A stretch of 40,793 bases of DNA from a virus, in IMG/VR virus record IMGVR_UViG_3300023223_000690, positions 1 to 40,793 of that record. One strand, written 5' to 3'. A program made the position numbers and the translations under genes. Numbering within the stretch: the first letter of the stretch is position 1; the number at the start of each line of letters is the position of its first letter. Of this stretch, positions 1-40,793 are shown piece by piece. The notes under the pieces are model-generated. The model saw only the letters and a list, made by a program, of their open reading frames with translations. It was not told the origin of the DNA and did no database searches.

Positions 1-159
1 AATAACGATATCGAGAAGAAAGAGCTAAAATAAGCCGTTTAAGCAGTTTCCGAGGGCCTTGAGATTTTAGTACTGTGGTTCGGTCTGTGTCGAAATATAT
101 TCTGCGTTTCTGACGTATAATCACACTTCAACGGTCAATAGATGCTCTCGTGCCAGTAG
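1..159. other. Non-coding left edge
   Basis: No open frame here has coding character. The stretch lies downstream of the minus-strand DUF1376 gene and contains the first copy of the 25-bp terminal repeat at 78-102. If the molecule is circular, this would be the junction between the DUF1376 gene and the minus-strand gene ending the window at 40713. Only the repeat, and not bases 1-77, matches the right end. Confidence 0.5.
78..102. repeat. 25-bp terminal direct repeat, left copy
   Basis: This copy begins GTTCGGTCTGTG and ends AATATATTC. It is identical over 25 bases to 40769-40793, the last bases of the window. The base before it differs (G at 77, T at 40768), and the right copy stops only because the window stops. 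The core has a small dyad, TTCG...CGAA. It could be an assembly overlap, the join of a circular genome, or an attachment core. Confidence 0.85.
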
Positions 160-942
160 TTATGCGGAACTTTGCACAATATTCATTGTGCAAAGCTTGT
201 ACCACACATGGCCTGCTGCAGAGGCAATCTTTTCTTGCCTATAGGAGAATTTGGCTAGGGAAAGCCAATAAATTGAGAGGGATTTCTCAAGATAATTATG
301 ATCACAGAGATTGAATTTTTTTATTACTTCCGAGAAAGTTTTTGTGAAGTAAATTTTCTGAAAAGCGAAGGATTTCTGTAAAATGGCATGTTTCAGGGGT
401 TTTCCGGATTGCGAGGATTGCGTATGCTGCGTTTTTTGGCTTTGCTGAAGGGAATTGTACCCGGATTTTTTTTCTTGTTCTTTTTCTTTTCCTTTTTTAG
501 CTTTTTTATCTTTTTCTTTTTCTCCTTCTGACTCTGACTCTGAATAGCTATGTTTTGCCATTGGGTACCCATTGGGTGACCTATCATCTGTTTTATGGCT
601 TGACCAACGTATTTTAGCGCCCTTCTTTCCGCCTTCTATTTTTGTTTTTAAAATTTCTTGTTTTTCTTGGTAGATTTTTAAGAGCTTAGGATTGAATAGT
701 TTATCCCCTTTTTCTTTAAACTTAGCTAATATAGTAGACTTATAGCTATCCCATTGGGTATCCGATAGCTTAGTTATAGACTTTAATTTCTTGTCATCAT
801 TGGGCAGGAAACAAGGTTCTTCCTGTATCCATGAGTTTATGAGCAAGAGGAAATAAGCACCAATTTCGGTAACGTTCATGGATTGAACATCTATAGAAGA
901 GAGAAAATCCTGGACATAAAGAGGGAACCATGGGAATTTCAT
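160..942 (-). CDS. DUF1376-domain replication-type protein
   Basis: This 260-residue protein starts with a DUF1376/YdaU-like domain (about residues 1-90; note the WFPLYVQDFL start and the ERGAY-like TEIGAYFLLL segment). That family is found in phage and plasmid replication proteins, often beside origins. A highly charged Lys/Glu/Ser linker spans about residues 105-160. It is followed by a C-terminal part of about 80 residues that I do not recognise. The gene stands alone, divergent from the plus-strand early genes. It sits directly beside three 11-bp iterons and a DnaA box, which supports a role in replication initiation or helicase loading. The domain call comes from sequence pattern only. 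An initiator function is inference, and the family's biochemistry is poorly known. Confidence 0.75.
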   Translation of the reverse strand: MKFPWFPLYVQDFLSSIDVQSMNVTEIGAYFLLLINSWIQEEPCFLPNDDKKLKSITKLSDTQWDSYKSTILAKFKEKGDKLFNPKLLKIYQEKQEILKTKIEGGKKGAKIRWSSHKTDDRSPNGYPMAKHSYSESESEGEKEKDKKAKKGKEKEQEKKSGYNSLQQSQKTQHTQSSQSGKPLKHAILQKSFAFQKIYFTKTFSEVIKKFNLCDHNYLEKSLSIYWLSLAKFSYRQEKIASAAGHVWYKLCTMNIVQSSA

Positions 943-952
943 AGTATTTAGA

Positions 953-985
953 GAAAGAATAGGTAAGCTATAGGTGAACTATAGG
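953..985 (-). repeat. Three tandem 11-bp iterons
   Basis: Read on the plus strand the three units are GAAAGAATAGG, TAAGCTATAGG and TGAACTATAGG, each exactly 11 bp. They share AxxnTATAGG, the first unit being most diverged (GAATAGG). They lie 11-43 bp upstream of the DUF1376 start. One helical turn per unit puts every copy on the same DNA face, as in initiator- or repressor-binding iterons. They overlap any promoter for that gene, so autoregulation is plausible. Confidence 0.6.
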
Positions 986-1015
986 GAATAAAAGCAGAAA
1001 AAACAAGAGGATTTT

Positions 1016-1046
1016 TGTGGATAATTTGTTAATAAAATGTGAATAA
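1016..1046 (-). other. DnaA-box pair
   Basis: TGTGGATAA at 1016-1024 is the exact reverse complement of the consensus DnaA box TTATCCACA. TGTGAATAA at 1038-1046 is the same with one change. Both have the same orientation, 22 bp apart, and lie 31 bp beyond the iterons. A perfect 9-mer alone could occur by chance in AT-rich DNA. The pair beside the iterons is what gives it weight. Confidence 0.5.
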
Positions 1047-1210
1047 AATCTATCTGTTTTTGGTCCAAAATCAGGGTACTTTTTTGATGTATTTTGGATG
1101 TGTATTTTATGAAAAAATGAACCATTATTATTTCAAACATTTCTATTAAAATCAAGTAATTAGCAATATAATATTGACCATATTTTTAACATTTACGCAT
1201 TACGATTGTG

Positions 1211-1240
1211 TTGACAGACTATTATATATAAGAATATGGT
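1211..1240 (+). promoter_or_regulatory. Putative early promoter for the plus-strand module
   Basis: A perfect -35 TTGACA at 1211-1216 is followed after 18 bp by TATGGT (1235-1240, 4 of 6 matches to TATAAT). It points toward the gene at 1464. A transcript from here would have a leader of about 215 nt carrying the hairpins at 1302-1327 and 1410-1434. Confidence 0.45.
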
Positions 1241-1301
1241 GGCGTTGTTCCCGTTCCATTTCTATCCTTTTATCACTATAAGATGACATTACTGGTTTTC
1301 C

Positions 1302-1327
1302 TTGCGCTGCATGCTGGCATTACGCAA
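1302..1327 (+). other. Leader hairpin
   Basis: TTGCG (1302-1306) pairs with CGCAA (1323-1327), and inside it ATGC (1311-1314) pairs with GCAT (1317-1320). It lies in the presumed untranslated leader of the early transcript. It may be an RNA element; no known riboswitch class is recognised. Confidence 0.35.
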
Positions 1328-1409
1328 GACAATATTATTAATTATTTCTTTGTTGCTTCCGGGTCCATCCCGATTGAACAATTGGAGATTTTTCCGAATC
1401 TTGTTTTTT

Positions 1410-1434
1410 AAACCCCGTCGATTTCGACTGGTTT
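1410..1434 (+). terminator. Attenuator-like hairpin before the first early gene
   Basis: AAACC (1410-1414) pairs with GGTTT (1430-1434), and GTCGA (1417-1421) pairs with TCGAC (1424-1428) in a tight inner stem. The hairpin is followed by a T-rich run (ATTTTTTC from 1436). This is the form of an intrinsic terminator, yet it sits 30 nt upstream of the first start codon at 1464. It therefore looks like an attenuator or antitermination point. Confidence 0.4.
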
Positions 1435-1463
1435 AGATTTTTTCTATTCTTTTTCTTTTTATC

Positions 1464-1655
1464 ATGACTACCGCTACAATCACGCATGAACGTGAAGACG
1501 GAATTCTTTATATTTACGTGCCTAAGACATGGGGTGCAAATAGCAAGCAAAGAGCTATTAAGTATGTGAAAAGCTCATTCAAACCCTATTCTCACAAAAA
1601 AGAAATAGACACATTATCAAAAGATTTCTGCCATATATTTGTAAAAGATTACTAG
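1464..1655 (+). CDS. Small hypothetical protein (63 aa)
   Basis: This is the first gene of the plus-strand module. The protein starts MTTATITHERED and has alternating beta-like and basic segments (ILYIYVPKTW, then a Lys-rich middle). No family is recognised. The start codon follows a strongly pyrimidine-rich leader (TTCTTTTTCTTTTTATC) with no Shine-Dalgarno sequence. Its first codons resemble those of the next gene (both encode M-x-x-ATIT), which may reflect a shared translation-start context. Confidence 0.55.
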   Translation: MTTATITHEREDGILYIYVPKTWGANSKQRAIKYVKSSFKPYSHKKEIDTLSKDFCHIFVKDY

Positions 1656-1689
1656 TCCTTTCTCCCGTAACTTCTCTTACTGAGAGGTT

Positions 1690-1714
1690 ATGGAGAGCGG
1701 ATTTTACGCTCCAT
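1690..1714 (+). other. Intergenic hairpin before the 1729 gene
   Basis: ATGGAG(AG)CG at 1690-1699 pairs with CGCTCCAT at 1707-1714 with a two-base bulge. The hairpin buries an in-frame upstream ATG at 1690 and ends 14 nt before the preferred start at 1729. A weaker stem (ACTTCTC with GAGAGGT) precedes it. It may act as an attenuator or processing site. Confidence 0.4.
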
Positions 1715-1728
1715 TTCATTCTTTACTC

Positions 1729-2106
1729 ATGTCCCCTGCTACAATTACATCACCGGCGAAAAAAATCCACAAATGGATGACTCTCAAAAATAAATTCAAA
1801 AATTCCCTCGAAAAAGAAGCAGAGTCATTGACCGGAGCAATAGGCATTCAGGACAGAGCAGAGAAACTTTCCGGAAGAAGAATGACACTACACGAAGCAA
1901 TAGAATGTCTTTCCACAGAAACAATACAAATTATGAAGTCCCAAAAGAAATTCCTCGTTCAAATTGTCGAAAGAGTTTTTTCAGAGGTTGAAGTAGAAGC
2001 TAAAAACGAAGAAATTGCTCGAGAAATGATTTGTAATGGTTATCACGAAACACCTCTCGAAATGCGAAGAGATTTTATTGACATCGAACAAGTTATCGAA
2101 AAATAA
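1729..2106 (+). CDS. Hypothetical helical protein (125 aa)
   Basis: The frame is open from 1690, but that ATG lies inside a hairpin. The ATG at 1729 follows the pyrimidine-rich leader (CATTCTTTACTC) seen at other genes, so I prefer it. The product is charged and mostly helical, rich in Glu and Lys, with no membrane segment and no recognised domain. Its gene lies between two hairpin-bearing gaps in the early module. Function is unknown. Confidence 0.6.
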   Translation: MSPATITSPAKKIHKWMTLKNKFKNSLEKEAESLTGAIGIQDRAEKLSGRRMTLHEAIECLSTETIQIMKSQKKFLVQIVERVFSEVEVEAKNEEIAREMICNGYHETPLEMRRDFIDIEQVIEK

Positions 2107-2114
2107 AACCCTTT

Positions 2115-2157
2115 CTCCTCCTTCCCTTTCCTTCCAGAGAAAAGAAGGGAAGGGGAG
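2115..2157 (+). terminator. Strong hairpin after the 125-aa gene
   Basis: TTCCCTT (2122-2128) pairs with AAGGGAA (2145-2151). The stem extends by CTCC against GGGG, plus two more pairs past a bulge. A second small stem, GAGTG (2157-2161) with CACTC (2171-2175), encloses TGTTTTTGT. The two together resemble a partial terminator in the 143-nt gap before the next gene at 2250. Confidence 0.4.
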
Positions 2158-2249
2158 AGTGTGTTTTTGTCACTCCTAGTTCACTCCTTTTAATTTAACC
2201 CCCTTCATCCTCATCCTAGTTCCCTTTTTTCCTTTTATTTTTTTTCATT

Positions 2250-2435
2250 ATGCAAACATATTCTATTTTCAATAGACGTGATGATGCAAAACCAATGCAA
2301 CTTGGTGTCCATCTTCAAGACAATGTCAGAGAAAAACTCGAAACAGGCAAATTCGCACTCGTACCCGAAATAACGGATGGCCACTTAATTTCTCTCTGCC
2401 TTTGTGAATTCTCTAAAATAAAACAGAGGAAATAA
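2250..2435 (+). CDS. Small hypothetical protein (61 aa)
   Basis: This 61-residue protein starts MQTYSIFNRRDD and ends in a basic KIKQRK tail. No domain is recognised. The start codon follows a long oligopyrimidine leader (CCTTTTATTTTTTTTCATT) with no Shine-Dalgarno sequence. The position within the early module and clean spacing to both neighbours support it being a gene. Function is unknown. Confidence 0.5.
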   Translation: MQTYSIFNRRDDAKPMQLGVHLQDNVREKLETGKFALVPEITDGHLISLCLCEFSKIKQRK

Positions 2436-2498
2436 TAAATACATACAGAATATATACATATTTCCCTTTTTCTATTTTTTTACTTTTTTTACCTAAAG

Positions 2499-2879
2499 AT
2501 GCCAACTACAAAAGAAGTAACTATTGCTATTTGTGACTGCGGTGAACCATATATGTGGACTTACATGTTTCCCTACAATGAATGGTATTGCATCCGTTGT
2601 GGATCTAAGCATGGAATGCTCGGTGTAGACGGTGAAACTGTGCAATCAAACTCTGCACTGGCAAAAAAGCACAAAGCAATGGAGAAACTATTTTCTGCAG
2701 CCCGGAAACATTATGTGCCTCCTAACTCTGGCATGCACGAATGTAAAAAATGTCAAGAGTCAGCAGATTCATATAATCATAGAGGGCATTTAACTAAATT
2801 GCAAGAACAGAGGCATCAAAAATCAAAAGATAAAATCCGCGCACTTTTGGAAGATACAGATTATGATCCTTTCGAATAA
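2499..2879 (+). CDS. Zinc-ribbon protein (126 aa)
   Basis: Two metal-binding clusters are visible. Cys12 and Cys14 with Cys31 and Cys34 (CxC...CIRC) form a zinc ribbon. Cys82 and Cys85 with His94 and His97 form a second CxxC...HxxH site. The C-terminus is basic, then acidic. Such proteins often bind nucleic acid or act as small regulators or adaptors, but no named family is recognised. The gene lies in the middle of the plus-strand early module and starts after a T-rich leader. Confidence 0.6.
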   Translation: MPTTKEVTIAICDCGEPYMWTYMFPYNEWYCIRCGSKHGMLGVDGETVQSNSALAKKHKAMEKLFSAARKHYVPPNSGMHECKKCQESADSYNHRGHLTKLQEQRHQKSKDKIRALLEDTDYDPFE

Positions 2880-2927
2880 ACTATATTTGTTGATTATTTT
2901 TTTATTTTCTCCTTTTTCCTCTTTCCC

Positions 2928-3098
2928 ATGAATGACAATACACCTGTTGCTAAAATACCATCGTCCGAAATCAAGAAAATCGATGAGCAGCTTAAAAAAA
3001 CCGGTTATGCTACAGACAGGCCATCACCAGAAGCGATTGTAAAATACCTAGACAAAAAACATGAACAGAAAGTTAGCGCACTAGATAACGCACTCTGA
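2928..3098 (+). CDS. Small hypothetical protein (56 aa)
   Basis: This 56-codon frame runs from ATG at 2928 to TGA at 3096-3098. The product starts MNDNTPVAKIPSSE and is charged and soluble (many Lys, Glu and Asp). The start follows the pyrimidine leader TTTTTCCTCTTTCCC, the same pattern as its neighbours. A two-hairpin gap follows the stop. No function is recognised. Confidence 0.5.
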   Translation: MNDNTPVAKIPSSEIKKIDEQLKKTGYATDRPSPEAIVKYLDKKHEQKVSALDNAL

Positions 3099-3103
3099 TT
3101 GCT

Positions 3104-3150
3104 AGGGACATGAATGTCCTCAAGTGACACACTTTTGGCTTAATAAAGCC
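3104..3150 (+). other. Two intergenic hairpins
   Basis: GGACAT (3106-3111) pairs with ATGTCC (3114-3119). GGCTT (3137-3141) pairs with AAGCC (3146-3150). Both lie in the 68-nt gap between the 56-aa and 57-aa genes. Neither has a clear T-run, so RNA stabilisation or processing is as likely as termination. Confidence 0.4.
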
Positions 3151-3166
3151 GCTTTAACGTAAAATT

Positions 3167-3340
3167 ATGAAAACATTCCTTAAAATCCTCTTAGCAATCT
3201 TGATTATTGGCTGGCTCATCGCTGTTTCCGCACTCTTTGGAGGCTGCAAAATGGCTCAACCAAAAGAAAGAGATTGGAATTGTGCCAATGAGAGATATTC
3301 AGATGATGACGAATGCGAAACACCGGCAAATAAATGGTGA
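3167..3340 (+). CDS. Small membrane or lipoprotein-like protein (57 aa)
   Basis: The 57-residue product has a basic start (MKTFLK), a hydrophobic core to about residue 25, and FGGC with Cys27. That could be a weak lipobox (L-F-G-G-C), making it an exported lipoprotein; a simple membrane anchor is the alternative. The remainder is hydrophilic with two further cysteines (Cys39, Cys50). The next two genes also encode exported or membrane proteins, so this part of the module may act on the cell envelope, for example in superinfection exclusion. That role is inference. Confidence 0.5.
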   Translation: MKTFLKILLAILIIGWLIAVSALFGGCKMAQPKERDWNCANERYSDDDECETPANKW

Positions 3341-3347
3341 TCTTTTA

Positions 3348-3382
3348 AGGGGATGCCCGGTTATAGGGTATCCCTGCTTTTT
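3348..3382 (+). terminator. Intrinsic terminator or attenuator
   Basis: AGGGGATGCCC (3348-3358) pairs with GGGTATCCCT (3366-3375), with one bulged G and one mismatch, followed by GCTTTTT. This is a typical Rho-independent terminator. The next gene begins 11 nt later in the same direction, so either that gene is expressed by readthrough or this is an attenuator. Confidence 0.6.
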
Positions 3383-3393
3383 ATAAAATTATC

Positions 3394-3630
3394 ATGAACA
3401 AACAGTTCATTCTCTTCCTTTTGGCTTTTGCAATAGTATTCACCATTACTATGCTTTTTAGAAACTATACGTTCAGAACAGAGGGCCGTAAATGTGATTC
3501 ATCCATGGATACGCCAGGAATATTTGGAATACAGCATATTCCTTTCAATGGTGGCTGCAGATTGGAATATAATGTTCTAAATTTAAAAAACGGATCCATA
3601 GAAAAGCGCACAAAAAATATCTACTTTTAA
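3394..3630 (+). CDS. Single-TM small protein (78 aa)
   Basis: Residues 4-22 are strongly hydrophobic (FILFLLAFAIVFTITMLF), giving one N-terminal membrane anchor or uncleaved signal. About 55 residues follow, presumably outside, with two cysteines (Cys34, Cys55) that could form a disulphide. It starts just after a terminator-like hairpin and ends 18 nt before the secreted SGNH hydrolase. No family is recognised. An envelope role together with its neighbours is inferred. Confidence 0.55.
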   Translation: MNKQFILFLLAFAIVFTITMLFRNYTFRTEGRKCDSSMDTPGIFGIQHIPFNGGCRLEYNVLNLKNGSIEKRTKNIYF

Positions 3631-3648
3631 TATTCTCACCTCTTTCTC

Positions 3649-4272
3649 ATGAGAAACCTATTCCTTATATTCTTTATGATCTTCGCTTTTTCATTCCCTG
3701 TGTTTAGCGCGGGGGATGAAATTGTGAATCTAGTTGCATTCGGTGACTCGAACACTTTCGGCAAAAACGTAAAATGGAGCTCCATCTGGAGTTTCAGGCT
3801 ACAAAAAACATACAAACAGGATCGATTCATAAATTCCGGGAAGAGTGGAAATACCGCTCTGGATTTACTCGATAGGCTACAAAAAGATGTTTACGATTAT
3901 TACAGAGAAGGGCAACGGAATATCGTAATAGTGAATATCGGTGTAAATGATCTTTATCCGCCGGAATCCGATCCGGATATCGTTTTCGATGATATTGAAA
4001 TAGCCTGGAGTCATCTTTCTGCTAATAACTGGGAATTATGGGCCAGCACAATTACACCGGTAACAGGCGATAATGTACGCAATGATAAAATCCGGATCCT
4101 CAATAAAAAAATACGGAAATCTGGAATTCCATATATTGACGGATACAAGATTTTCGTTCACCCTGATGACAACAATATGTCAAGGGCCAACTATATTCAA
4201 GCAGATGGAACCCACTGGTCCGGGCTTGGCCATAGAAAATTCTATAATTCAGTGAAGAAGAAACTTTTTTAA
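3649..4272 (+). CDS. Secreted SGNH/GDSL-family hydrolase
   Basis: The 207-residue protein has a signal peptide (about residues 1-20, ending VFSA). It then has the SGNH blocks: GDSN with nucleophile Ser34 (block I), a Gly in the SGKSGN region near 63-68 (block II), GVND with Asn100 (block III), and DGTH with Asp186 and His189 (block V). The family comprises esterases, lipases and carbohydrate deacetylases. With a signal peptide it should act outside the cytoplasm, for example by removing acetyl groups from surface polysaccharide or peptidoglycan. It follows two small membrane-protein genes in the early module. A second SGNH domain lies in the tail fibre at 24717-27146. The substrate is unknown. 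Confidence 0.85.
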   Translation: MRNLFLIFFMIFAFSFPVFSAGDEIVNLVAFGDSNTFGKNVKWSSIWSFRLQKTYKQDRFINSGKSGNTALDLLDRLQKDVYDYYREGQRNIVIVNIGVNDLYPPESDPDIVFDDIEIAWSHLSANNWELWASTITPVTGDNVRNDKIRILNKKIRKSGIPYIDGYKIFVHPDDNNMSRANYIQADGTHWSGLGHRKFYNSVKKKLF

Positions 4273-4281
4273 CCTCACCAC

Positions 4282-4497
4282 ATGAAAAAAACAATCCTCC
4301 AAATCGAAATACCTTATGAAATCGCAGAAGAGATTGAGAAAGATCGAATTGAATTCCAGGTTGAATCCACAGAAAGATTCATCGAATCGATGCTGATCGC
4401 CAGAAAGGGAATTTATAATTATCCGAAGTTCTGGCGCGAATGTTTCCGACTACGACCGGAAAAGAAAATCATTGACGAAAATAAACCAGAGGAATAA
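4282..4497 (+). CDS. Small hypothetical protein (71 aa)
   Basis: This is the last gene of the plus-strand module, 9 nt after the SGNH gene, starting MKKTILQIEIPYEI. The Glu/Ile-rich N-terminus followed by an RFIESMLIAR helix resembles ribbon-helix-helix-sized proteins, but I cannot assign a family. A bidirectional terminator follows 30 nt after the stop. Function is unknown. Confidence 0.55.
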   Translation: MKKTILQIEIPYEIAEEIEKDRIEFQVESTERFIESMLIARKGIYNYPKFWRECFRLRPEKKIIDENKPEE

Positions 4498-4527
4498 ACT
4501 GTTTCATGAAGGTAAAGGATGGAACTA

Positions 4528-4563
4528 CACAAAAACCCTGTTACCTAGACTGGGGTTTTTGTG
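4528..4563. terminator. Bidirectional terminator between converging operons
   Basis: CACAAAAACCC (4528-4538) is a perfect 11-bp complement of GGGTTTTTGTG (4553-4563), with a 14-nt loop. The A-run/T-run in the arms gives a GC-capped stem with a T tract in either direction. It sits exactly where the plus-strand module (ending 4497) and the long minus-strand operon (ending about 4634) converge. Confidence 0.75.
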
Positions 4564-4633
4564 CTATACAATAAAAAACATGGAACCTGTCAAATTACAG
4601 CCTCACAGGATTCGTTTTAAGAGGTTCTTTTGG

Positions 4634-4753
4634 TCACTGGCTTGTCTTCCCTCCTCTCGTTTTGATCTCTCCAGATGCCTCCTTTGCTTTGATCAATTTG
4701 ACCTGTTTGAGTGTGAACACTCTTCCGGATGGTGAACGGAACTTTCCTTTCAT
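4634..4753 (-). CDS. Tiny basic protein (39 aa), last gene of the minus operon
   Basis: This 39-codon frame starts 11 nt after the stop of the two-TM gene. It encodes a Lys/Arg-rich soluble peptide (starts MKGKFRSPSGRV, includes KQVKLIKAKE). No family is recognised. Position, spacing and a sensible composition support it, but its length alone does not. It ends about 70 nt before the bidirectional terminator. Confidence 0.35.
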   Translation of the reverse strand: MKGKFRSPSGRVFTLKQVKLIKAKEASGEIKTRGGKTSQ

Positions 4754-4764
4754 TGGCCCGGAGG

Positions 4765-4962
4765 TTATTTTTTCAAAAGGCATTTACGAAAGAGAAATAT
4801 TGCAATCGAAATTATAGAGCATCCAATCAAGAAACGGAAATCTTTTTCTGGAACATCTTTATCAAGAATGGCCGCGCAGAAAAATAATGCCCCCGCAATG
4901 AGGAATGTATAGCTGACAATCTTGGCGCCACATTGCCTGACATCGTAATCAAACATGGACAT
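4765..4962 (-). CDS. Two-TM small membrane protein (65 aa)
   Basis: Two hydrophobic segments (about residues 15-33 and 43-60) are separated by a charged turn (DKDVPEKDFR), and the C-terminus is basic (RKCLLKK). The size and layout suit a class II holin or another small phage membrane protein. It starts 4 nt after the peptide deformylase stop. The better holin candidate is at 9281, so this one could be an antiholin-like or exclusion protein. Either role is inference. Confidence 0.55.
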   Translation of the reverse strand: MSMFDYDVRQCGAKIVSYTFLIAGALFFCAAILDKDVPEKDFRFLIGCSIISIAIFLFRKCLLKK

Positions 4963-4968
4963 GGGGCT

Positions 4969-5442
4969 TTAGAAAATATGCTTTCCATTCATATGATCGA
5001 TTTCATGCTGCATGATAAAAGCGAATTCATTTTTTACTAGCTGTTCTTTGTGATCTGTTCTCTGCCCGGATGGATTTATTTCAATGAAGTTCGCAGTGAT
5101 ACGCGTATATCTATAAACTCCTCTTAGACACATTTTTTCTGCAAAGCTCATACAGCCTTCATTGTGTATTTTCCTTCTTTGCCCTGAGACTATATGCGGA
5201 TTCACAACTGCAGTGCCACCTTTCAATACAAAGAACCTGAGCGGGGCCTCCTGGTCTATCTGGCAGTGAGCCAGGGCAAGGGCTCCGTTCTTATGGTTGC
5301 CGATTGGCAAGTGACACATTTCGGCCATTAATGGCATCAGCTTTCTAACGAAAGTATCAATATCTCCATCTGTGCATTTTTTAGATACCTTGTTAGAAAT
5401 ATTTTGAATGACTCCCTTTATAGCATGTAATTTTTCACTCAT
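4969..5442 (-). CDS. def: Peptide deformylase
   Basis: From the start at 5442 the product is 157 residues. It has all three deformylase motifs in order: GALALAHCQ at about 53-61 (GxGxAAxQ-like), EGCMS at 95-99, and HEIDH at 146-150, supplying the Cys and two His metal ligands. The enzyme removes the N-formyl group from nascent proteins. It ends right after motif 3, without the long C-terminal helix of many bacterial enzymes, as in known phage deformylases. The frame is open upstream to 5709. I chose 5442 because ATGAGTGA overlaps the upstream stop by 8 nt, a pattern repeated in this genome. Motif 1 is degenerate. Confidence 0.85.
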   Translation of the reverse strand: MSEKLHAIKGVIQNISNKVSKKCTDGDIDTFVRKLMPLMAEMCHLPIGNHKNGALALAHCQIDQEAPLRFFVLKGGTAVVNPHIVSGQRRKIHNEGCMSFAEKMCLRGVYRYTRITANFIEINPSGQRTDHKEQLVKNEFAFIMQHEIDHMNGKHIF

Positions 5443-6286
5443 AGGAATAAAGAAATTTTGAATTTGGATCGAAAAAGACTGGCTCTCTTTGTATAGCCCG
5501 GTCGCAATTGATGTAATATGGACATTTAAAGCATTTTGTGGACCGCTCGCTTTCTTCCACCATGGGGAATTTTCCGGATTCTTGCGCTTCAATATACTGC
5601 TGCAGTGCATCAAATACAACGGCCCTTTTTTCAAGTAAGATTTTGGCCGGGATGGTGATAGAAATTGTTCTCGAGAATTTATGTTTATCGACAACATCAA
5701 TAATGGCATCTCTCAACGTGTCACTATCATCCTGCAACTGGATTAGAAGCTGGTAAAAGCTCATCTGAAAAAGATAATCCCATCCGAACTCTGAAATATC
5801 ATGGTGTGCACTTTCTACGGACCGCAAGAATTTATAATCCCGGAAGAAATTCGCTTTCGGATCCCTTGGGAACCTGTCAATCTCACCTCTAAGCGCATAT
5901 TTGCCCATATATCTGTTGGTTATCACCTTAAGCATTTGATAATCACCATTCAAATCTAAAATCGGCTGTCTCTCTGCTTCTTCTATGGCAAGTAAGACGG
6001 CTTTTCCTTCCGGTTCGCTTAAAACTTTCATCCCGGTTTCTAATGCATATTTTTTCCTATTCATTCTCGGCGGTGCGATAATCCATTTTTTGCGCCATTC
6101 TTTCTCACCATGATACAGAAAATCCTCAAAAGCTAAGCCCTGAAGGAACTTTGCATCATCCTCTTCGAAACCTTCTTCTTCTTTCTCATATTCAAGACAA
6201 TACCGGTGCTTACATATCAGAAAGTTCTTCAGCTTGCTGGAGGTTATAAAACCCCGGTTTTTCTCTAGATATGATTGATCGCTCAT
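5435..6286 (-). CDS. Cas4-like PD-(D/E)XK exonuclease with Fe-S cysteines
   Basis: The preferred start at 6286 gives 283 residues; the frame is open to 6478, but that overlaps the methyltransferase. The nuclease core shows GEID (134-137), DYK (Asp150, Lys152) and a Gln/Tyr segment (about 173-177), as in RecB/Cas4-type nucleases. Cys25 pairs with a C-terminal cluster Cys252, Cys255 and Cys261, the arrangement that binds a 4Fe-4S cluster in Cas4 and AddB. It is co-transcribed with a RecT-like annealing protein. The natural role is therefore the exonuclease of a two-component recombination system, making single strands for RecT. It starts 4 nt after the methyltransferase stop. Confidence 0.8.
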   Translation of the reverse strand: MSDQSYLEKNRGFITSSKLKNFLICKHRYCLEYEKEEEGFEEDDAKFLQGLAFEDFLYHGEKEWRKKWIIAPPRMNRKKYALETGMKVLSEPEGKAVLLAIEEAERQPILDLNGDYQMLKVITNRYMGKYALRGEIDRFPRDPKANFFRDYKFLRSVESAHHDISEFGWDYLFQMSFYQLLIQLQDDSDTLRDAIIDVVDKHKFSRTISITIPAKILLEKRAVVFDALQQYIEAQESGKFPMVEESERSTKCFKCPYYINCDRAIQREPVFFDPNSKFLYSYE

Positions 6287-6290
6287 TTTT

Positions 6291-6965
6291 TTAAAATAAA
6301 ATTTCTTGCTTAAGACGTTCTTCTCCAATTCCGCAATATTCTTCTTCAAGATCGCAACATATCCATTTGAAATCCATCTCTTTACATACCTTTGCAGTTG
6401 TAAAACTTCCAGCAAAACCATCGAATATGAGATCGCTTTCTTTTGCATAGTTCTGTAAACACCAACGCATGAGTTCAAGAGGTTTCTGAGTAGGATGCCA
6501 ACGAAACTCTTTGTTTTTCATATCTTCCTGCAGCATTCCATTCCAACGATATTTGAGTTTTCTGACTGCTGTTTTGAATGATGTCCATGCTAGTTCGCAA
6601 TCAGCAAAACTAGAAGTATGATTGTCTTTATCCCATACTAACCAACATGAAGAATTGCTAAGATATTGAACAAAGTAATTCCCTCCCCAAATAATTTGAT
6701 TTTTTGAAATACGGAAGATTTCCTTGAAATATTCTTTGCTAGGAATGTCATTATTCCATTTATAATTTCCATAATCTTTGGTGCCAGTAATCTTTGAATA
6801 ACTATTTTTTCTATAAGTTATATTGTTCCCGATTCCATAAGGCGGATCTGTAATCACCAGGTCAATTGCTTTATCAGGGATCATGCGCATTACTTCCAAA
6901 CAATCACTACATACCACTTGATTAATCATGTCTTGCCAATTTTTAATTTCAGAAAGTGTTTTCAT
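6291..6965 (-). CDS. DNA methyltransferase (N6-adenine/N4-cytosine type)
   Basis: From the start at 6965 this is a 224-residue enzyme. DPPY (40-43) is catalytic motif IV, HPTQKP (157-162) follows, and DGFAGS (182-187) is the AdoMet-binding motif I. Motif IV before motif I is the beta-class order. Phage copies usually protect viral DNA from host restriction. The upstream frame to 6983 overlaps recT. The start at 6965 lies 2 nt after the recT stop. No partner restriction enzyme gene is seen, so this is an orphan methylase. The recognition sequence cannot be read from the protein. Confidence 0.9.
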   Translation of the reverse strand: MKTLSEIKNWQDMINQVVCSDCLEVMRMIPDKAIDLVITDPPYGIGNNITYRKNSYSKITGTKDYGNYKWNNDIPSKEYFKEIFRISKNQIIWGGNYFVQYLSNSSCWLVWDKDNHTSSFADCELAWTSFKTAVRKLKYRWNGMLQEDMKNKEFRWHPTQKPLELMRWCLQNYAKESDLIFDGFAGSFTTAKVCKEMDFKWICCDLEEEYCGIGEERLKQEILF

Positions 6966-6967
6966 TT

Positions 6968-8053
6968 CTAAGAACCTCGACAAAGAGAACTTAGTTCTTG
7001 ATCTGCTTTTTCAGCTTCTTCCGGGGTCAGCTCGTAAGCATAATTCTTTCCGAATGCCTCCTTTATATAGTCAAGATAGCTAAAACTTGGATCTTCCTTT
7101 CTTATCTCCCCTTGCAATTCCTTAAACCTCGCTATACGAGTAGTTTTTTCTTTTGGAATGACAGAAGCTTGTTCAGGTTTTTCTTTCTCATCTTCCGGAT
7201 CCTTTCCGCTTTTAGATTCCATTGCTTCTACGGCTTCTTCATATTTTTTATCTTCGTCTACTGTTCTATCTTCTTCAACTTCTTCTTTTGTCTTGGCATC
7301 TGGGCCCTTGAACAATCCTTTCAATGCTTCTTTTGACTCTACAATGCTACTTGGAACTTCTGCTTTTTCAACCGGAACTGTTTCTGTTTCTACTATTTCT
7401 GCTTCTTCAACCTTTTTGGTTTTCTTTGCTTTCGCTGCTTTTGTTTTCTTCTTATCCGATTTATTCTCAAAATTCTCTAAACCTTCTTCTGCTGTAGTTT
7501 CGATTGCAGCTTCCATAAATTCTGCTTCTTCTGCTAAATATACCACACCTTGATCAAGAACTTCCGGAATGTATTTTCGGATTATGCGGACCACTCCATG
7601 CCAGAAAAGCTTATCTTTTGGTGCTTTCTTAGCTGCTTGAGAATTTAATTTCTCTAATTCAAGTAATGTCGATGGATAAGAATAACTTTCGTCTCCTTTT
7701 GAAACAGTAACAGTACACAATTTCGGATTCGCATCATCATCATATTCATCTGAGATTGTCCATCCTGCCTTACGTAATTTCTTTGTCATAGCACTTCCAT
7801 AAATATTGACCCTGCCATTGACAATATAAAGAGAATTCATGGATTCCATAGGAGCCATACCCATTTCTAATCCTGTTTGTATTTTTACCAATGCCTGGTG
7901 AGTATTTTTGACATCTGAACCAAAACAACCAGATTTAAAAAACTCATTGGCCAAGGTAAGCATATTGGTAAGCCGATCTTTTTGAAAATAAGTAGAAATC
8001 TGATCGGCGGTTCCTTGAGGATTAGTAGATTGTATAGCTGTAGGATCAGTCAT
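6968..8053 (-). CDS. recT: RecT-family single-strand annealing protein
   Basis: The protein has 361 residues. The first ~190 match the RecT-like pattern: HQALVKIQTGLEMGMAPMES, then VNGRVNIYGSAM, a SYSYPS region, and a WHGVVRIIRKYIPEVLDQGV segment. This family pairs complementary single strands in phage recombination and replication. From about residue 190 there is a long Lys/Glu/Ala-rich acidic tail before a short C-terminal helical part, much longer than in typical RecT. The tail may bind a partner such as the host SSB; that is inference. Its exonuclease partner is probably the Cas4-like nuclease two genes downstream. Confidence 0.85.
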   Translation of the reverse strand: MTDPTAIQSTNPQGTADQISTYFQKDRLTNMLTLANEFFKSGCFGSDVKNTHQALVKIQTGLEMGMAPMESMNSLYIVNGRVNIYGSAMTKKLRKAGWTISDEYDDDANPKLCTVTVSKGDESYSYPSTLLELEKLNSQAAKKAPKDKLFWHGVVRIIRKYIPEVLDQGVVYLAEEAEFMEAAIETTAEEGLENFENKSDKKKTKAAKAKKTKKVEEAEIVETETVPVEKAEVPSSIVESKEALKGLFKGPDAKTKEEVEEDRTVDEDKKYEEAVEAMESKSGKDPEDEKEKPEQASVIPKEKTTRIARFKELQGEIRKEDPSFSYLDYIKEAFGKNYAYELTPEEAEKADQELSSLCRGS

Positions 8054-8122
8054 TTAAAAAAGAAAAATAATAAAAATTTGCACCTGCTCTCGGTAAAACC
8101 GATGACAGGTTGGAAACCTTTA

Positions 8123-8356
8123 TTATTCCTTGGATTTCGGGGCATCTCCTTGTGGAGCTTCATCCCCGGCATCGGATGTTTCTGCTTCTGTTGATGGTGT
8201 GTCAGTAACTTCAGGTTCTCCAGGATCAGAAGTATCTGAAATCTCAACAGTAGCATTCTCAAGAGTCCCTCCATCGAGTTCTTCTTTAAGGAGGGCAGCA
8301 AGCGAATCTGCAGATTCAGCTTCGACCGTTTTGGTCACTGTGACAAGAAATGTCAT
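8123..8356 (-). CDS. Small acidic protein (77 aa)
   Basis: The frame is open from 8476 (117 aa). The in-frame ATG at 8356 gives a compact beta-alpha start (MTFLVTVTKTVEAESAD) behind a pyrimidine-rich leader, so I prefer it. The longer form would overlap the previous gene by 23 nt. The C-terminal half is a low-complexity acidic tail of Asp, Glu, Ser, Thr and Pro. It lies directly upstream of recT. The fold hint resembles small DpnD/PcfM-like domains, but that is weak. Function is unknown. Confidence 0.5.
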   Translation of the reverse strand: MTFLVTVTKTVEAESADSLAALLKEELDGGTLENATVEISDTSDPGEPEVTDTPSTEAETSDAGDEAPQGDAPKSKE

Positions 8357-8453
8357 TTGTAAAGGGGTTAGTGGATAAGAAACGGGGATAGTAGGTTGTG
8401 GAGATGAATAAAATCTTTCCTCTTCTTCTGTGGGAGGCGGATTGAATTCTTGC

Positions 8454-8651
8454 TTATTCACTCTCTTCAATAACATAATTCAAAAGACATTTTAAATCTG
8501 CCATGGCATCCCATATCGCCTCATTGTTTATCGAATGGAACTGCTGAAAATCAGTCAATGCAAATTTTCTTTTCCTCATTGATGCGCTAGTATCCAATGA
8601 GTAATGAATGAGCTTTTGCAGTATATCAATGGATTCTTCTTTGATTTCCAT
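8454..8651 (-). CDS. Small hypothetical protein (65 aa)
   Basis: The product is helical and soluble (starts MEIKEESIDILQKL), with Glu-rich ends and no recognised domain. It starts 6 nt after the previous stop in the minus-strand operon, and its first four codons follow a short spacer. Function is unknown. Confidence 0.5.
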   Translation of the reverse strand: MEIKEESIDILQKLIHYSLDTSASMRKRKFALTDFQQFHSINNEAIWDAMADLKCLLNYVIEESE

Positions 8652-8657
8652 GGTTTC

Positions 8658-8858
8658 TTAAAACGCTTTCAAAACTTCTTTTCTTATTTCTTCAAATTGT
8701 TTTGCAGTTATTTCGACAGAAAGGCAATCCATTGAACTTTCAGATGCTTGTTCTAAGCCATTAAATCCCCGTCCCCTTTCTTTAATTGTTTCTGCCTCTT
8801 CCTCTGTTTCAGGAACTCTCCTTTTTATGATCTTGAGATGTATTGATGTGGTTCTCAT
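8658..8858 (-). CDS. Small hypothetical protein (66 aa)
   Basis: The product starts MRTTSIHLKIIKRRV. It has a basic beta-like beginning, a charged middle, and an amphipathic helix at the end (AKQFEEIRKEVLKAF). No family is recognised. It lies between the lysis-like cassette and the recombination block. Confidence 0.5.
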   Translation of the reverse strand: MRTTSIHLKIIKRRVPETEEEAETIKERGRGFNGLEQASESSMDCLSVEITAKQFEEIRKEVLKAF

Positions 8859-8889
8859 TTTTAAAATTTAAAGGAATCCGATGCTACGC

Positions 8890-9288
8890 TTACCGTAATG
8901 ACAAATCAACAGAATGTGATTGATTTTTCTCTGAATCATTGTTATTTACTCTTTTGATTATTTCATGTATATATTCTATCTGTATATTTGCAATTTCCTG
9001 CTGTATATTTGCAGCTTCCTGGTCATCATCCATAGCTTCCAGTTTTGAAAAAACTGCGGATGTAACAACCAAGAGAAGGGAGATTATCATGCCCATAAGC
9101 CATGCAAACACTCTCCATTTTAAAAAATTCTTGTTATCATCTTCCAAGAGTTTAAGTCTTGTATCTGTCTCTGGCGATGGAACAGAATGCTTCCATAATC
9201 TTAATTTCCAGCCCTCTAGCGCTTCCCATATTTTTTCTTCGATCTTTTCCCATAGCCATTCATATTCTTTGGAATCCTTTTTATGCAT
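8890..9288 (-). CDS. TM plus coiled-coil protein, lysis cassette
   Basis: The start at 9288 overlaps the holin-like stop by 8 nt (ATGCATAA) and gives 132 residues; the frame is open to 9372. A charged N-terminal helix (about 1-70) is followed by one membrane segment (about 74-94, rich in Leu, Ile and Val). A Gln/Glu/Ile coiled-coil segment with repeated QQEIANIQ-like turns comes next. One TM with a coiled coil beside a holin suggests a spanin- or holin-partner role, but the topology is not that of a classical i-spanin. Function is inferred from context only. Confidence 0.5.
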   Translation of the reverse strand: MHKKDSKEYEWLWEKIEEKIWEALEGWKLRLWKHSVPSPETDTRLKLLEDDNKNFLKWRVFAWLMGMIISLLLVVTSAVFSKLEAMDDDQEAANIQQEIANIQIEYIHEIIKRVNNNDSEKNQSHSVDLSLR

Positions 9289-9514
9289 CAGCTTTCGGCT
9301 TAGTATTGAAATATCTTGTGAGAGCTTGAGAACCGGATTGTGCGAATGGAAGGACAACAGCGGTAATAACATATGTAACTATTTCAGGGAAAATATTGCT
9401 ACTGGCAAGATAAGCAAGAAAAGCAATAATCATAGCCATAAGCGAATTCAACAATGTCCATGAGGCACGTTTGCCAGCCTTTGATTTCAAAAAGTTCAGA
9501 AGAAATTCTTTCAT
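9281..9514 (-). CDS. Putative holin (77 aa)
   Basis: Two hydrophobic segments (about 19-38 and 43-60) follow a basic amphipathic N-terminus (KEFLLNFLKSKAGKRA). The C-terminus is charged (TKPKADA). Small size, two TMs and charged ends are the usual features of a class II or III holin. It is translationally coupled to the TM/coiled-coil gene and follows the 121-aa exported-type protein. The M23 peptidase at 36418 would be the matching lysin, but it lies far away. The call is by topology only. Confidence 0.55.
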   Translation of the reverse strand: MKEFLLNFLKSKAGKRASWTLLNSLMAMIIAFLAYLASSNIFPEIVTYVITAVVLPFAQSGSQALTRYFNTKPKADA

Positions 9515-9538
9515 AAAAATTTAGAAAAAGAATAAAAA

Positions 9539-9904
9539 TTATCTTTTCGATTCTGCATCCAGTACAGCATTAAGCAATGCTTTTCCATCTCCTGAGAAAT
9601 CAATCACTCTGATAGGATCATCTTTATGGATTACTGATTCTAAAGCAGTCAATGAAAACAATTCTTCCAATTCACCACCTCCTATAGTCAATCTTCCTGT
9701 CCTCGCTGTTTCGATCAATTCTCTTTTCCTAGCCAGAAATTCTTCTTGAGTATTGAATCTATATGCTTTCACTACTTCGATGACTTCGGGAGGAGTTTTT
9801 TCAATTATTGTAATTACCTCTGGATCATTTAATGCAATATTACCGCCAGCTCCCACGGAAACACCGAATGCTAATATTGCCGCTCTTTGCTTCCAATCTT
9901 TCAT
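9539..9904 (-). CDS. Hypothetical protein with weak N-terminal anchor (121 aa)
   Basis: Residues 8-24 (AAILAFGVSVGAGGNIA) are mildly hydrophobic after a basic start, so a signal or membrane anchor is possible. The rest is soluble, with a helical Arg/Glu stretch (about 50-68) and a Gly-rich turn. Its start overlaps the stop of a 24-residue hydrophobic peptide by 4 nt (ATGA). The lysis-like context suggests an envelope role. No family is recognised. Confidence 0.5.
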   Translation of the reverse strand: MKDWKQRAAILAFGVSVGAGGNIALNDPEVITIIEKTPPEVIEVVKAYRFNTQEEFLARKRELIETARTGRLTIGGGELEELFSLTALESVIHKDDPIRVIDFSGDGKALLNAVLDAESKR

Positions 9905-9975
9905 AGATTTTCCAAAAGTATCAAAATTCCTAAGAATAAAGGACTCAAAAACATTGTGCAGAAAATTATTTTCAT
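9901..9975 (-). CDS. Tiny hydrophobic peptide (24 aa), translationally coupled
   Basis: A 24-codon frame starts at 9975 (MKIIFCTMFLSP...) and ends in TGA at 9901-9903, sharing ATGA with the next start at 9904. Nearly all residues after Lys2 are hydrophobic except a terminal Glu and Asn, so it would be a single membrane-spanning peptide. The exact 4-nt overlap and the lysis-type surroundings argue for a real gene. The very short length argues for caution. Confidence 0.35.
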   Translation of the reverse strand: MKIIFCTMFLSPLFLGILILLENL

Positions 9976-9998
9976 ACTGGAATAATTTAAAATTAAGT

Positions 9999-10739
9999 TT
10001 ATGGAGCTACTATGCTGTTAGGTATTGGCGGCTCTTCTGCAACTGTTGTGCCATTTACAACAGTTGCATCATTACCATTTACGACACCTGTTTCTGCGCT
10101 TTGACCATTGACAGCCCAATATTCTACCAAATCATCTGCTTGTATCTGCCTTGGATTTATACCAGAAGCTAGTGATTTAATATGATTTTCAGATAATGGA
10201 GTATCCCAAATTGCTACGTGTCCAACATCTCCATCAAACGGATCTTCTGTACCACTACCCCCTGACCCTGCACCAATCCTAACAGGTGCAGAAGTCGATG
10301 GCATATTCCCTGATGTCAATTTCGACCCATCCTCTGCTCCATTGAGATAAACCCGTACTTCTGAGCCATCATACACACCTGCAATGTGATGCCAATTATC
10401 CGTTGACAAAGTTGTTGATCCTAGAGCGATTTGTGTTGCGCCATTATAGATAGCAAACAAAGGCTTATCACTACTGTCACTTGATAAAAGGTACTGGAAA
10501 TCACCACCCGCATCTGACCATTTAGCAAGAATTTTTCCTTCACCATTAAGAATTTCTAATCTTATCCAAGCAGACAAAGTGACTGTGTCGCCTGTGAGAT
10601 TCAATTCTGATGGATTCCCAGCATCCAAGTAATCATTTGAACCATCAAAGTTTCTGGCAGCCATAGCCACTCCAGCCATAACACCCACAAGAATGAATGT
10701 TGCCAGAAAGCCTTTGGCTAATTTTTTAAAGATATTCAT
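9999..10739 (-). CDS. Sec-exported LamG/jelly-roll protein
   Basis: The 246 residues begin with a clear signal peptide (NIFKKLAKGF, hydrophobic core, cleavage near GVAMA at about 27). A LamG/concanavalin-like domain follows (about 28-195): FDGSNDYLDAG, then LSAWIRLE, a WHHIAGVYDGSEVRVYLNG strand pair, and HVAIWDTPLS. These domains bind carbohydrate or protein. A Thr/Val/Asn-rich tail ends the protein. It is the third of three consecutive exported fibre-like genes and starts 1 nt after the stop of the previous one. A signal peptide is not expected on a cytoplasmically assembled virion protein, so display on or secretion from the infected cell is inferred. Confidence 0.8.
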   Translation of the reverse strand: MNIFKKLAKGFLATFILVGVMAGVAMAARNFDGSNDYLDAGNPSELNLTGDTVTLSAWIRLEILNGEGKILAKWSDAGGDFQYLLSSDSSDKPLFAIYNGATQIALGSTTLSTDNWHHIAGVYDGSEVRVYLNGAEDGSKLTSGNMPSTSAPVRIGAGSGGSGTEDPFDGDVGHVAIWDTPLSENHIKSLASGINPRQIQADDLVEYWAVNGQSAETGVVNGNDATVVNGTTVAEEPPIPNSIVAP

Positions 10740-10740
10740 A

Positions 10741-12288
10741 TTACTGAGTTATGGTTATTGAAAGTATTTGAGCATCACCAACCATGTCATCGTCACCATC
10801 AGAAACAACACGCTCTACTTCCATTCTGAAGTAATCACCTGCCGCAATAGAATCGGCTTGAGCCTGAGTCAAGGTAATAGATGTTGTTGTTATAATTCCT
10901 GATGTTGCGTTCGTATCACTGTTTCCTGTTTGCTGTGTAGCAAACGAATCTGAATCAATGTCATTACCACCCTCTGCGTTCGCTTCAAATGAAACTCCCC
11001 AAGTAACACCGCCTGTTATCGCTGATTCAGCCACCCAGTCGATATTTACAGTGATGTCATCACCGCTATAGCCACTACCAACACTATTAGTAAATATTAC
11101 GTTCTCAGCCGTAGTGTCATCGAATACGATGATGGGATGACCATTGCGTGAGAATGCCCCTGCTGGATTACTAGAAGGGTATAAAGCATTATTAGCATCT
11201 AAAATTTTTGTAAAAGGAGAACCTCCGTCACCATCTGAGTCTGGAACATTGGAATTTGCTGCCCAATCCGCTTGTGGATCAGTTTGATCCTTACTTGTGC
11301 TTGTAAAAATTTGCCCACCATTAGCCAAATTGAAAGCATTCCCTACAACTAAATGACTTGTCGTAGTAGAAGATTGCTTGATATCGAAAAGAGTCTCGTT
11401 TGATTCAGGAAGAAAGAAATTGGAAGATACTTGTCGAGAACCATGATCTCCTTCTAAAGTCATGAGAACCGTGTTTTGTAATACTCCATTCACTGTAGCA
11501 CTGCCAGTGACAGCATCAGTAATAATCTCGTCATCTTGAAAAGTTCCCGATACTCCGGACAATACGATTTGTCCTGTAGCTCCAGAATCACGATCAATCT
11601 CTATGGTTCCGGTTGCTCCGCTAGTCGCTCCCGTTGCTATTCCATCCAATGTAAAATTAGCAGTTTGTGCATCATAATCCAGTCGTTGCCAATTTTGACT
11701 ACCAAAAACCTGTAATCTGCTAAAGGTAAAAGCACTTAAATCTTCATAAACTAACCCATCCCCATATCCGATCAAATTTCCAAAAAATATTGTTACACCT
11801 ATATTTCTAATCGTTCCTATTTCTTTCGCGTTGATTACAATACTCGAATCTATTAATAAAAAACCACTAGGATCACCATCTATATCAAAAAATGATCCAT
11901 TAGGTGCGGATATGTTTGCATAATCAATAGCAAGAAAACTATTCGCAGGAACGGAAAGATCAGTAATCAATGCCCCTGTCCCTGTATAAGTCATTTGAGC
12001 AAATGCAATCGCTTTTACTTTTGCTAATCCATCCGGGAATGATATTGGATTGACTATAGAAAAATCTTGCATAATTCTATATTCCGTCCCAGCATCAAGT
12101 TCATGAGCACCGCCAACCAAAGGCGGAAGATCAGCTTCACTGTAAAGATCAACTGAGCCATGAATAGGATTCCTACTCCCTGCCCCTCCTACTTGCTGCG
12201 CTAAAACATTTTGGATCATAAAAATTCCAACTGCCAAGCCCATCAAAACAAAAAGACCGCCTATGATTCTCTCTTTAAAATGTTTCAT
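10741..12288 (-). CDS. Sec-exported fibre-like beta protein (515 aa)
   Basis: The signal peptide runs to about residue 31 (hydrophobic core GGLFVLMGLAVGIFM, cleavage after NVLA). The rest is almost all short beta strands with Gly, Ser, Thr and Asn turns. It includes a parallel-beta-helix-like centre (IDYANISAPNGSFFDIDG and similar rungs), a repeated GATSGATGTI segment, and a C-terminal strand domain. The pattern is that of phage fibre, spike or adhesin proteins, but no enzyme motif is visible. Its start shares one base with the stop of the 664-aa gene (TAATG), so the two are translationally coupled. Confidence 0.7.
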   Translation of the reverse strand: MKHFKERIIGGLFVLMGLAVGIFMIQNVLAQQVGGAGSRNPIHGSVDLYSEADLPPLVGGAHELDAGTEYRIMQDFSIVNPISFPDGLAKVKAIAFAQMTYTGTGALITDLSVPANSFLAIDYANISAPNGSFFDIDGDPSGFLLIDSSIVINAKEIGTIRNIGVTIFFGNLIGYGDGLVYEDLSAFTFSRLQVFGSQNWQRLDYDAQTANFTLDGIATGATSGATGTIEIDRDSGATGQIVLSGVSGTFQDDEIITDAVTGSATVNGVLQNTVLMTLEGDHGSRQVSSNFFLPESNETLFDIKQSSTTTSHLVVGNAFNLANGGQIFTSTSKDQTDPQADWAANSNVPDSDGDGGSPFTKILDANNALYPSSNPAGAFSRNGHPIIVFDDTTAENVIFTNSVGSGYSGDDITVNIDWVAESAITGGVTWGVSFEANAEGGNDIDSDSFATQQTGNSDTNATSGIITTTSITLTQAQADSIAAGDYFRMEVERVVSDGDDDMVGDAQILSITITQ

Positions 12289-14282
12289 TAGTTATCAGAT
12301 AAAGGCGACGCACAATACCAAGCATCATCTCCAAGGTCATATTCAATTTCAATGATATCACCTTTTCCAAGTACAACATCTAATCCTCCATTACAATTAA
12401 AACCCGAACCTGCCAATTGTGCTTCACCTTGAATCGTCAGAGTATTTGTATCACTATCTCCTTGGATTTTTATAGTTTCCCCATCACTACCATCTACAAT
12501 GCTTGGTGTAGCGGTTATCGTGACAGCACCTCCACTTCCTTGTACGCGCATAACACAATTTGTTCCAGTAATCCCACCTCCTGCAGTAATATTTTGTGTT
12601 GCTGAAGGGGTACATCCCTGGGTACCATTTACTTCTAAAGTTGCGCCTGCTGTCGTGGTTCCGATCCCAACATTTGTGCCGTTGAATGTCATGACCGTTC
12701 CCGTGCTCACACTCCTGCTGTTAGAAAATTTTAATTTATCGGCATCAGTATTATCAACACCTATACTTTTTGAATTGGAATCTCCAATAGAAAAAACAAT
12801 ATTAGCGTCTCCAGTGCTCGTTTGATCAAGTTGTAACATTCCATTATTGAATGTGTTAGTAGATTCAATAAGTACATTCACTGACCCAGCAGTTGTAATT
12901 GCTTTCAATGCGTTCGGATCATTCGTAGTGTCATTCTGCGTAAAAAGTCCGGCACGGACAGATTCTGTGTCTGCAACAACTACATTTAATCTTGCACTAA
13001 CAGCAGTAACCAATCCTACTCCAATCCCCACATTTCCAGCATCATCAATTTTCATTCGAGGGAGTCCAACAGCTACATCATCCTTATCTGTATATTGCCA
13101 AAAATAAAGAACATTTTCGCTAGCATTTCCAGCACTACTTCTATTATTTCCCATAGCCCATTTCAAAGCATCTGCATCTCGAAATTGATATTCAGAAAAA
13201 CCGCCACCAGAATCATCATATTCTTGAACAAGTTCAGAAGATGCTCCGCCATCTATATGTAATATTTCACTCGGAAGGCTTGTACCAATCCCTACATTCC
13301 CACTTGAATCAACTCTAATTGCTTCTACTACATTTCCCGAAAGAAAAGATAATTCACCAGAAGCTAGGGCTGTTCCAAATTGAAACAAACCAGTTGTATT
13401 TTGCATTTGAAATAAAGCATTTGCAACAACTGAAGATGGAGATTTAAATTGAATGGCACCAATGCTTGCATCAGGAGTTAGGATAGTAATTCCTGCTCCT
13501 GCGCTATTTTCAACAACTAAATCATCAACATTGGAATCAGCTGTAACAGAACCAGCAGATGCAGTATGAGTATGTAGAGTACCATCGGGTACTACAATCC
13601 CTATTCCGACATTCCCGGAAGAATCGATTCTTACTGCTTCATCAAAAGATTCTGTCATTAACGCAATTTCACCACCAGTTAAATTTGCTCCAAACTGTAC
13701 TAACCCTGTTGATTGTTGCGCCTGAAATATTGCATATGCATCCGCGGACGGACTTGACCAACGCACACCGCCAACATTTACGTCAGGTGTTAATATGGAT
13801 ATCCCTGCGTTACCATTATTCTCTGCGATAATTTCATCTGCATTTGTATTTGCAGTAACGCTTCCTGCAGTAGCAGTATGAGCATGTAATTTCCCGTCAG
13901 GTGTTGTTGTTCCGATTCCAAGCTCATCAGCTGCATCATCAAAACAAAAATTCGCATTATCTTCTGCAATATTATTTGATCCGTCTACGAAAAGGACTGA
14001 ACATTCAGTAAATGGACTGCCAAGCGCGATGCTTACCGTAAGGGTTCCAACTGTCAAAGCCGTAAAAAATCCATTAGCAATAGGATTTGATACGGTCCCT
14101 AAAACAAATGTAGCCAAAGAAGGTACAAGTGTCGTCGAATCAGCCAACTTCCATAAATCTCTCGGTCCTCCAATTGTTCCTTCAGTTCCTCCAGATGGAC
14201 CAATGGCGGCTGCCGAGCTATTCATAACTAACATCACAGCCAGAAGCAGCGAAGTGATAAGCTTCTTAAAATATTTATTCAT
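12288..14282 (-). CDS. Sec-exported fibre with NVGIG repeats (664 aa)
   Basis: A signal peptide (residues 1-26, cleavage near NSSAAA) is followed by a beta-rich fibre. GIG-type turns recur at about 122, 224, 330, 417 and 538, mostly as SGNVGIGT or close variants; in many fibre and surface proteins they mark repeat boundaries. Residues about 121-222 and 225-330 form a tandem duplication. The last ~90 residues form a beta domain with four cysteines ending WYCASPLSDN, a common C-terminal domain of such fibres. The protein is likely an adhesin or fibre on the cell surface. It follows a small structural gene expressed from the TTGACA promoter at 14702-14730. Confidence 0.75.
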   Translation of the reverse strand: MNKYFKKLITSLLLAVMLVMNSSAAAIGPSGGTEGTIGGPRDLWKLADSTTLVPSLATFVLGTVSNPIANGFFTALTVGTLTVSIALGSPFTECSVLFVDGSNNIAEDNANFCFDDAADELGIGTTTPDGKLHAHTATAGSVTANTNADEIIAENNGNAGISILTPDVNVGGVRWSSPSADAYAIFQAQQSTGLVQFGANLTGGEIALMTESFDEAVRIDSSGNVGIGIVVPDGTLHTHTASAGSVTADSNVDDLVVENSAGAGITILTPDASIGAIQFKSPSSVVANALFQMQNTTGLFQFGTALASGELSFLSGNVVEAIRVDSSGNVGIGTSLPSEILHIDGGASSELVQEYDDSGGGFSEYQFRDADALKWAMGNNRSSAGNASENVLYFWQYTDKDDVAVGLPRMKIDDAGNVGIGVGLVTAVSARLNVVVADTESVRAGLFTQNDTTNDPNALKAITTAGSVNVLIESTNTFNNGMLQLDQTSTGDANIVFSIGDSNSKSIGVDNTDADKLKFSNSRSVSTGTVMTFNGTNVGIGTTTAGATLEVNGTQGCTPSATQNITAGGGITGTNCVMRVQGSGGAVTITATPSIVDGSDGETIKIQGDSDTNTLTIQGEAQLAGSGFNCNGGLDVVLGKGDIIEIEYDLGDDAWYCASPLSDN

Positions 14283-14304
14283 AAGAAAATATAAAAAGAG
14301 GAAA

Positions 14305-14676
14305 TTAGTCTTGTTTCCTTGATTTCTTGAATGTCAGATCAAATGTCAGAGATCCCGCATCTCCACTCCCAGCCCTCTCTATTTTCATCATGGGGAATGG
14401 CCATGCTCCGGACGCGCCTACATTCCCTGCGGCAACCCATGGATTCAGTCCTGCGGCATCTTTCCATTGATCCCAATCAGCCAAATCAGCAGCCAGTGCC
14501 CCTGGTAATCCACTCCCAAAAACCTCTATTGCATCATTCACCGACCCCTTCATAAAGCCATTGAATGAATCGAATTCACTTGTGTCTATAGTGATAACAT
14601 CATTATCTGCTGACATTACGATTCTTGATGAACGCGAGTTTTCTGTCTCTCCTGTATTTGTAATAGTTGTGGCCAT
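14305..14676 (-). CDS. Small structural-type protein (123 aa)
   Basis: The product starts MATTITNTGETENS and is beta-rich. It has a central TIDTSEFDSFNGFMKGSV segment, a Trp-rich middle, and a strand end LTFDLTFKKSRKQD. It resembles small head-decoration or tail proteins in composition, but no family is recognised. It is the first gene after the internal promoter at 14702-14730. A weak stem (AGGAAA with TTTCCT, 14299-14319) encloses its stop codon and is followed by T-rich DNA. It may be highly expressed. Confidence 0.5.
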   Translation of the reverse strand: MATTITNTGETENSRSSRIVMSADNDVITIDTSEFDSFNGFMKGSVNDAIEVFGSGLPGALAADLADWDQWKDAAGLNPWVAAGNVGASGAWPFPMMKIERAGSGDAGSLTFDLTFKKSRKQD

Positions 14677-14701
14677 GAGAAAATATTTAAAGGTTAGTAA
14701 A

Positions 14702-14730
14702 ATTACTATTTTATTTTATGGATTTGTCAA
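14702..14730 (-). promoter_or_regulatory. Late promoter P2 (TTGACA type)
   Basis: On the minus strand TTGACA (14725-14730) is followed after 17 bp by AGTAAT (14702-14707). The 29-bp box matches the promoter before the portal at 26 of 29 positions, including the spacer CATAAAATAAAATAGT. It overlaps the gap just past the stop of the 1706-aa gene and reads into the 123-aa gene. Conservation of the spacer implies a specific factor or recent duplication. Confidence 0.7.
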
Positions 14731-14733
14731 TGC

Positions 14734-17700
14734 TTATTCGATTGTTAAAATAAATTTCTGAAATTCCGCATCGTTCTTTTTGGATGCTTCTTTCAATTGG
14801 TCCGCATCAATTTCATATAGTTCTGCAATCTCTTCAATGTCTTTTGAATAAAGCAAGCCATCATTTCTGATTGTGTTCTCCCATGTTTTAAAAAAGATTG
14901 CTTGATTCCTTGTCATGTTGTTCTCCTTCTCTGCTGCTTCCAGGAGTCCATCATCAAAAGCATCTTTGACGAATTGAGCGATTGATGATCCTTCTTCTGC
15001 TTGTTCTATTGATACAACTTTGTATTCATACCTCTGCCTATCATCTGCATCGATAGAATCTTTTCCTAAAGCATCCTGCAATTCTGCTGCCGTTGCTTGG
15101 CTTCCTTTTTCGAGCGCTAGGTTCCATGCATCCATTCCCTCAATATCATCTTCACCCAAAAATCTTGAAATAGTTTCCTGATCTTCTTCAGGTAATTCAT
15201 TGAATTTCAAAAATGAATCCACAACTCCAGGATTATCACTGAAATTAAATGTCTTAATATCTTCCTGTCCTTTGAAAAATGCAGTTACAAAATCTTTTGC
15301 TCTCTTCTCTCCAAAGACATCATTATCAAGTCCTTTGTCTACTGCAGCTAGGAATCGTTCCTTTCTAGCATCATTAAGATTCCGCTTGGCCGCCACATCC
15401 AACGTATCAAAAATCTCATTGTTTACAGCAGAAGAAACTTTCGACTCTCTCACGAATTTCCTGAAGAATGGAATTCTATTATCAGCAATCTCTTCTCCTG
15501 ATACCAGCTTCGCTCCCGTGTCAATCGAATTAGAAACAAATCTTCCCGCTCCGGAAGTGTATTGATCCCACAAATGATCTAAATCATCTGGAAACACATC
15601 TACCAACCCATCGGATGCCTTAAATATCATTTCCGCAAGAAGTTGTGCTGCTTTTGTTGTCCCTTTGCTTGTTTGTCCTGACTGTGGAGGAGGAGTCAAT
15701 CCTAGATTACTATATTGCGGATGTATTTCAAATCCCATAAAATTCTTATTTGTAGCTATTTCATAAATTGGCCTTACTATCGTAGGAGCTACTCCGGCGG
15801 CACTAGATTCAACAGGGGAAAATGATGAATATGTGGTTTGGATCACATTTAACACGGCCTCTTCATTGGTTTTTTTGCCAGCCATAAGGTCATATGCATT
15901 CGCTCCGAAAGAATAGAATGGTGTATATCCATAACCGATATTCCACAGAGTAAGTTGTTTCCCTCCGATCCCTGGTATTTCTTCCGGAAATTCGAATGCT
16001 ATTTGCCTGTTCCTTATCCAGTCCGGTATATTATCTTCTCCAATTTGATCTTGTATAAATCTGACCATAAATCCAAGGAATGCTAACCCCGCCGCCGCCC
16101 TCCTTGCTCTTTTAGATTTCAATTGAGTCCTTATAACTTTAGATCCACCCTGTATGGCAGGATTTATAAATGCCCACCATGCTTTTAAAACCGGTGACAT
16201 TTCGCCTTGCCTGGAAAAATTAACAGTCAAATCAGCAGCAGCCTGCACCGCTTTCTGTTTGCTCATCCCTCTTTTTATAAGCTCCTCATATGCAGAAAAT
16301 CTTACACCTAATTCAACCATGCTATTCACATCTTCCAATGTTTTTCCAATTATTCGTATGGGATTTTTGATTTTCTCAATACCCTGATTTGAAATTTGTT
16401 TTTCTAATTTCTCCAGAGATGTTTGAGCTTCCTTTGCATTATTGACCCAAAAATTTCCTACATCTCCACCAACATCAAGAAATTCCTGAAAGACCTTGTC
16501 TTTCTTCTGGCCTCTTATATCACGCCAAATTCTTCTTTGAGAAGGTATTGTATTCTTTGCTACCGCCGAAACTAAGCCTTTTTGGTCTACCTTCTCAGCT
16601 TTTACATTTATTAAAGCTTCAGTTAAATCTCTTTGAAAATTTGTGACTATAAACTCCGGATTAAATTTTGTTGCAAGCTGGCTCCATAATGAAGTAAACA
16701 CTCTTACCCCCTTAGAAACTCCTCTAAGCTCTGCTATTTTAGTATTTCTCAACGCCCATGCCACTCTTTCATCTTTGACAGTTATAAACTTTTGTTTTCC
16801 ATCTACTTTTACACTAACGACATCATCTCCCAATTTGAATTTTGGATCGAATTCCTGTATTTCGCCTTTGTTATTGAATACCGGTATGGTTTTTTGAGAT
16901 TCAATCTGGAATTGTGTTTTCATAAAAGGAAATGCTTCCACTAAAGAAAGTATTGTTTTCCCAACATCATTTTTTATTATTCTAACTTCAGCTTTCTGTA
17001 AATTCCGAAAGATTTGAGCTGTAGGTGATAGAACTTCCTTCTTGCTTCCTCTCGCTCTTTTTATTTCTTTTCCTTTTATATCTATCCCCGAACCAGTGCC
17101 AGGTCCAAAGAATTTATCCTCAATATCTCTTTGTAATGGAACATAGTTTTTGTATGCAGCTTGTATCAACTTTTTTTCTTTTGGTTTAATCATGCCATTT
17201 TTTTCAAGCATGTCTAATGTGCGATCACTTACTTTTTTCAAGTCTTTGGCAAATCGATCTAATTCTTCTTTTTGCCCTGAATCTTCAGCATTTTTTATTA
17301 TTTGCTGTGCTTCAATATCTGTCATTCCACTTAATCCATCCTCCGGCACACGCCCTTCTTCAACGGCCACTTCTTTCATCTTTGCGTTTCTTTCCGGACC
17401 ATGTAAAGCCCTCATATATGTGTCTAAATCAGATAATTCTATGTCGGCAGTATTTAATTCTTGCATGAATTTTAATTTTTCTTCCTCTATTTTTTCTACT
17501 TTTCTTGACACCACCCTTGGCAGCATGTCTTTTTTTGCCCATAGATCAAGATAATCAGGAACTTCTTCCCCGGTTTCTTCAATAATTAATTCATTGAGTT
17601 TTTTTAAACGGATATTGCTGTCTTCGATATATCGTCTTACGGCCTCCCATTTCGTTTCTTTTGGCAAATCAATTTGTGGCAAATCCTGAGATAAAATCGG

Positions 17701-19854
17701 TGATGTTGTCTGTGATGGTGGCACCCCTGAAGGAACTGGACCTAGAACATCTTTTATATCTGGCCTTATTTCCACTTGCTTCTCTTTTTTTACAGGAGGA
17801 TTCTTGGCAATCTGTGTATTTCGTGCGGCCTTTGTAGTGGCAAGAGCAACTTTCTCTCCAGTAGGTGTTCTCAATTCCTGCTTAAAAAATTGAAATGCTT
17901 CATCTGTATCAAATGTTTCTCCATTGACTTGACCTTCTTCCAATGTTTTGAAAACTCTCTCAAATTCCTGTAGTCCTTTCGATGGTCCTTTTGTTTTCAC
18001 TTCTGCACTCTGTAATCTTTGATTAATCAAATTGACGATTGATGGCGCATCTGTTTGTTCCACAAAATCAGAAAAATTCTGTGCTCTTCCGGAAATTATA
18101 TTTGCTCCAAATCTTTTGAATTTACTCAGACTTTTGGCTAATTGCCTTGCTATTTCCTCAGTTCTTGTGCGAGCGCCTTCTGGTACTTCTGAAGGCGGTA
18201 ATGACGGTTTTTTGGCTTGCTGCTCAATTAATTCTATAGCGCCTTCTAAATCAACAAATGAATCAAGCTTTTCTTCAAAAGCATCTTCTGCTTTCTTTGT
18301 CAAATCTTTGAGTTCTTGAGCATCGAGACTGCCAAATCTTTCTTCAAGTCTTTTTGAAGCTGCTAATTCCTGAGCTTCGGTCGGTTCTCCCGGAACCAGT
18401 TCTCCACCCGGCGGTACGGGTTTTTCAAATCCCGGAATTCGTATGAATCCTTTCTGATCGGCAATCAAATCAAGATTCCTTTCAATCGTTTCTTTCGCAT
18501 TACCTTTAAATGTCTCTGCTTTCTGCTTCATGTTCTCGGTGAATGCTTCGGAAACTCTTTTTAATTCTTCTGGCTTTAATCTCGGTACACGAATCTTAGC
18601 TGCTCTTTGTCCTTTTAAAACAGCGGCCCTTTGTTTTGATGTAGAATGCTTTACCCATTCAACAGCAAGAGGATTCTGTTTTACACCAATTTCTCCCACC
18701 TGGACCACCCTTATATCTTCTCTAGGAATCTTTACTGTCTTATGTGTAATCGGCCGTGTTATATCTGCCAGACCTTTTATATCCTTCCTCAGATTCACTC
18801 TTTCGCTCTGTGCGAACTTTCCGGCTGATTGAAAAACATTCCCTCCAAATTTGAATGCTGACATTATAAGAGCATCCAGTGCGGATTCTTCATCAGTCCT
18901 GCCATCTTGTTTTGAAATCAAAAACTGAGTTGAAAAGACTGCCGGGACTCCAATGGTTATTGAGTTTGGTAAGAAAGCCACACCTAGCAGTGCTCCTTGT
19001 ACAAAATCTTTTGCTCCGGAAAGCAATCTGCTTTCGCCTTCTTCAAATTCCCTCGCTTGGCCAAGCGTCGTAGTAGCACCTCCAAATATTAAAGCATTTT
19101 TTACAACTGAAAATGCTGTTGGAAATCTTTGAACAAATGCGGAAACAGCCGGAATGGAAGTCGCAGCCTGGATAGGGACCGTTATTGCTTTTGCAAGGCT
19201 GGCAAATAAAGCTACATTCCCTATGGCCTCAGTCGCTTTCGCAAAATCCTGATCGACATCTATCCCTTTGAATAATTCTTCAGTTGTTGCAGCATCTCTG
19301 CCTGTAATTTGCTCTAATGCAAACACAAGAGGATCAGCCGCTTTTGAAAACCCAAATCCGGCGCCGGCAACAGCTTCCTGAATACGTCCTTCCGTAAAAG
19401 GTTTTTTAAAATCTTCTAAAATTGCATCCCCGATCGATGCAAGAGATCCTCCAAATCTATTTATTTTACTCTGGAATGTTTCATTGCCCTCATCATCAAA
19501 GAAGGCCTCTTCAGCAAGAAATGTTCTTGCGGGTATCCTCCCTTGAGAAATCGTTGCAGAAGGAATCCCGCTAGGTGGTTCTATTATACCTGGTTCCAAG
19601 TTCTGATTCAATTCTCTCCGTAGGCTGCTATCGACTCTAAGGCTGACGGGAACACGCCTTTCTGTAGTTTCTCCGGTCACTAGATCATCCGATGTTGTAA
19701 TCCTGCTCCTGTTATCTGCTTCTCTGTCTATTTCAACTTGGAGTTCACTTTGAGAAACTTCATCATCATCTTCATCCTCTTTTCTGAATGCTCTCCGGAC
19801 AAGAGATTGTCCTGCTGTCTGTGCCGCTGATATGAGTAAACTTGCTAATGGCAT
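14734..19854 (-). CDS. Giant virion/ejection protein with LPD38-like domain (1706 aa)
   Basis: This is the largest gene in the window. The N-terminus (1-150) is acidic and basic in turn. Residues about 205-330 hold hydrophobic, Gly/Ala-rich helices. A long charged helical middle follows (400-900). Residues about 1050-1300 match the LPD38 (large polyvalent protein-associated) pattern: LATKFNPEFIVTNFQRDLTE, VNSMVELGVRFSAYEELIKR, NFSRQG, then KAWWAFINPAIQG and a hydrophobic stretch. In short-tailed phages such giant proteins travel in the capsid and enter the cell with the DNA. I see no transglycosylase motif. It lies after the 843-aa M23-like protein. The domain call is from pattern and the ejection role is inference. 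Confidence 0.7.
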   Translation of the reverse strand: MPLASLLISAAQTAGQSLVRRAFRKEDEDDDEVSQSELQVEIDREADNRSRITTSDDLVTGETTERRVPVSLRVDSSLRRELNQNLEPGIIEPPSGIPSATISQGRIPARTFLAEEAFFDDEGNETFQSKINRFGGSLASIGDAILEDFKKPFTEGRIQEAVAGAGFGFSKAADPLVFALEQITGRDAATTEELFKGIDVDQDFAKATEAIGNVALFASLAKAITVPIQAATSIPAVSAFVQRFPTAFSVVKNALIFGGATTTLGQAREFEEGESRLLSGAKDFVQGALLGVAFLPNSITIGVPAVFSTQFLISKQDGRTDEESALDALIMSAFKFGGNVFQSAGKFAQSERVNLRKDIKGLADITRPITHKTVKIPREDIRVVQVGEIGVKQNPLAVEWVKHSTSKQRAAVLKGQRAAKIRVPRLKPEELKRVSEAFTENMKQKAETFKGNAKETIERNLDLIADQKGFIRIPGFEKPVPPGGELVPGEPTEAQELAASKRLEERFGSLDAQELKDLTKKAEDAFEEKLDSFVDLEGAIELIEQQAKKPSLPPSEVPEGARTRTEEIARQLAKSLSKFKRFGANIISGRAQNFSDFVEQTDAPSIVNLINQRLQSAEVKTKGPSKGLQEFERVFKTLEEGQVNGETFDTDEAFQFFKQELRTPTGEKVALATTKAARNTQIAKNPPVKKEKQVEIRPDIKDVLGPVPSGVPPSQTTSPILSQDLPQIDLPKETKWEAVRRYIEDSNIRLKKLNELIIEETGEEVPDYLDLWAKKDMLPRVVSRKVEKIEEEKLKFMQELNTADIELSDLDTYMRALHGPERNAKMKEVAVEEGRVPEDGLSGMTDIEAQQIIKNAEDSGQKEELDRFAKDLKKVSDRTLDMLEKNGMIKPKEKKLIQAAYKNYVPLQRDIEDKFFGPGTGSGIDIKGKEIKRARGSKKEVLSPTAQIFRNLQKAEVRIIKNDVGKTILSLVEAFPFMKTQFQIESQKTIPVFNNKGEIQEFDPKFKLGDDVVSVKVDGKQKFITVKDERVAWALRNTKIAELRGVSKGVRVFTSLWSQLATKFNPEFIVTNFQRDLTEALINVKAEKVDQKGLVSAVAKNTIPSQRRIWRDIRGQKKDKVFQEFLDVGGDVGNFWVNNAKEAQTSLEKLEKQISNQGIEKIKNPIRIIGKTLEDVNSMVELGVRFSAYEELIKRGMSKQKAVQAAADLTVNFSRQGEMSPVLKAWWAFINPAIQGGSKVIRTQLKSKRARRAAAGLAFLGFMVRFIQDQIGEDNIPDWIRNRQIAFEFPEEIPGIGGKQLTLWNIGYGYTPFYSFGANAYDLMAGKKTNEEAVLNVIQTTYSSFSPVESSAAGVAPTIVRPIYEIATNKNFMGFEIHPQYSNLGLTPPPQSGQTSKGTTKAAQLLAEMIFKASDGLVDVFPDDLDHLWDQYTSGAGRFVSNSIDTGAKLVSGEEIADNRIPFFRKFVRESKVSSAVNNEIFDTLDVAAKRNLNDARKERFLAAVDKGLDNDVFGEKRAKDFVTAFFKGQEDIKTFNFSDNPGVVDSFLKFNELPEEDQETISRFLGEDDIEGMDAWNLALEKGSQATAAELQDALGKDSIDADDRQRYEYKVVSIEQAEEGSSIAQFVKDAFDDGLLEAAEKENNMTRNQAIFFKTWENTIRNDGLLYSKDIEEIAELYEIDADQLKEASKKNDAEFQKFILTIE

Positions 19855-19867
19855 ATTACATGAAAAA

Positions 19868-22399
19868 TTATTTAACCCTAGTCCCCGTTATTGCCAACTG
19901 AGAATTAGCCTTCCCTGAAACAACTGATTCCACGCTGGCTAATGCCTCAGCAACACTTAATCCTGAATCAATATCATTTTGAAACTGCCTAGCTAATGTT
20001 CTGTTCAATGATGAATTCCCCCTAGTAAGCACATCTATTCTGTTCAATGCTCTTTGCAAATCTCCAGAAGTATCTTCTGTCTCAGTTGGTTCTTCTTCTG
20101 GAGCCTCTCTTTGAAAGCGCCTTGCTCTTGTTGCTAAGTCACTTCCTTCAAAAAAGAATGTAGCTGCTGTTTCTCTCGCTGTGAGCTTATCGCTTTGCTG
20201 AAGAATATTATTGATTTGATCAATAGATTTTCCGGAAAAATCTTGATTCACTACATATGTCGTGTAGTCCACATGTCCACCTGTTCCCCCTGTACTTGCA
20301 AAAGTTGTACCACTGTTTCCCTGGGATCCGATGAATGTATTCAATCCTATTTTATCACCTATATTTAGGGATTCATTGAACATGCTGGTATTGTTTTGAT
20401 CTGCGGCTGATCCCTTCTGTCCGAAATGACTCAAGCGCACAATGTTTCCATTCTCTTTTTGAATCAGTGCGAAATTGCCGAATCCATCAGGATCTTTTCC
20501 GAATCCGATAAATGTTCCAGATATTGGAGATGAAACGTCTGATCCATCAGCACCATGGTCCACATCAAGGCCCCATATCCATGGTGATTCTCGGTCTATC
20601 TGTGTAACTGTTCCGGACTCTCCACCGAAAGAAATCCTTTGATTTAATCTAAGATCATTTGCTTCTGTTACAAAAGATTGCCCTACTTCTTCAGTGAATC
20701 CCTGGGTTACACCAGCTTGTGTTCCTCCTTGAGCGGATCTTCGGATCACATCGGTCCCCGGAAAGGCTGATTCTCCGGAAATACCGAGAGATATCTTCTG
20801 TGTTTTGAATTCTCCGGTTTCCGGATTGAATAATAATGCAGATACAAATTCTTCTCCATTTTGATCTGTGAACTTAGTTGATCCCTTGAATTCAAATGCA
20901 GGCTCAGAAAATTCCAATTGCTGAAATAAATTAGTAGGCAAGTCCGCTCTCGTTAAATCTCTCTGTATTGTTGCTTGATCTGCTTCCGGAAGATCAGCAA
21001 AAGTCAGGCCGTTTTCTTTCATAATATTATATGTCGTTTGAACATTGGCTCTGGCATTGTCAACAATCTTCTCATCCTCCGCTTTTTCATCTTTTTCTAT
21101 ACCGCGCATCAAATTCAAAAGCTGCACATTTTGACTGAATTCAGTGTTATATTTATTCAAAGCATTAGTATAGTCTGTCTGCTCGAATCTCATAATTTGA
21201 TCTATGGTTTGATATTTCATTTGCAACTCATCGACCAATCGAGACTTTTGCCTTCCGAGAAAATCAAGTCTTTCTAATTCTTGTCTTTCAACTTCGCTAA
21301 CTCTTCCGGAGATCACACTTGTTGCTACGGGCCTGTCAAGTTCTGCTTGTGTGCGTTGCCGTAGCGTAGCCTGGATTTGTTCCTCCTGCGCTTTTATATC
21401 ACTTAGCTGGGTTTCCAGTGTTTCCACACTAAAGTCACTTCTAAGCTCATTGAACTTGTCAGCAGCACTAAATTGCTCTGGAGATTGTGATGACAGAAAA
21501 TCAATCCCTTCAATCCCGGTCCCTTCAAATAATCTTGCAAATTCTTCTCTCACTGGTGGACCTTCACCAGCCGCAAATTGAGAAAGCATAGCAGCATTGA
21601 TACTTTCTACTGATTGCTCAGGTGTTTCGCCTGAAATTCCTTGGTCTTCAAAAGAAATACCTAATCTTTCTAATTCGTCCCTTGCGGGTTGTTGGGTTAA
21701 TCCACTCTCTGCTTCTGCCTTTCTTCGTAATGCCTTTATTCTTTCCGCTTCGGTTGGCCTTAATCTGCCAACTCCATCTGTTTGCAACTCCCTGGTACGT
21801 GTTACAAATAGATCTGGTACGGCCGTCCCCTCTTTTTCTGCTTTTCTTTTTAAAGCTTCTAGCCTTGCTTGTTCAGTTGGCTTTATACGACCTGGACCAT
21901 CTGTTTGCAATGTTCTAGTTCCAAGAGGAGGTATTGGTTGTCCTGCTGCTGCAGCAGCTCTTTTTGCAGGATTTCTTTCAGTAGTAAATTCAGTTAAATC
22001 AGATATATCTCCAGGCGCACCGAACCCACCGACAACCCTTCTCAATGATCCTATGTCTCCGAACCGGCTAGTATCACCTCCAGCTTCAATTATCCCAAAA
22101 GCTTCTCTTTGGAGTTGCTCTGTAAATCTTCGAGCTTGACTTATTTGCTCTTGAGAAGAAATTCCTCTTCCTCTACTCGCATCGAGTAATATTTTTTCTG
22201 CTGCCTCTGACTGTTTAAATAACTTGTTTTGTGCGGAACTAAAGGGACCTCCTCTAGATATCGATAATGATCCATCTTTCCTGACTATGAATCCAGGGGT
22301 AGTTACTCCTGTACTTCTGCCAGTTACAAGTCCTTGGAGCCCTAGAGCCCCTGCGGATCGATTCAAGTTCCCTGTGCTTTGGTTCGTAGTGTGGGACAT
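19868..22399 (-). CDS. Virion protein with degenerate M23-like domain (843 aa)
   Basis: The N-terminal half is Gln/Glu/Arg-rich and helical, with a tandem repeat at about 161-193 and 201-233 (RTLQTDGPGRIKPTE and RELQTDGVGRLRPTE). Residues about 605-720 resemble an M23/lysostaphin-type peptidase: DHGADGSDVSSPISG, then DGFGNFALIQ, VRLSHFG, LNIGDKIG, IGSQGNSG and GGHVDY. The usual HxH metal motif reads HVD, so activity is uncertain. Placed between tail proteins and the giant ejection protein, it may be a virion-associated wall-degrading or structural component. It starts after the DLPEG-type tail protein. Confidence 0.65.
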   Translation of the reverse strand: MSHTTNQSTGNLNRSAGALGLQGLVTGRSTGVTTPGFIVRKDGSLSISRGGPFSSAQNKLFKQSEAAEKILLDASRGRGISSQEQISQARRFTEQLQREAFGIIEAGGDTSRFGDIGSLRRVVGGFGAPGDISDLTEFTTERNPAKRAAAAAGQPIPPLGTRTLQTDGPGRIKPTEQARLEALKRKAEKEGTAVPDLFVTRTRELQTDGVGRLRPTEAERIKALRRKAEAESGLTQQPARDELERLGISFEDQGISGETPEQSVESINAAMLSQFAAGEGPPVREEFARLFEGTGIEGIDFLSSQSPEQFSAADKFNELRSDFSVETLETQLSDIKAQEEQIQATLRQRTQAELDRPVATSVISGRVSEVERQELERLDFLGRQKSRLVDELQMKYQTIDQIMRFEQTDYTNALNKYNTEFSQNVQLLNLMRGIEKDEKAEDEKIVDNARANVQTTYNIMKENGLTFADLPEADQATIQRDLTRADLPTNLFQQLEFSEPAFEFKGSTKFTDQNGEEFVSALLFNPETGEFKTQKISLGISGESAFPGTDVIRRSAQGGTQAGVTQGFTEEVGQSFVTEANDLRLNQRISFGGESGTVTQIDRESPWIWGLDVDHGADGSDVSSPISGTFIGFGKDPDGFGNFALIQKENGNIVRLSHFGQKGSAADQNNTSMFNESLNIGDKIGLNTFIGSQGNSGTTFASTGGTGGHVDYTTYVVNQDFSGKSIDQINNILQQSDKLTARETAATFFFEGSDLATRARRFQREAPEEEPTETEDTSGDLQRALNRIDVLTRGNSSLNRTLARQFQNDIDSGLSVAEALASVESVVSGKANSQLAITGTRVK

Positions 22400-22424
22400 A
22401 TTTAGAAATCAAAAATATGAAATA

Positions 22425-23183
22425 TTATGCTATTGTTCCTAGCTGAAGATATCTGGTAAGTCCTCCTGGTATAGTACATTTTACAAAATGGGTGAGAGTG
22501 AATGTTTTAGCTCCTACTGCTTCTACAGGGTTTCCTACACCTATGGTTGTGACAAATTCAATCATTTCTTCTGATAAATCTGCTTGACCAAGTATTAAAA
22601 CAGGTATTGCTCCACTCACAGAAGATTGATCTATATTTAATGAACTTAAAGTCCCCGCTCCACCCGCTATATTTCCTGAAGTAGAGAAATTAGAAGAAGT
22701 AGAAGTCCAGTTTATATGCTCATCATCCACAAAATTCAATAATTGATCATGATCAACACCACCGGGGAGAACATCAGCAGTTATCGCTGGCGTAGCATCA
22801 TCATATGTAAAATTAATACTCACCGTGTCAGTGAGTATCCCCCCTACAGCATCTTGAGCACGTTCATCTGTAAAATATAAATTTATCGAACCTTCCGGTA
22901 AATCATCAGTGTCAGTAGCAGAAAGAGGTGCTTGTGGTTCGAGTCGTTCCATCGCTTGATTGTATTTCAACACTTCACCATCTGCTATAGCTGTTATGTC
23001 TACAATCTTGTTAGCCAATATGTTGGCATTTAATCTGTCTTTTATGTCACTTTGTCTCAAAACAACCCTTCTCCTCTCTCGAATATCGGTCAGATTCCCT
23101 CTTTCTATAGAATCGCTTATCCCTCTCACCCTTGAGGGGATATCAGTAGCTCCTAGCCTTTGTTTTTTTTGCTTAAAAATCAT
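22425..23183 (-). CDS. Tail fibre/tail-associated protein (252 aa)
   Basis: A basic N-terminus (KQKKQRLGATDIP) is followed by a helical segment. Then comes DLPEGSINLYFTDERAQDAV, a motif frequent in phage tail fibres, a LLNFVDDEHINWTS segment, and a beta-rich C-terminus. It shares one base with the stop of the 464-aa gene, so it is coupled to that gene. It is likely a tail fibre or a fibre-attachment protein. Confidence 0.65.
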   Translation of the reverse strand: MIFKQKKQRLGATDIPSRVRGISDSIERGNLTDIRERRRVVLRQSDIKDRLNANILANKIVDITAIADGEVLKYNQAMERLEPQAPLSATDTDDLPEGSINLYFTDERAQDAVGGILTDTVSINFTYDDATPAITADVLPGGVDHDQLLNFVDDEHINWTSTSSNFSTSGNIAGGAGTLSSLNIDQSSVSGAIPVLILGQADLSEEMIEFVTTIGVGNPVEAVGAKTFTLTHFVKCTIPGGLTRYLQLGTIA

Positions 23184-24577
23184 TAAAAATTAAGAGAAAG
23201 ACTTTCAATTTCCGGAGCATTGTTGACGCTTGCCGTAGTGGATATTTTTAATTGTAAGACATTAGAATCCGGAATTTCAATACCGGCTTTTTTTAAAGAA
23301 TTGATAGTATCAGTTTCTAATGTGACTGTCTCGAAAACATCATAATTCACGCTTTTCTGAAGAGTGATATCCGTTCCGGTCGGCAATGATCTGTATGGAA
23401 TCCTTGCCATAAACTTCTTAATTTCATCTCTATTGAAATTCAAAATCCTAGTTTCAAAAAATGCTCCGGAAAATTTATTATCCCAATCAATAATATCGAC
23501 ACCAAAATTTGATCCATCTTTCCATGATGCCAAAAAACTATCTCCAATCATTTCGATAGCGCCGATCTCAATACTTGCTGTTTTGTTTTGAGAAATTACA
23601 TATGGCAATGAAAGCACATTTGGATAATTTGATGCATATGCTCCTAAATCATAAACACCTTGCTTTGAAGGATTACCGCTCAAATTTGATAATCCAAAAA
23701 TTGGAATACCATTAAAATTTTCTGATGCATTTAAATGTACAATCGCCTGATTTGTATCTGTCCAGTCTCCTTGTATCCTTTTGAATCTATCAAGCTGAAG
23801 ACCATCATAGACATATAGATTTCCTTTTACTCCAGCTTGAGCAACTGTGAAATTATCAAAATTCAGAAATGAGTTTATGGCTACTTCAGGAACCGGATCA
23901 GAATTCCGAAAGCTTACTGAGAATGTGTCCCATCGAAATACCATTGCCCCATTTACGGTATCTGCAATTTTTGTTCCAATAAGCAAATCTTCAGATGATT
24001 CTCCAAGAGAGGTGATAACAAATTGTTTTCTGATATCCAATGCATTTGCTGCAAACACATCAGAAGTGTCTACTTGTGCAAGCTGATTACCATCTCCAAT
24101 ATACAATATTTCATTCTTTTCTCGCATTGGATGGAAATTTGCATTTGTTATGGCGAACGTGGCGAAATCATCGTCTCTTGATCCGATCCCAGTTGTTACC
24201 GTCCATCTCCCCAATCTGCTTTCCATGGAATAATAAATAAATCCATTATGTTCTTCTGCATCAAGAATATTAGCTGCTCCTGCTGCCGGAGTTGCAGTTG
24301 CTTCCAGCGAATACACCCCTGCCCCGGTACGTTTCCATATTTTTCCGCTTTCTGAGCTAAAGAAATATGTATTGCCATCTGAAGATGGTACAATAGCCTT
24401 CACAAATTCATCTATTGTCGATCCACTGTCTTTCTTTAATGCTTGTGCAACTTTCAATATTCCGGGCTCCGAATGCAAATCAAATCCCACAAGGGAAGCA
24501 ACTGAATTTGCCGGTCCTTGAAACTTTGAATCGGATATACCGCCGAGATTGAAATTTTCAATAATAAGATTTGGCAT
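23183..24577 (-). CDS. Tail protein with beta-propeller-like repeats (464 aa)
   Basis: The product starts MPNLIIENFNLGGISDSKFQ. It consists of repeated short strands with Gly/Asp turns and aromatic residues (GNTYFFSSESGKIWKRTG, HNGFIYYSMESRLGRW, KGNLYVYDGLQLDRFKR), suggesting beta-propeller blades. Such proteins occur as tail stabilisation or tail-nozzle components in short-tailed phages. It sits between the YGSG mini-gene and the 252-aa fibre gene. No catalytic motif is seen. Confidence 0.6.
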   Translation of the reverse strand: MPNLIIENFNLGGISDSKFQGPANSVASLVGFDLHSEPGILKVAQALKKDSGSTIDEFVKAIVPSSDGNTYFFSSESGKIWKRTGAGVYSLEATATPAAGAANILDAEEHNGFIYYSMESRLGRWTVTTGIGSRDDDFATFAITNANFHPMREKNEILYIGDGNQLAQVDTSDVFAANALDIRKQFVITSLGESSEDLLIGTKIADTVNGAMVFRWDTFSVSFRNSDPVPEVAINSFLNFDNFTVAQAGVKGNLYVYDGLQLDRFKRIQGDWTDTNQAIVHLNASENFNGIPIFGLSNLSGNPSKQGVYDLGAYASNYPNVLSLPYVISQNKTASIEIGAIEMIGDSFLASWKDGSNFGVDIIDWDNKFSGAFFETRILNFNRDEIKKFMARIPYRSLPTGTDITLQKSVNYDVFETVTLETDTINSLKKAGIEIPDSNVLQLKISTTASVNNAPEIESLSLNF

Positions 24578-24579
24578 AT

Positions 24580-24711
24580 TTAAGTGGTTGGTTTGTTGAC
24601 TTTAATCCAAACGGAAGATAGTTGTTTTATTACTTTCCTCCATATCCCGGAAAAGAATCCTCCATATTTTTCTCCAGAGCCGTAATTTACACCTGATCCA
24701 TAAGTAGCCAC
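24580..24711 (-). CDS. Small YGSG-repeat protein (43 aa), GTG start
   Basis: This 43-codon frame fills the otherwise empty gap between the SGNH fibre and the 464-aa tail gene. The start codon is GTG at 24711, giving VATYGSGVNYGSGEKYGG at the front and a basic Trp-containing end (SGIWRKVIKQLSSVWIKV). Repeated YGxGxxYG units are a known feature of small phage tail proteins. Its stop lies 3 nt before the next ATG. A longer ORF in another frame here (24602-24823) looks like chance. Confidence 0.5.
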   Translation of the reverse strand: MATYGSGVNYGSGEKYGGFFSGIWRKVIKQLSSVWIKVNKPTT

Positions 24712-24716
24712 AGTAA

Positions 24717-27146
24717 TTAGAAAAATAGATTTGAACCATCACTATAAATTCTTTTATTCCCATTATCAGTAGTAATCGTTGCCGTAGCCGATCCATTAAA
24801 TGTTTCACTGCCTTCCGATGCAAGGGTTATCGTATGTGTTGCTGCTGCCCCGGCTATATCCGCAATCAACCATCCTTCAAAATTAGGAATACCGATCAAT
24901 GCGCTAGGGAATGTGATTGTTCTTGGCGCAGTTAATGTTTTCATGAATACCGCTTTATCTTCCAGTGTCAGAGTATAATTGGCATCGCTTATCTCATGAA
25001 TTCTTTGCTTTGCCTTATTATTTTCACTTTCAATTCCTAGTGGGAATATGGCTGCAATTAAAGTATCGCGCACAAGTTCCCTTCCGGCAGTATCCAGATG
25101 CAAATTATCACCGAGTATCAATCCTCCTTGTGTTTGATCGTCATCTGTAGACAAAACAAACGACGACCACAAATCCACCACATGATATCCAAATACTTTT
25201 GTGTTTTTCCTGATGAATGTATTGTATTCCCTTAGTTTCTGGTTCTTTGAATGTATCTTATTATTCCCATCAGTATCATCCACTGTAAATGCTATGTCGA
25301 TTGATCCGGACATTCCGGAGTTGTTTTGTTCAGTCAATGTGATTGTTCCATCTCCTACGAGAGTTCCTTCTACTACAAGAGCTGTTTTTGCGACATCACT
25401 AAATAAGGAAAATTTTCTTGTTCCTGCGGTATCTGTTAGTTCCCAATACAATATCCCTGCATCACTATTTTGAGAATCCATCTCTGTTAAATCGAGATTA
25501 GATAACTGACTACTGGCATCTCCTTTGTCTTCCAGTTCATCACCATTTGCCGGGAAATATGTCATCAGATATAATTCCCATCCATCTTTCATAATATTTT
25601 GAATCAGGGTTGTTAATGCTGCCGTGGCATTTACAACCGTGTCAACTGTTGATCTTCCAAAATCATTGGTCCCGATCAATAATGTCGCAATATTACGCGC
25701 TTCTTTTGTTCTTCTCGGAAAGAGAGCAGTGCTCAACCTAGCATCAACTTCTGCAATTTTATCTCCTGCCAATCCTTCGTTTATAATTGTAACGGATTCA
25801 TTTTTGAATTTGTCTAACATCAATGCCGGATAATTTCTTCCGAAATCAAGAGATGCTGCCAGGCGTTGTGTATTAGAATCACCCAAGCAAACAACATTCA
25901 CAAAGTTCTCAATAATTTTGCTCTTATAATTATCAAATTGCGGAATATCTGAGGAAGACTGAGAAGCTAGTCCTGTAATTGGATCAATGAAAGTTTCCAG
26001 GATGCTATCATTTGATGCGATCATAGATAAAATTTCTCCAGTTGCATCTCGCAGAATGGCACTAACATGATTATTAAACACCTTTATCTCCCAATTAAAT
26101 GTCGCAGCATTTGATAATGCGGGAGATAAAGTGTTTTCAACTACCGTTGTAGTAATACTTGATACTACTTTTGAAAATCTAAAATGTGCGGTTGAATTTG
26201 CATAAAAGATGAGCAGATAATCAGAACTTACAGTGCGTCGAAAATTTAACATTGCTGATTTGATATTGGCATTAATATCCACGCTTATAACTATGTTCTT
26301 TCCATATGAGTTGCGTTCTGACCATGAAGCCAGTCTGAAATTTCCCGGACCTTCCGTGATTGTTAATTTTCCTCCCGACACAGTAAATGTCGAATCTGTA
26401 TCTGAATTTGATACTTCCCATTCATTATCATTTACAGAGAAATCATCACTTCTCTGTACTTGTTTTTTTTCATAAAGTAATTCATTTTTATGGGCTTGGA
26501 TTTGTTGATTCGTTCTCAATGGAGAATTTACCACCGTGTTGTCTTCTCCTGCCTCTGCTTGCGCTTGTGTCGCAATAGCTGTTGATCCTGATACATTGGC
26601 ATCGATCATTTGCTTTATCCTCTGTGCAGTCCATGCTCGAACAATAGTAGCTGTTGCCGCCTCTGCTTCTGCTTGAGAAACAGTATCCAGTGTATTTGCT
26701 CTTTCCCATGCTGTATTTGCAGCATTCCTTTTATATGCACCAACTCCGTTCGTACCATCTGTCGTGTCTAATGTCAATTGCTGATGCGGTACAACTTTTA
26801 TTGCATATGAATCTGATGTTGACCATGTGTTATCTGTTCCTTCGATCAATTTCGTCAAAGTTAATTGAGTCTCCGAATTAACCGCTTTCACAACTGCAAA
26901 AGAGGAATCAGTAATATTCCCGACTATATCACCGGCAACAACTCCATCAGTAACAAAAGTTGCAGTGCTGTCGATCAGAACACTTCCGGATGCTACTCCT
27001 GTTGTCGTGCCTGTTATCGGGCTTGGCAATGTAGAAACTTGTAATGATGGAGCATATAACATCTCCCTGATCTGGTGTTCGGCCAAAACCTCTAGCCCAT
27101 TAGGATCATTTTCAAACTGGTAATAAATATTTCTAGGAAGTGTCAT
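24717..27146 (-). CDS. Tail fibre with SGNH hydrolase domain (809 aa)
   Basis: The order is: an N-terminal virion-binding and beta region (1-150); two tail-fibre repeats (about 157-190 and 195-222, QAEAEAATATIVRAWTAQR and QAQAEAGEDN...PLR); a jelly-roll domain (about 233-395); an SGNH hydrolase (about 415-705); and a C-terminal beta domain with the ATHTITLASEGSETFNG type. The catalytic blocks are GDSN with Ser424, GTND with Asn494, and DNLH with Asp680 and His683. An insert of about 70 beta-rich residues lies at about 555-628, between blocks III and V. It probably binds and de-esterifies host surface polysaccharide during adsorption. The first SGNH gene at 3649 is separate and secreted. Confidence 0.85.
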   Translation of the reverse strand: MTLPRNIYYQFENDPNGLEVLAEHQIREMLYAPSLQVSTLPSPITGTTTGVASGSVLIDSTATFVTDGVVAGDIVGNITDSSFAVVKAVNSETQLTLTKLIEGTDNTWSTSDSYAIKVVPHQQLTLDTTDGTNGVGAYKRNAANTAWERANTLDTVSQAEAEAATATIVRAWTAQRIKQMIDANVSGSTAIATQAQAEAGEDNTVVNSPLRTNQQIQAHKNELLYEKKQVQRSDDFSVNDNEWEVSNSDTDSTFTVSGGKLTITEGPGNFRLASWSERNSYGKNIVISVDINANIKSAMLNFRRTVSSDYLLIFYANSTAHFRFSKVVSSITTTVVENTLSPALSNAATFNWEIKVFNNHVSAILRDATGEILSMIASNDSILETFIDPITGLASQSSSDIPQFDNYKSKIIENFVNVVCLGDSNTQRLAASLDFGRNYPALMLDKFKNESVTIINEGLAGDKIAEVDARLSTALFPRRTKEARNIATLLIGTNDFGRSTVDTVVNATAALTTLIQNIMKDGWELYLMTYFPANGDELEDKGDASSQLSNLDLTEMDSQNSDAGILYWELTDTAGTRKFSLFSDVAKTALVVEGTLVGDGTITLTEQNNSGMSGSIDIAFTVDDTDGNNKIHSKNQKLREYNTFIRKNTKVFGYHVVDLWSSFVLSTDDDQTQGGLILGDNLHLDTAGRELVRDTLIAAIFPLGIESENNKAKQRIHEISDANYTLTLEDKAVFMKTLTAPRTITFPSALIGIPNFEGWLIADIAGAAATHTITLASEGSETFNGSATATITTDNGNKRIYSDGSNLFF

Positions 27147-27161
27147 GGGAAAAAAGAAAAA

Positions 27162-27941
27162 TTAGTAATTTATACCTGAATCATGTGGTACCGATGTTTG
27201 GAATGATCTATCGAGATTCATTCCCGTAAGAGCAGCAATAGCATCATCAAAATCTTGTGGATATTTAGCTTCAAATGCCGTCAATGGCATACGCGGAGTT
27301 TGGCTATCCTTATAGTCTATAATAATTCGCCTTGCTAGTAATTCATGGAATTGCCTGGGGAATCCGGAACCGGCCACACCAGGATCCTTAGAGATATCAT
27401 CTGTGCTAGTGAGATCATCGAAATCAGATGGCCACATTATGTAATGCAACAATAATCCATCATTTACAAAGGTTATCGCACTTCCACTGAAGATAAATAT
27501 CGAATTACGGAAGATATCATATTCTGGCCTGTTATCAGAAAATGTTTTTTGAATTGTCGCTTCATCTGTTGTGGCTTGTGCAAAACTTTGAAAATTTGTA
27601 GGGATTGGAAAATCCAGAGGATTGTTGTCCTGATCCAGATTCCTTTGCCTATATGAATTCAAATCAAATTCCCATACTCTTCTAAAATTCGTTCCATCAA
27701 GTTTAGCTTCTAACATTTTTACATTATTCATTACATCCTCCGGAAAAGGATATTCTCTTTGTCCTGCGACCAAGTCTCTTGTAGCTTGCATCCCAAAAAT
27801 ATCTTCATTTGCTTTGGCAATCTCTTTAGACATATCATCTTTAAAAAGATTGGCAAGCAAAAGAATATCAGCATTAGCAAATGTTGCCGAGTCTGTCTTG
27901 GTCTTAAAACGAATATATGTTGTAAAATCTACGAAATTCAT
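27162..27941 (-). CDS. Head-tail adaptor-like protein (259 aa)
   Basis: The product has a helical N-terminus (NADILLLANLFKDDMSKEI), then QREYPFPEDVMNNVKMLEAK and an FPRQFHELLARRIIIDYKDS segment. This is the general pattern of neck or adaptor proteins that close the portal and start the tail in short-tailed phages. Its place after capsid and structural genes and before the fibre fits. No close family can be named. Confidence 0.55.
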   Translation of the reverse strand: MNFVDFTTYIRFKTKTDSATFANADILLLANLFKDDMSKEIAKANEDIFGMQATRDLVAGQREYPFPEDVMNNVKMLEAKLDGTNFRRVWEFDLNSYRQRNLDQDNNPLDFPIPTNFQSFAQATTDEATIQKTFSDNRPEYDIFRNSIFIFSGSAITFVNDGLLLHYIMWPSDFDDLTSTDDISKDPGVAGSGFPRQFHELLARRIIIDYKDSQTPRMPLTAFEAKYPQDFDDAIAALTGMNLDRSFQTSVPHDSGINY

Positions 27942-27995
27942 TGCAACAGAAAAAATTTGAAATCTGCGGATTTCATTTTTTAGTTGATGTTGGCT

Positions 27996-28496
27996 TTAGA
28001 GAACGAAAGTATTGGTATTGAATGGATATGGAGTATCCACAAACACCGCATTCGGAACAACTGTAGCATCATCAAGATCTGTGGTTGCTCCTACGAAATT
28101 TCCTGTTCCTGTAGGATTAATAGTGAAAAATCCCACAACAGCCTGATTTGCAGGAATTGTTGGAAATACGACGGCAGCAAGTGTCGCGCCTTGGGTTCCA
28201 GCAGTAACCGTTACTGCTCCCGCACTATCAATAGTCACGACAAATACATTAAACAATGCATTTGTAACTGTTGAAACTGGTAATACATGATCAGCCGTTG
28301 TTTTTACCAAAAGCGTACCATTCGCCATTGCGCGAATCGTATTTGCAATTTTAACTTGAGGTTTTGTTGTGCCGACAGCAAGTGCTCCAGAATTAAGAAC
28401 AACATCAACAAGGTTGTCTTGTACTTTCTGAAGGGCATCTCTGAAATTTTGGTCTGATGTTCCTGCTCCGGCAATAAGTGATTTGGTTTGACTCAT
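27996..28496 (-). CDS. Small structural protein, decoration-like (166 aa)
   Basis: A helical start (SQTKSLIAGAGTSDQNFRDA, LQKVQDNLVDVVL) is followed by an all-beta part rich in Thr, Val, Ala and Gly, with repeated strand-turn units (VTIDSAGAVTVTAGTQ, VFPTIPANQAVVGFFTIN). This composition is typical of head decoration or fibre-tip proteins in environmental phages. The gene has the TATTCT leader element upstream. The exact role is unknown. Confidence 0.5.
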   Translation of the reverse strand: MSQTKSLIAGAGTSDQNFRDALQKVQDNLVDVVLNSGALAVGTTKPQVKIANTIRAMANGTLLVKTTADHVLPVSTVTNALFNVFVVTIDSAGAVTVTAGTQGATLAAVVFPTIPANQAVVGFFTINPTGTGNFVGATTDLDDATVVPNAVFVDTPYPFNTNTFVL

Positions 28497-28554
28497 TTGA
28501 AAAATAGTTACAGAATAAAAAAATTGTGAATTTCAGGTTATTCTAATTTTCTTA

Positions 28555-29073
28555 TTATTCTAAGTCTCTTAATTTTTCTGGATTTCTAGCGAGAGAATAT
28601 TCCGGTGCAAGTTGGCTGGGATCAGATTGGATATTATAATGTGCCATGAGCATTTCTGCAATTTGCACAGGAACTTCAACCATTTTTCCCTTAGGGATTT
28701 GAAAGCGATAATCATTGATCGTGCAGCTTTCATAGGCTGTTCCAACCTTTTCTCCAGGATACAAAGGAAGATTGATGGTGATTTTCTTCTGCTTATTAAG
28801 AATTTTCTGAAATCTTTTCTGTTCCGGATTCAAATTTACATCTGAGGCCACTACCCTCTCTACTACTTTCTGTGGCTTATAATCCGCTTCCTCTTCTTCC
28901 TTCTTCTCTTCGGCTTCTTCTTCCATCTCTGGTTCAGAATCAGAATGTGGTTCAGAACTAGATTCTTTCTTTATTTCTTCTTCTTCTTCTTTTTCAAGTT
29001 CTTCTAATTGCTCATCTGAAAGAATTTCTTCCTCTTCTTTCTTTTTGATGGTGAATTTCTTTTTAGCACTCAT
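28555..29073 (-). CDS. Acidic protein after the capsid gene (172 aa)
   Basis: The first ~85 residues are extreme in charge: a Lys-rich start then long Glu/Asp runs (EEEILSDEQLEELEKEEEE). The C-terminal half is ordinary, with a short beta-helix domain (KKITINLPLYPGEKVGTAY, then AEMLMAHYNI). It lies 77 nt downstream of the capsid gene and could be a head-associated or internal protein. No family is recognised. The leader carries TTTTATTCTTTAAAC. Confidence 0.5.
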   Translation of the reverse strand: MSAKKKFTIKKKEEEEILSDEQLEELEKEEEEEIKKESSSEPHSDSEPEMEEEAEEKKEEEEADYKPQKVVERVVASDVNLNPEQKRFQKILNKQKKITINLPLYPGEKVGTAYESCTINDYRFQIPKGKMVEVPVQIAEMLMAHYNIQSDPSQLAPEYSLARNPEKLRDLE

Positions 29074-29149
29074 GGTAATAGGGTTTAAAGAATAAAAGTT
29101 TATTGTAGGGAATAATACCCTATCAATCAGTGGATTTCATTTTCTAATT

Positions 29150-30118
29150 TTATGCAGCGGCAGCACTCTCAACTCTAACCAAGAAATCATTATTAAGAAT
29201 CTTTGCGACAAAAGTAGCTTTCCAGCCAGAAGATTGCCTCTGGTCCAACGGATCAGCAGATCCCGCAGTACCCATTCCTTTGATGATATTTCTCATCGCT
29301 TCTCCAGAAATTCGAGTGGTTCCATATGCATGCATTCCGAAAATCAGAGTTGCATACACATCAATTCCTGCGGCTCCGGCTCCGGAAAAAACTTTTGCAT
29401 TTGTGGTTTCGATAAATCTCACCTCATTGAGATATCCGATCTCACCATCCATAACGGTCCTTTGTGATGGATATTGTTCAACTTTGATAAAGCCAGTCAG
29501 TCCATTAAGTGTAAATGCAACATTTGGATGTACAATTCCAATGAAAGATGCATCAAGTGGAGTTGTACTAATCCCGGTATTTGGAGTAACCATTGTATTA
29601 ATTTTCATTGTTTTATTATTCACTAAAGTTCTTCGTACTTTTTTGACATCATCAGCAGTAATCAAATCAGTAGTAGCAACGGTAACTCTTGATGTAGCGG
29701 TTCCGGAGAAACGTACATTCGTACCGGCAACAATGATATCTCGAGTCAACTGATCAAGAGTATCACCAGCCTGATCTCCCAGAATTTCTCCTGCTTCAAC
29801 CAAAACCGGATCTTTACTCTCAAAATCAAGTACATCAGTAATCAATACAAAATCACCGAATTGATCGACATCAGCGGTAATATCAGTCTTTGCAAGCTGG
29901 CTTCCGGTAGGTGTAATCCCTTCAGTAAGCGCAGTTGTTGCAGCAGCGAGATTTGAATAGCGTCTAAATTTTATTTGATTCGTTCCACCTTTGCGGGGAA
30001 TATCACGAATCTGTGCCCATCGATTATGGACAAATCGTGCAACTGCACGAAAAAGTAGATTCATATCATAAAACTCTGTGTTTTCTTTTGAAATTTGGGT
30101 TCTGGTTGTAGCACTCAT
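29150..30118 (-). CDS. Major capsid protein, N4-gp56 family
   Basis: The 322 residues match the N4-gp56 HK97-fold capsid pattern throughout: NLLFRAVARFVHNRWAQIRD with IKFRRYSNLA, then ALTEGITPTG, QFGDFVLITDVLDFES with DPVLVEAGEILGDQAG, a DVKKVRRTL helix, FIGIVHPNVAF, GEIGYLNEVRFIETTNAKVF, and a long FGMHAYGTTRIS segment. It would form the capsid shell. It follows the scaffold gene. The leader has the ATTTTTTATTCTCTAAAC element. No delta domain or protease gene is seen nearby. Confidence 0.92.
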   Translation of the reverse strand: MSATTRTQISKENTEFYDMNLLFRAVARFVHNRWAQIRDIPRKGGTNQIKFRRYSNLAAATTALTEGITPTGSQLAKTDITADVDQFGDFVLITDVLDFESKDPVLVEAGEILGDQAGDTLDQLTRDIIVAGTNVRFSGTATSRVTVATTDLITADDVKKVRRTLVNNKTMKINTMVTPNTGISTTPLDASFIGIVHPNVAFTLNGLTGFIKVEQYPSQRTVMDGEIGYLNEVRFIETTNAKVFSGAGAAGIDVYATLIFGMHAYGTTRISGEAMRNIIKGMGTAGSADPLDQRQSSGWKATFVAKILNNDFLVRVESAAAA

Positions 30119-30168
30119 TGTAATAAGTTTAGAGAATAAAAAATTGTGGATTTCTATTCTCTGTGGAT

Positions 30169-30837
30169 TTACCTTTGGGTATTGGCTAAAACATCATTTT
30201 TTGCTTCTTGGAATTCTTTCGGCGTCATTCCTTTCCAGTCTTTGCCTTTATTAGCAGAATTGTCTCCTCCTGAAGTTGATCCCCCTGATATTGTATCATC
30301 AGCCTTGGCATCAGCTTCCTTTCTCTTTTTCGCACCTAATTCAAGTAGTTTATCTCCAGCAACTTCAAAGGCGATAGTTTTTATAGGGAGATGGACTCTG
30401 CTGGGATGTACTGCGAATCTTTTGATTTTAGCTGAGAATTCTTTGAATTCGGGTCTTTTAGCAATGAACTGGTCAACTTCCAATTCGATTGTGGATTTGG
30501 ATTCTTCTGCTTGTTTTTCCTCTTGGCTCTGTCTAAAGGAATCAAATTCAGCGCGAGAGACAGGATCATCCGGAGATGCATCAGAATCCTTTGGTTCCTG
30601 CAGTTTCTTGATTCTGTCCTGCTGTCTCTTTATGATGAAATCTTTTGTGTCCTTCCTTCGGACAGGTGGGTCTCCATCATCTGATGGGGTCGGTTTGAGC
30701 TCTGCGTCATCGGCAGGAGTGGATTTGTCATCTGATGAATTATCATCAGAACTTGATGCGTCTTCGGAGGAGTTATCATCCCCTCCCTCTGCTGATTTTG
30801 CATCATCATCGTCAGCAGGAGGTGTAGTGTCTTCCAT
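30169..30837 (-). CDS. Capsid scaffolding protein
   Basis: The 222-residue protein lies directly upstream of the capsid gene. Its N-terminal third is very acidic and of low complexity (Asp, Ser, Glu, Pro). A basic helical middle follows (RRKDTKDFIIKRQQDRIKKL), and the C-terminus is a charged helix-turn region (KDWKGMTPKEFQEAKND). Charge pattern, length and position are those of internal scaffolds. No protease domain is visible. The leader has TTTTTTATTCTTTT before the start. Confidence 0.75.
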   Translation of the reverse strand: MEDTTPPADDDDAKSAEGGDDNSSEDASSSDDNSSDDKSTPADDAELKPTPSDDGDPPVRRKDTKDFIIKRQQDRIKKLQEPKDSDASPDDPVSRAEFDSFRQSQEEKQAEESKSTIELEVDQFIAKRPEFKEFSAKIKRFAVHPSRVHLPIKTIAFEVAGDKLLELGAKKRKEADAKADDTISGGSTSGGDNSANKGKDWKGMTPKEFQEAKNDVLANTQR

Positions 30838-30990
30838 AGAAAGTGGATTAAAAGAATAAAAAATTTATACAATATTTATGGAGAAAATATTGATAAAACG
30901 AGTAATGACTCAGTGGGCCCATTATGGATTACAGAAAAGTTGAAATCCACAGAAAACCATCTTTTCAGACATAATAGGCTTATTGAGTCA

Positions 30991-31326
30991 TCATTCCACT
31001 GGTGTCAAAGATCCTTCTTCTTCTTCCACAGGATTTTCTATTTCTGCTCTTGTTTTCGCATAGGGATCATATTCTTTTTTCTCAGGCGACTCGCTCAATT
31101 CACGAATAAGATTTTCCGGCATGTTTAACATCTGATTGTAATTATACATTTGATCTTTATCTCTATTTCTTTCCTCTATCGTGTCATATTCCCCTTCAGA
31201 AAGGGTTTTTCTTATGTGATTTATATGAACTTTCTCTATCAATTCTTTGAAAAATTTCCATCCATCATACTTTCTCAGTGAGTTAAGTTTTGCGATCGCC
31301 TCTTGATTAGAAATTTCTCCTATCAT
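30991..31326 (-). CDS. Hypothetical protein coupled to portal (111 aa)
   Basis: The start overlaps the portal stop by 4 nt (ATGA, 31323-31326). The product is helical and charged (starts MIGEISNQEAIAKLNSL), ending in an acidic Glu-rich tail. No family is recognised. Its position between portal and scaffold suggests a head-assembly accessory role. Confidence 0.5.
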   Translation of the reverse strand: MIGEISNQEAIAKLNSLRKYDGWKFFKELIEKVHINHIRKTLSEGEYDTIEERNRDKDQMYNYNQMLNMPENLIRELSESPEKKEYDPYAKTRAEIENPVEEEEGSLTPVE

Positions 31327-33257
31327 AATGTCTGTGGCGCGGGTAGGTTTAATTGCTGAAATGGTGCTTGCGAATTTGTTGCTTGTGGTTGTGGAACTGC
31401 TCCTTGTGGCGCAGGAAGTTGTCCATTTGCTCTCGCTTCTCTTTCTTCAACTTCCCTAATTCCTGCTTTCAGTTTCAAGTTTCGGATATGTGCTTGCACA
31501 TGTAATTCTGTTGCTTTCGTCTGATTAGCTTTTTGATGGAATTTCAAATGTGTTCGGTCATCATCATTTAATGTTATTGTTACCGGCTGATTCTTGTTCA
31601 GTCTCACATTTTCCTGTTCGGCAAGTATTTCCTCTCCAGTCTTAGGAAATAGTGCATTCATCTCTTGTTTTCTGATGCCAACGATCCTGGCAATACTTCT
31701 CTGTAAAAACCTTCTATCTACATCCGGATCTTGAGCTATTTGGGCATAAAAACTTTGTCTTGTATTGAGCTCTACTAATCTTTTTGCATCACTGGCAGCC
31801 TTTGATTCAACAATTATATCCGGATCTGTCTTAGAGATAATATCCTTTCTCCTAAACGGCCTGATTTGATTCAATGCCCCGCCTGTAATTCTTACCATTT
31901 TTTTATCAACTCCTTCACTAAAATGTTTTTTATACAGATCGAGCCATTGTCGCCATAATCTTTTTTCACTCCATCCAAAAATCCTTGCTGATAAAGAGAA
32001 TCTAGTATCTATCTTGCCTTGTTGTATAGTTAATTCTGTTGCTGTTCGCTTGCTTCTAGCCTGAATGCCTTGTTGCAATTCCGGAGTTGCCGTCGCAGCT
32101 TGTGCGCCAAATTCCAATTGACCTAAAATATAGTCTACATCTTGCTTGATCTGTTGCTTTGGTACTTCAGCGATTGCGCCTTCGACCGATCCATCAATAG
32201 GTATGAATTTGTTGAATCCTAGCTGCAAATCTCCTTTGTTCTTGATTTTTGATTTATTAAAAAGATACATGGGATATTGAGTCGATTTCATTCCGAACAA
32301 AGCCAGGTTCAAAGAAACCGCTCTTGCACGTTGCTTATCTTCTACTAGATCCGCAACACTCACCCCATCCCAAGTATCTGGCATGGGATAAATAACACGG
32401 TCAATTACCGGCCATTTAGTTTGGTCCTCAAGTACCTGAAATCTAACAGGCTCTTTGTCTAACTGTTGCCTACTGGAAAATGGAATTGTGATAATAGTCT
32501 TTTTCCCTTTCCAATAAGTGAACCATTCCAATAATTCAAAATCTTTATTCTCTCCTTCCAGTTGTCTCATTATCGGATTTACACCCTGCGCCTCTGCTCT
32601 CAGTTTTCTGTTCTCATCGAATTCCGAACGAGAGTCTGATGATTTTAATCCCTCAAAGTTTTTGAATTTCGGATTTTCCTTCATCTCTCTTTTGGTCAAC
32701 CTGATGACTCTGCCAAAAAATCTAGCAGAATTTGTTCTTTTGATGCCTTTTCCGTTTATTGAAACAGCCCTGGGGTCGCGCAAGAAAGTCATCATATCCA
32801 TGCATTCCGGAACAGGGACTTTCTTCTTCTTATTCCATTCCATCATCATACATAGAGCATGTCCATAAAAAGTAGCGCCCCAATCCCAATCATAATCCAA
32901 TTCATCTTTTTTCATCTCTGCATGATCGAATGCGGCCAATGATGTAAGATTATCGGCCATGTCTTCATCTCCTATTTCCCTTGGCAAAAAATCCACTTGC
33001 AATTCATCATTATACAATGATGCAAGTACTGTCTGATGGATCCGGAACAAAAGCGGATCCCCTACTGTTTCGTTATTGCGCCTCTGGTTGTTATATAACT
33101 TGAGTCTTACTATCCACTCATTCCATTTGGGCTTTATAAAATCCTTTGCCAAAGAGAACTCTTCTAATACTTGTTTTGTGACAACGGAAAAATCTTCTTT
33201 TTCCATTTTGTCAGCATCTCTTTTGGCCTGTCCGTTGTCATCGGAATTTAAATGCAT
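31323..33257 (-). CDS. Portal protein
   Basis: The 644-residue protein has the layout of podovirus-type portals: a helical N-terminal stretch (FIKPKWNEWIVRLKLYN), VLASLYNDELQVDFLPRE, DWDWGATFYGHALCMM, the TFLRDPRAVSINGKG region, a long helical stem segment around residues 300-420, and a Gln/Pro-rich C-terminus (QLPAPQGAVPQPQ). Portals form the DNA channel at one capsid vertex. It sits downstream of terL, with a DNA-binding-type gene and the late promoter at 33280-33308 between the two. The start at 33257 lies 23 nt from the -10. Confidence 0.85.
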   Translation of the reverse strand: MHLNSDDNGQAKRDADKMEKEDFSVVTKQVLEEFSLAKDFIKPKWNEWIVRLKLYNNQRRNNETVGDPLLFRIHQTVLASLYNDELQVDFLPREIGDEDMADNLTSLAAFDHAEMKKDELDYDWDWGATFYGHALCMMMEWNKKKKVPVPECMDMMTFLRDPRAVSINGKGIKRTNSARFFGRVIRLTKREMKENPKFKNFEGLKSSDSRSEFDENRKLRAEAQGVNPIMRQLEGENKDFELLEWFTYWKGKKTIITIPFSSRQQLDKEPVRFQVLEDQTKWPVIDRVIYPMPDTWDGVSVADLVEDKQRARAVSLNLALFGMKSTQYPMYLFNKSKIKNKGDLQLGFNKFIPIDGSVEGAIAEVPKQQIKQDVDYILGQLEFGAQAATATPELQQGIQARSKRTATELTIQQGKIDTRFSLSARIFGWSEKRLWRQWLDLYKKHFSEGVDKKMVRITGGALNQIRPFRRKDIISKTDPDIIVESKAASDAKRLVELNTRQSFYAQIAQDPDVDRRFLQRSIARIVGIRKQEMNALFPKTGEEILAEQENVRLNKNQPVTITLNDDDRTHLKFHQKANQTKATELHVQAHIRNLKLKAGIREVEEREARANGQLPAPQGAVPQPQATNSQAPFQQLNLPAPQTL

Positions 33258-33279
33258 AGTTACAGAATTTAGTAGTTCT

Positions 33280-33308
33280 ATAACTATTTTATTTTATGAG
33301 TTTGTCAA
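33280..33308 (-). promoter_or_regulatory. Late promoter P1 before portal (TTGACA type)
   Basis: On the minus strand TTGACA (33303-33308) is followed after 17 bp by AGTTAT (33280-33285). The box matches the one at 14702-14730 at 26 of 29 positions. It begins 4 bp after the stop of the HTH-type gene and fires into the portal-scaffold-capsid genes. The -10 is weak (3 of 6), so a phage factor or a modified host polymerase may be needed. Confidence 0.7.
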
Positions 33309-33312
33309 GAGT

Positions 33313-33588
33313 TTATTTGCGAGGGATTACATCTTTTAAAGATTCATAATTCTTTAAATAACAATAAATCAAAACTTCGCTGACATTTATTTTTTTAGAT
33401 AATTCTTTTACAGAATACATTTGCCCTTTATATTTTGTTTTCAAAATGCCATCATACTTTTTAAATTTTATGGATTTTGCCCATCCATATTTTTTTACTC
33501 TAACGAATAACGCTTGTTTAGTTATACCAAGCTCTTTCGACTTTTTATCAAGAGTGACTGGATAATGTTGATAACTTCTTTTCTTCAT
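33313..33588 (-). CDS. HTH-type DNA-binding protein (91 aa)
   Basis: The start at 33588 avoids overlap with terL; the frame is open to 33618. Two helix-turn-helix-like units are visible: KKSKELGITKQALFVRVKKY (about 15-35), and YSVKELSKKINVSEVLIYCY with a following helix (about 58-83). The pattern resembles NUMOD/MarR-sized DNA-recognition modules. The protein is very basic. It is placed between terL and portal, 4 bp before promoter P1 and behind a perfect hairpin. It may therefore regulate the late promoters or its own leader. It could also be a remnant of a homing-endonuclease module. Confidence 0.55.
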   Translation of the reverse strand: MKKRSYQHYPVTLDKKSKELGITKQALFVRVKKYGWAKSIKFKKYDGILKTKYKGQMYSVKELSKKINVSEVLIYCYLKNYESLKDVIPRK

Positions 33589-33596
33589 AGGGTTTG

Positions 33597-33620
33597 GGGT
33601 GATAGAGTTAAAAATCACCC
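33597..33620. promoter_or_regulatory. Perfect 7-bp inverted repeat at the terL/HTH junction
   Basis: GGGTGAT (33597-33603) is exactly complementary to ATCACCC (33614-33620), with a 10-nt loop. It includes the terL stop codon and ends 8 bp before the HTH gene start. No T-run follows, so termination is unlikely. As DNA it is an operator-like dyad; as RNA it could occlude translation of the HTH gene. Confidence 0.4.
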
Positions 33621-35120
33621 ATAAGGGCTCTTTATCGATTGCATATCCCCCTCATGATAATACGGATCAAAACTCTGGTTTGAGAATCCTTCCAGAGATT
33701 GATCCTGCACATTTTCCACAAAACTTGGATTCATGAACAGGAATCTTCCCAGGTCTTCAATCATATGATCATCTTTGTCAACTGGCTTCTCTTTTGGGTT
33801 TTTGTCTTCGGCTGTTCTTCCTACCCATTCCTGCCAGCGATAATGTTCCATTTCCCATAGATGCCGTGGACATGTGTCGAAAAAATACAGTTCCGGCATC
33901 TTTCGGAATTGCTCTGCCTTTCCATCAGGATCCCGAATGACTTCATAATGCAATGCTTCGGTTATGCTTCTGTTAGCTTGTTCTCTGGCTTTCGTGGCCT
34001 CCTGGTAATGCAATCCATGGCCTGCTAACCGCATAGCAAGAGATGATTCAGTATGTTGATCTTCAATGAATGCGGCCGGGTCAGCAAATCTTCCCTCTAT
34101 CCTGTAGTTGCTAGCTTTTGACTTTATCCTTTCTGCAAGTTCTTTATCTCCACCGGTACATTTCAACCATAATTCATCAATGACAAATTTGGTGCCTTGT
34201 CTATCAACTGCATACCATCCTACTGCATCCGGATTTCGAGGATGCGGATCAAGGAATTCATAAACTGCATATTCCCCATGCGTAGCCTGGAATGGAGAAA
34301 TCACATGTATATTCCGGGAGAATGTCTTAAAAATTATCCCGGTTAAATGTTGGAATTTTCCTTTGATACGGGCCTGTTTATCTTCATCATCATATTGTGA
34401 AACCATGCGCTCAATATCGTCATGCTTGAGAAACCCACGAATCCCATGCTCTATGCAGGCGCTTTCTACATCCGCTTCAAGATATGAACGATATCCTTCT
34501 TCGCGATCAGGATTAGCAATGATTTCATCATACATCCATGCTGATCCCGTAAGCGGGGTTGCTGTGATAAAAGTTAATCCTCCTTTTCTCAGCCTGGAAA
34601 TACATGCTTTATAAATGGATTGTGGAGGAGGTTCATCAAACCAGATGAGTCCGAGAGTCGGTCCTTCAAATTCTTTCGCTGCTTGGTCGTAACTCATGAT
34701 ATCGAATTCCCATCCTGAATCAGTTGTCCAATGGAATTCATAATTTTTTCCACGTTTCTCGCATTTGAAGCCATCATAAGGGAATTGATCTTTCAAGTTT
34801 TCAATAACACTATCCACACCGGTCAATTTCGATGGTTCTGTGCATATCCTGGCTCTCTTTGGATATGGCCATTTTTTCCAGAGTGGATTTTGGAACCACT
34901 GGCTCCCACATGGCCAGAAAAGATGCGCGAACATATTTACGCCAAGGAATGACTTGCCGATGCCATTAGCAGCACTAAAAAGGCTGGTGACATATTTTCC
35001 GGATCCGACGAGATTTATAAATTGCTCTCCTTTTCCGGTTGGTTCATAATACCGATATTTCTCTTGTTTAAGCCGTCTTAGGCGTTCTTCTTTAAGTAAT
35101 CGTAATTCCTGTTCATCCAT
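33615..35120 (-). CDS. terL: Large terminase subunit
   Basis: The start at 35120 (ATGGATGA overlapping the upstream stop by 8 nt) gives 501 residues; the frame is open to 35234. ATPase motifs are SAANGIGKS (49-57, Walker A), GLIWFDEP (157-164, Walker B with Asp162 and Glu163) and TATPL (187-191, coupling motif). The C-terminal RNase-H-like nuclease shows acidic positions in FLDPHPRN and RFADPAAF. The enzyme cuts and pumps DNA into the capsid. It is encoded after the small subunit with one small gene between. Confidence 0.92.
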   Translation of the reverse strand: MDEQELRLLKEERLRRLKQEKYRYYEPTGKGEQFINLVGSGKYVTSLFSAANGIGKSFLGVNMFAHLFWPCGSQWFQNPLWKKWPYPKRARICTEPSKLTGVDSVIENLKDQFPYDGFKCEKRGKNYEFHWTTDSGWEFDIMSYDQAAKEFEGPTLGLIWFDEPPPQSIYKACISRLRKGGLTFITATPLTGSAWMYDEIIANPDREEGYRSYLEADVESACIEHGIRGFLKHDDIERMVSQYDDEDKQARIKGKFQHLTGIIFKTFSRNIHVISPFQATHGEYAVYEFLDPHPRNPDAVGWYAVDRQGTKFVIDELWLKCTGGDKELAERIKSKASNYRIEGRFADPAAFIEDQHTESSLAMRLAGHGLHYQEATKAREQANRSITEALHYEVIRDPDGKAEQFRKMPELYFFDTCPRHLWEMEHYRWQEWVGRTAEDKNPKEKPVDKDDHMIEDLGRFLFMNPSFVENVQDQSLEGFSNQSFDPYYHEGDMQSIKSPYG

Positions 35121-35493
35121 TTTTTGAAGGAAAAATTTCGTTGCAAACTTTGAATGCCATGTCTCTAAATTCTGTGAATGTTTTTGGCATTTCACTAGCA
35201 TAATGCAAATTAAGATTGTACATAAGCTTATCAATTCCTTTTTGGATGGCCTTCTCTATCAATCCTCTCAGAATAGTCTCTGCGGCGACTTCCTCAAATC
35301 CCATACCATGTTCACACATGATCTCTTCTATTTCTTTCAGTGTTTCGCTTAATTTGATTTTCCATGGCTCATTGTAGTAATTTTTCATAAATTCTGCTGT
35401 TTCTTTCCTTTGTTTTTCAGGATCAATGCCGAACTTTTTGTAAAGTTCTGCGATTATTTCTTTCTCTTGCTGCGGTGATATTTGGGTTTTCAT
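35113..35493 (-). CDS. Hypothetical protein between terminase subunits (126 aa)
   Basis: The product is helical and charged (starts MKTQISPQQEKEIIAELYKK), with an EEIMCEHGMGFEEVAAETI segment and no recognised domain. The stop overlaps the terL start by 8 nt, so the two are translationally coupled. A packaging accessory role is possible from position only. Confidence 0.55.
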   Translation of the reverse strand: MKTQISPQQEKEIIAELYKKFGIDPEKQRKETAEFMKNYYNEPWKIKLSETLKEIEEIMCEHGMGFEEVAAETILRGLIEKAIQKGIDKLMYNLNLHYASEMPKTFTEFRDMAFKVCNEIFPSKNG

Positions 35494-35507
35494 GGGAAAA
35501 GATAAAA

Positions 35508-36128
35508 TTATTTCTTAAGTTTATATTGTTCATCTTTGATGGCCTCATCGAGCTCATCATCTTTCAGCTTTTTTAATTCCAATACAATTGTCTGTTTGCC
35601 ATCTTTCCACATGCCGAGATGCTTCCCAATAAGCTCCAGGGTTCCTTTGGCATTCGTGGCATCGACAGGCTTGATATACTGCCCACTCTTTACTTTTTTA
35701 TCAATCATTATCATGGATCTCATGCATGATTCCTTGAGGTCCTGGAGGTCTTTGAGTACATCATCTGATTTCATCTTGAGCCTTCTTTTCCTGGCTTTTA
35801 TCAATTTGTCTACGAAATCCCATACCAGATGGTCATCGCTATCTATTTTCTTCTTCGTAACCCATTTCGGACAAATATGTTTACAATACCATGAAGAGAA
35901 TCCGGCACGTTTGCCGGCGGCATAGGCATTCAAATCGAGCACATATTCACGAGCGAATATTTCCTTTTTATATGTCATAATCTTTCCTTCTGGTCGGCCC
36001 GGTTTTCCGGGGAAACTTTTTATTTTTTGTTCCTTCTCTTTCTTCGCCATTTCTTTTTCATGAGCCTCTCTGCTACGCGCTTCTCTAAGTGCAACCATCA
36101 TTTGCTCTGCAACTTCTTTGTTAGACAT
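35508..36128 (-). CDS. terS: Small terminase subunit
   Basis: The start at 36128 lies 2 nt after the previous stop and gives 206 residues; the frame is open to 36170. A basic N-terminus leads into the TerS signature FAREYVLDLNAYAAGKRAGF, an N-terminal DNA-recognition helix-turn-helix (about 55-85). A helical oligomerisation part follows, then NAKGTLELIGKHLGMW near residue 175, typical of this family. It binds the packaging site and directs TerL. Confidence 0.85.
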   Translation of the reverse strand: MSNKEVAEQMMVALREARSREAHEKEMAKKEKEQKIKSFPGKPGRPEGKIMTYKKEIFAREYVLDLNAYAAGKRAGFSSWYCKHICPKWVTKKKIDSDDHLVWDFVDKLIKARKRRLKMKSDDVLKDLQDLKESCMRSMIMIDKKVKSGQYIKPVDATNAKGTLELIGKHLGMWKDGKQTIVLELKKLKDDELDEAIKDEQYKLKK

Positions 36129-36130
36129 TG

Positions 36131-36406
36131 TTATGGGGAAATATTTTCTTGTAAAATCATCATCGCGCATTCCAATGTTCTCGCTGCTTTCACATAATCA
36201 TCTCTCCTCGTTCCATTCTTAGGCAATCTGGATAATTTTGATAGATACCTCATATCGGGGCAAAATGTTTTTCTGGATGTAATAGAAAGGCTCAAGTCAT
36301 AAATTTTCTTATCTTTTTTCCCTTCAATATACCATTTCCCCATGATCCATTTAGCAATCACAATCATTTCTAACGGATCAGAAAAAAGCATTGTTCTCAT
36401 GGGCAT
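36131..36406 (-). CDS. Small hypothetical protein (91 aa)
   Basis: The product has a mixed hydrophobic start (MLFSDPLEMIVIAKWIMGKW), then a strongly basic middle with KKDKKIYDLSLSI and LSRLPKNGTRRDDYVKAART. No domain is recognised. It ends 2 nt before the terS start and begins 12 nt after the M23 gene stop, so it is part of the same operon. Confidence 0.5.
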   Translation of the reverse strand: MPMRTMLFSDPLEMIVIAKWIMGKWYIEGKKDKKIYDLSLSITSRKTFCPDMRYLSKLSRLPKNGTRRDDYVKAARTLECAMMILQENISP

Positions 36407-36417
36407 TCCAATTAGAT

Positions 36418-37056
36418 TCAGTTATTTCTCAGTGTGTTATTGCATTTATTCAGATATTGTTGTGCTGTGTTTATCGTACCCCATGATCCACCATTATTAT
36501 CTGTATCTTGTTTCAAGATTTCCAGTGCTTTCCACATAGCGGATACAGTGGGTCGTATTGTATCTTTCACGAGAGGATTTTCTGATATGGATCCATTATT
36601 CATCTTTTCGATATATTCCAGAGGATTCTCATATACTTTCTCTACCTGGGCCATGGACATACCTTTGGTGAATTTTGTCCATGTAGTAAGTTTTTCTTTG
36701 ATAACATCGAAATGCAGATGCGGGGTCCAGTCCCCGCCTGTTGCTCCAACAGTGCCGATAGCAAAGTCCGGAGATACTTCCTGGCCTTTTTGCACCAATC
36801 TCTCATGAGCATGTCCGTACCTGGTCCAGTTCTCAAGGTCAGGATGAAACACAACAATCAGATTACCCCAGCCATCCCCTGTATCTTTTGAAAATTCAAC
36901 GATTCCATCTGCCATGGGAAAGAACTTCATTCCGAGGTCGGCATGTGCAGAGCTTCCGGCATTGAGGTCCACTCCGGGATGAATAAATCCATCCTCATTG
37001 ATATCTCCGAAATCATAACCGAGATGATCGTATTGTATCGGGATCTTTAACTTCAT
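36418..37056 (-). CDS. M23-family peptidase, candidate endolysin
   Basis: The start at 37056 gives 212 residues. It has a classical lysostaphin-type active site: HPGVD (His26, Asp30), ADGIVEFS, GWGNLIVVFHP, YGHAH (His82, His84), GTVGATGG and HLHFD (His113, His115). The zinc ligands and catalytic His are intact, unlike the M23-like domain in the 843-aa virion protein. The enzyme cuts peptidoglycan peptide bridges. There is no signal peptide, so a holin would be needed if it is the lysin. The gene is upstream of terS, far from the holin-like genes. Confidence 0.85.
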   Translation of the reverse strand: MKLKIPIQYDHLGYDFGDINEDGFIHPGVDLNAGSSAHADLGMKFFPMADGIVEFSKDTGDGWGNLIVVFHPDLENWTRYGHAHERLVQKGQEVSPDFAIGTVGATGGDWTPHLHFDVIKEKLTTWTKFTKGMSMAQVEKVYENPLEYIEKMNNGSISENPLVKDTIRPTVSAMWKALEILKQDTDNNGGSWGTINTAQQYLNKCNNTLRNN

Positions 37057-37057
37057 A

Positions 37058-37378
37058 TTATTCCAGGTAAAATAATCCTTCCCCGCTTGGAATAAATCCA
37101 AGTATAGCAAGGCAGTCTGTAACATTCAATCTTCTTTTGGCTTTCTTATCCTGATGTTTTAAAATAAATTCGACTTTTTCTGTATAATTTTGTATATCTT
37201 TCGGATGTCCATTTAAAGCCAAATTTTGTGTTATTATCGGTTCCCCTGATTTTGTGAGTATTATTTTGTCATCTTTGTCAAGTTTATTTTTCTCAAGAAG
37301 TCTAGCATAAAGAGTCTTTCCTTTCATGGACTTGTGGATTATAATTATAATCATTATACGCAAGCCTATTAAGAACAT
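37058..37378 (-). CDS. Small hypothetical protein (106 aa)
   Basis: The ATG at 37378 shares one base with the nuclease stop (TGATG); a later ATG at 37327 would give a soluble 89-residue product. The first ~17 residues are hydrophobic (MFLIGLRIMIIIII), which argues somewhat for the later start. The rest is Lys-rich with KTLYARLLEKNKLDKDD and a C-terminal VTDCLAILGFIPSGEG. No family is recognised. Confidence 0.5.
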   Translation of the reverse strand: MFLIGLRIMIIIIIHKSMKGKTLYARLLEKNKLDKDDKIILTKSGEPIITQNLALNGHPKDIQNYTEKVEFILKHQDKKAKRRLNVTDCLAILGFIPSGEGLFYLE

Positions 37379-37752
37379 CAAGAATTATTTCTGATTTGTT
37401 CAAAAAACCATTCTAAATCTTCTACACAATCAGTAACAAAAGCGCATCCATTAGCATCTTCAACCTTTTTAAGAAATGCAAATTGATTGGGGGAAAGTTT
37501 CTTTGCTGGATCTTTTTTTTTACCATAAGCATATTCCGGACGTTTTACTTCAATAGCAAGGAATCGGCCATCTGTTAATTGTCCAATAATATCAGATATA
37601 CCAGGAAATGAGAACCTCACTGGTTGACCTTTTTCATTTATCATTGCTCCTGAATTCATTCGATGCGACCATGCTACTTTAGGATGATATTTCAGGAATT
37701 GGATACATTGTTTAAGTACCTGGGCTTCTGATATTTTTATCTTGGAGCCCAT
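37378..37752 (-). CDS. VRR-NUC nuclease
   Basis: The 124 residues cover a whole VRR-NUC domain of the PD-(D/E)XK superfamily: WSHRMNSGAM, FPGISDIIG with Asp54, LAIEVKRP with Glu68 and Lys70, LSPNQFAFLKKV, and GCAFVTDCVEDLEW. Stand-alone VRR-NUC proteins in phages are structure-specific endonucleases thought to resolve branched DNA before packaging. The start overlaps the stop of a 42-aa gene by one base. Confidence 0.88.
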   Translation of the reverse strand: MGSKIKISEAQVLKQCIQFLKYHPKVAWSHRMNSGAMINEKGQPVRFSFPGISDIIGQLTDGRFLAIEVKRPEYAYGKKKDPAKKLSPNQFAFLKKVEDANGCAFVTDCVEDLEWFFEQIRNNS

Positions 37753-37880
37753 TAATTAAAATATTTAACGATCCCTTGTGACACATGGTCAACCGTTTTT
37801 TTTGAGAGTTTCTTGTCTTCAGTCTGTTTACATTCGTCTGAAGATGTAAACTGTTTTGAGGTTTTGTTACGTTTGTTCAT
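37752..37880 (-). CDS. Tiny basic protein (42 aa)
   Basis: A 42-codon frame starts at 37880 (MNKRNKTSKQFTSSDE) and ends in a stop that overlaps the nuclease start by one base (TAATG). The product is Lys/Thr/Ser-rich and soluble. The tight coupling and the pyrimidine/AT leader support it as a gene; function is unknown. Confidence 0.45.
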   Translation of the reverse strand: MNKRNKTSKQFTSSDECKQTEDKKLSKKTVDHVSQGIVKYFN

Positions 37881-37908
37881 GTTAAAATATAATCATTAGA
37901 GAATTTCT

Positions 37909-38205
37909 CTAGCTTCCAGATGGATTTTTTGATTCTTCAAGGGCTTTTTTGATCGCAGGAACAAGAATTTCACCTGCGACTTTAGCATCTTTCATTGCCA
38001 CATTTATTTCAGCAATAGGAATCTGTGCTTGCTCAAAGAGGTCATTTGGTATGTTGAAATCAACAGCAAAATAAACTGTTGGAAGATATTCAACGGAATA
38101 TCCACTACCACTTTTGATAGGTTCTATTTTTGGGGACACAGAAGCCATCACCCGGGATTTCCCTCGGCTTCCGCGAGCAATACGAAGATAAATACGTGTT
38201 TTCAT
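37909..38205 (-). CDS. Hypothetical protein (98 aa)
   Basis: A basic start (MKTRIYLRIARGSRGKSRV) is followed by beta strands (YSVEYLPTVYFAVDFNI) and a C-terminal helix (DAKVAGEILVPAIKKALEES). No family is recognised. It has the TATATTCTTTAAAC leader and starts the group leading into the VRR-NUC gene. Confidence 0.55.
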   Translation of the reverse strand: MKTRIYLRIARGSRGKSRVMASVSPKIEPIKSGSGYSVEYLPTVYFAVDFNIPNDLFEQAQIPIAEINVAMKDAKVAGEILVPAIKKALEESKNPSGS

Positions 38206-38241
38206 AAGGAAAAAGTTTAAAGAATATAGTTTTTACAAAAG

Positions 38242-38400
38242 TCAAGTTGGAATGATCTTCTTAATATCTCCACAATTACTACAGAAAATTGCATTCTCCG
38301 CTGTTCCTAATGCGTCATAATCTAGGTTTCCTTTTAATGGTGTACTGCATTTTTTACAATGCTTTTGCTGCTTTAGCCGTTGGGGGACTTGGGTGGTCAT
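38242..38400 (-). CDS. Mini zinc-ribbon protein (52 aa)
   Basis: The 52 residues carry CKKC (Cys15, Cys18) and CSNC (Cys40, Cys43), a complete four-Cys zinc ribbon, with a basic N-terminus (MTTQVPQRLKQQKH). Its start shares ATGA with the stop of the preceding gene, which is also a mini zinc-ribbon. Possible roles are DNA or RNA binding or modulating the host polymerase; there is no direct evidence. Confidence 0.55.
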   Translation of the reverse strand: MTTQVPQRLKQQKHCKKCSTPLKGNLDYDALGTAENAIFCSNCGDIKKIIPT

Positions 38401-38564
38401 TCTTCAGGATAAAAAACAATTAAACAATTTCGTTTTCCACAAGCACTACAGTATCCTACCTGTATTCCTCCCGGCTGAATCTTGCGATCATTTAGCTTAG
38501 CATCACAACATTTTGAATTATAAAAGTCTTCCTTCTCCTTGCCGTCAGTTTTAGATAAGGTCAT
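38397..38564 (-). CDS. Mini zinc-ribbon-like protein (55 aa)
   Basis: The 55 residues contain CC (Cys19, Cys20) and CSAC (Cys39, Cys42) plus Cys47, enough for one zinc site. The N-terminus is charged (MTLSKTDGKEKEDFY). The gene starts right after the stop of the 64-aa gene and overlaps the next zinc-ribbon gene by 4 nt. The tandem of two mini zinc-ribbons may come from an old duplication, although sequence similarity is slight. Confidence 0.5.
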   Translation of the reverse strand: MTLSKTDGKEKEDFYNSKCCDAKLNDRKIQPGGIQVGYCSACGKRNCLIVFYPEE

Positions 38565-38759
38565 TTAGTCAAAGTCAGGAACTGAAAAACCATGCTCATA
38601 AGCTTCACCTATTTCTAGGTTTGTTGGAGTATAATAAACAGGATCATCACTAACTTTTTGCCGAGCCTGTTCAGACGAAACAGCTTTCACATCAACAGAA
38701 CCAGATACTACTACCCTATATATCTTCTTCTTGCCGACGGGGACTGTGGGTGGGGGCAT
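38565..38759 (-). CDS. Small hypothetical protein (64 aa)
   Basis: The ATG at 38759 shares one base with the previous stop (TGATG). After a Pro-rich start comes KKIYRVVVSGSVDVKAVSSE with a following helix, which resembles small DpnD/PcfM-like beta-alpha proteins. It is acidic at the C-terminus. Function is unknown. Confidence 0.5.
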   Translation of the reverse strand: MPPPTVPVGKKKIYRVVVSGSVDVKAVSSEQARQKVSDDPVYYTPTNLEIGEAYEHGFSVPDFD

Positions 38760-38971
38760 CAAAATGAATCAGTTCTAATTTTAATTTTCACTATTCTGGT
38801 TTTTATATCATCCGTAACAGCTATCTTAGCAAGAAAGGCCAAGGCTGTTTGTTTCTCAGGAAAGCACATACCATGGATGGCATTAATAGATTCATATTTC
38901 GTGAGAACAACAAAAAGATTTTGTTCTTTTTCTACATCTTCAGCCGGTATTTCGGGGATATCATTTTTCAT
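38759..38971 (-). CDS. Small hypothetical protein (70 aa)
   Basis: The product has an acidic start, then NLFVVLTKYESINAIHGMCF and a helix followed by a strand (RIVKIKIRTDSF). It overlaps the upstream gene by 4 nt (ATGA) and the downstream gene by one base. No family is recognised. Confidence 0.5.
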   Translation of the reverse strand: MKNDIPEIPAEDVEKEQNLFVVLTKYESINAIHGMCFPEKQTALAFLAKIAVTDDIKTRIVKIKIRTDSF

Positions 38972-39240
38972 GGCTTTTTTAATTGAATGATAAATTCAAT
39001 AGTTTCTCCTAGCTCTGGCTTGCGAAATGCCCATGATTCTTTGACTTCGTATATTCTATACTTTTTTTTATGATGAAAATGCGTTCCCCACTTTTTGCAT
39101 TCAGAAGGACATCCAGTTACAGGGTTTAACCTGGTTTTACTCAAATACTTTTCCTTTTCCTCCTGCAATGCTTCAAAGTCTGTGCTTCTCAATTCAATAT
39201 CGCCATTATGAAGTTTTTTGATAGATACTTTCTTAGTCAT
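38968..39240 (-). CDS. Small hypothetical protein (90 aa)
   Basis: The product is basic with a HFHHKKKYRIYEV segment and two nearby cysteines (GCPSECKKWG). The His and Cys residues could bind metal, but the spacing is not that of a known finger. It overlaps both neighbours by ATGA. Function is unknown. Confidence 0.5.
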   Translation of the reverse strand: MTKKVSIKKLHNGDIELRSTDFEALQEEKEKYLSKTRLNPVTGCPSECKKWGTHFHHKKKYRIYEVKESWAFRKPELGETIEFIIQLKKP

Positions 39241-39599
39241 GGAAGATCCGGTAAAAGGAAATACCCATTCCTCCAGTGCAAAGGTCTTATCTCATCAATC
39301 TCGATCACTTTATGCAAATTCTTTGCCTTATCTCCGGATTTATTAATTTTACAAATCACATAGCTATGTTTCTCTTTCCATCTACGGTCTATGAGCATTA
39401 CTTCATCGGGCATTACCAAATGCTCTCTATCTGTTGTTTTATTATAAAAATCAAAATCAATCCATGCGCAGGCCCAATTGTTTTTATCATTAAAATATTC
39501 CTCAGCATTCTTCATGATCCAGTCATGCAATTTCTGAATATATTCCGGCGTACAATCTTTTTCGTTCTTGATTATTTTCATTTTATTGAAGGGATTCAT
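39237..39599 (-). CDS. Hypothetical protein (120 aa)
   Basis: The 120 residues are charged and aromatic, with YIQKLHDWIMKNAEEYFND, MLIDRRWKEKHSYVICKIN and an IRPLHWRNGYFLLPD ending. No family is recognised. The gene starts after a 31-nt gap that holds part of the TGTAAAG repeat array and overlaps the next gene by 4 nt. Confidence 0.5.
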   Translation of the reverse strand: MNPFNKMKIIKNEKDCTPEYIQKLHDWIMKNAEEYFNDKNNWACAWIDFDFYNKTTDREHLVMPDEVMLIDRRWKEKHSYVICKINKSGDKAKNLHKVIEIDEIRPLHWRNGYFLLPDLP

Positions 39600-39608
39600 T
39601 TAAACCTG

Positions 39609-39656
39609 TGTAAAGATTTTTTAATATTCTTTACATAGCTACAGACCTATGTAAAG
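39609..39656 (-). repeat. TGTAAAG operator-like array
   Basis: Three copies of a TGTAAAG element lie at 39609-39615 (plus), 39629-39635 (as CTTTACA) and 39650-39656 (plus), with starts 20 and 21 bp apart, two helical turns. The last two form an 8-bp inverted repeat CTTTACAT...ATGTAAAG. They span the end of the 104-aa gene and the gap before the 120-aa gene, so they may be an internal operator. The pattern is short and could be chance. Confidence 0.4.
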
Positions 39657-39945
39657 TTTCTTTCTTAGCTCCATACATCGCATTGCGTACTTCCGCTAAT
39701 GCAAAATAATATTTCTTCGCATCAACCTCCAATTCCATCTGCTGATATTTTAGCATCTGCGTCTTAATCTCTTCCTTAAATTCTTCTTCTATATATGAAA
39801 ATATAAAATTCGCCCGGGCCCCCTTCTCCTCTCTGTCCTTATCCCAGTCCACCCGGAATAACTCATATCCCAAAGAAACCATGGCCGCTGCGCAACCAAG
39901 ATTGTAAATTACATATTCCGATGTTTTTTCTTCTGTTTTTTCCAT
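39631..39945 (-). CDS. Hypothetical protein, DUF5659-like (104 aa)
   Basis: An acidic start leads into YNLGCAAAMVSLGYELFRVD with RANFIFSYIEEEFKEEI. This resembles DUF5659-type small phage proteins, which have an A-x-x-L-x-x-x-G start followed by an F-x-F strand. The second half is helical (KKYYFALAEVRNAMYG). The family assignment is tentative and the role unknown. Confidence 0.5.
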   Translation of the reverse strand: MEKTEEKTSEYVIYNLGCAAAMVSLGYELFRVDWDKDREEKGARANFIFSYIEEEFKEEIKTQMLKYQQMELEVDAKKYYFALAEVRNAMYGAKKETLHRSVAM

Positions 39946-39959
39946 TTTCTTAAAAATTA

Positions 39960-40139
39960 TTATGATGTCAGAATCTCAACAAGTTTGAATGTCCCCCATC
40001 TCATATTATCATCTTCAATGTTTTGAAGACTCTTAAATATCTCAGTTACCTTCAAGGATTTAGAATTTAATAAACCATCTTCTATCGTTGCATCCATTTC
40101 TTGGATCTCGCTGATTGTGGGAATCAATGTGGTTTTCAT
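39960..40139 (-). CDS. Small hypothetical protein (59 aa)
   Basis: A 59-codon frame starts at 40139 (MKTTLIPTISEIQEMD) and is helical and acidic, ending RWGTFKLVEILTS. The ATG follows AAAAAAAAGAAG, one of the few purine-rich leaders in this genome. It fills the gap between the 82-aa and 104-aa genes. Function is unknown. Confidence 0.5.
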   Translation of the reverse strand: MKTTLIPTISEIQEMDATIEDGLLNSKSLKVTEIFKSLQNIEDDNMRWGTFKLVEILTS

Positions 40140-40157
40140 CTTCTTTTTTTTAAATTA

Positions 40158-40406
40158 TTAGTTATCTTCCGGATAATCCTCCCAACTCCCCGGCTCCACC
40201 CCCAGCCGCTCGCGCGGACCCAAATCATATTCCTCCTGCTTCCCATGCTCCCATACTTCATCCTCCTGATTTCGCTTATCCAAACTCCTCAATCCTCGTA
40301 TATATTTCTCATTGCTGATCGCCATCTTGCCCTCCCTACGCGCCTTCTCCCGTGCTTCATACAATGCATCAACTATCTCCTGCTCCGGTGCCGTACTCCT
40401 ACCCAT
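40158..40406 (-). CDS. Hypothetical protein (82 aa), GC-rich region
   Basis: The protein is helical and highly charged (starts MGRSTAPEQEIVDALYEARE), with LRSLDKRNQEDEVWEHG and an acidic end. Its start overlaps the previous stop by 8 nt (ATGGGTAG). The codons use C and G at third positions far more than the rest of the window, so this gene and its neighbour may have another origin. No family is recognised. Confidence 0.5.
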   Translation of the reverse strand: MGRSTAPEQEIVDALYEAREKARREGKMAISNEKYIRGLRSLDKRNQEDEVWEHGKQEEYDLGPRERLGVEPGSWEDYPEDN

Positions 40407-40713
40407 GGCTTAATCGAAACGCCGCAAGTACCTTCTCCCGCAGCCACTCCCCAAATCCCATTTTTCGAGGCTTAGGCTTTCGTTTGTCCCGGCTCATCTT
40501 CCTCACCACAAACCCCGGACACTCTCGGCGAAATGCTGGACAATCATCAATGTCCTCCTCGCTAGAATGCGCTTCACTGTGCTCAGGTTTTATTTTCCTC
40601 TCTCCGGCTCGTATCGCATTCAAAAATTCAACCCTTCTGCTTGCCCTAGCAATACTTTCAGCAGCTCCCGCTACCCCCTCTCCCTGCCATTGTTTTGTCG
40701 TTGTGCTCGTCAT
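40399..40713 (-). CDS. Hypothetical protein (104 aa), GC-rich right edge
   Basis: The frame is open to 40746; the ATG at 40713 (MTSTTTKQWQGEGV) looks the better start. The product is basic, with ARASRRVEFLNAIRAGERK, a Ser/Glu linker, a Cys pair in DDCPAFRRECPG, and KPKPRKMGFGEWLREKV near the end. No domain is recognised. It is the first gene of the minus-strand series as presented, and its GC content is well above the window average. Confidence 0.45.
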   Translation of the reverse strand: MTSTTTKQWQGEGVAGAAESIARASRRVEFLNAIRAGERKIKPEHSEAHSSEEDIDDCPAFRRECPGFVVRKMSRDKRKPKPRKMGFGEWLREKVLAAFRLSHG

Positions 40714-40768
40714 CGCTGCGCACCCTACGCCCTCCCTGAGCACCACGTCAAATACTTTGGCTTTACGT

Positions 40769-40793
40769 GTTCGGTCTGTGTCGAAATATATTC
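40769..40793. repeat. 25-bp terminal direct repeat, right copy
   Basis: This is identical to 78-102 and runs to the last base of the window, so the true repeat may be longer. It lies 56 bp upstream of the first minus-strand gene start. See the left copy for the possible meanings. Confidence 0.85.

Follow-up and report, generated by a model that had tools for sequence, protein, structure and literature searches.

Three consecutive fibre-type proteins with predicted Sec signal peptides in a podovirus-like phage

Tail fibres are taught as cytoplasmic products. Why, then, do three consecutive fibre-like genes of one phage each begin with an apparent signal peptide, and what would their products do beyond the membrane? 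The window, i.e., the whole stretch of DNA analysed here, is an entire IMG/VR record of 40,793 bases from a podovirus-like phage that encodes a terminase, a portal, a major head protein and an LPD38-domain protein. Its genes run in the order terminase, portal, head, adaptor, 809-aa GDSL protein, nozzle-like protein, p252, p843, LPD38 protein, a 123-aa protein, the fibre-like trio and small membrane-type genes ("adaptor" and "nozzle" are working labels drawn from this gene order). The 1706-aa LPD38 protein lies upstream of the trio and marks the late structural region, and the position of the trio itself, in the structural-to-lysis stretch of the genome, looks late. The fibre genes of Pelagibacter phage HTVC304P likewise come after an internal virion protein. 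Pattern scans for close relatives of the C-terminal part of the 1706-aa protein returned none. The phage also encodes a peptide deformylase domain (window 4969-5709; Pfam, 1.3e-12). The features that bear on the question are as follows.

14734..19854, minus strand: 1706-aa LPD38-domain protein of the injected type (Pfam PF18857, 9.4e-32)
12288..14282, minus strand: 664-aa NVGIG-repeat fibre protein with N-terminal signal peptide (PHROG tail fibre, 3.6e-14)
14205..14282, minus strand: predicted signal peptide of the 664-aa protein, residues 1-26 (rule-based score 7.4; 0 of 5,000 shuffles)
10741..12288, minus strand: 515-aa fibre protein with N-terminal signal peptide, a Vibrio-phage-like part and CTD150
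12199..12288, minus strand: predicted signal peptide of the 515-aa protein, residues 1-30 (score 7.7; 0 of 5,000 shuffles)
10744..11199, minus strand: CTD150 domain of the 515-aa protein (alignments A2/A3; AlphaFold2; Foldseek)
9999..10739, minus strand: 246-aa LamG (ConA-like lectin) protein with signal peptide (Pfam PF13385, 2.9e-29)
10659..10739, minus strand: predicted signal peptide of the LamG protein, residues 1-27 (score 7.4; predicted cleavage between AMA and ARNF)

A first-pass annotation had described three coupled minus-strand genes at 9999-14282 for fibre-like proteins of 664, 515 and 246 aa, each with a signal peptide, and it had the coordinates, lengths and coupling right: the 664- and 515-aa genes overlap by 1 nt (TAATG), and the 515- and 246-aa genes are separated by a 1-nt gap. 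The N termini read MNKYFKKLITSLLLAVMLVMNSSAAA for the 664-aa protein, MKHFKERIIGGLFVLMGLAVGIFMIQNVLA followed by QQ after the predicted cleavage site for the 515-aa protein, and MNIFKKLAKGFLATFILVGVMAGVAMA followed likewise by ARNF for the 246-aa protein. Signal peptides were scored by a rule of our own, based on a positive n-region charge, an uncharged h-region and an A-x-A type site, and the trio (7.4, 7.7 and 7.4 for the 664-, 515- and 246-aa proteins) holds the top three scores among all window ORFs. When residues 2 to 45 were shuffled, none of 5,000 shuffles reached the real score for any of the three proteins, and of the 3,263 internal Met positions scored in proteins of related phages, just one passes 6. 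Internal ATGs are present inside all three signal peptides. The start of the 664-aa gene that includes the signal peptide is supported because it follows a T-rich tract (T 0.68 in 25 nt, versus 0.40 to 0.44 before the internal ATGs) such as also precedes other starts of this phage, and the corresponding starts of the 515- and 246-aa genes are supported because they are tightly coupled to the upstream stop. Chance signal peptides or misread starts were rejected on the basis of the shuffles, the internal-Met control and the coupling. Every predicted cleavage site of the trio lacks a Cys at +1 in a lipobox test. Overall, the trio is very probably exported via Sec.

Descent of the three signal peptides from one ancestor by duplication was rejected, as their DNA similarity is no greater than that of shuffled controls. 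Directly downstream of the trio, a 121-aa protein (9539-9904) has a weaker signal-peptide-like N terminus. Shine-Dalgarno sequences are almost absent before the starts of this phage (all genes, window 160-40746). A TTTATTCTTT-like motif lies about 15 to 25 nt ahead of several starts (genes 9281, 28555, 29150, 30169 and 37909), with 27 matches at no more than one mismatch in the window against 15.6 expected, and may be a promoter or translation signal.

Two further genes of the window encode GDSL-type proteins.

3649..4272, plus strand: 207-aa GDSL-type hydrolase with predicted signal peptide (Pfam PF13472, 1.3e-16; signal peptide score 5.8)
24717..27146, minus strand: 809-aa GDSL-domain protein lacking a signal peptide, in the canonical spike slot between the adaptor and nozzle-like genes

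The 207-aa hydrolase, for whose signal peptide 22 of 5,000 shuffles were equally good, is related to the GDSL domain of the 809-aa spike (BLASTP, 2e-7). It is a probable second exported, envelope-acting protein, and the phage apparently exports one form of a domain that its own spike, which has no signal peptide, carries too.

What the three proteins resemble was the next point to settle, and the LamG and NVGIG-repeat assignments made earlier were borne out. The 246-aa protein reaches 102.6 bits against Pfam Laminin_G_3 (PF13385; curated cut-off 27.6; E 2.9e-29), and the 664-aa protein matches a PHROG tail-fibre family (E 3.6e-14). The latter has its repeat shaft in common with NVGIG-type tail fibres, being 28-36% identical there to those of cyanophages P-SSP3 and S-CRES1 and Pelagibacter phages HTVC304P and Ran, but these fibres differ in having no signal peptide (for Ran, judged from the neighbouring fibre). 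Its mature N-terminal part matches exported surface proteins of Patescibacteria. Residues 39-197 of the 515-aa protein resemble proteins of Vibrio phages, including KVP40, that are encoded near capsid genes, and its C-terminal 150 aa form the CTD150 domain, modelled by AlphaFold2 as a beta-sandwich (pLDDT 87). Foldseek aligned this model to CBM22, CBM4, CBM61 and Eph ligand-binding domains at a TM score of only about 0.5, suggesting a modest resemblance to carbohydrate-binding modules. A single-sequence structure prediction of the mature 515-aa protein reached a pLDDT of 38 and was discarded. No match to the 664- and 515-aa proteins was found in a PDB sequence search at E up to 1, and pattern scans for close relatives of the two gave none. 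Taken together, the trio consists of fibre-type proteins that probably bind glycans.

The CTD150 and LamG proteins also travel as a pair. An alignment-based scan located CTD150 in 47 viral loci, with LamG adjoining in about 40 of them, and among the CTD150 proteins of these loci only that of phage L142 (besides the window's own) carries a signal peptide. The cassettes of environmental phages (L096-L141, G021-G026) hold the same two proteins in the same order, the nearest LamG homologues being 60-68% identical and placed directly after the CTD150 protein, but they differ from the window in having no signal peptides, other backbones and often a neighbourhood of connector and tail genes. These LamG homologues begin M-ARNF where the window reads AMA and then ARNF, so that the predicted mature N terminus of the window protein equals that of its homologues once Met is removed. 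As the first-pass annotation had assumed, such fibres normally lack signals: KVP40.0366, NVP1034X_16, the phage fibres matched by the 664-aa protein and the cassette relatives other than L142 do. Because of these relatives, CTD150 plus LamG can be read as a mobile phage fibre unit to which signal peptides were added in the window; they were apparently gained by a cassette that is usually produced in the cytoplasm. The same annotation had named homologues without the N-terminal segment as grounds for giving up export. Such homologues do exist for the 246- and 515-aa proteins, and they indicate that the signal peptide was added, not that it is irrelevant. CTD150 was not confirmed in any genome contig, one pattern being used, and no isolated phage with a signal-peptide-bearing homologue of the trio proteins was found. 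The window LamG lacks two cysteines that are found in most of its nearest homologues without signal peptides.

To what extent does the pattern recur? L142 is an unrelated phage (GC 0.53, with tail terminator and minor tail genes around the locus) that encodes four consecutive signal-peptide proteins of 135 aa, 595 aa (CTD150), 246 aa (LamG) and about 420 aa, the last weakly fibre-like. Its four genes lie at 3203-7415 within a tail module that runs from tail terminator to minor tail protein, and the last product has a proline/threonine-rich linker and 12 cysteines. We also surveyed 94 loci surrounding genes related to the major head protein of the window for ORFs of at least 180 aa with a signal peptide score of at least 6. 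Only 10 of 731 ORFs reach this score, every one of them fibre-, spike- or LamG-like, a class assigned by inspection. These ORFs, together with two from longer contigs, are listed here.

L151, 94-locus survey: 699 and 257 aa
L153, 94-locus survey: 1029 aa
L198, 94-locus survey: 333 and 596 aa, consecutive
L202, 94-locus survey: 564 aa
L225, 94-locus survey: 437 aa
L227, 94-locus survey: 565 aa
L232, 94-locus survey: 223 and 683 aa
G486, longer contigs: 448 aa (spike-like) and 2012 aa

Non-fibre proteins of at least 180 aa with signal peptides also occur in the longer contigs (G005, 210 aa, lysis-type; G478, 199 aa). At least eight phages of the capsid family besides the window have large signal-peptide-bearing fibre, spike or LamG proteins, and the trait is present in about 4 of 27 longer contigs besides the window, an approximate frequency since many contigs are fragments. 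In L153, L202, L227 and L232, the signal-peptide protein is the sole large one in or beside the slot after the adaptor, where their relatives have spikes without signal peptides (the contigs of L202, L227 and L232 stop before the nozzle gene). A homologous domain follows the signal peptide in the fibres of L202, L227 and L232, all of which keep that signal peptide. In G034, where the spike slot lacks a large protein, the only fibre candidates seen are its two signal-peptide fibres. A shared tail-attachment domain that might separate virion from exported spikes was present in only three contigs and was uninformative. In the proposed search of related phages, the homologues of the 515- and 246-aa proteins almost always lack signal peptides, and the fibre family of L202, L227 and L232 retains them. 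Finding the pattern again in other phages shows that it is no peculiarity of a single contig, and this recurrence, along with the signal peptides themselves, supports the export that had been proposed; the display on the infected cell, the aggregation and the complex of three proteins suggested with it are conjectural. Judged from the predicted signal peptides, their addition to fibre-type genes is found also in other phages, including the unrelated L142. Literature searches for papers on signal-peptide-bearing tail fibres of tailed phages found none.

Cysteines number 6, 0 and 0 in the 664-, 515- and 246-aa proteins, 4, 8, 4 and 12 in the signal-peptide proteins of L142, and 3, 5, 3 and 3 in those of sister phages. 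Parity was therefore dropped as evidence for disulphides, being even in the window and L142 but odd in the sister phages; as the counts are not consistently even, disulphides give no clear support.

Matches to bacterial genomes lead to one phylum in particular. Among 145 genomes from the phylum of the Nealsonbacteria genome G034, 20 have a match to the 664-aa protein; the figures are 4 of 148 for the phylum of a Bacteroidia bin and 1 of 150 for that of a Rhizobiales bin. Several of the chromosomal proteins so matched are long and signal-peptide-bearing. The L202 fibre matches 5 of 192 genomes of G034's phylum and 1 of 198 of the Bacteroidia bin's phylum, and the L153 fibre matched none of 145 Patescibacteria genomes. 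Two of the five genome bins that hold the capsid gene are Patescibacteria, the phage contigs in both of these fit their own bins best in tetranucleotides, and the capsid has a match in 3 of 380 genomes of G034's phylum. Patescibacteria are thus candidate hosts of some phages in the capsid family. The L150/G033 phage contig, binned as Bacteroidia, has a tetranucleotide fit of 0.44 to that bin versus 0.63-0.67 to two Patescibacteria genomes and is probably misbinned. Patescibacteria chromosomes (L253, L254 and L246) also encode long signal-peptide-bearing GIGT-repeat proteins, partly consecutive, that are phage-fibre-like.

Exported giant repeat proteins of Patescibacteria have the segment after the signal peptide in common with the 664-aa protein, and several carry signal peptides, but they are chromosomal, have about 1,000-4,300 aa and bear other N-terminal domains. 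The MAT fibres of Bdellovibrio bacteriovorus combine a signal peptide with phage-fibre-like shafts and variable adhesive tips and sit on the predator surface (PMC10769870); phage-like fibres with signal peptides can therefore be displayed on a cell surface. The trio is like them, as compared by description only, in joining a signal peptide to a phage-like fibre shaft, whereas MAT fibres are chromosomal and predator-encoded, with a conserved beta-rich domain of about 130 aa after the signal peptide and S74 in many (PMC10769870). Phage T5 Llp, a small superinfection-exclusion lipoprotein that binds FhuA in the periplasm, is likewise phage-encoded and, as predicted for the trio, exported, acting on the receptor from outside the cytoplasm (PMC9586334); in contrast, the trio comprises large, non-lipidated fibre proteins in an apparently late region.

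As a whole, the explanation that we tentatively place ahead of others is a Sec-exported fibre cassette that masks surface glycans from outside. The trio, lying between the injected-type protein and small membrane-type genes, would be produced late and pass the host Sec pathway, signal peptidase would cleave the signal peptides, and the mature proteins would fold beyond the cytoplasmic membrane. There they would bind envelope or cell-surface glycans, occupying or masking those that virions use or stick to, and the masked dying cell and its debris would neither trap progeny nor admit further phage. The GDSL hydrolase, probably exported on its own, would work in the same direction. The lectin- and CBM-like folds of LamG and CTD150 speak for this reading, and masking or clearing, comparable to the action of T5 Llp on a protein receptor (PMC9586334), fits the window best because a spike without a signal peptide is present and a GDSL enzyme appears to be exported as well. 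We regard masking as the most likely role while still holding it with considerable doubt. Superinfection-exclusion proteins are often expressed early (PMC9586334), whereas the trio looks late, and the signal-peptide proteins in the spike slots of L153, L202, L227 and L232 fit a virion role better.

The late position of the trio and those sister spike slots make a virion role after export also possible: the trio and the sister spikes would leave by Sec, mature outside and join particles at lysis. We consider this somewhat unlikely. Signal-peptide proteins fill the slot of the relatives' ordinary spikes in the four phages just named and partly in G486, they are the sole fibre candidates seen in G034, and both the connector and tail genes around the ordinary cassettes and the gene order of HTVC304P agree with virion fibres; purified P22 tailspikes reportedly attach spontaneously to particles in vitro, which we count in favour. 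However, the slot of the window already holds a spike without a signal peptide, the trio lacks a recognised tail-attachment domain and, to our knowledge, no tailed phage routes its tail fibres through Sec. That a podovirus lineage, possibly of Patescibacteria, Sec-exports its receptor-binding virion fibres and attaches them to particles beyond the cytoplasm, against the usual view that tailed phages are assembled within the cell, is unlikely. It is distinctly improbable that the genes mimic or derive from MAT-like surface fibres of the host and keep or alter attachment of the infected cell to neighbouring cells or to its own host cell. The skew of the 664-aa matches towards G034's phylum, the signal peptides on several matched chromosomal proteins, the L202-type fibre matches and the two Patescibacteria bins with their tetranucleotide resemblance all accord with such a takeover, but long-term adhesion would be of little gain to a phage without recognised lysogeny genes, and the 515/246 pair is a cassette of phages that the one pattern used did not detect in any genome contig. 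Finally, the signal peptides might be unused, with internal ATG starts (e.g., MAARNF) or a retained anchor giving ordinary virion fibres assembled in the cytoplasm. Homologues without signal peptides and the internal ATGs in all three would allow this, yet textbook signal peptides in three successive genes, tightly coupled starts, a signal peptide kept across a homologous family and the almost wholly fibre-like character of the large signal-peptide proteins of sister phages make it very improbable.

Glycan masking by an exported cassette thus stays our preferred, tentative reading, and the recurrence behind it spans one capsid family plus one unrelated phage. The findings connect the fibres of phages with the phage-fibre-like adhesins that predatory and ultra-small bacteria export, and they advise caution, as signal-peptide-bearing fibre genes on contigs of uncultured bacteria are not necessarily cellular. 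Recurrent fibres with Sec signals would mean that, in some phages, either a coat or shield of fibres forms outside the cell during infection or part of the virion is finished there.
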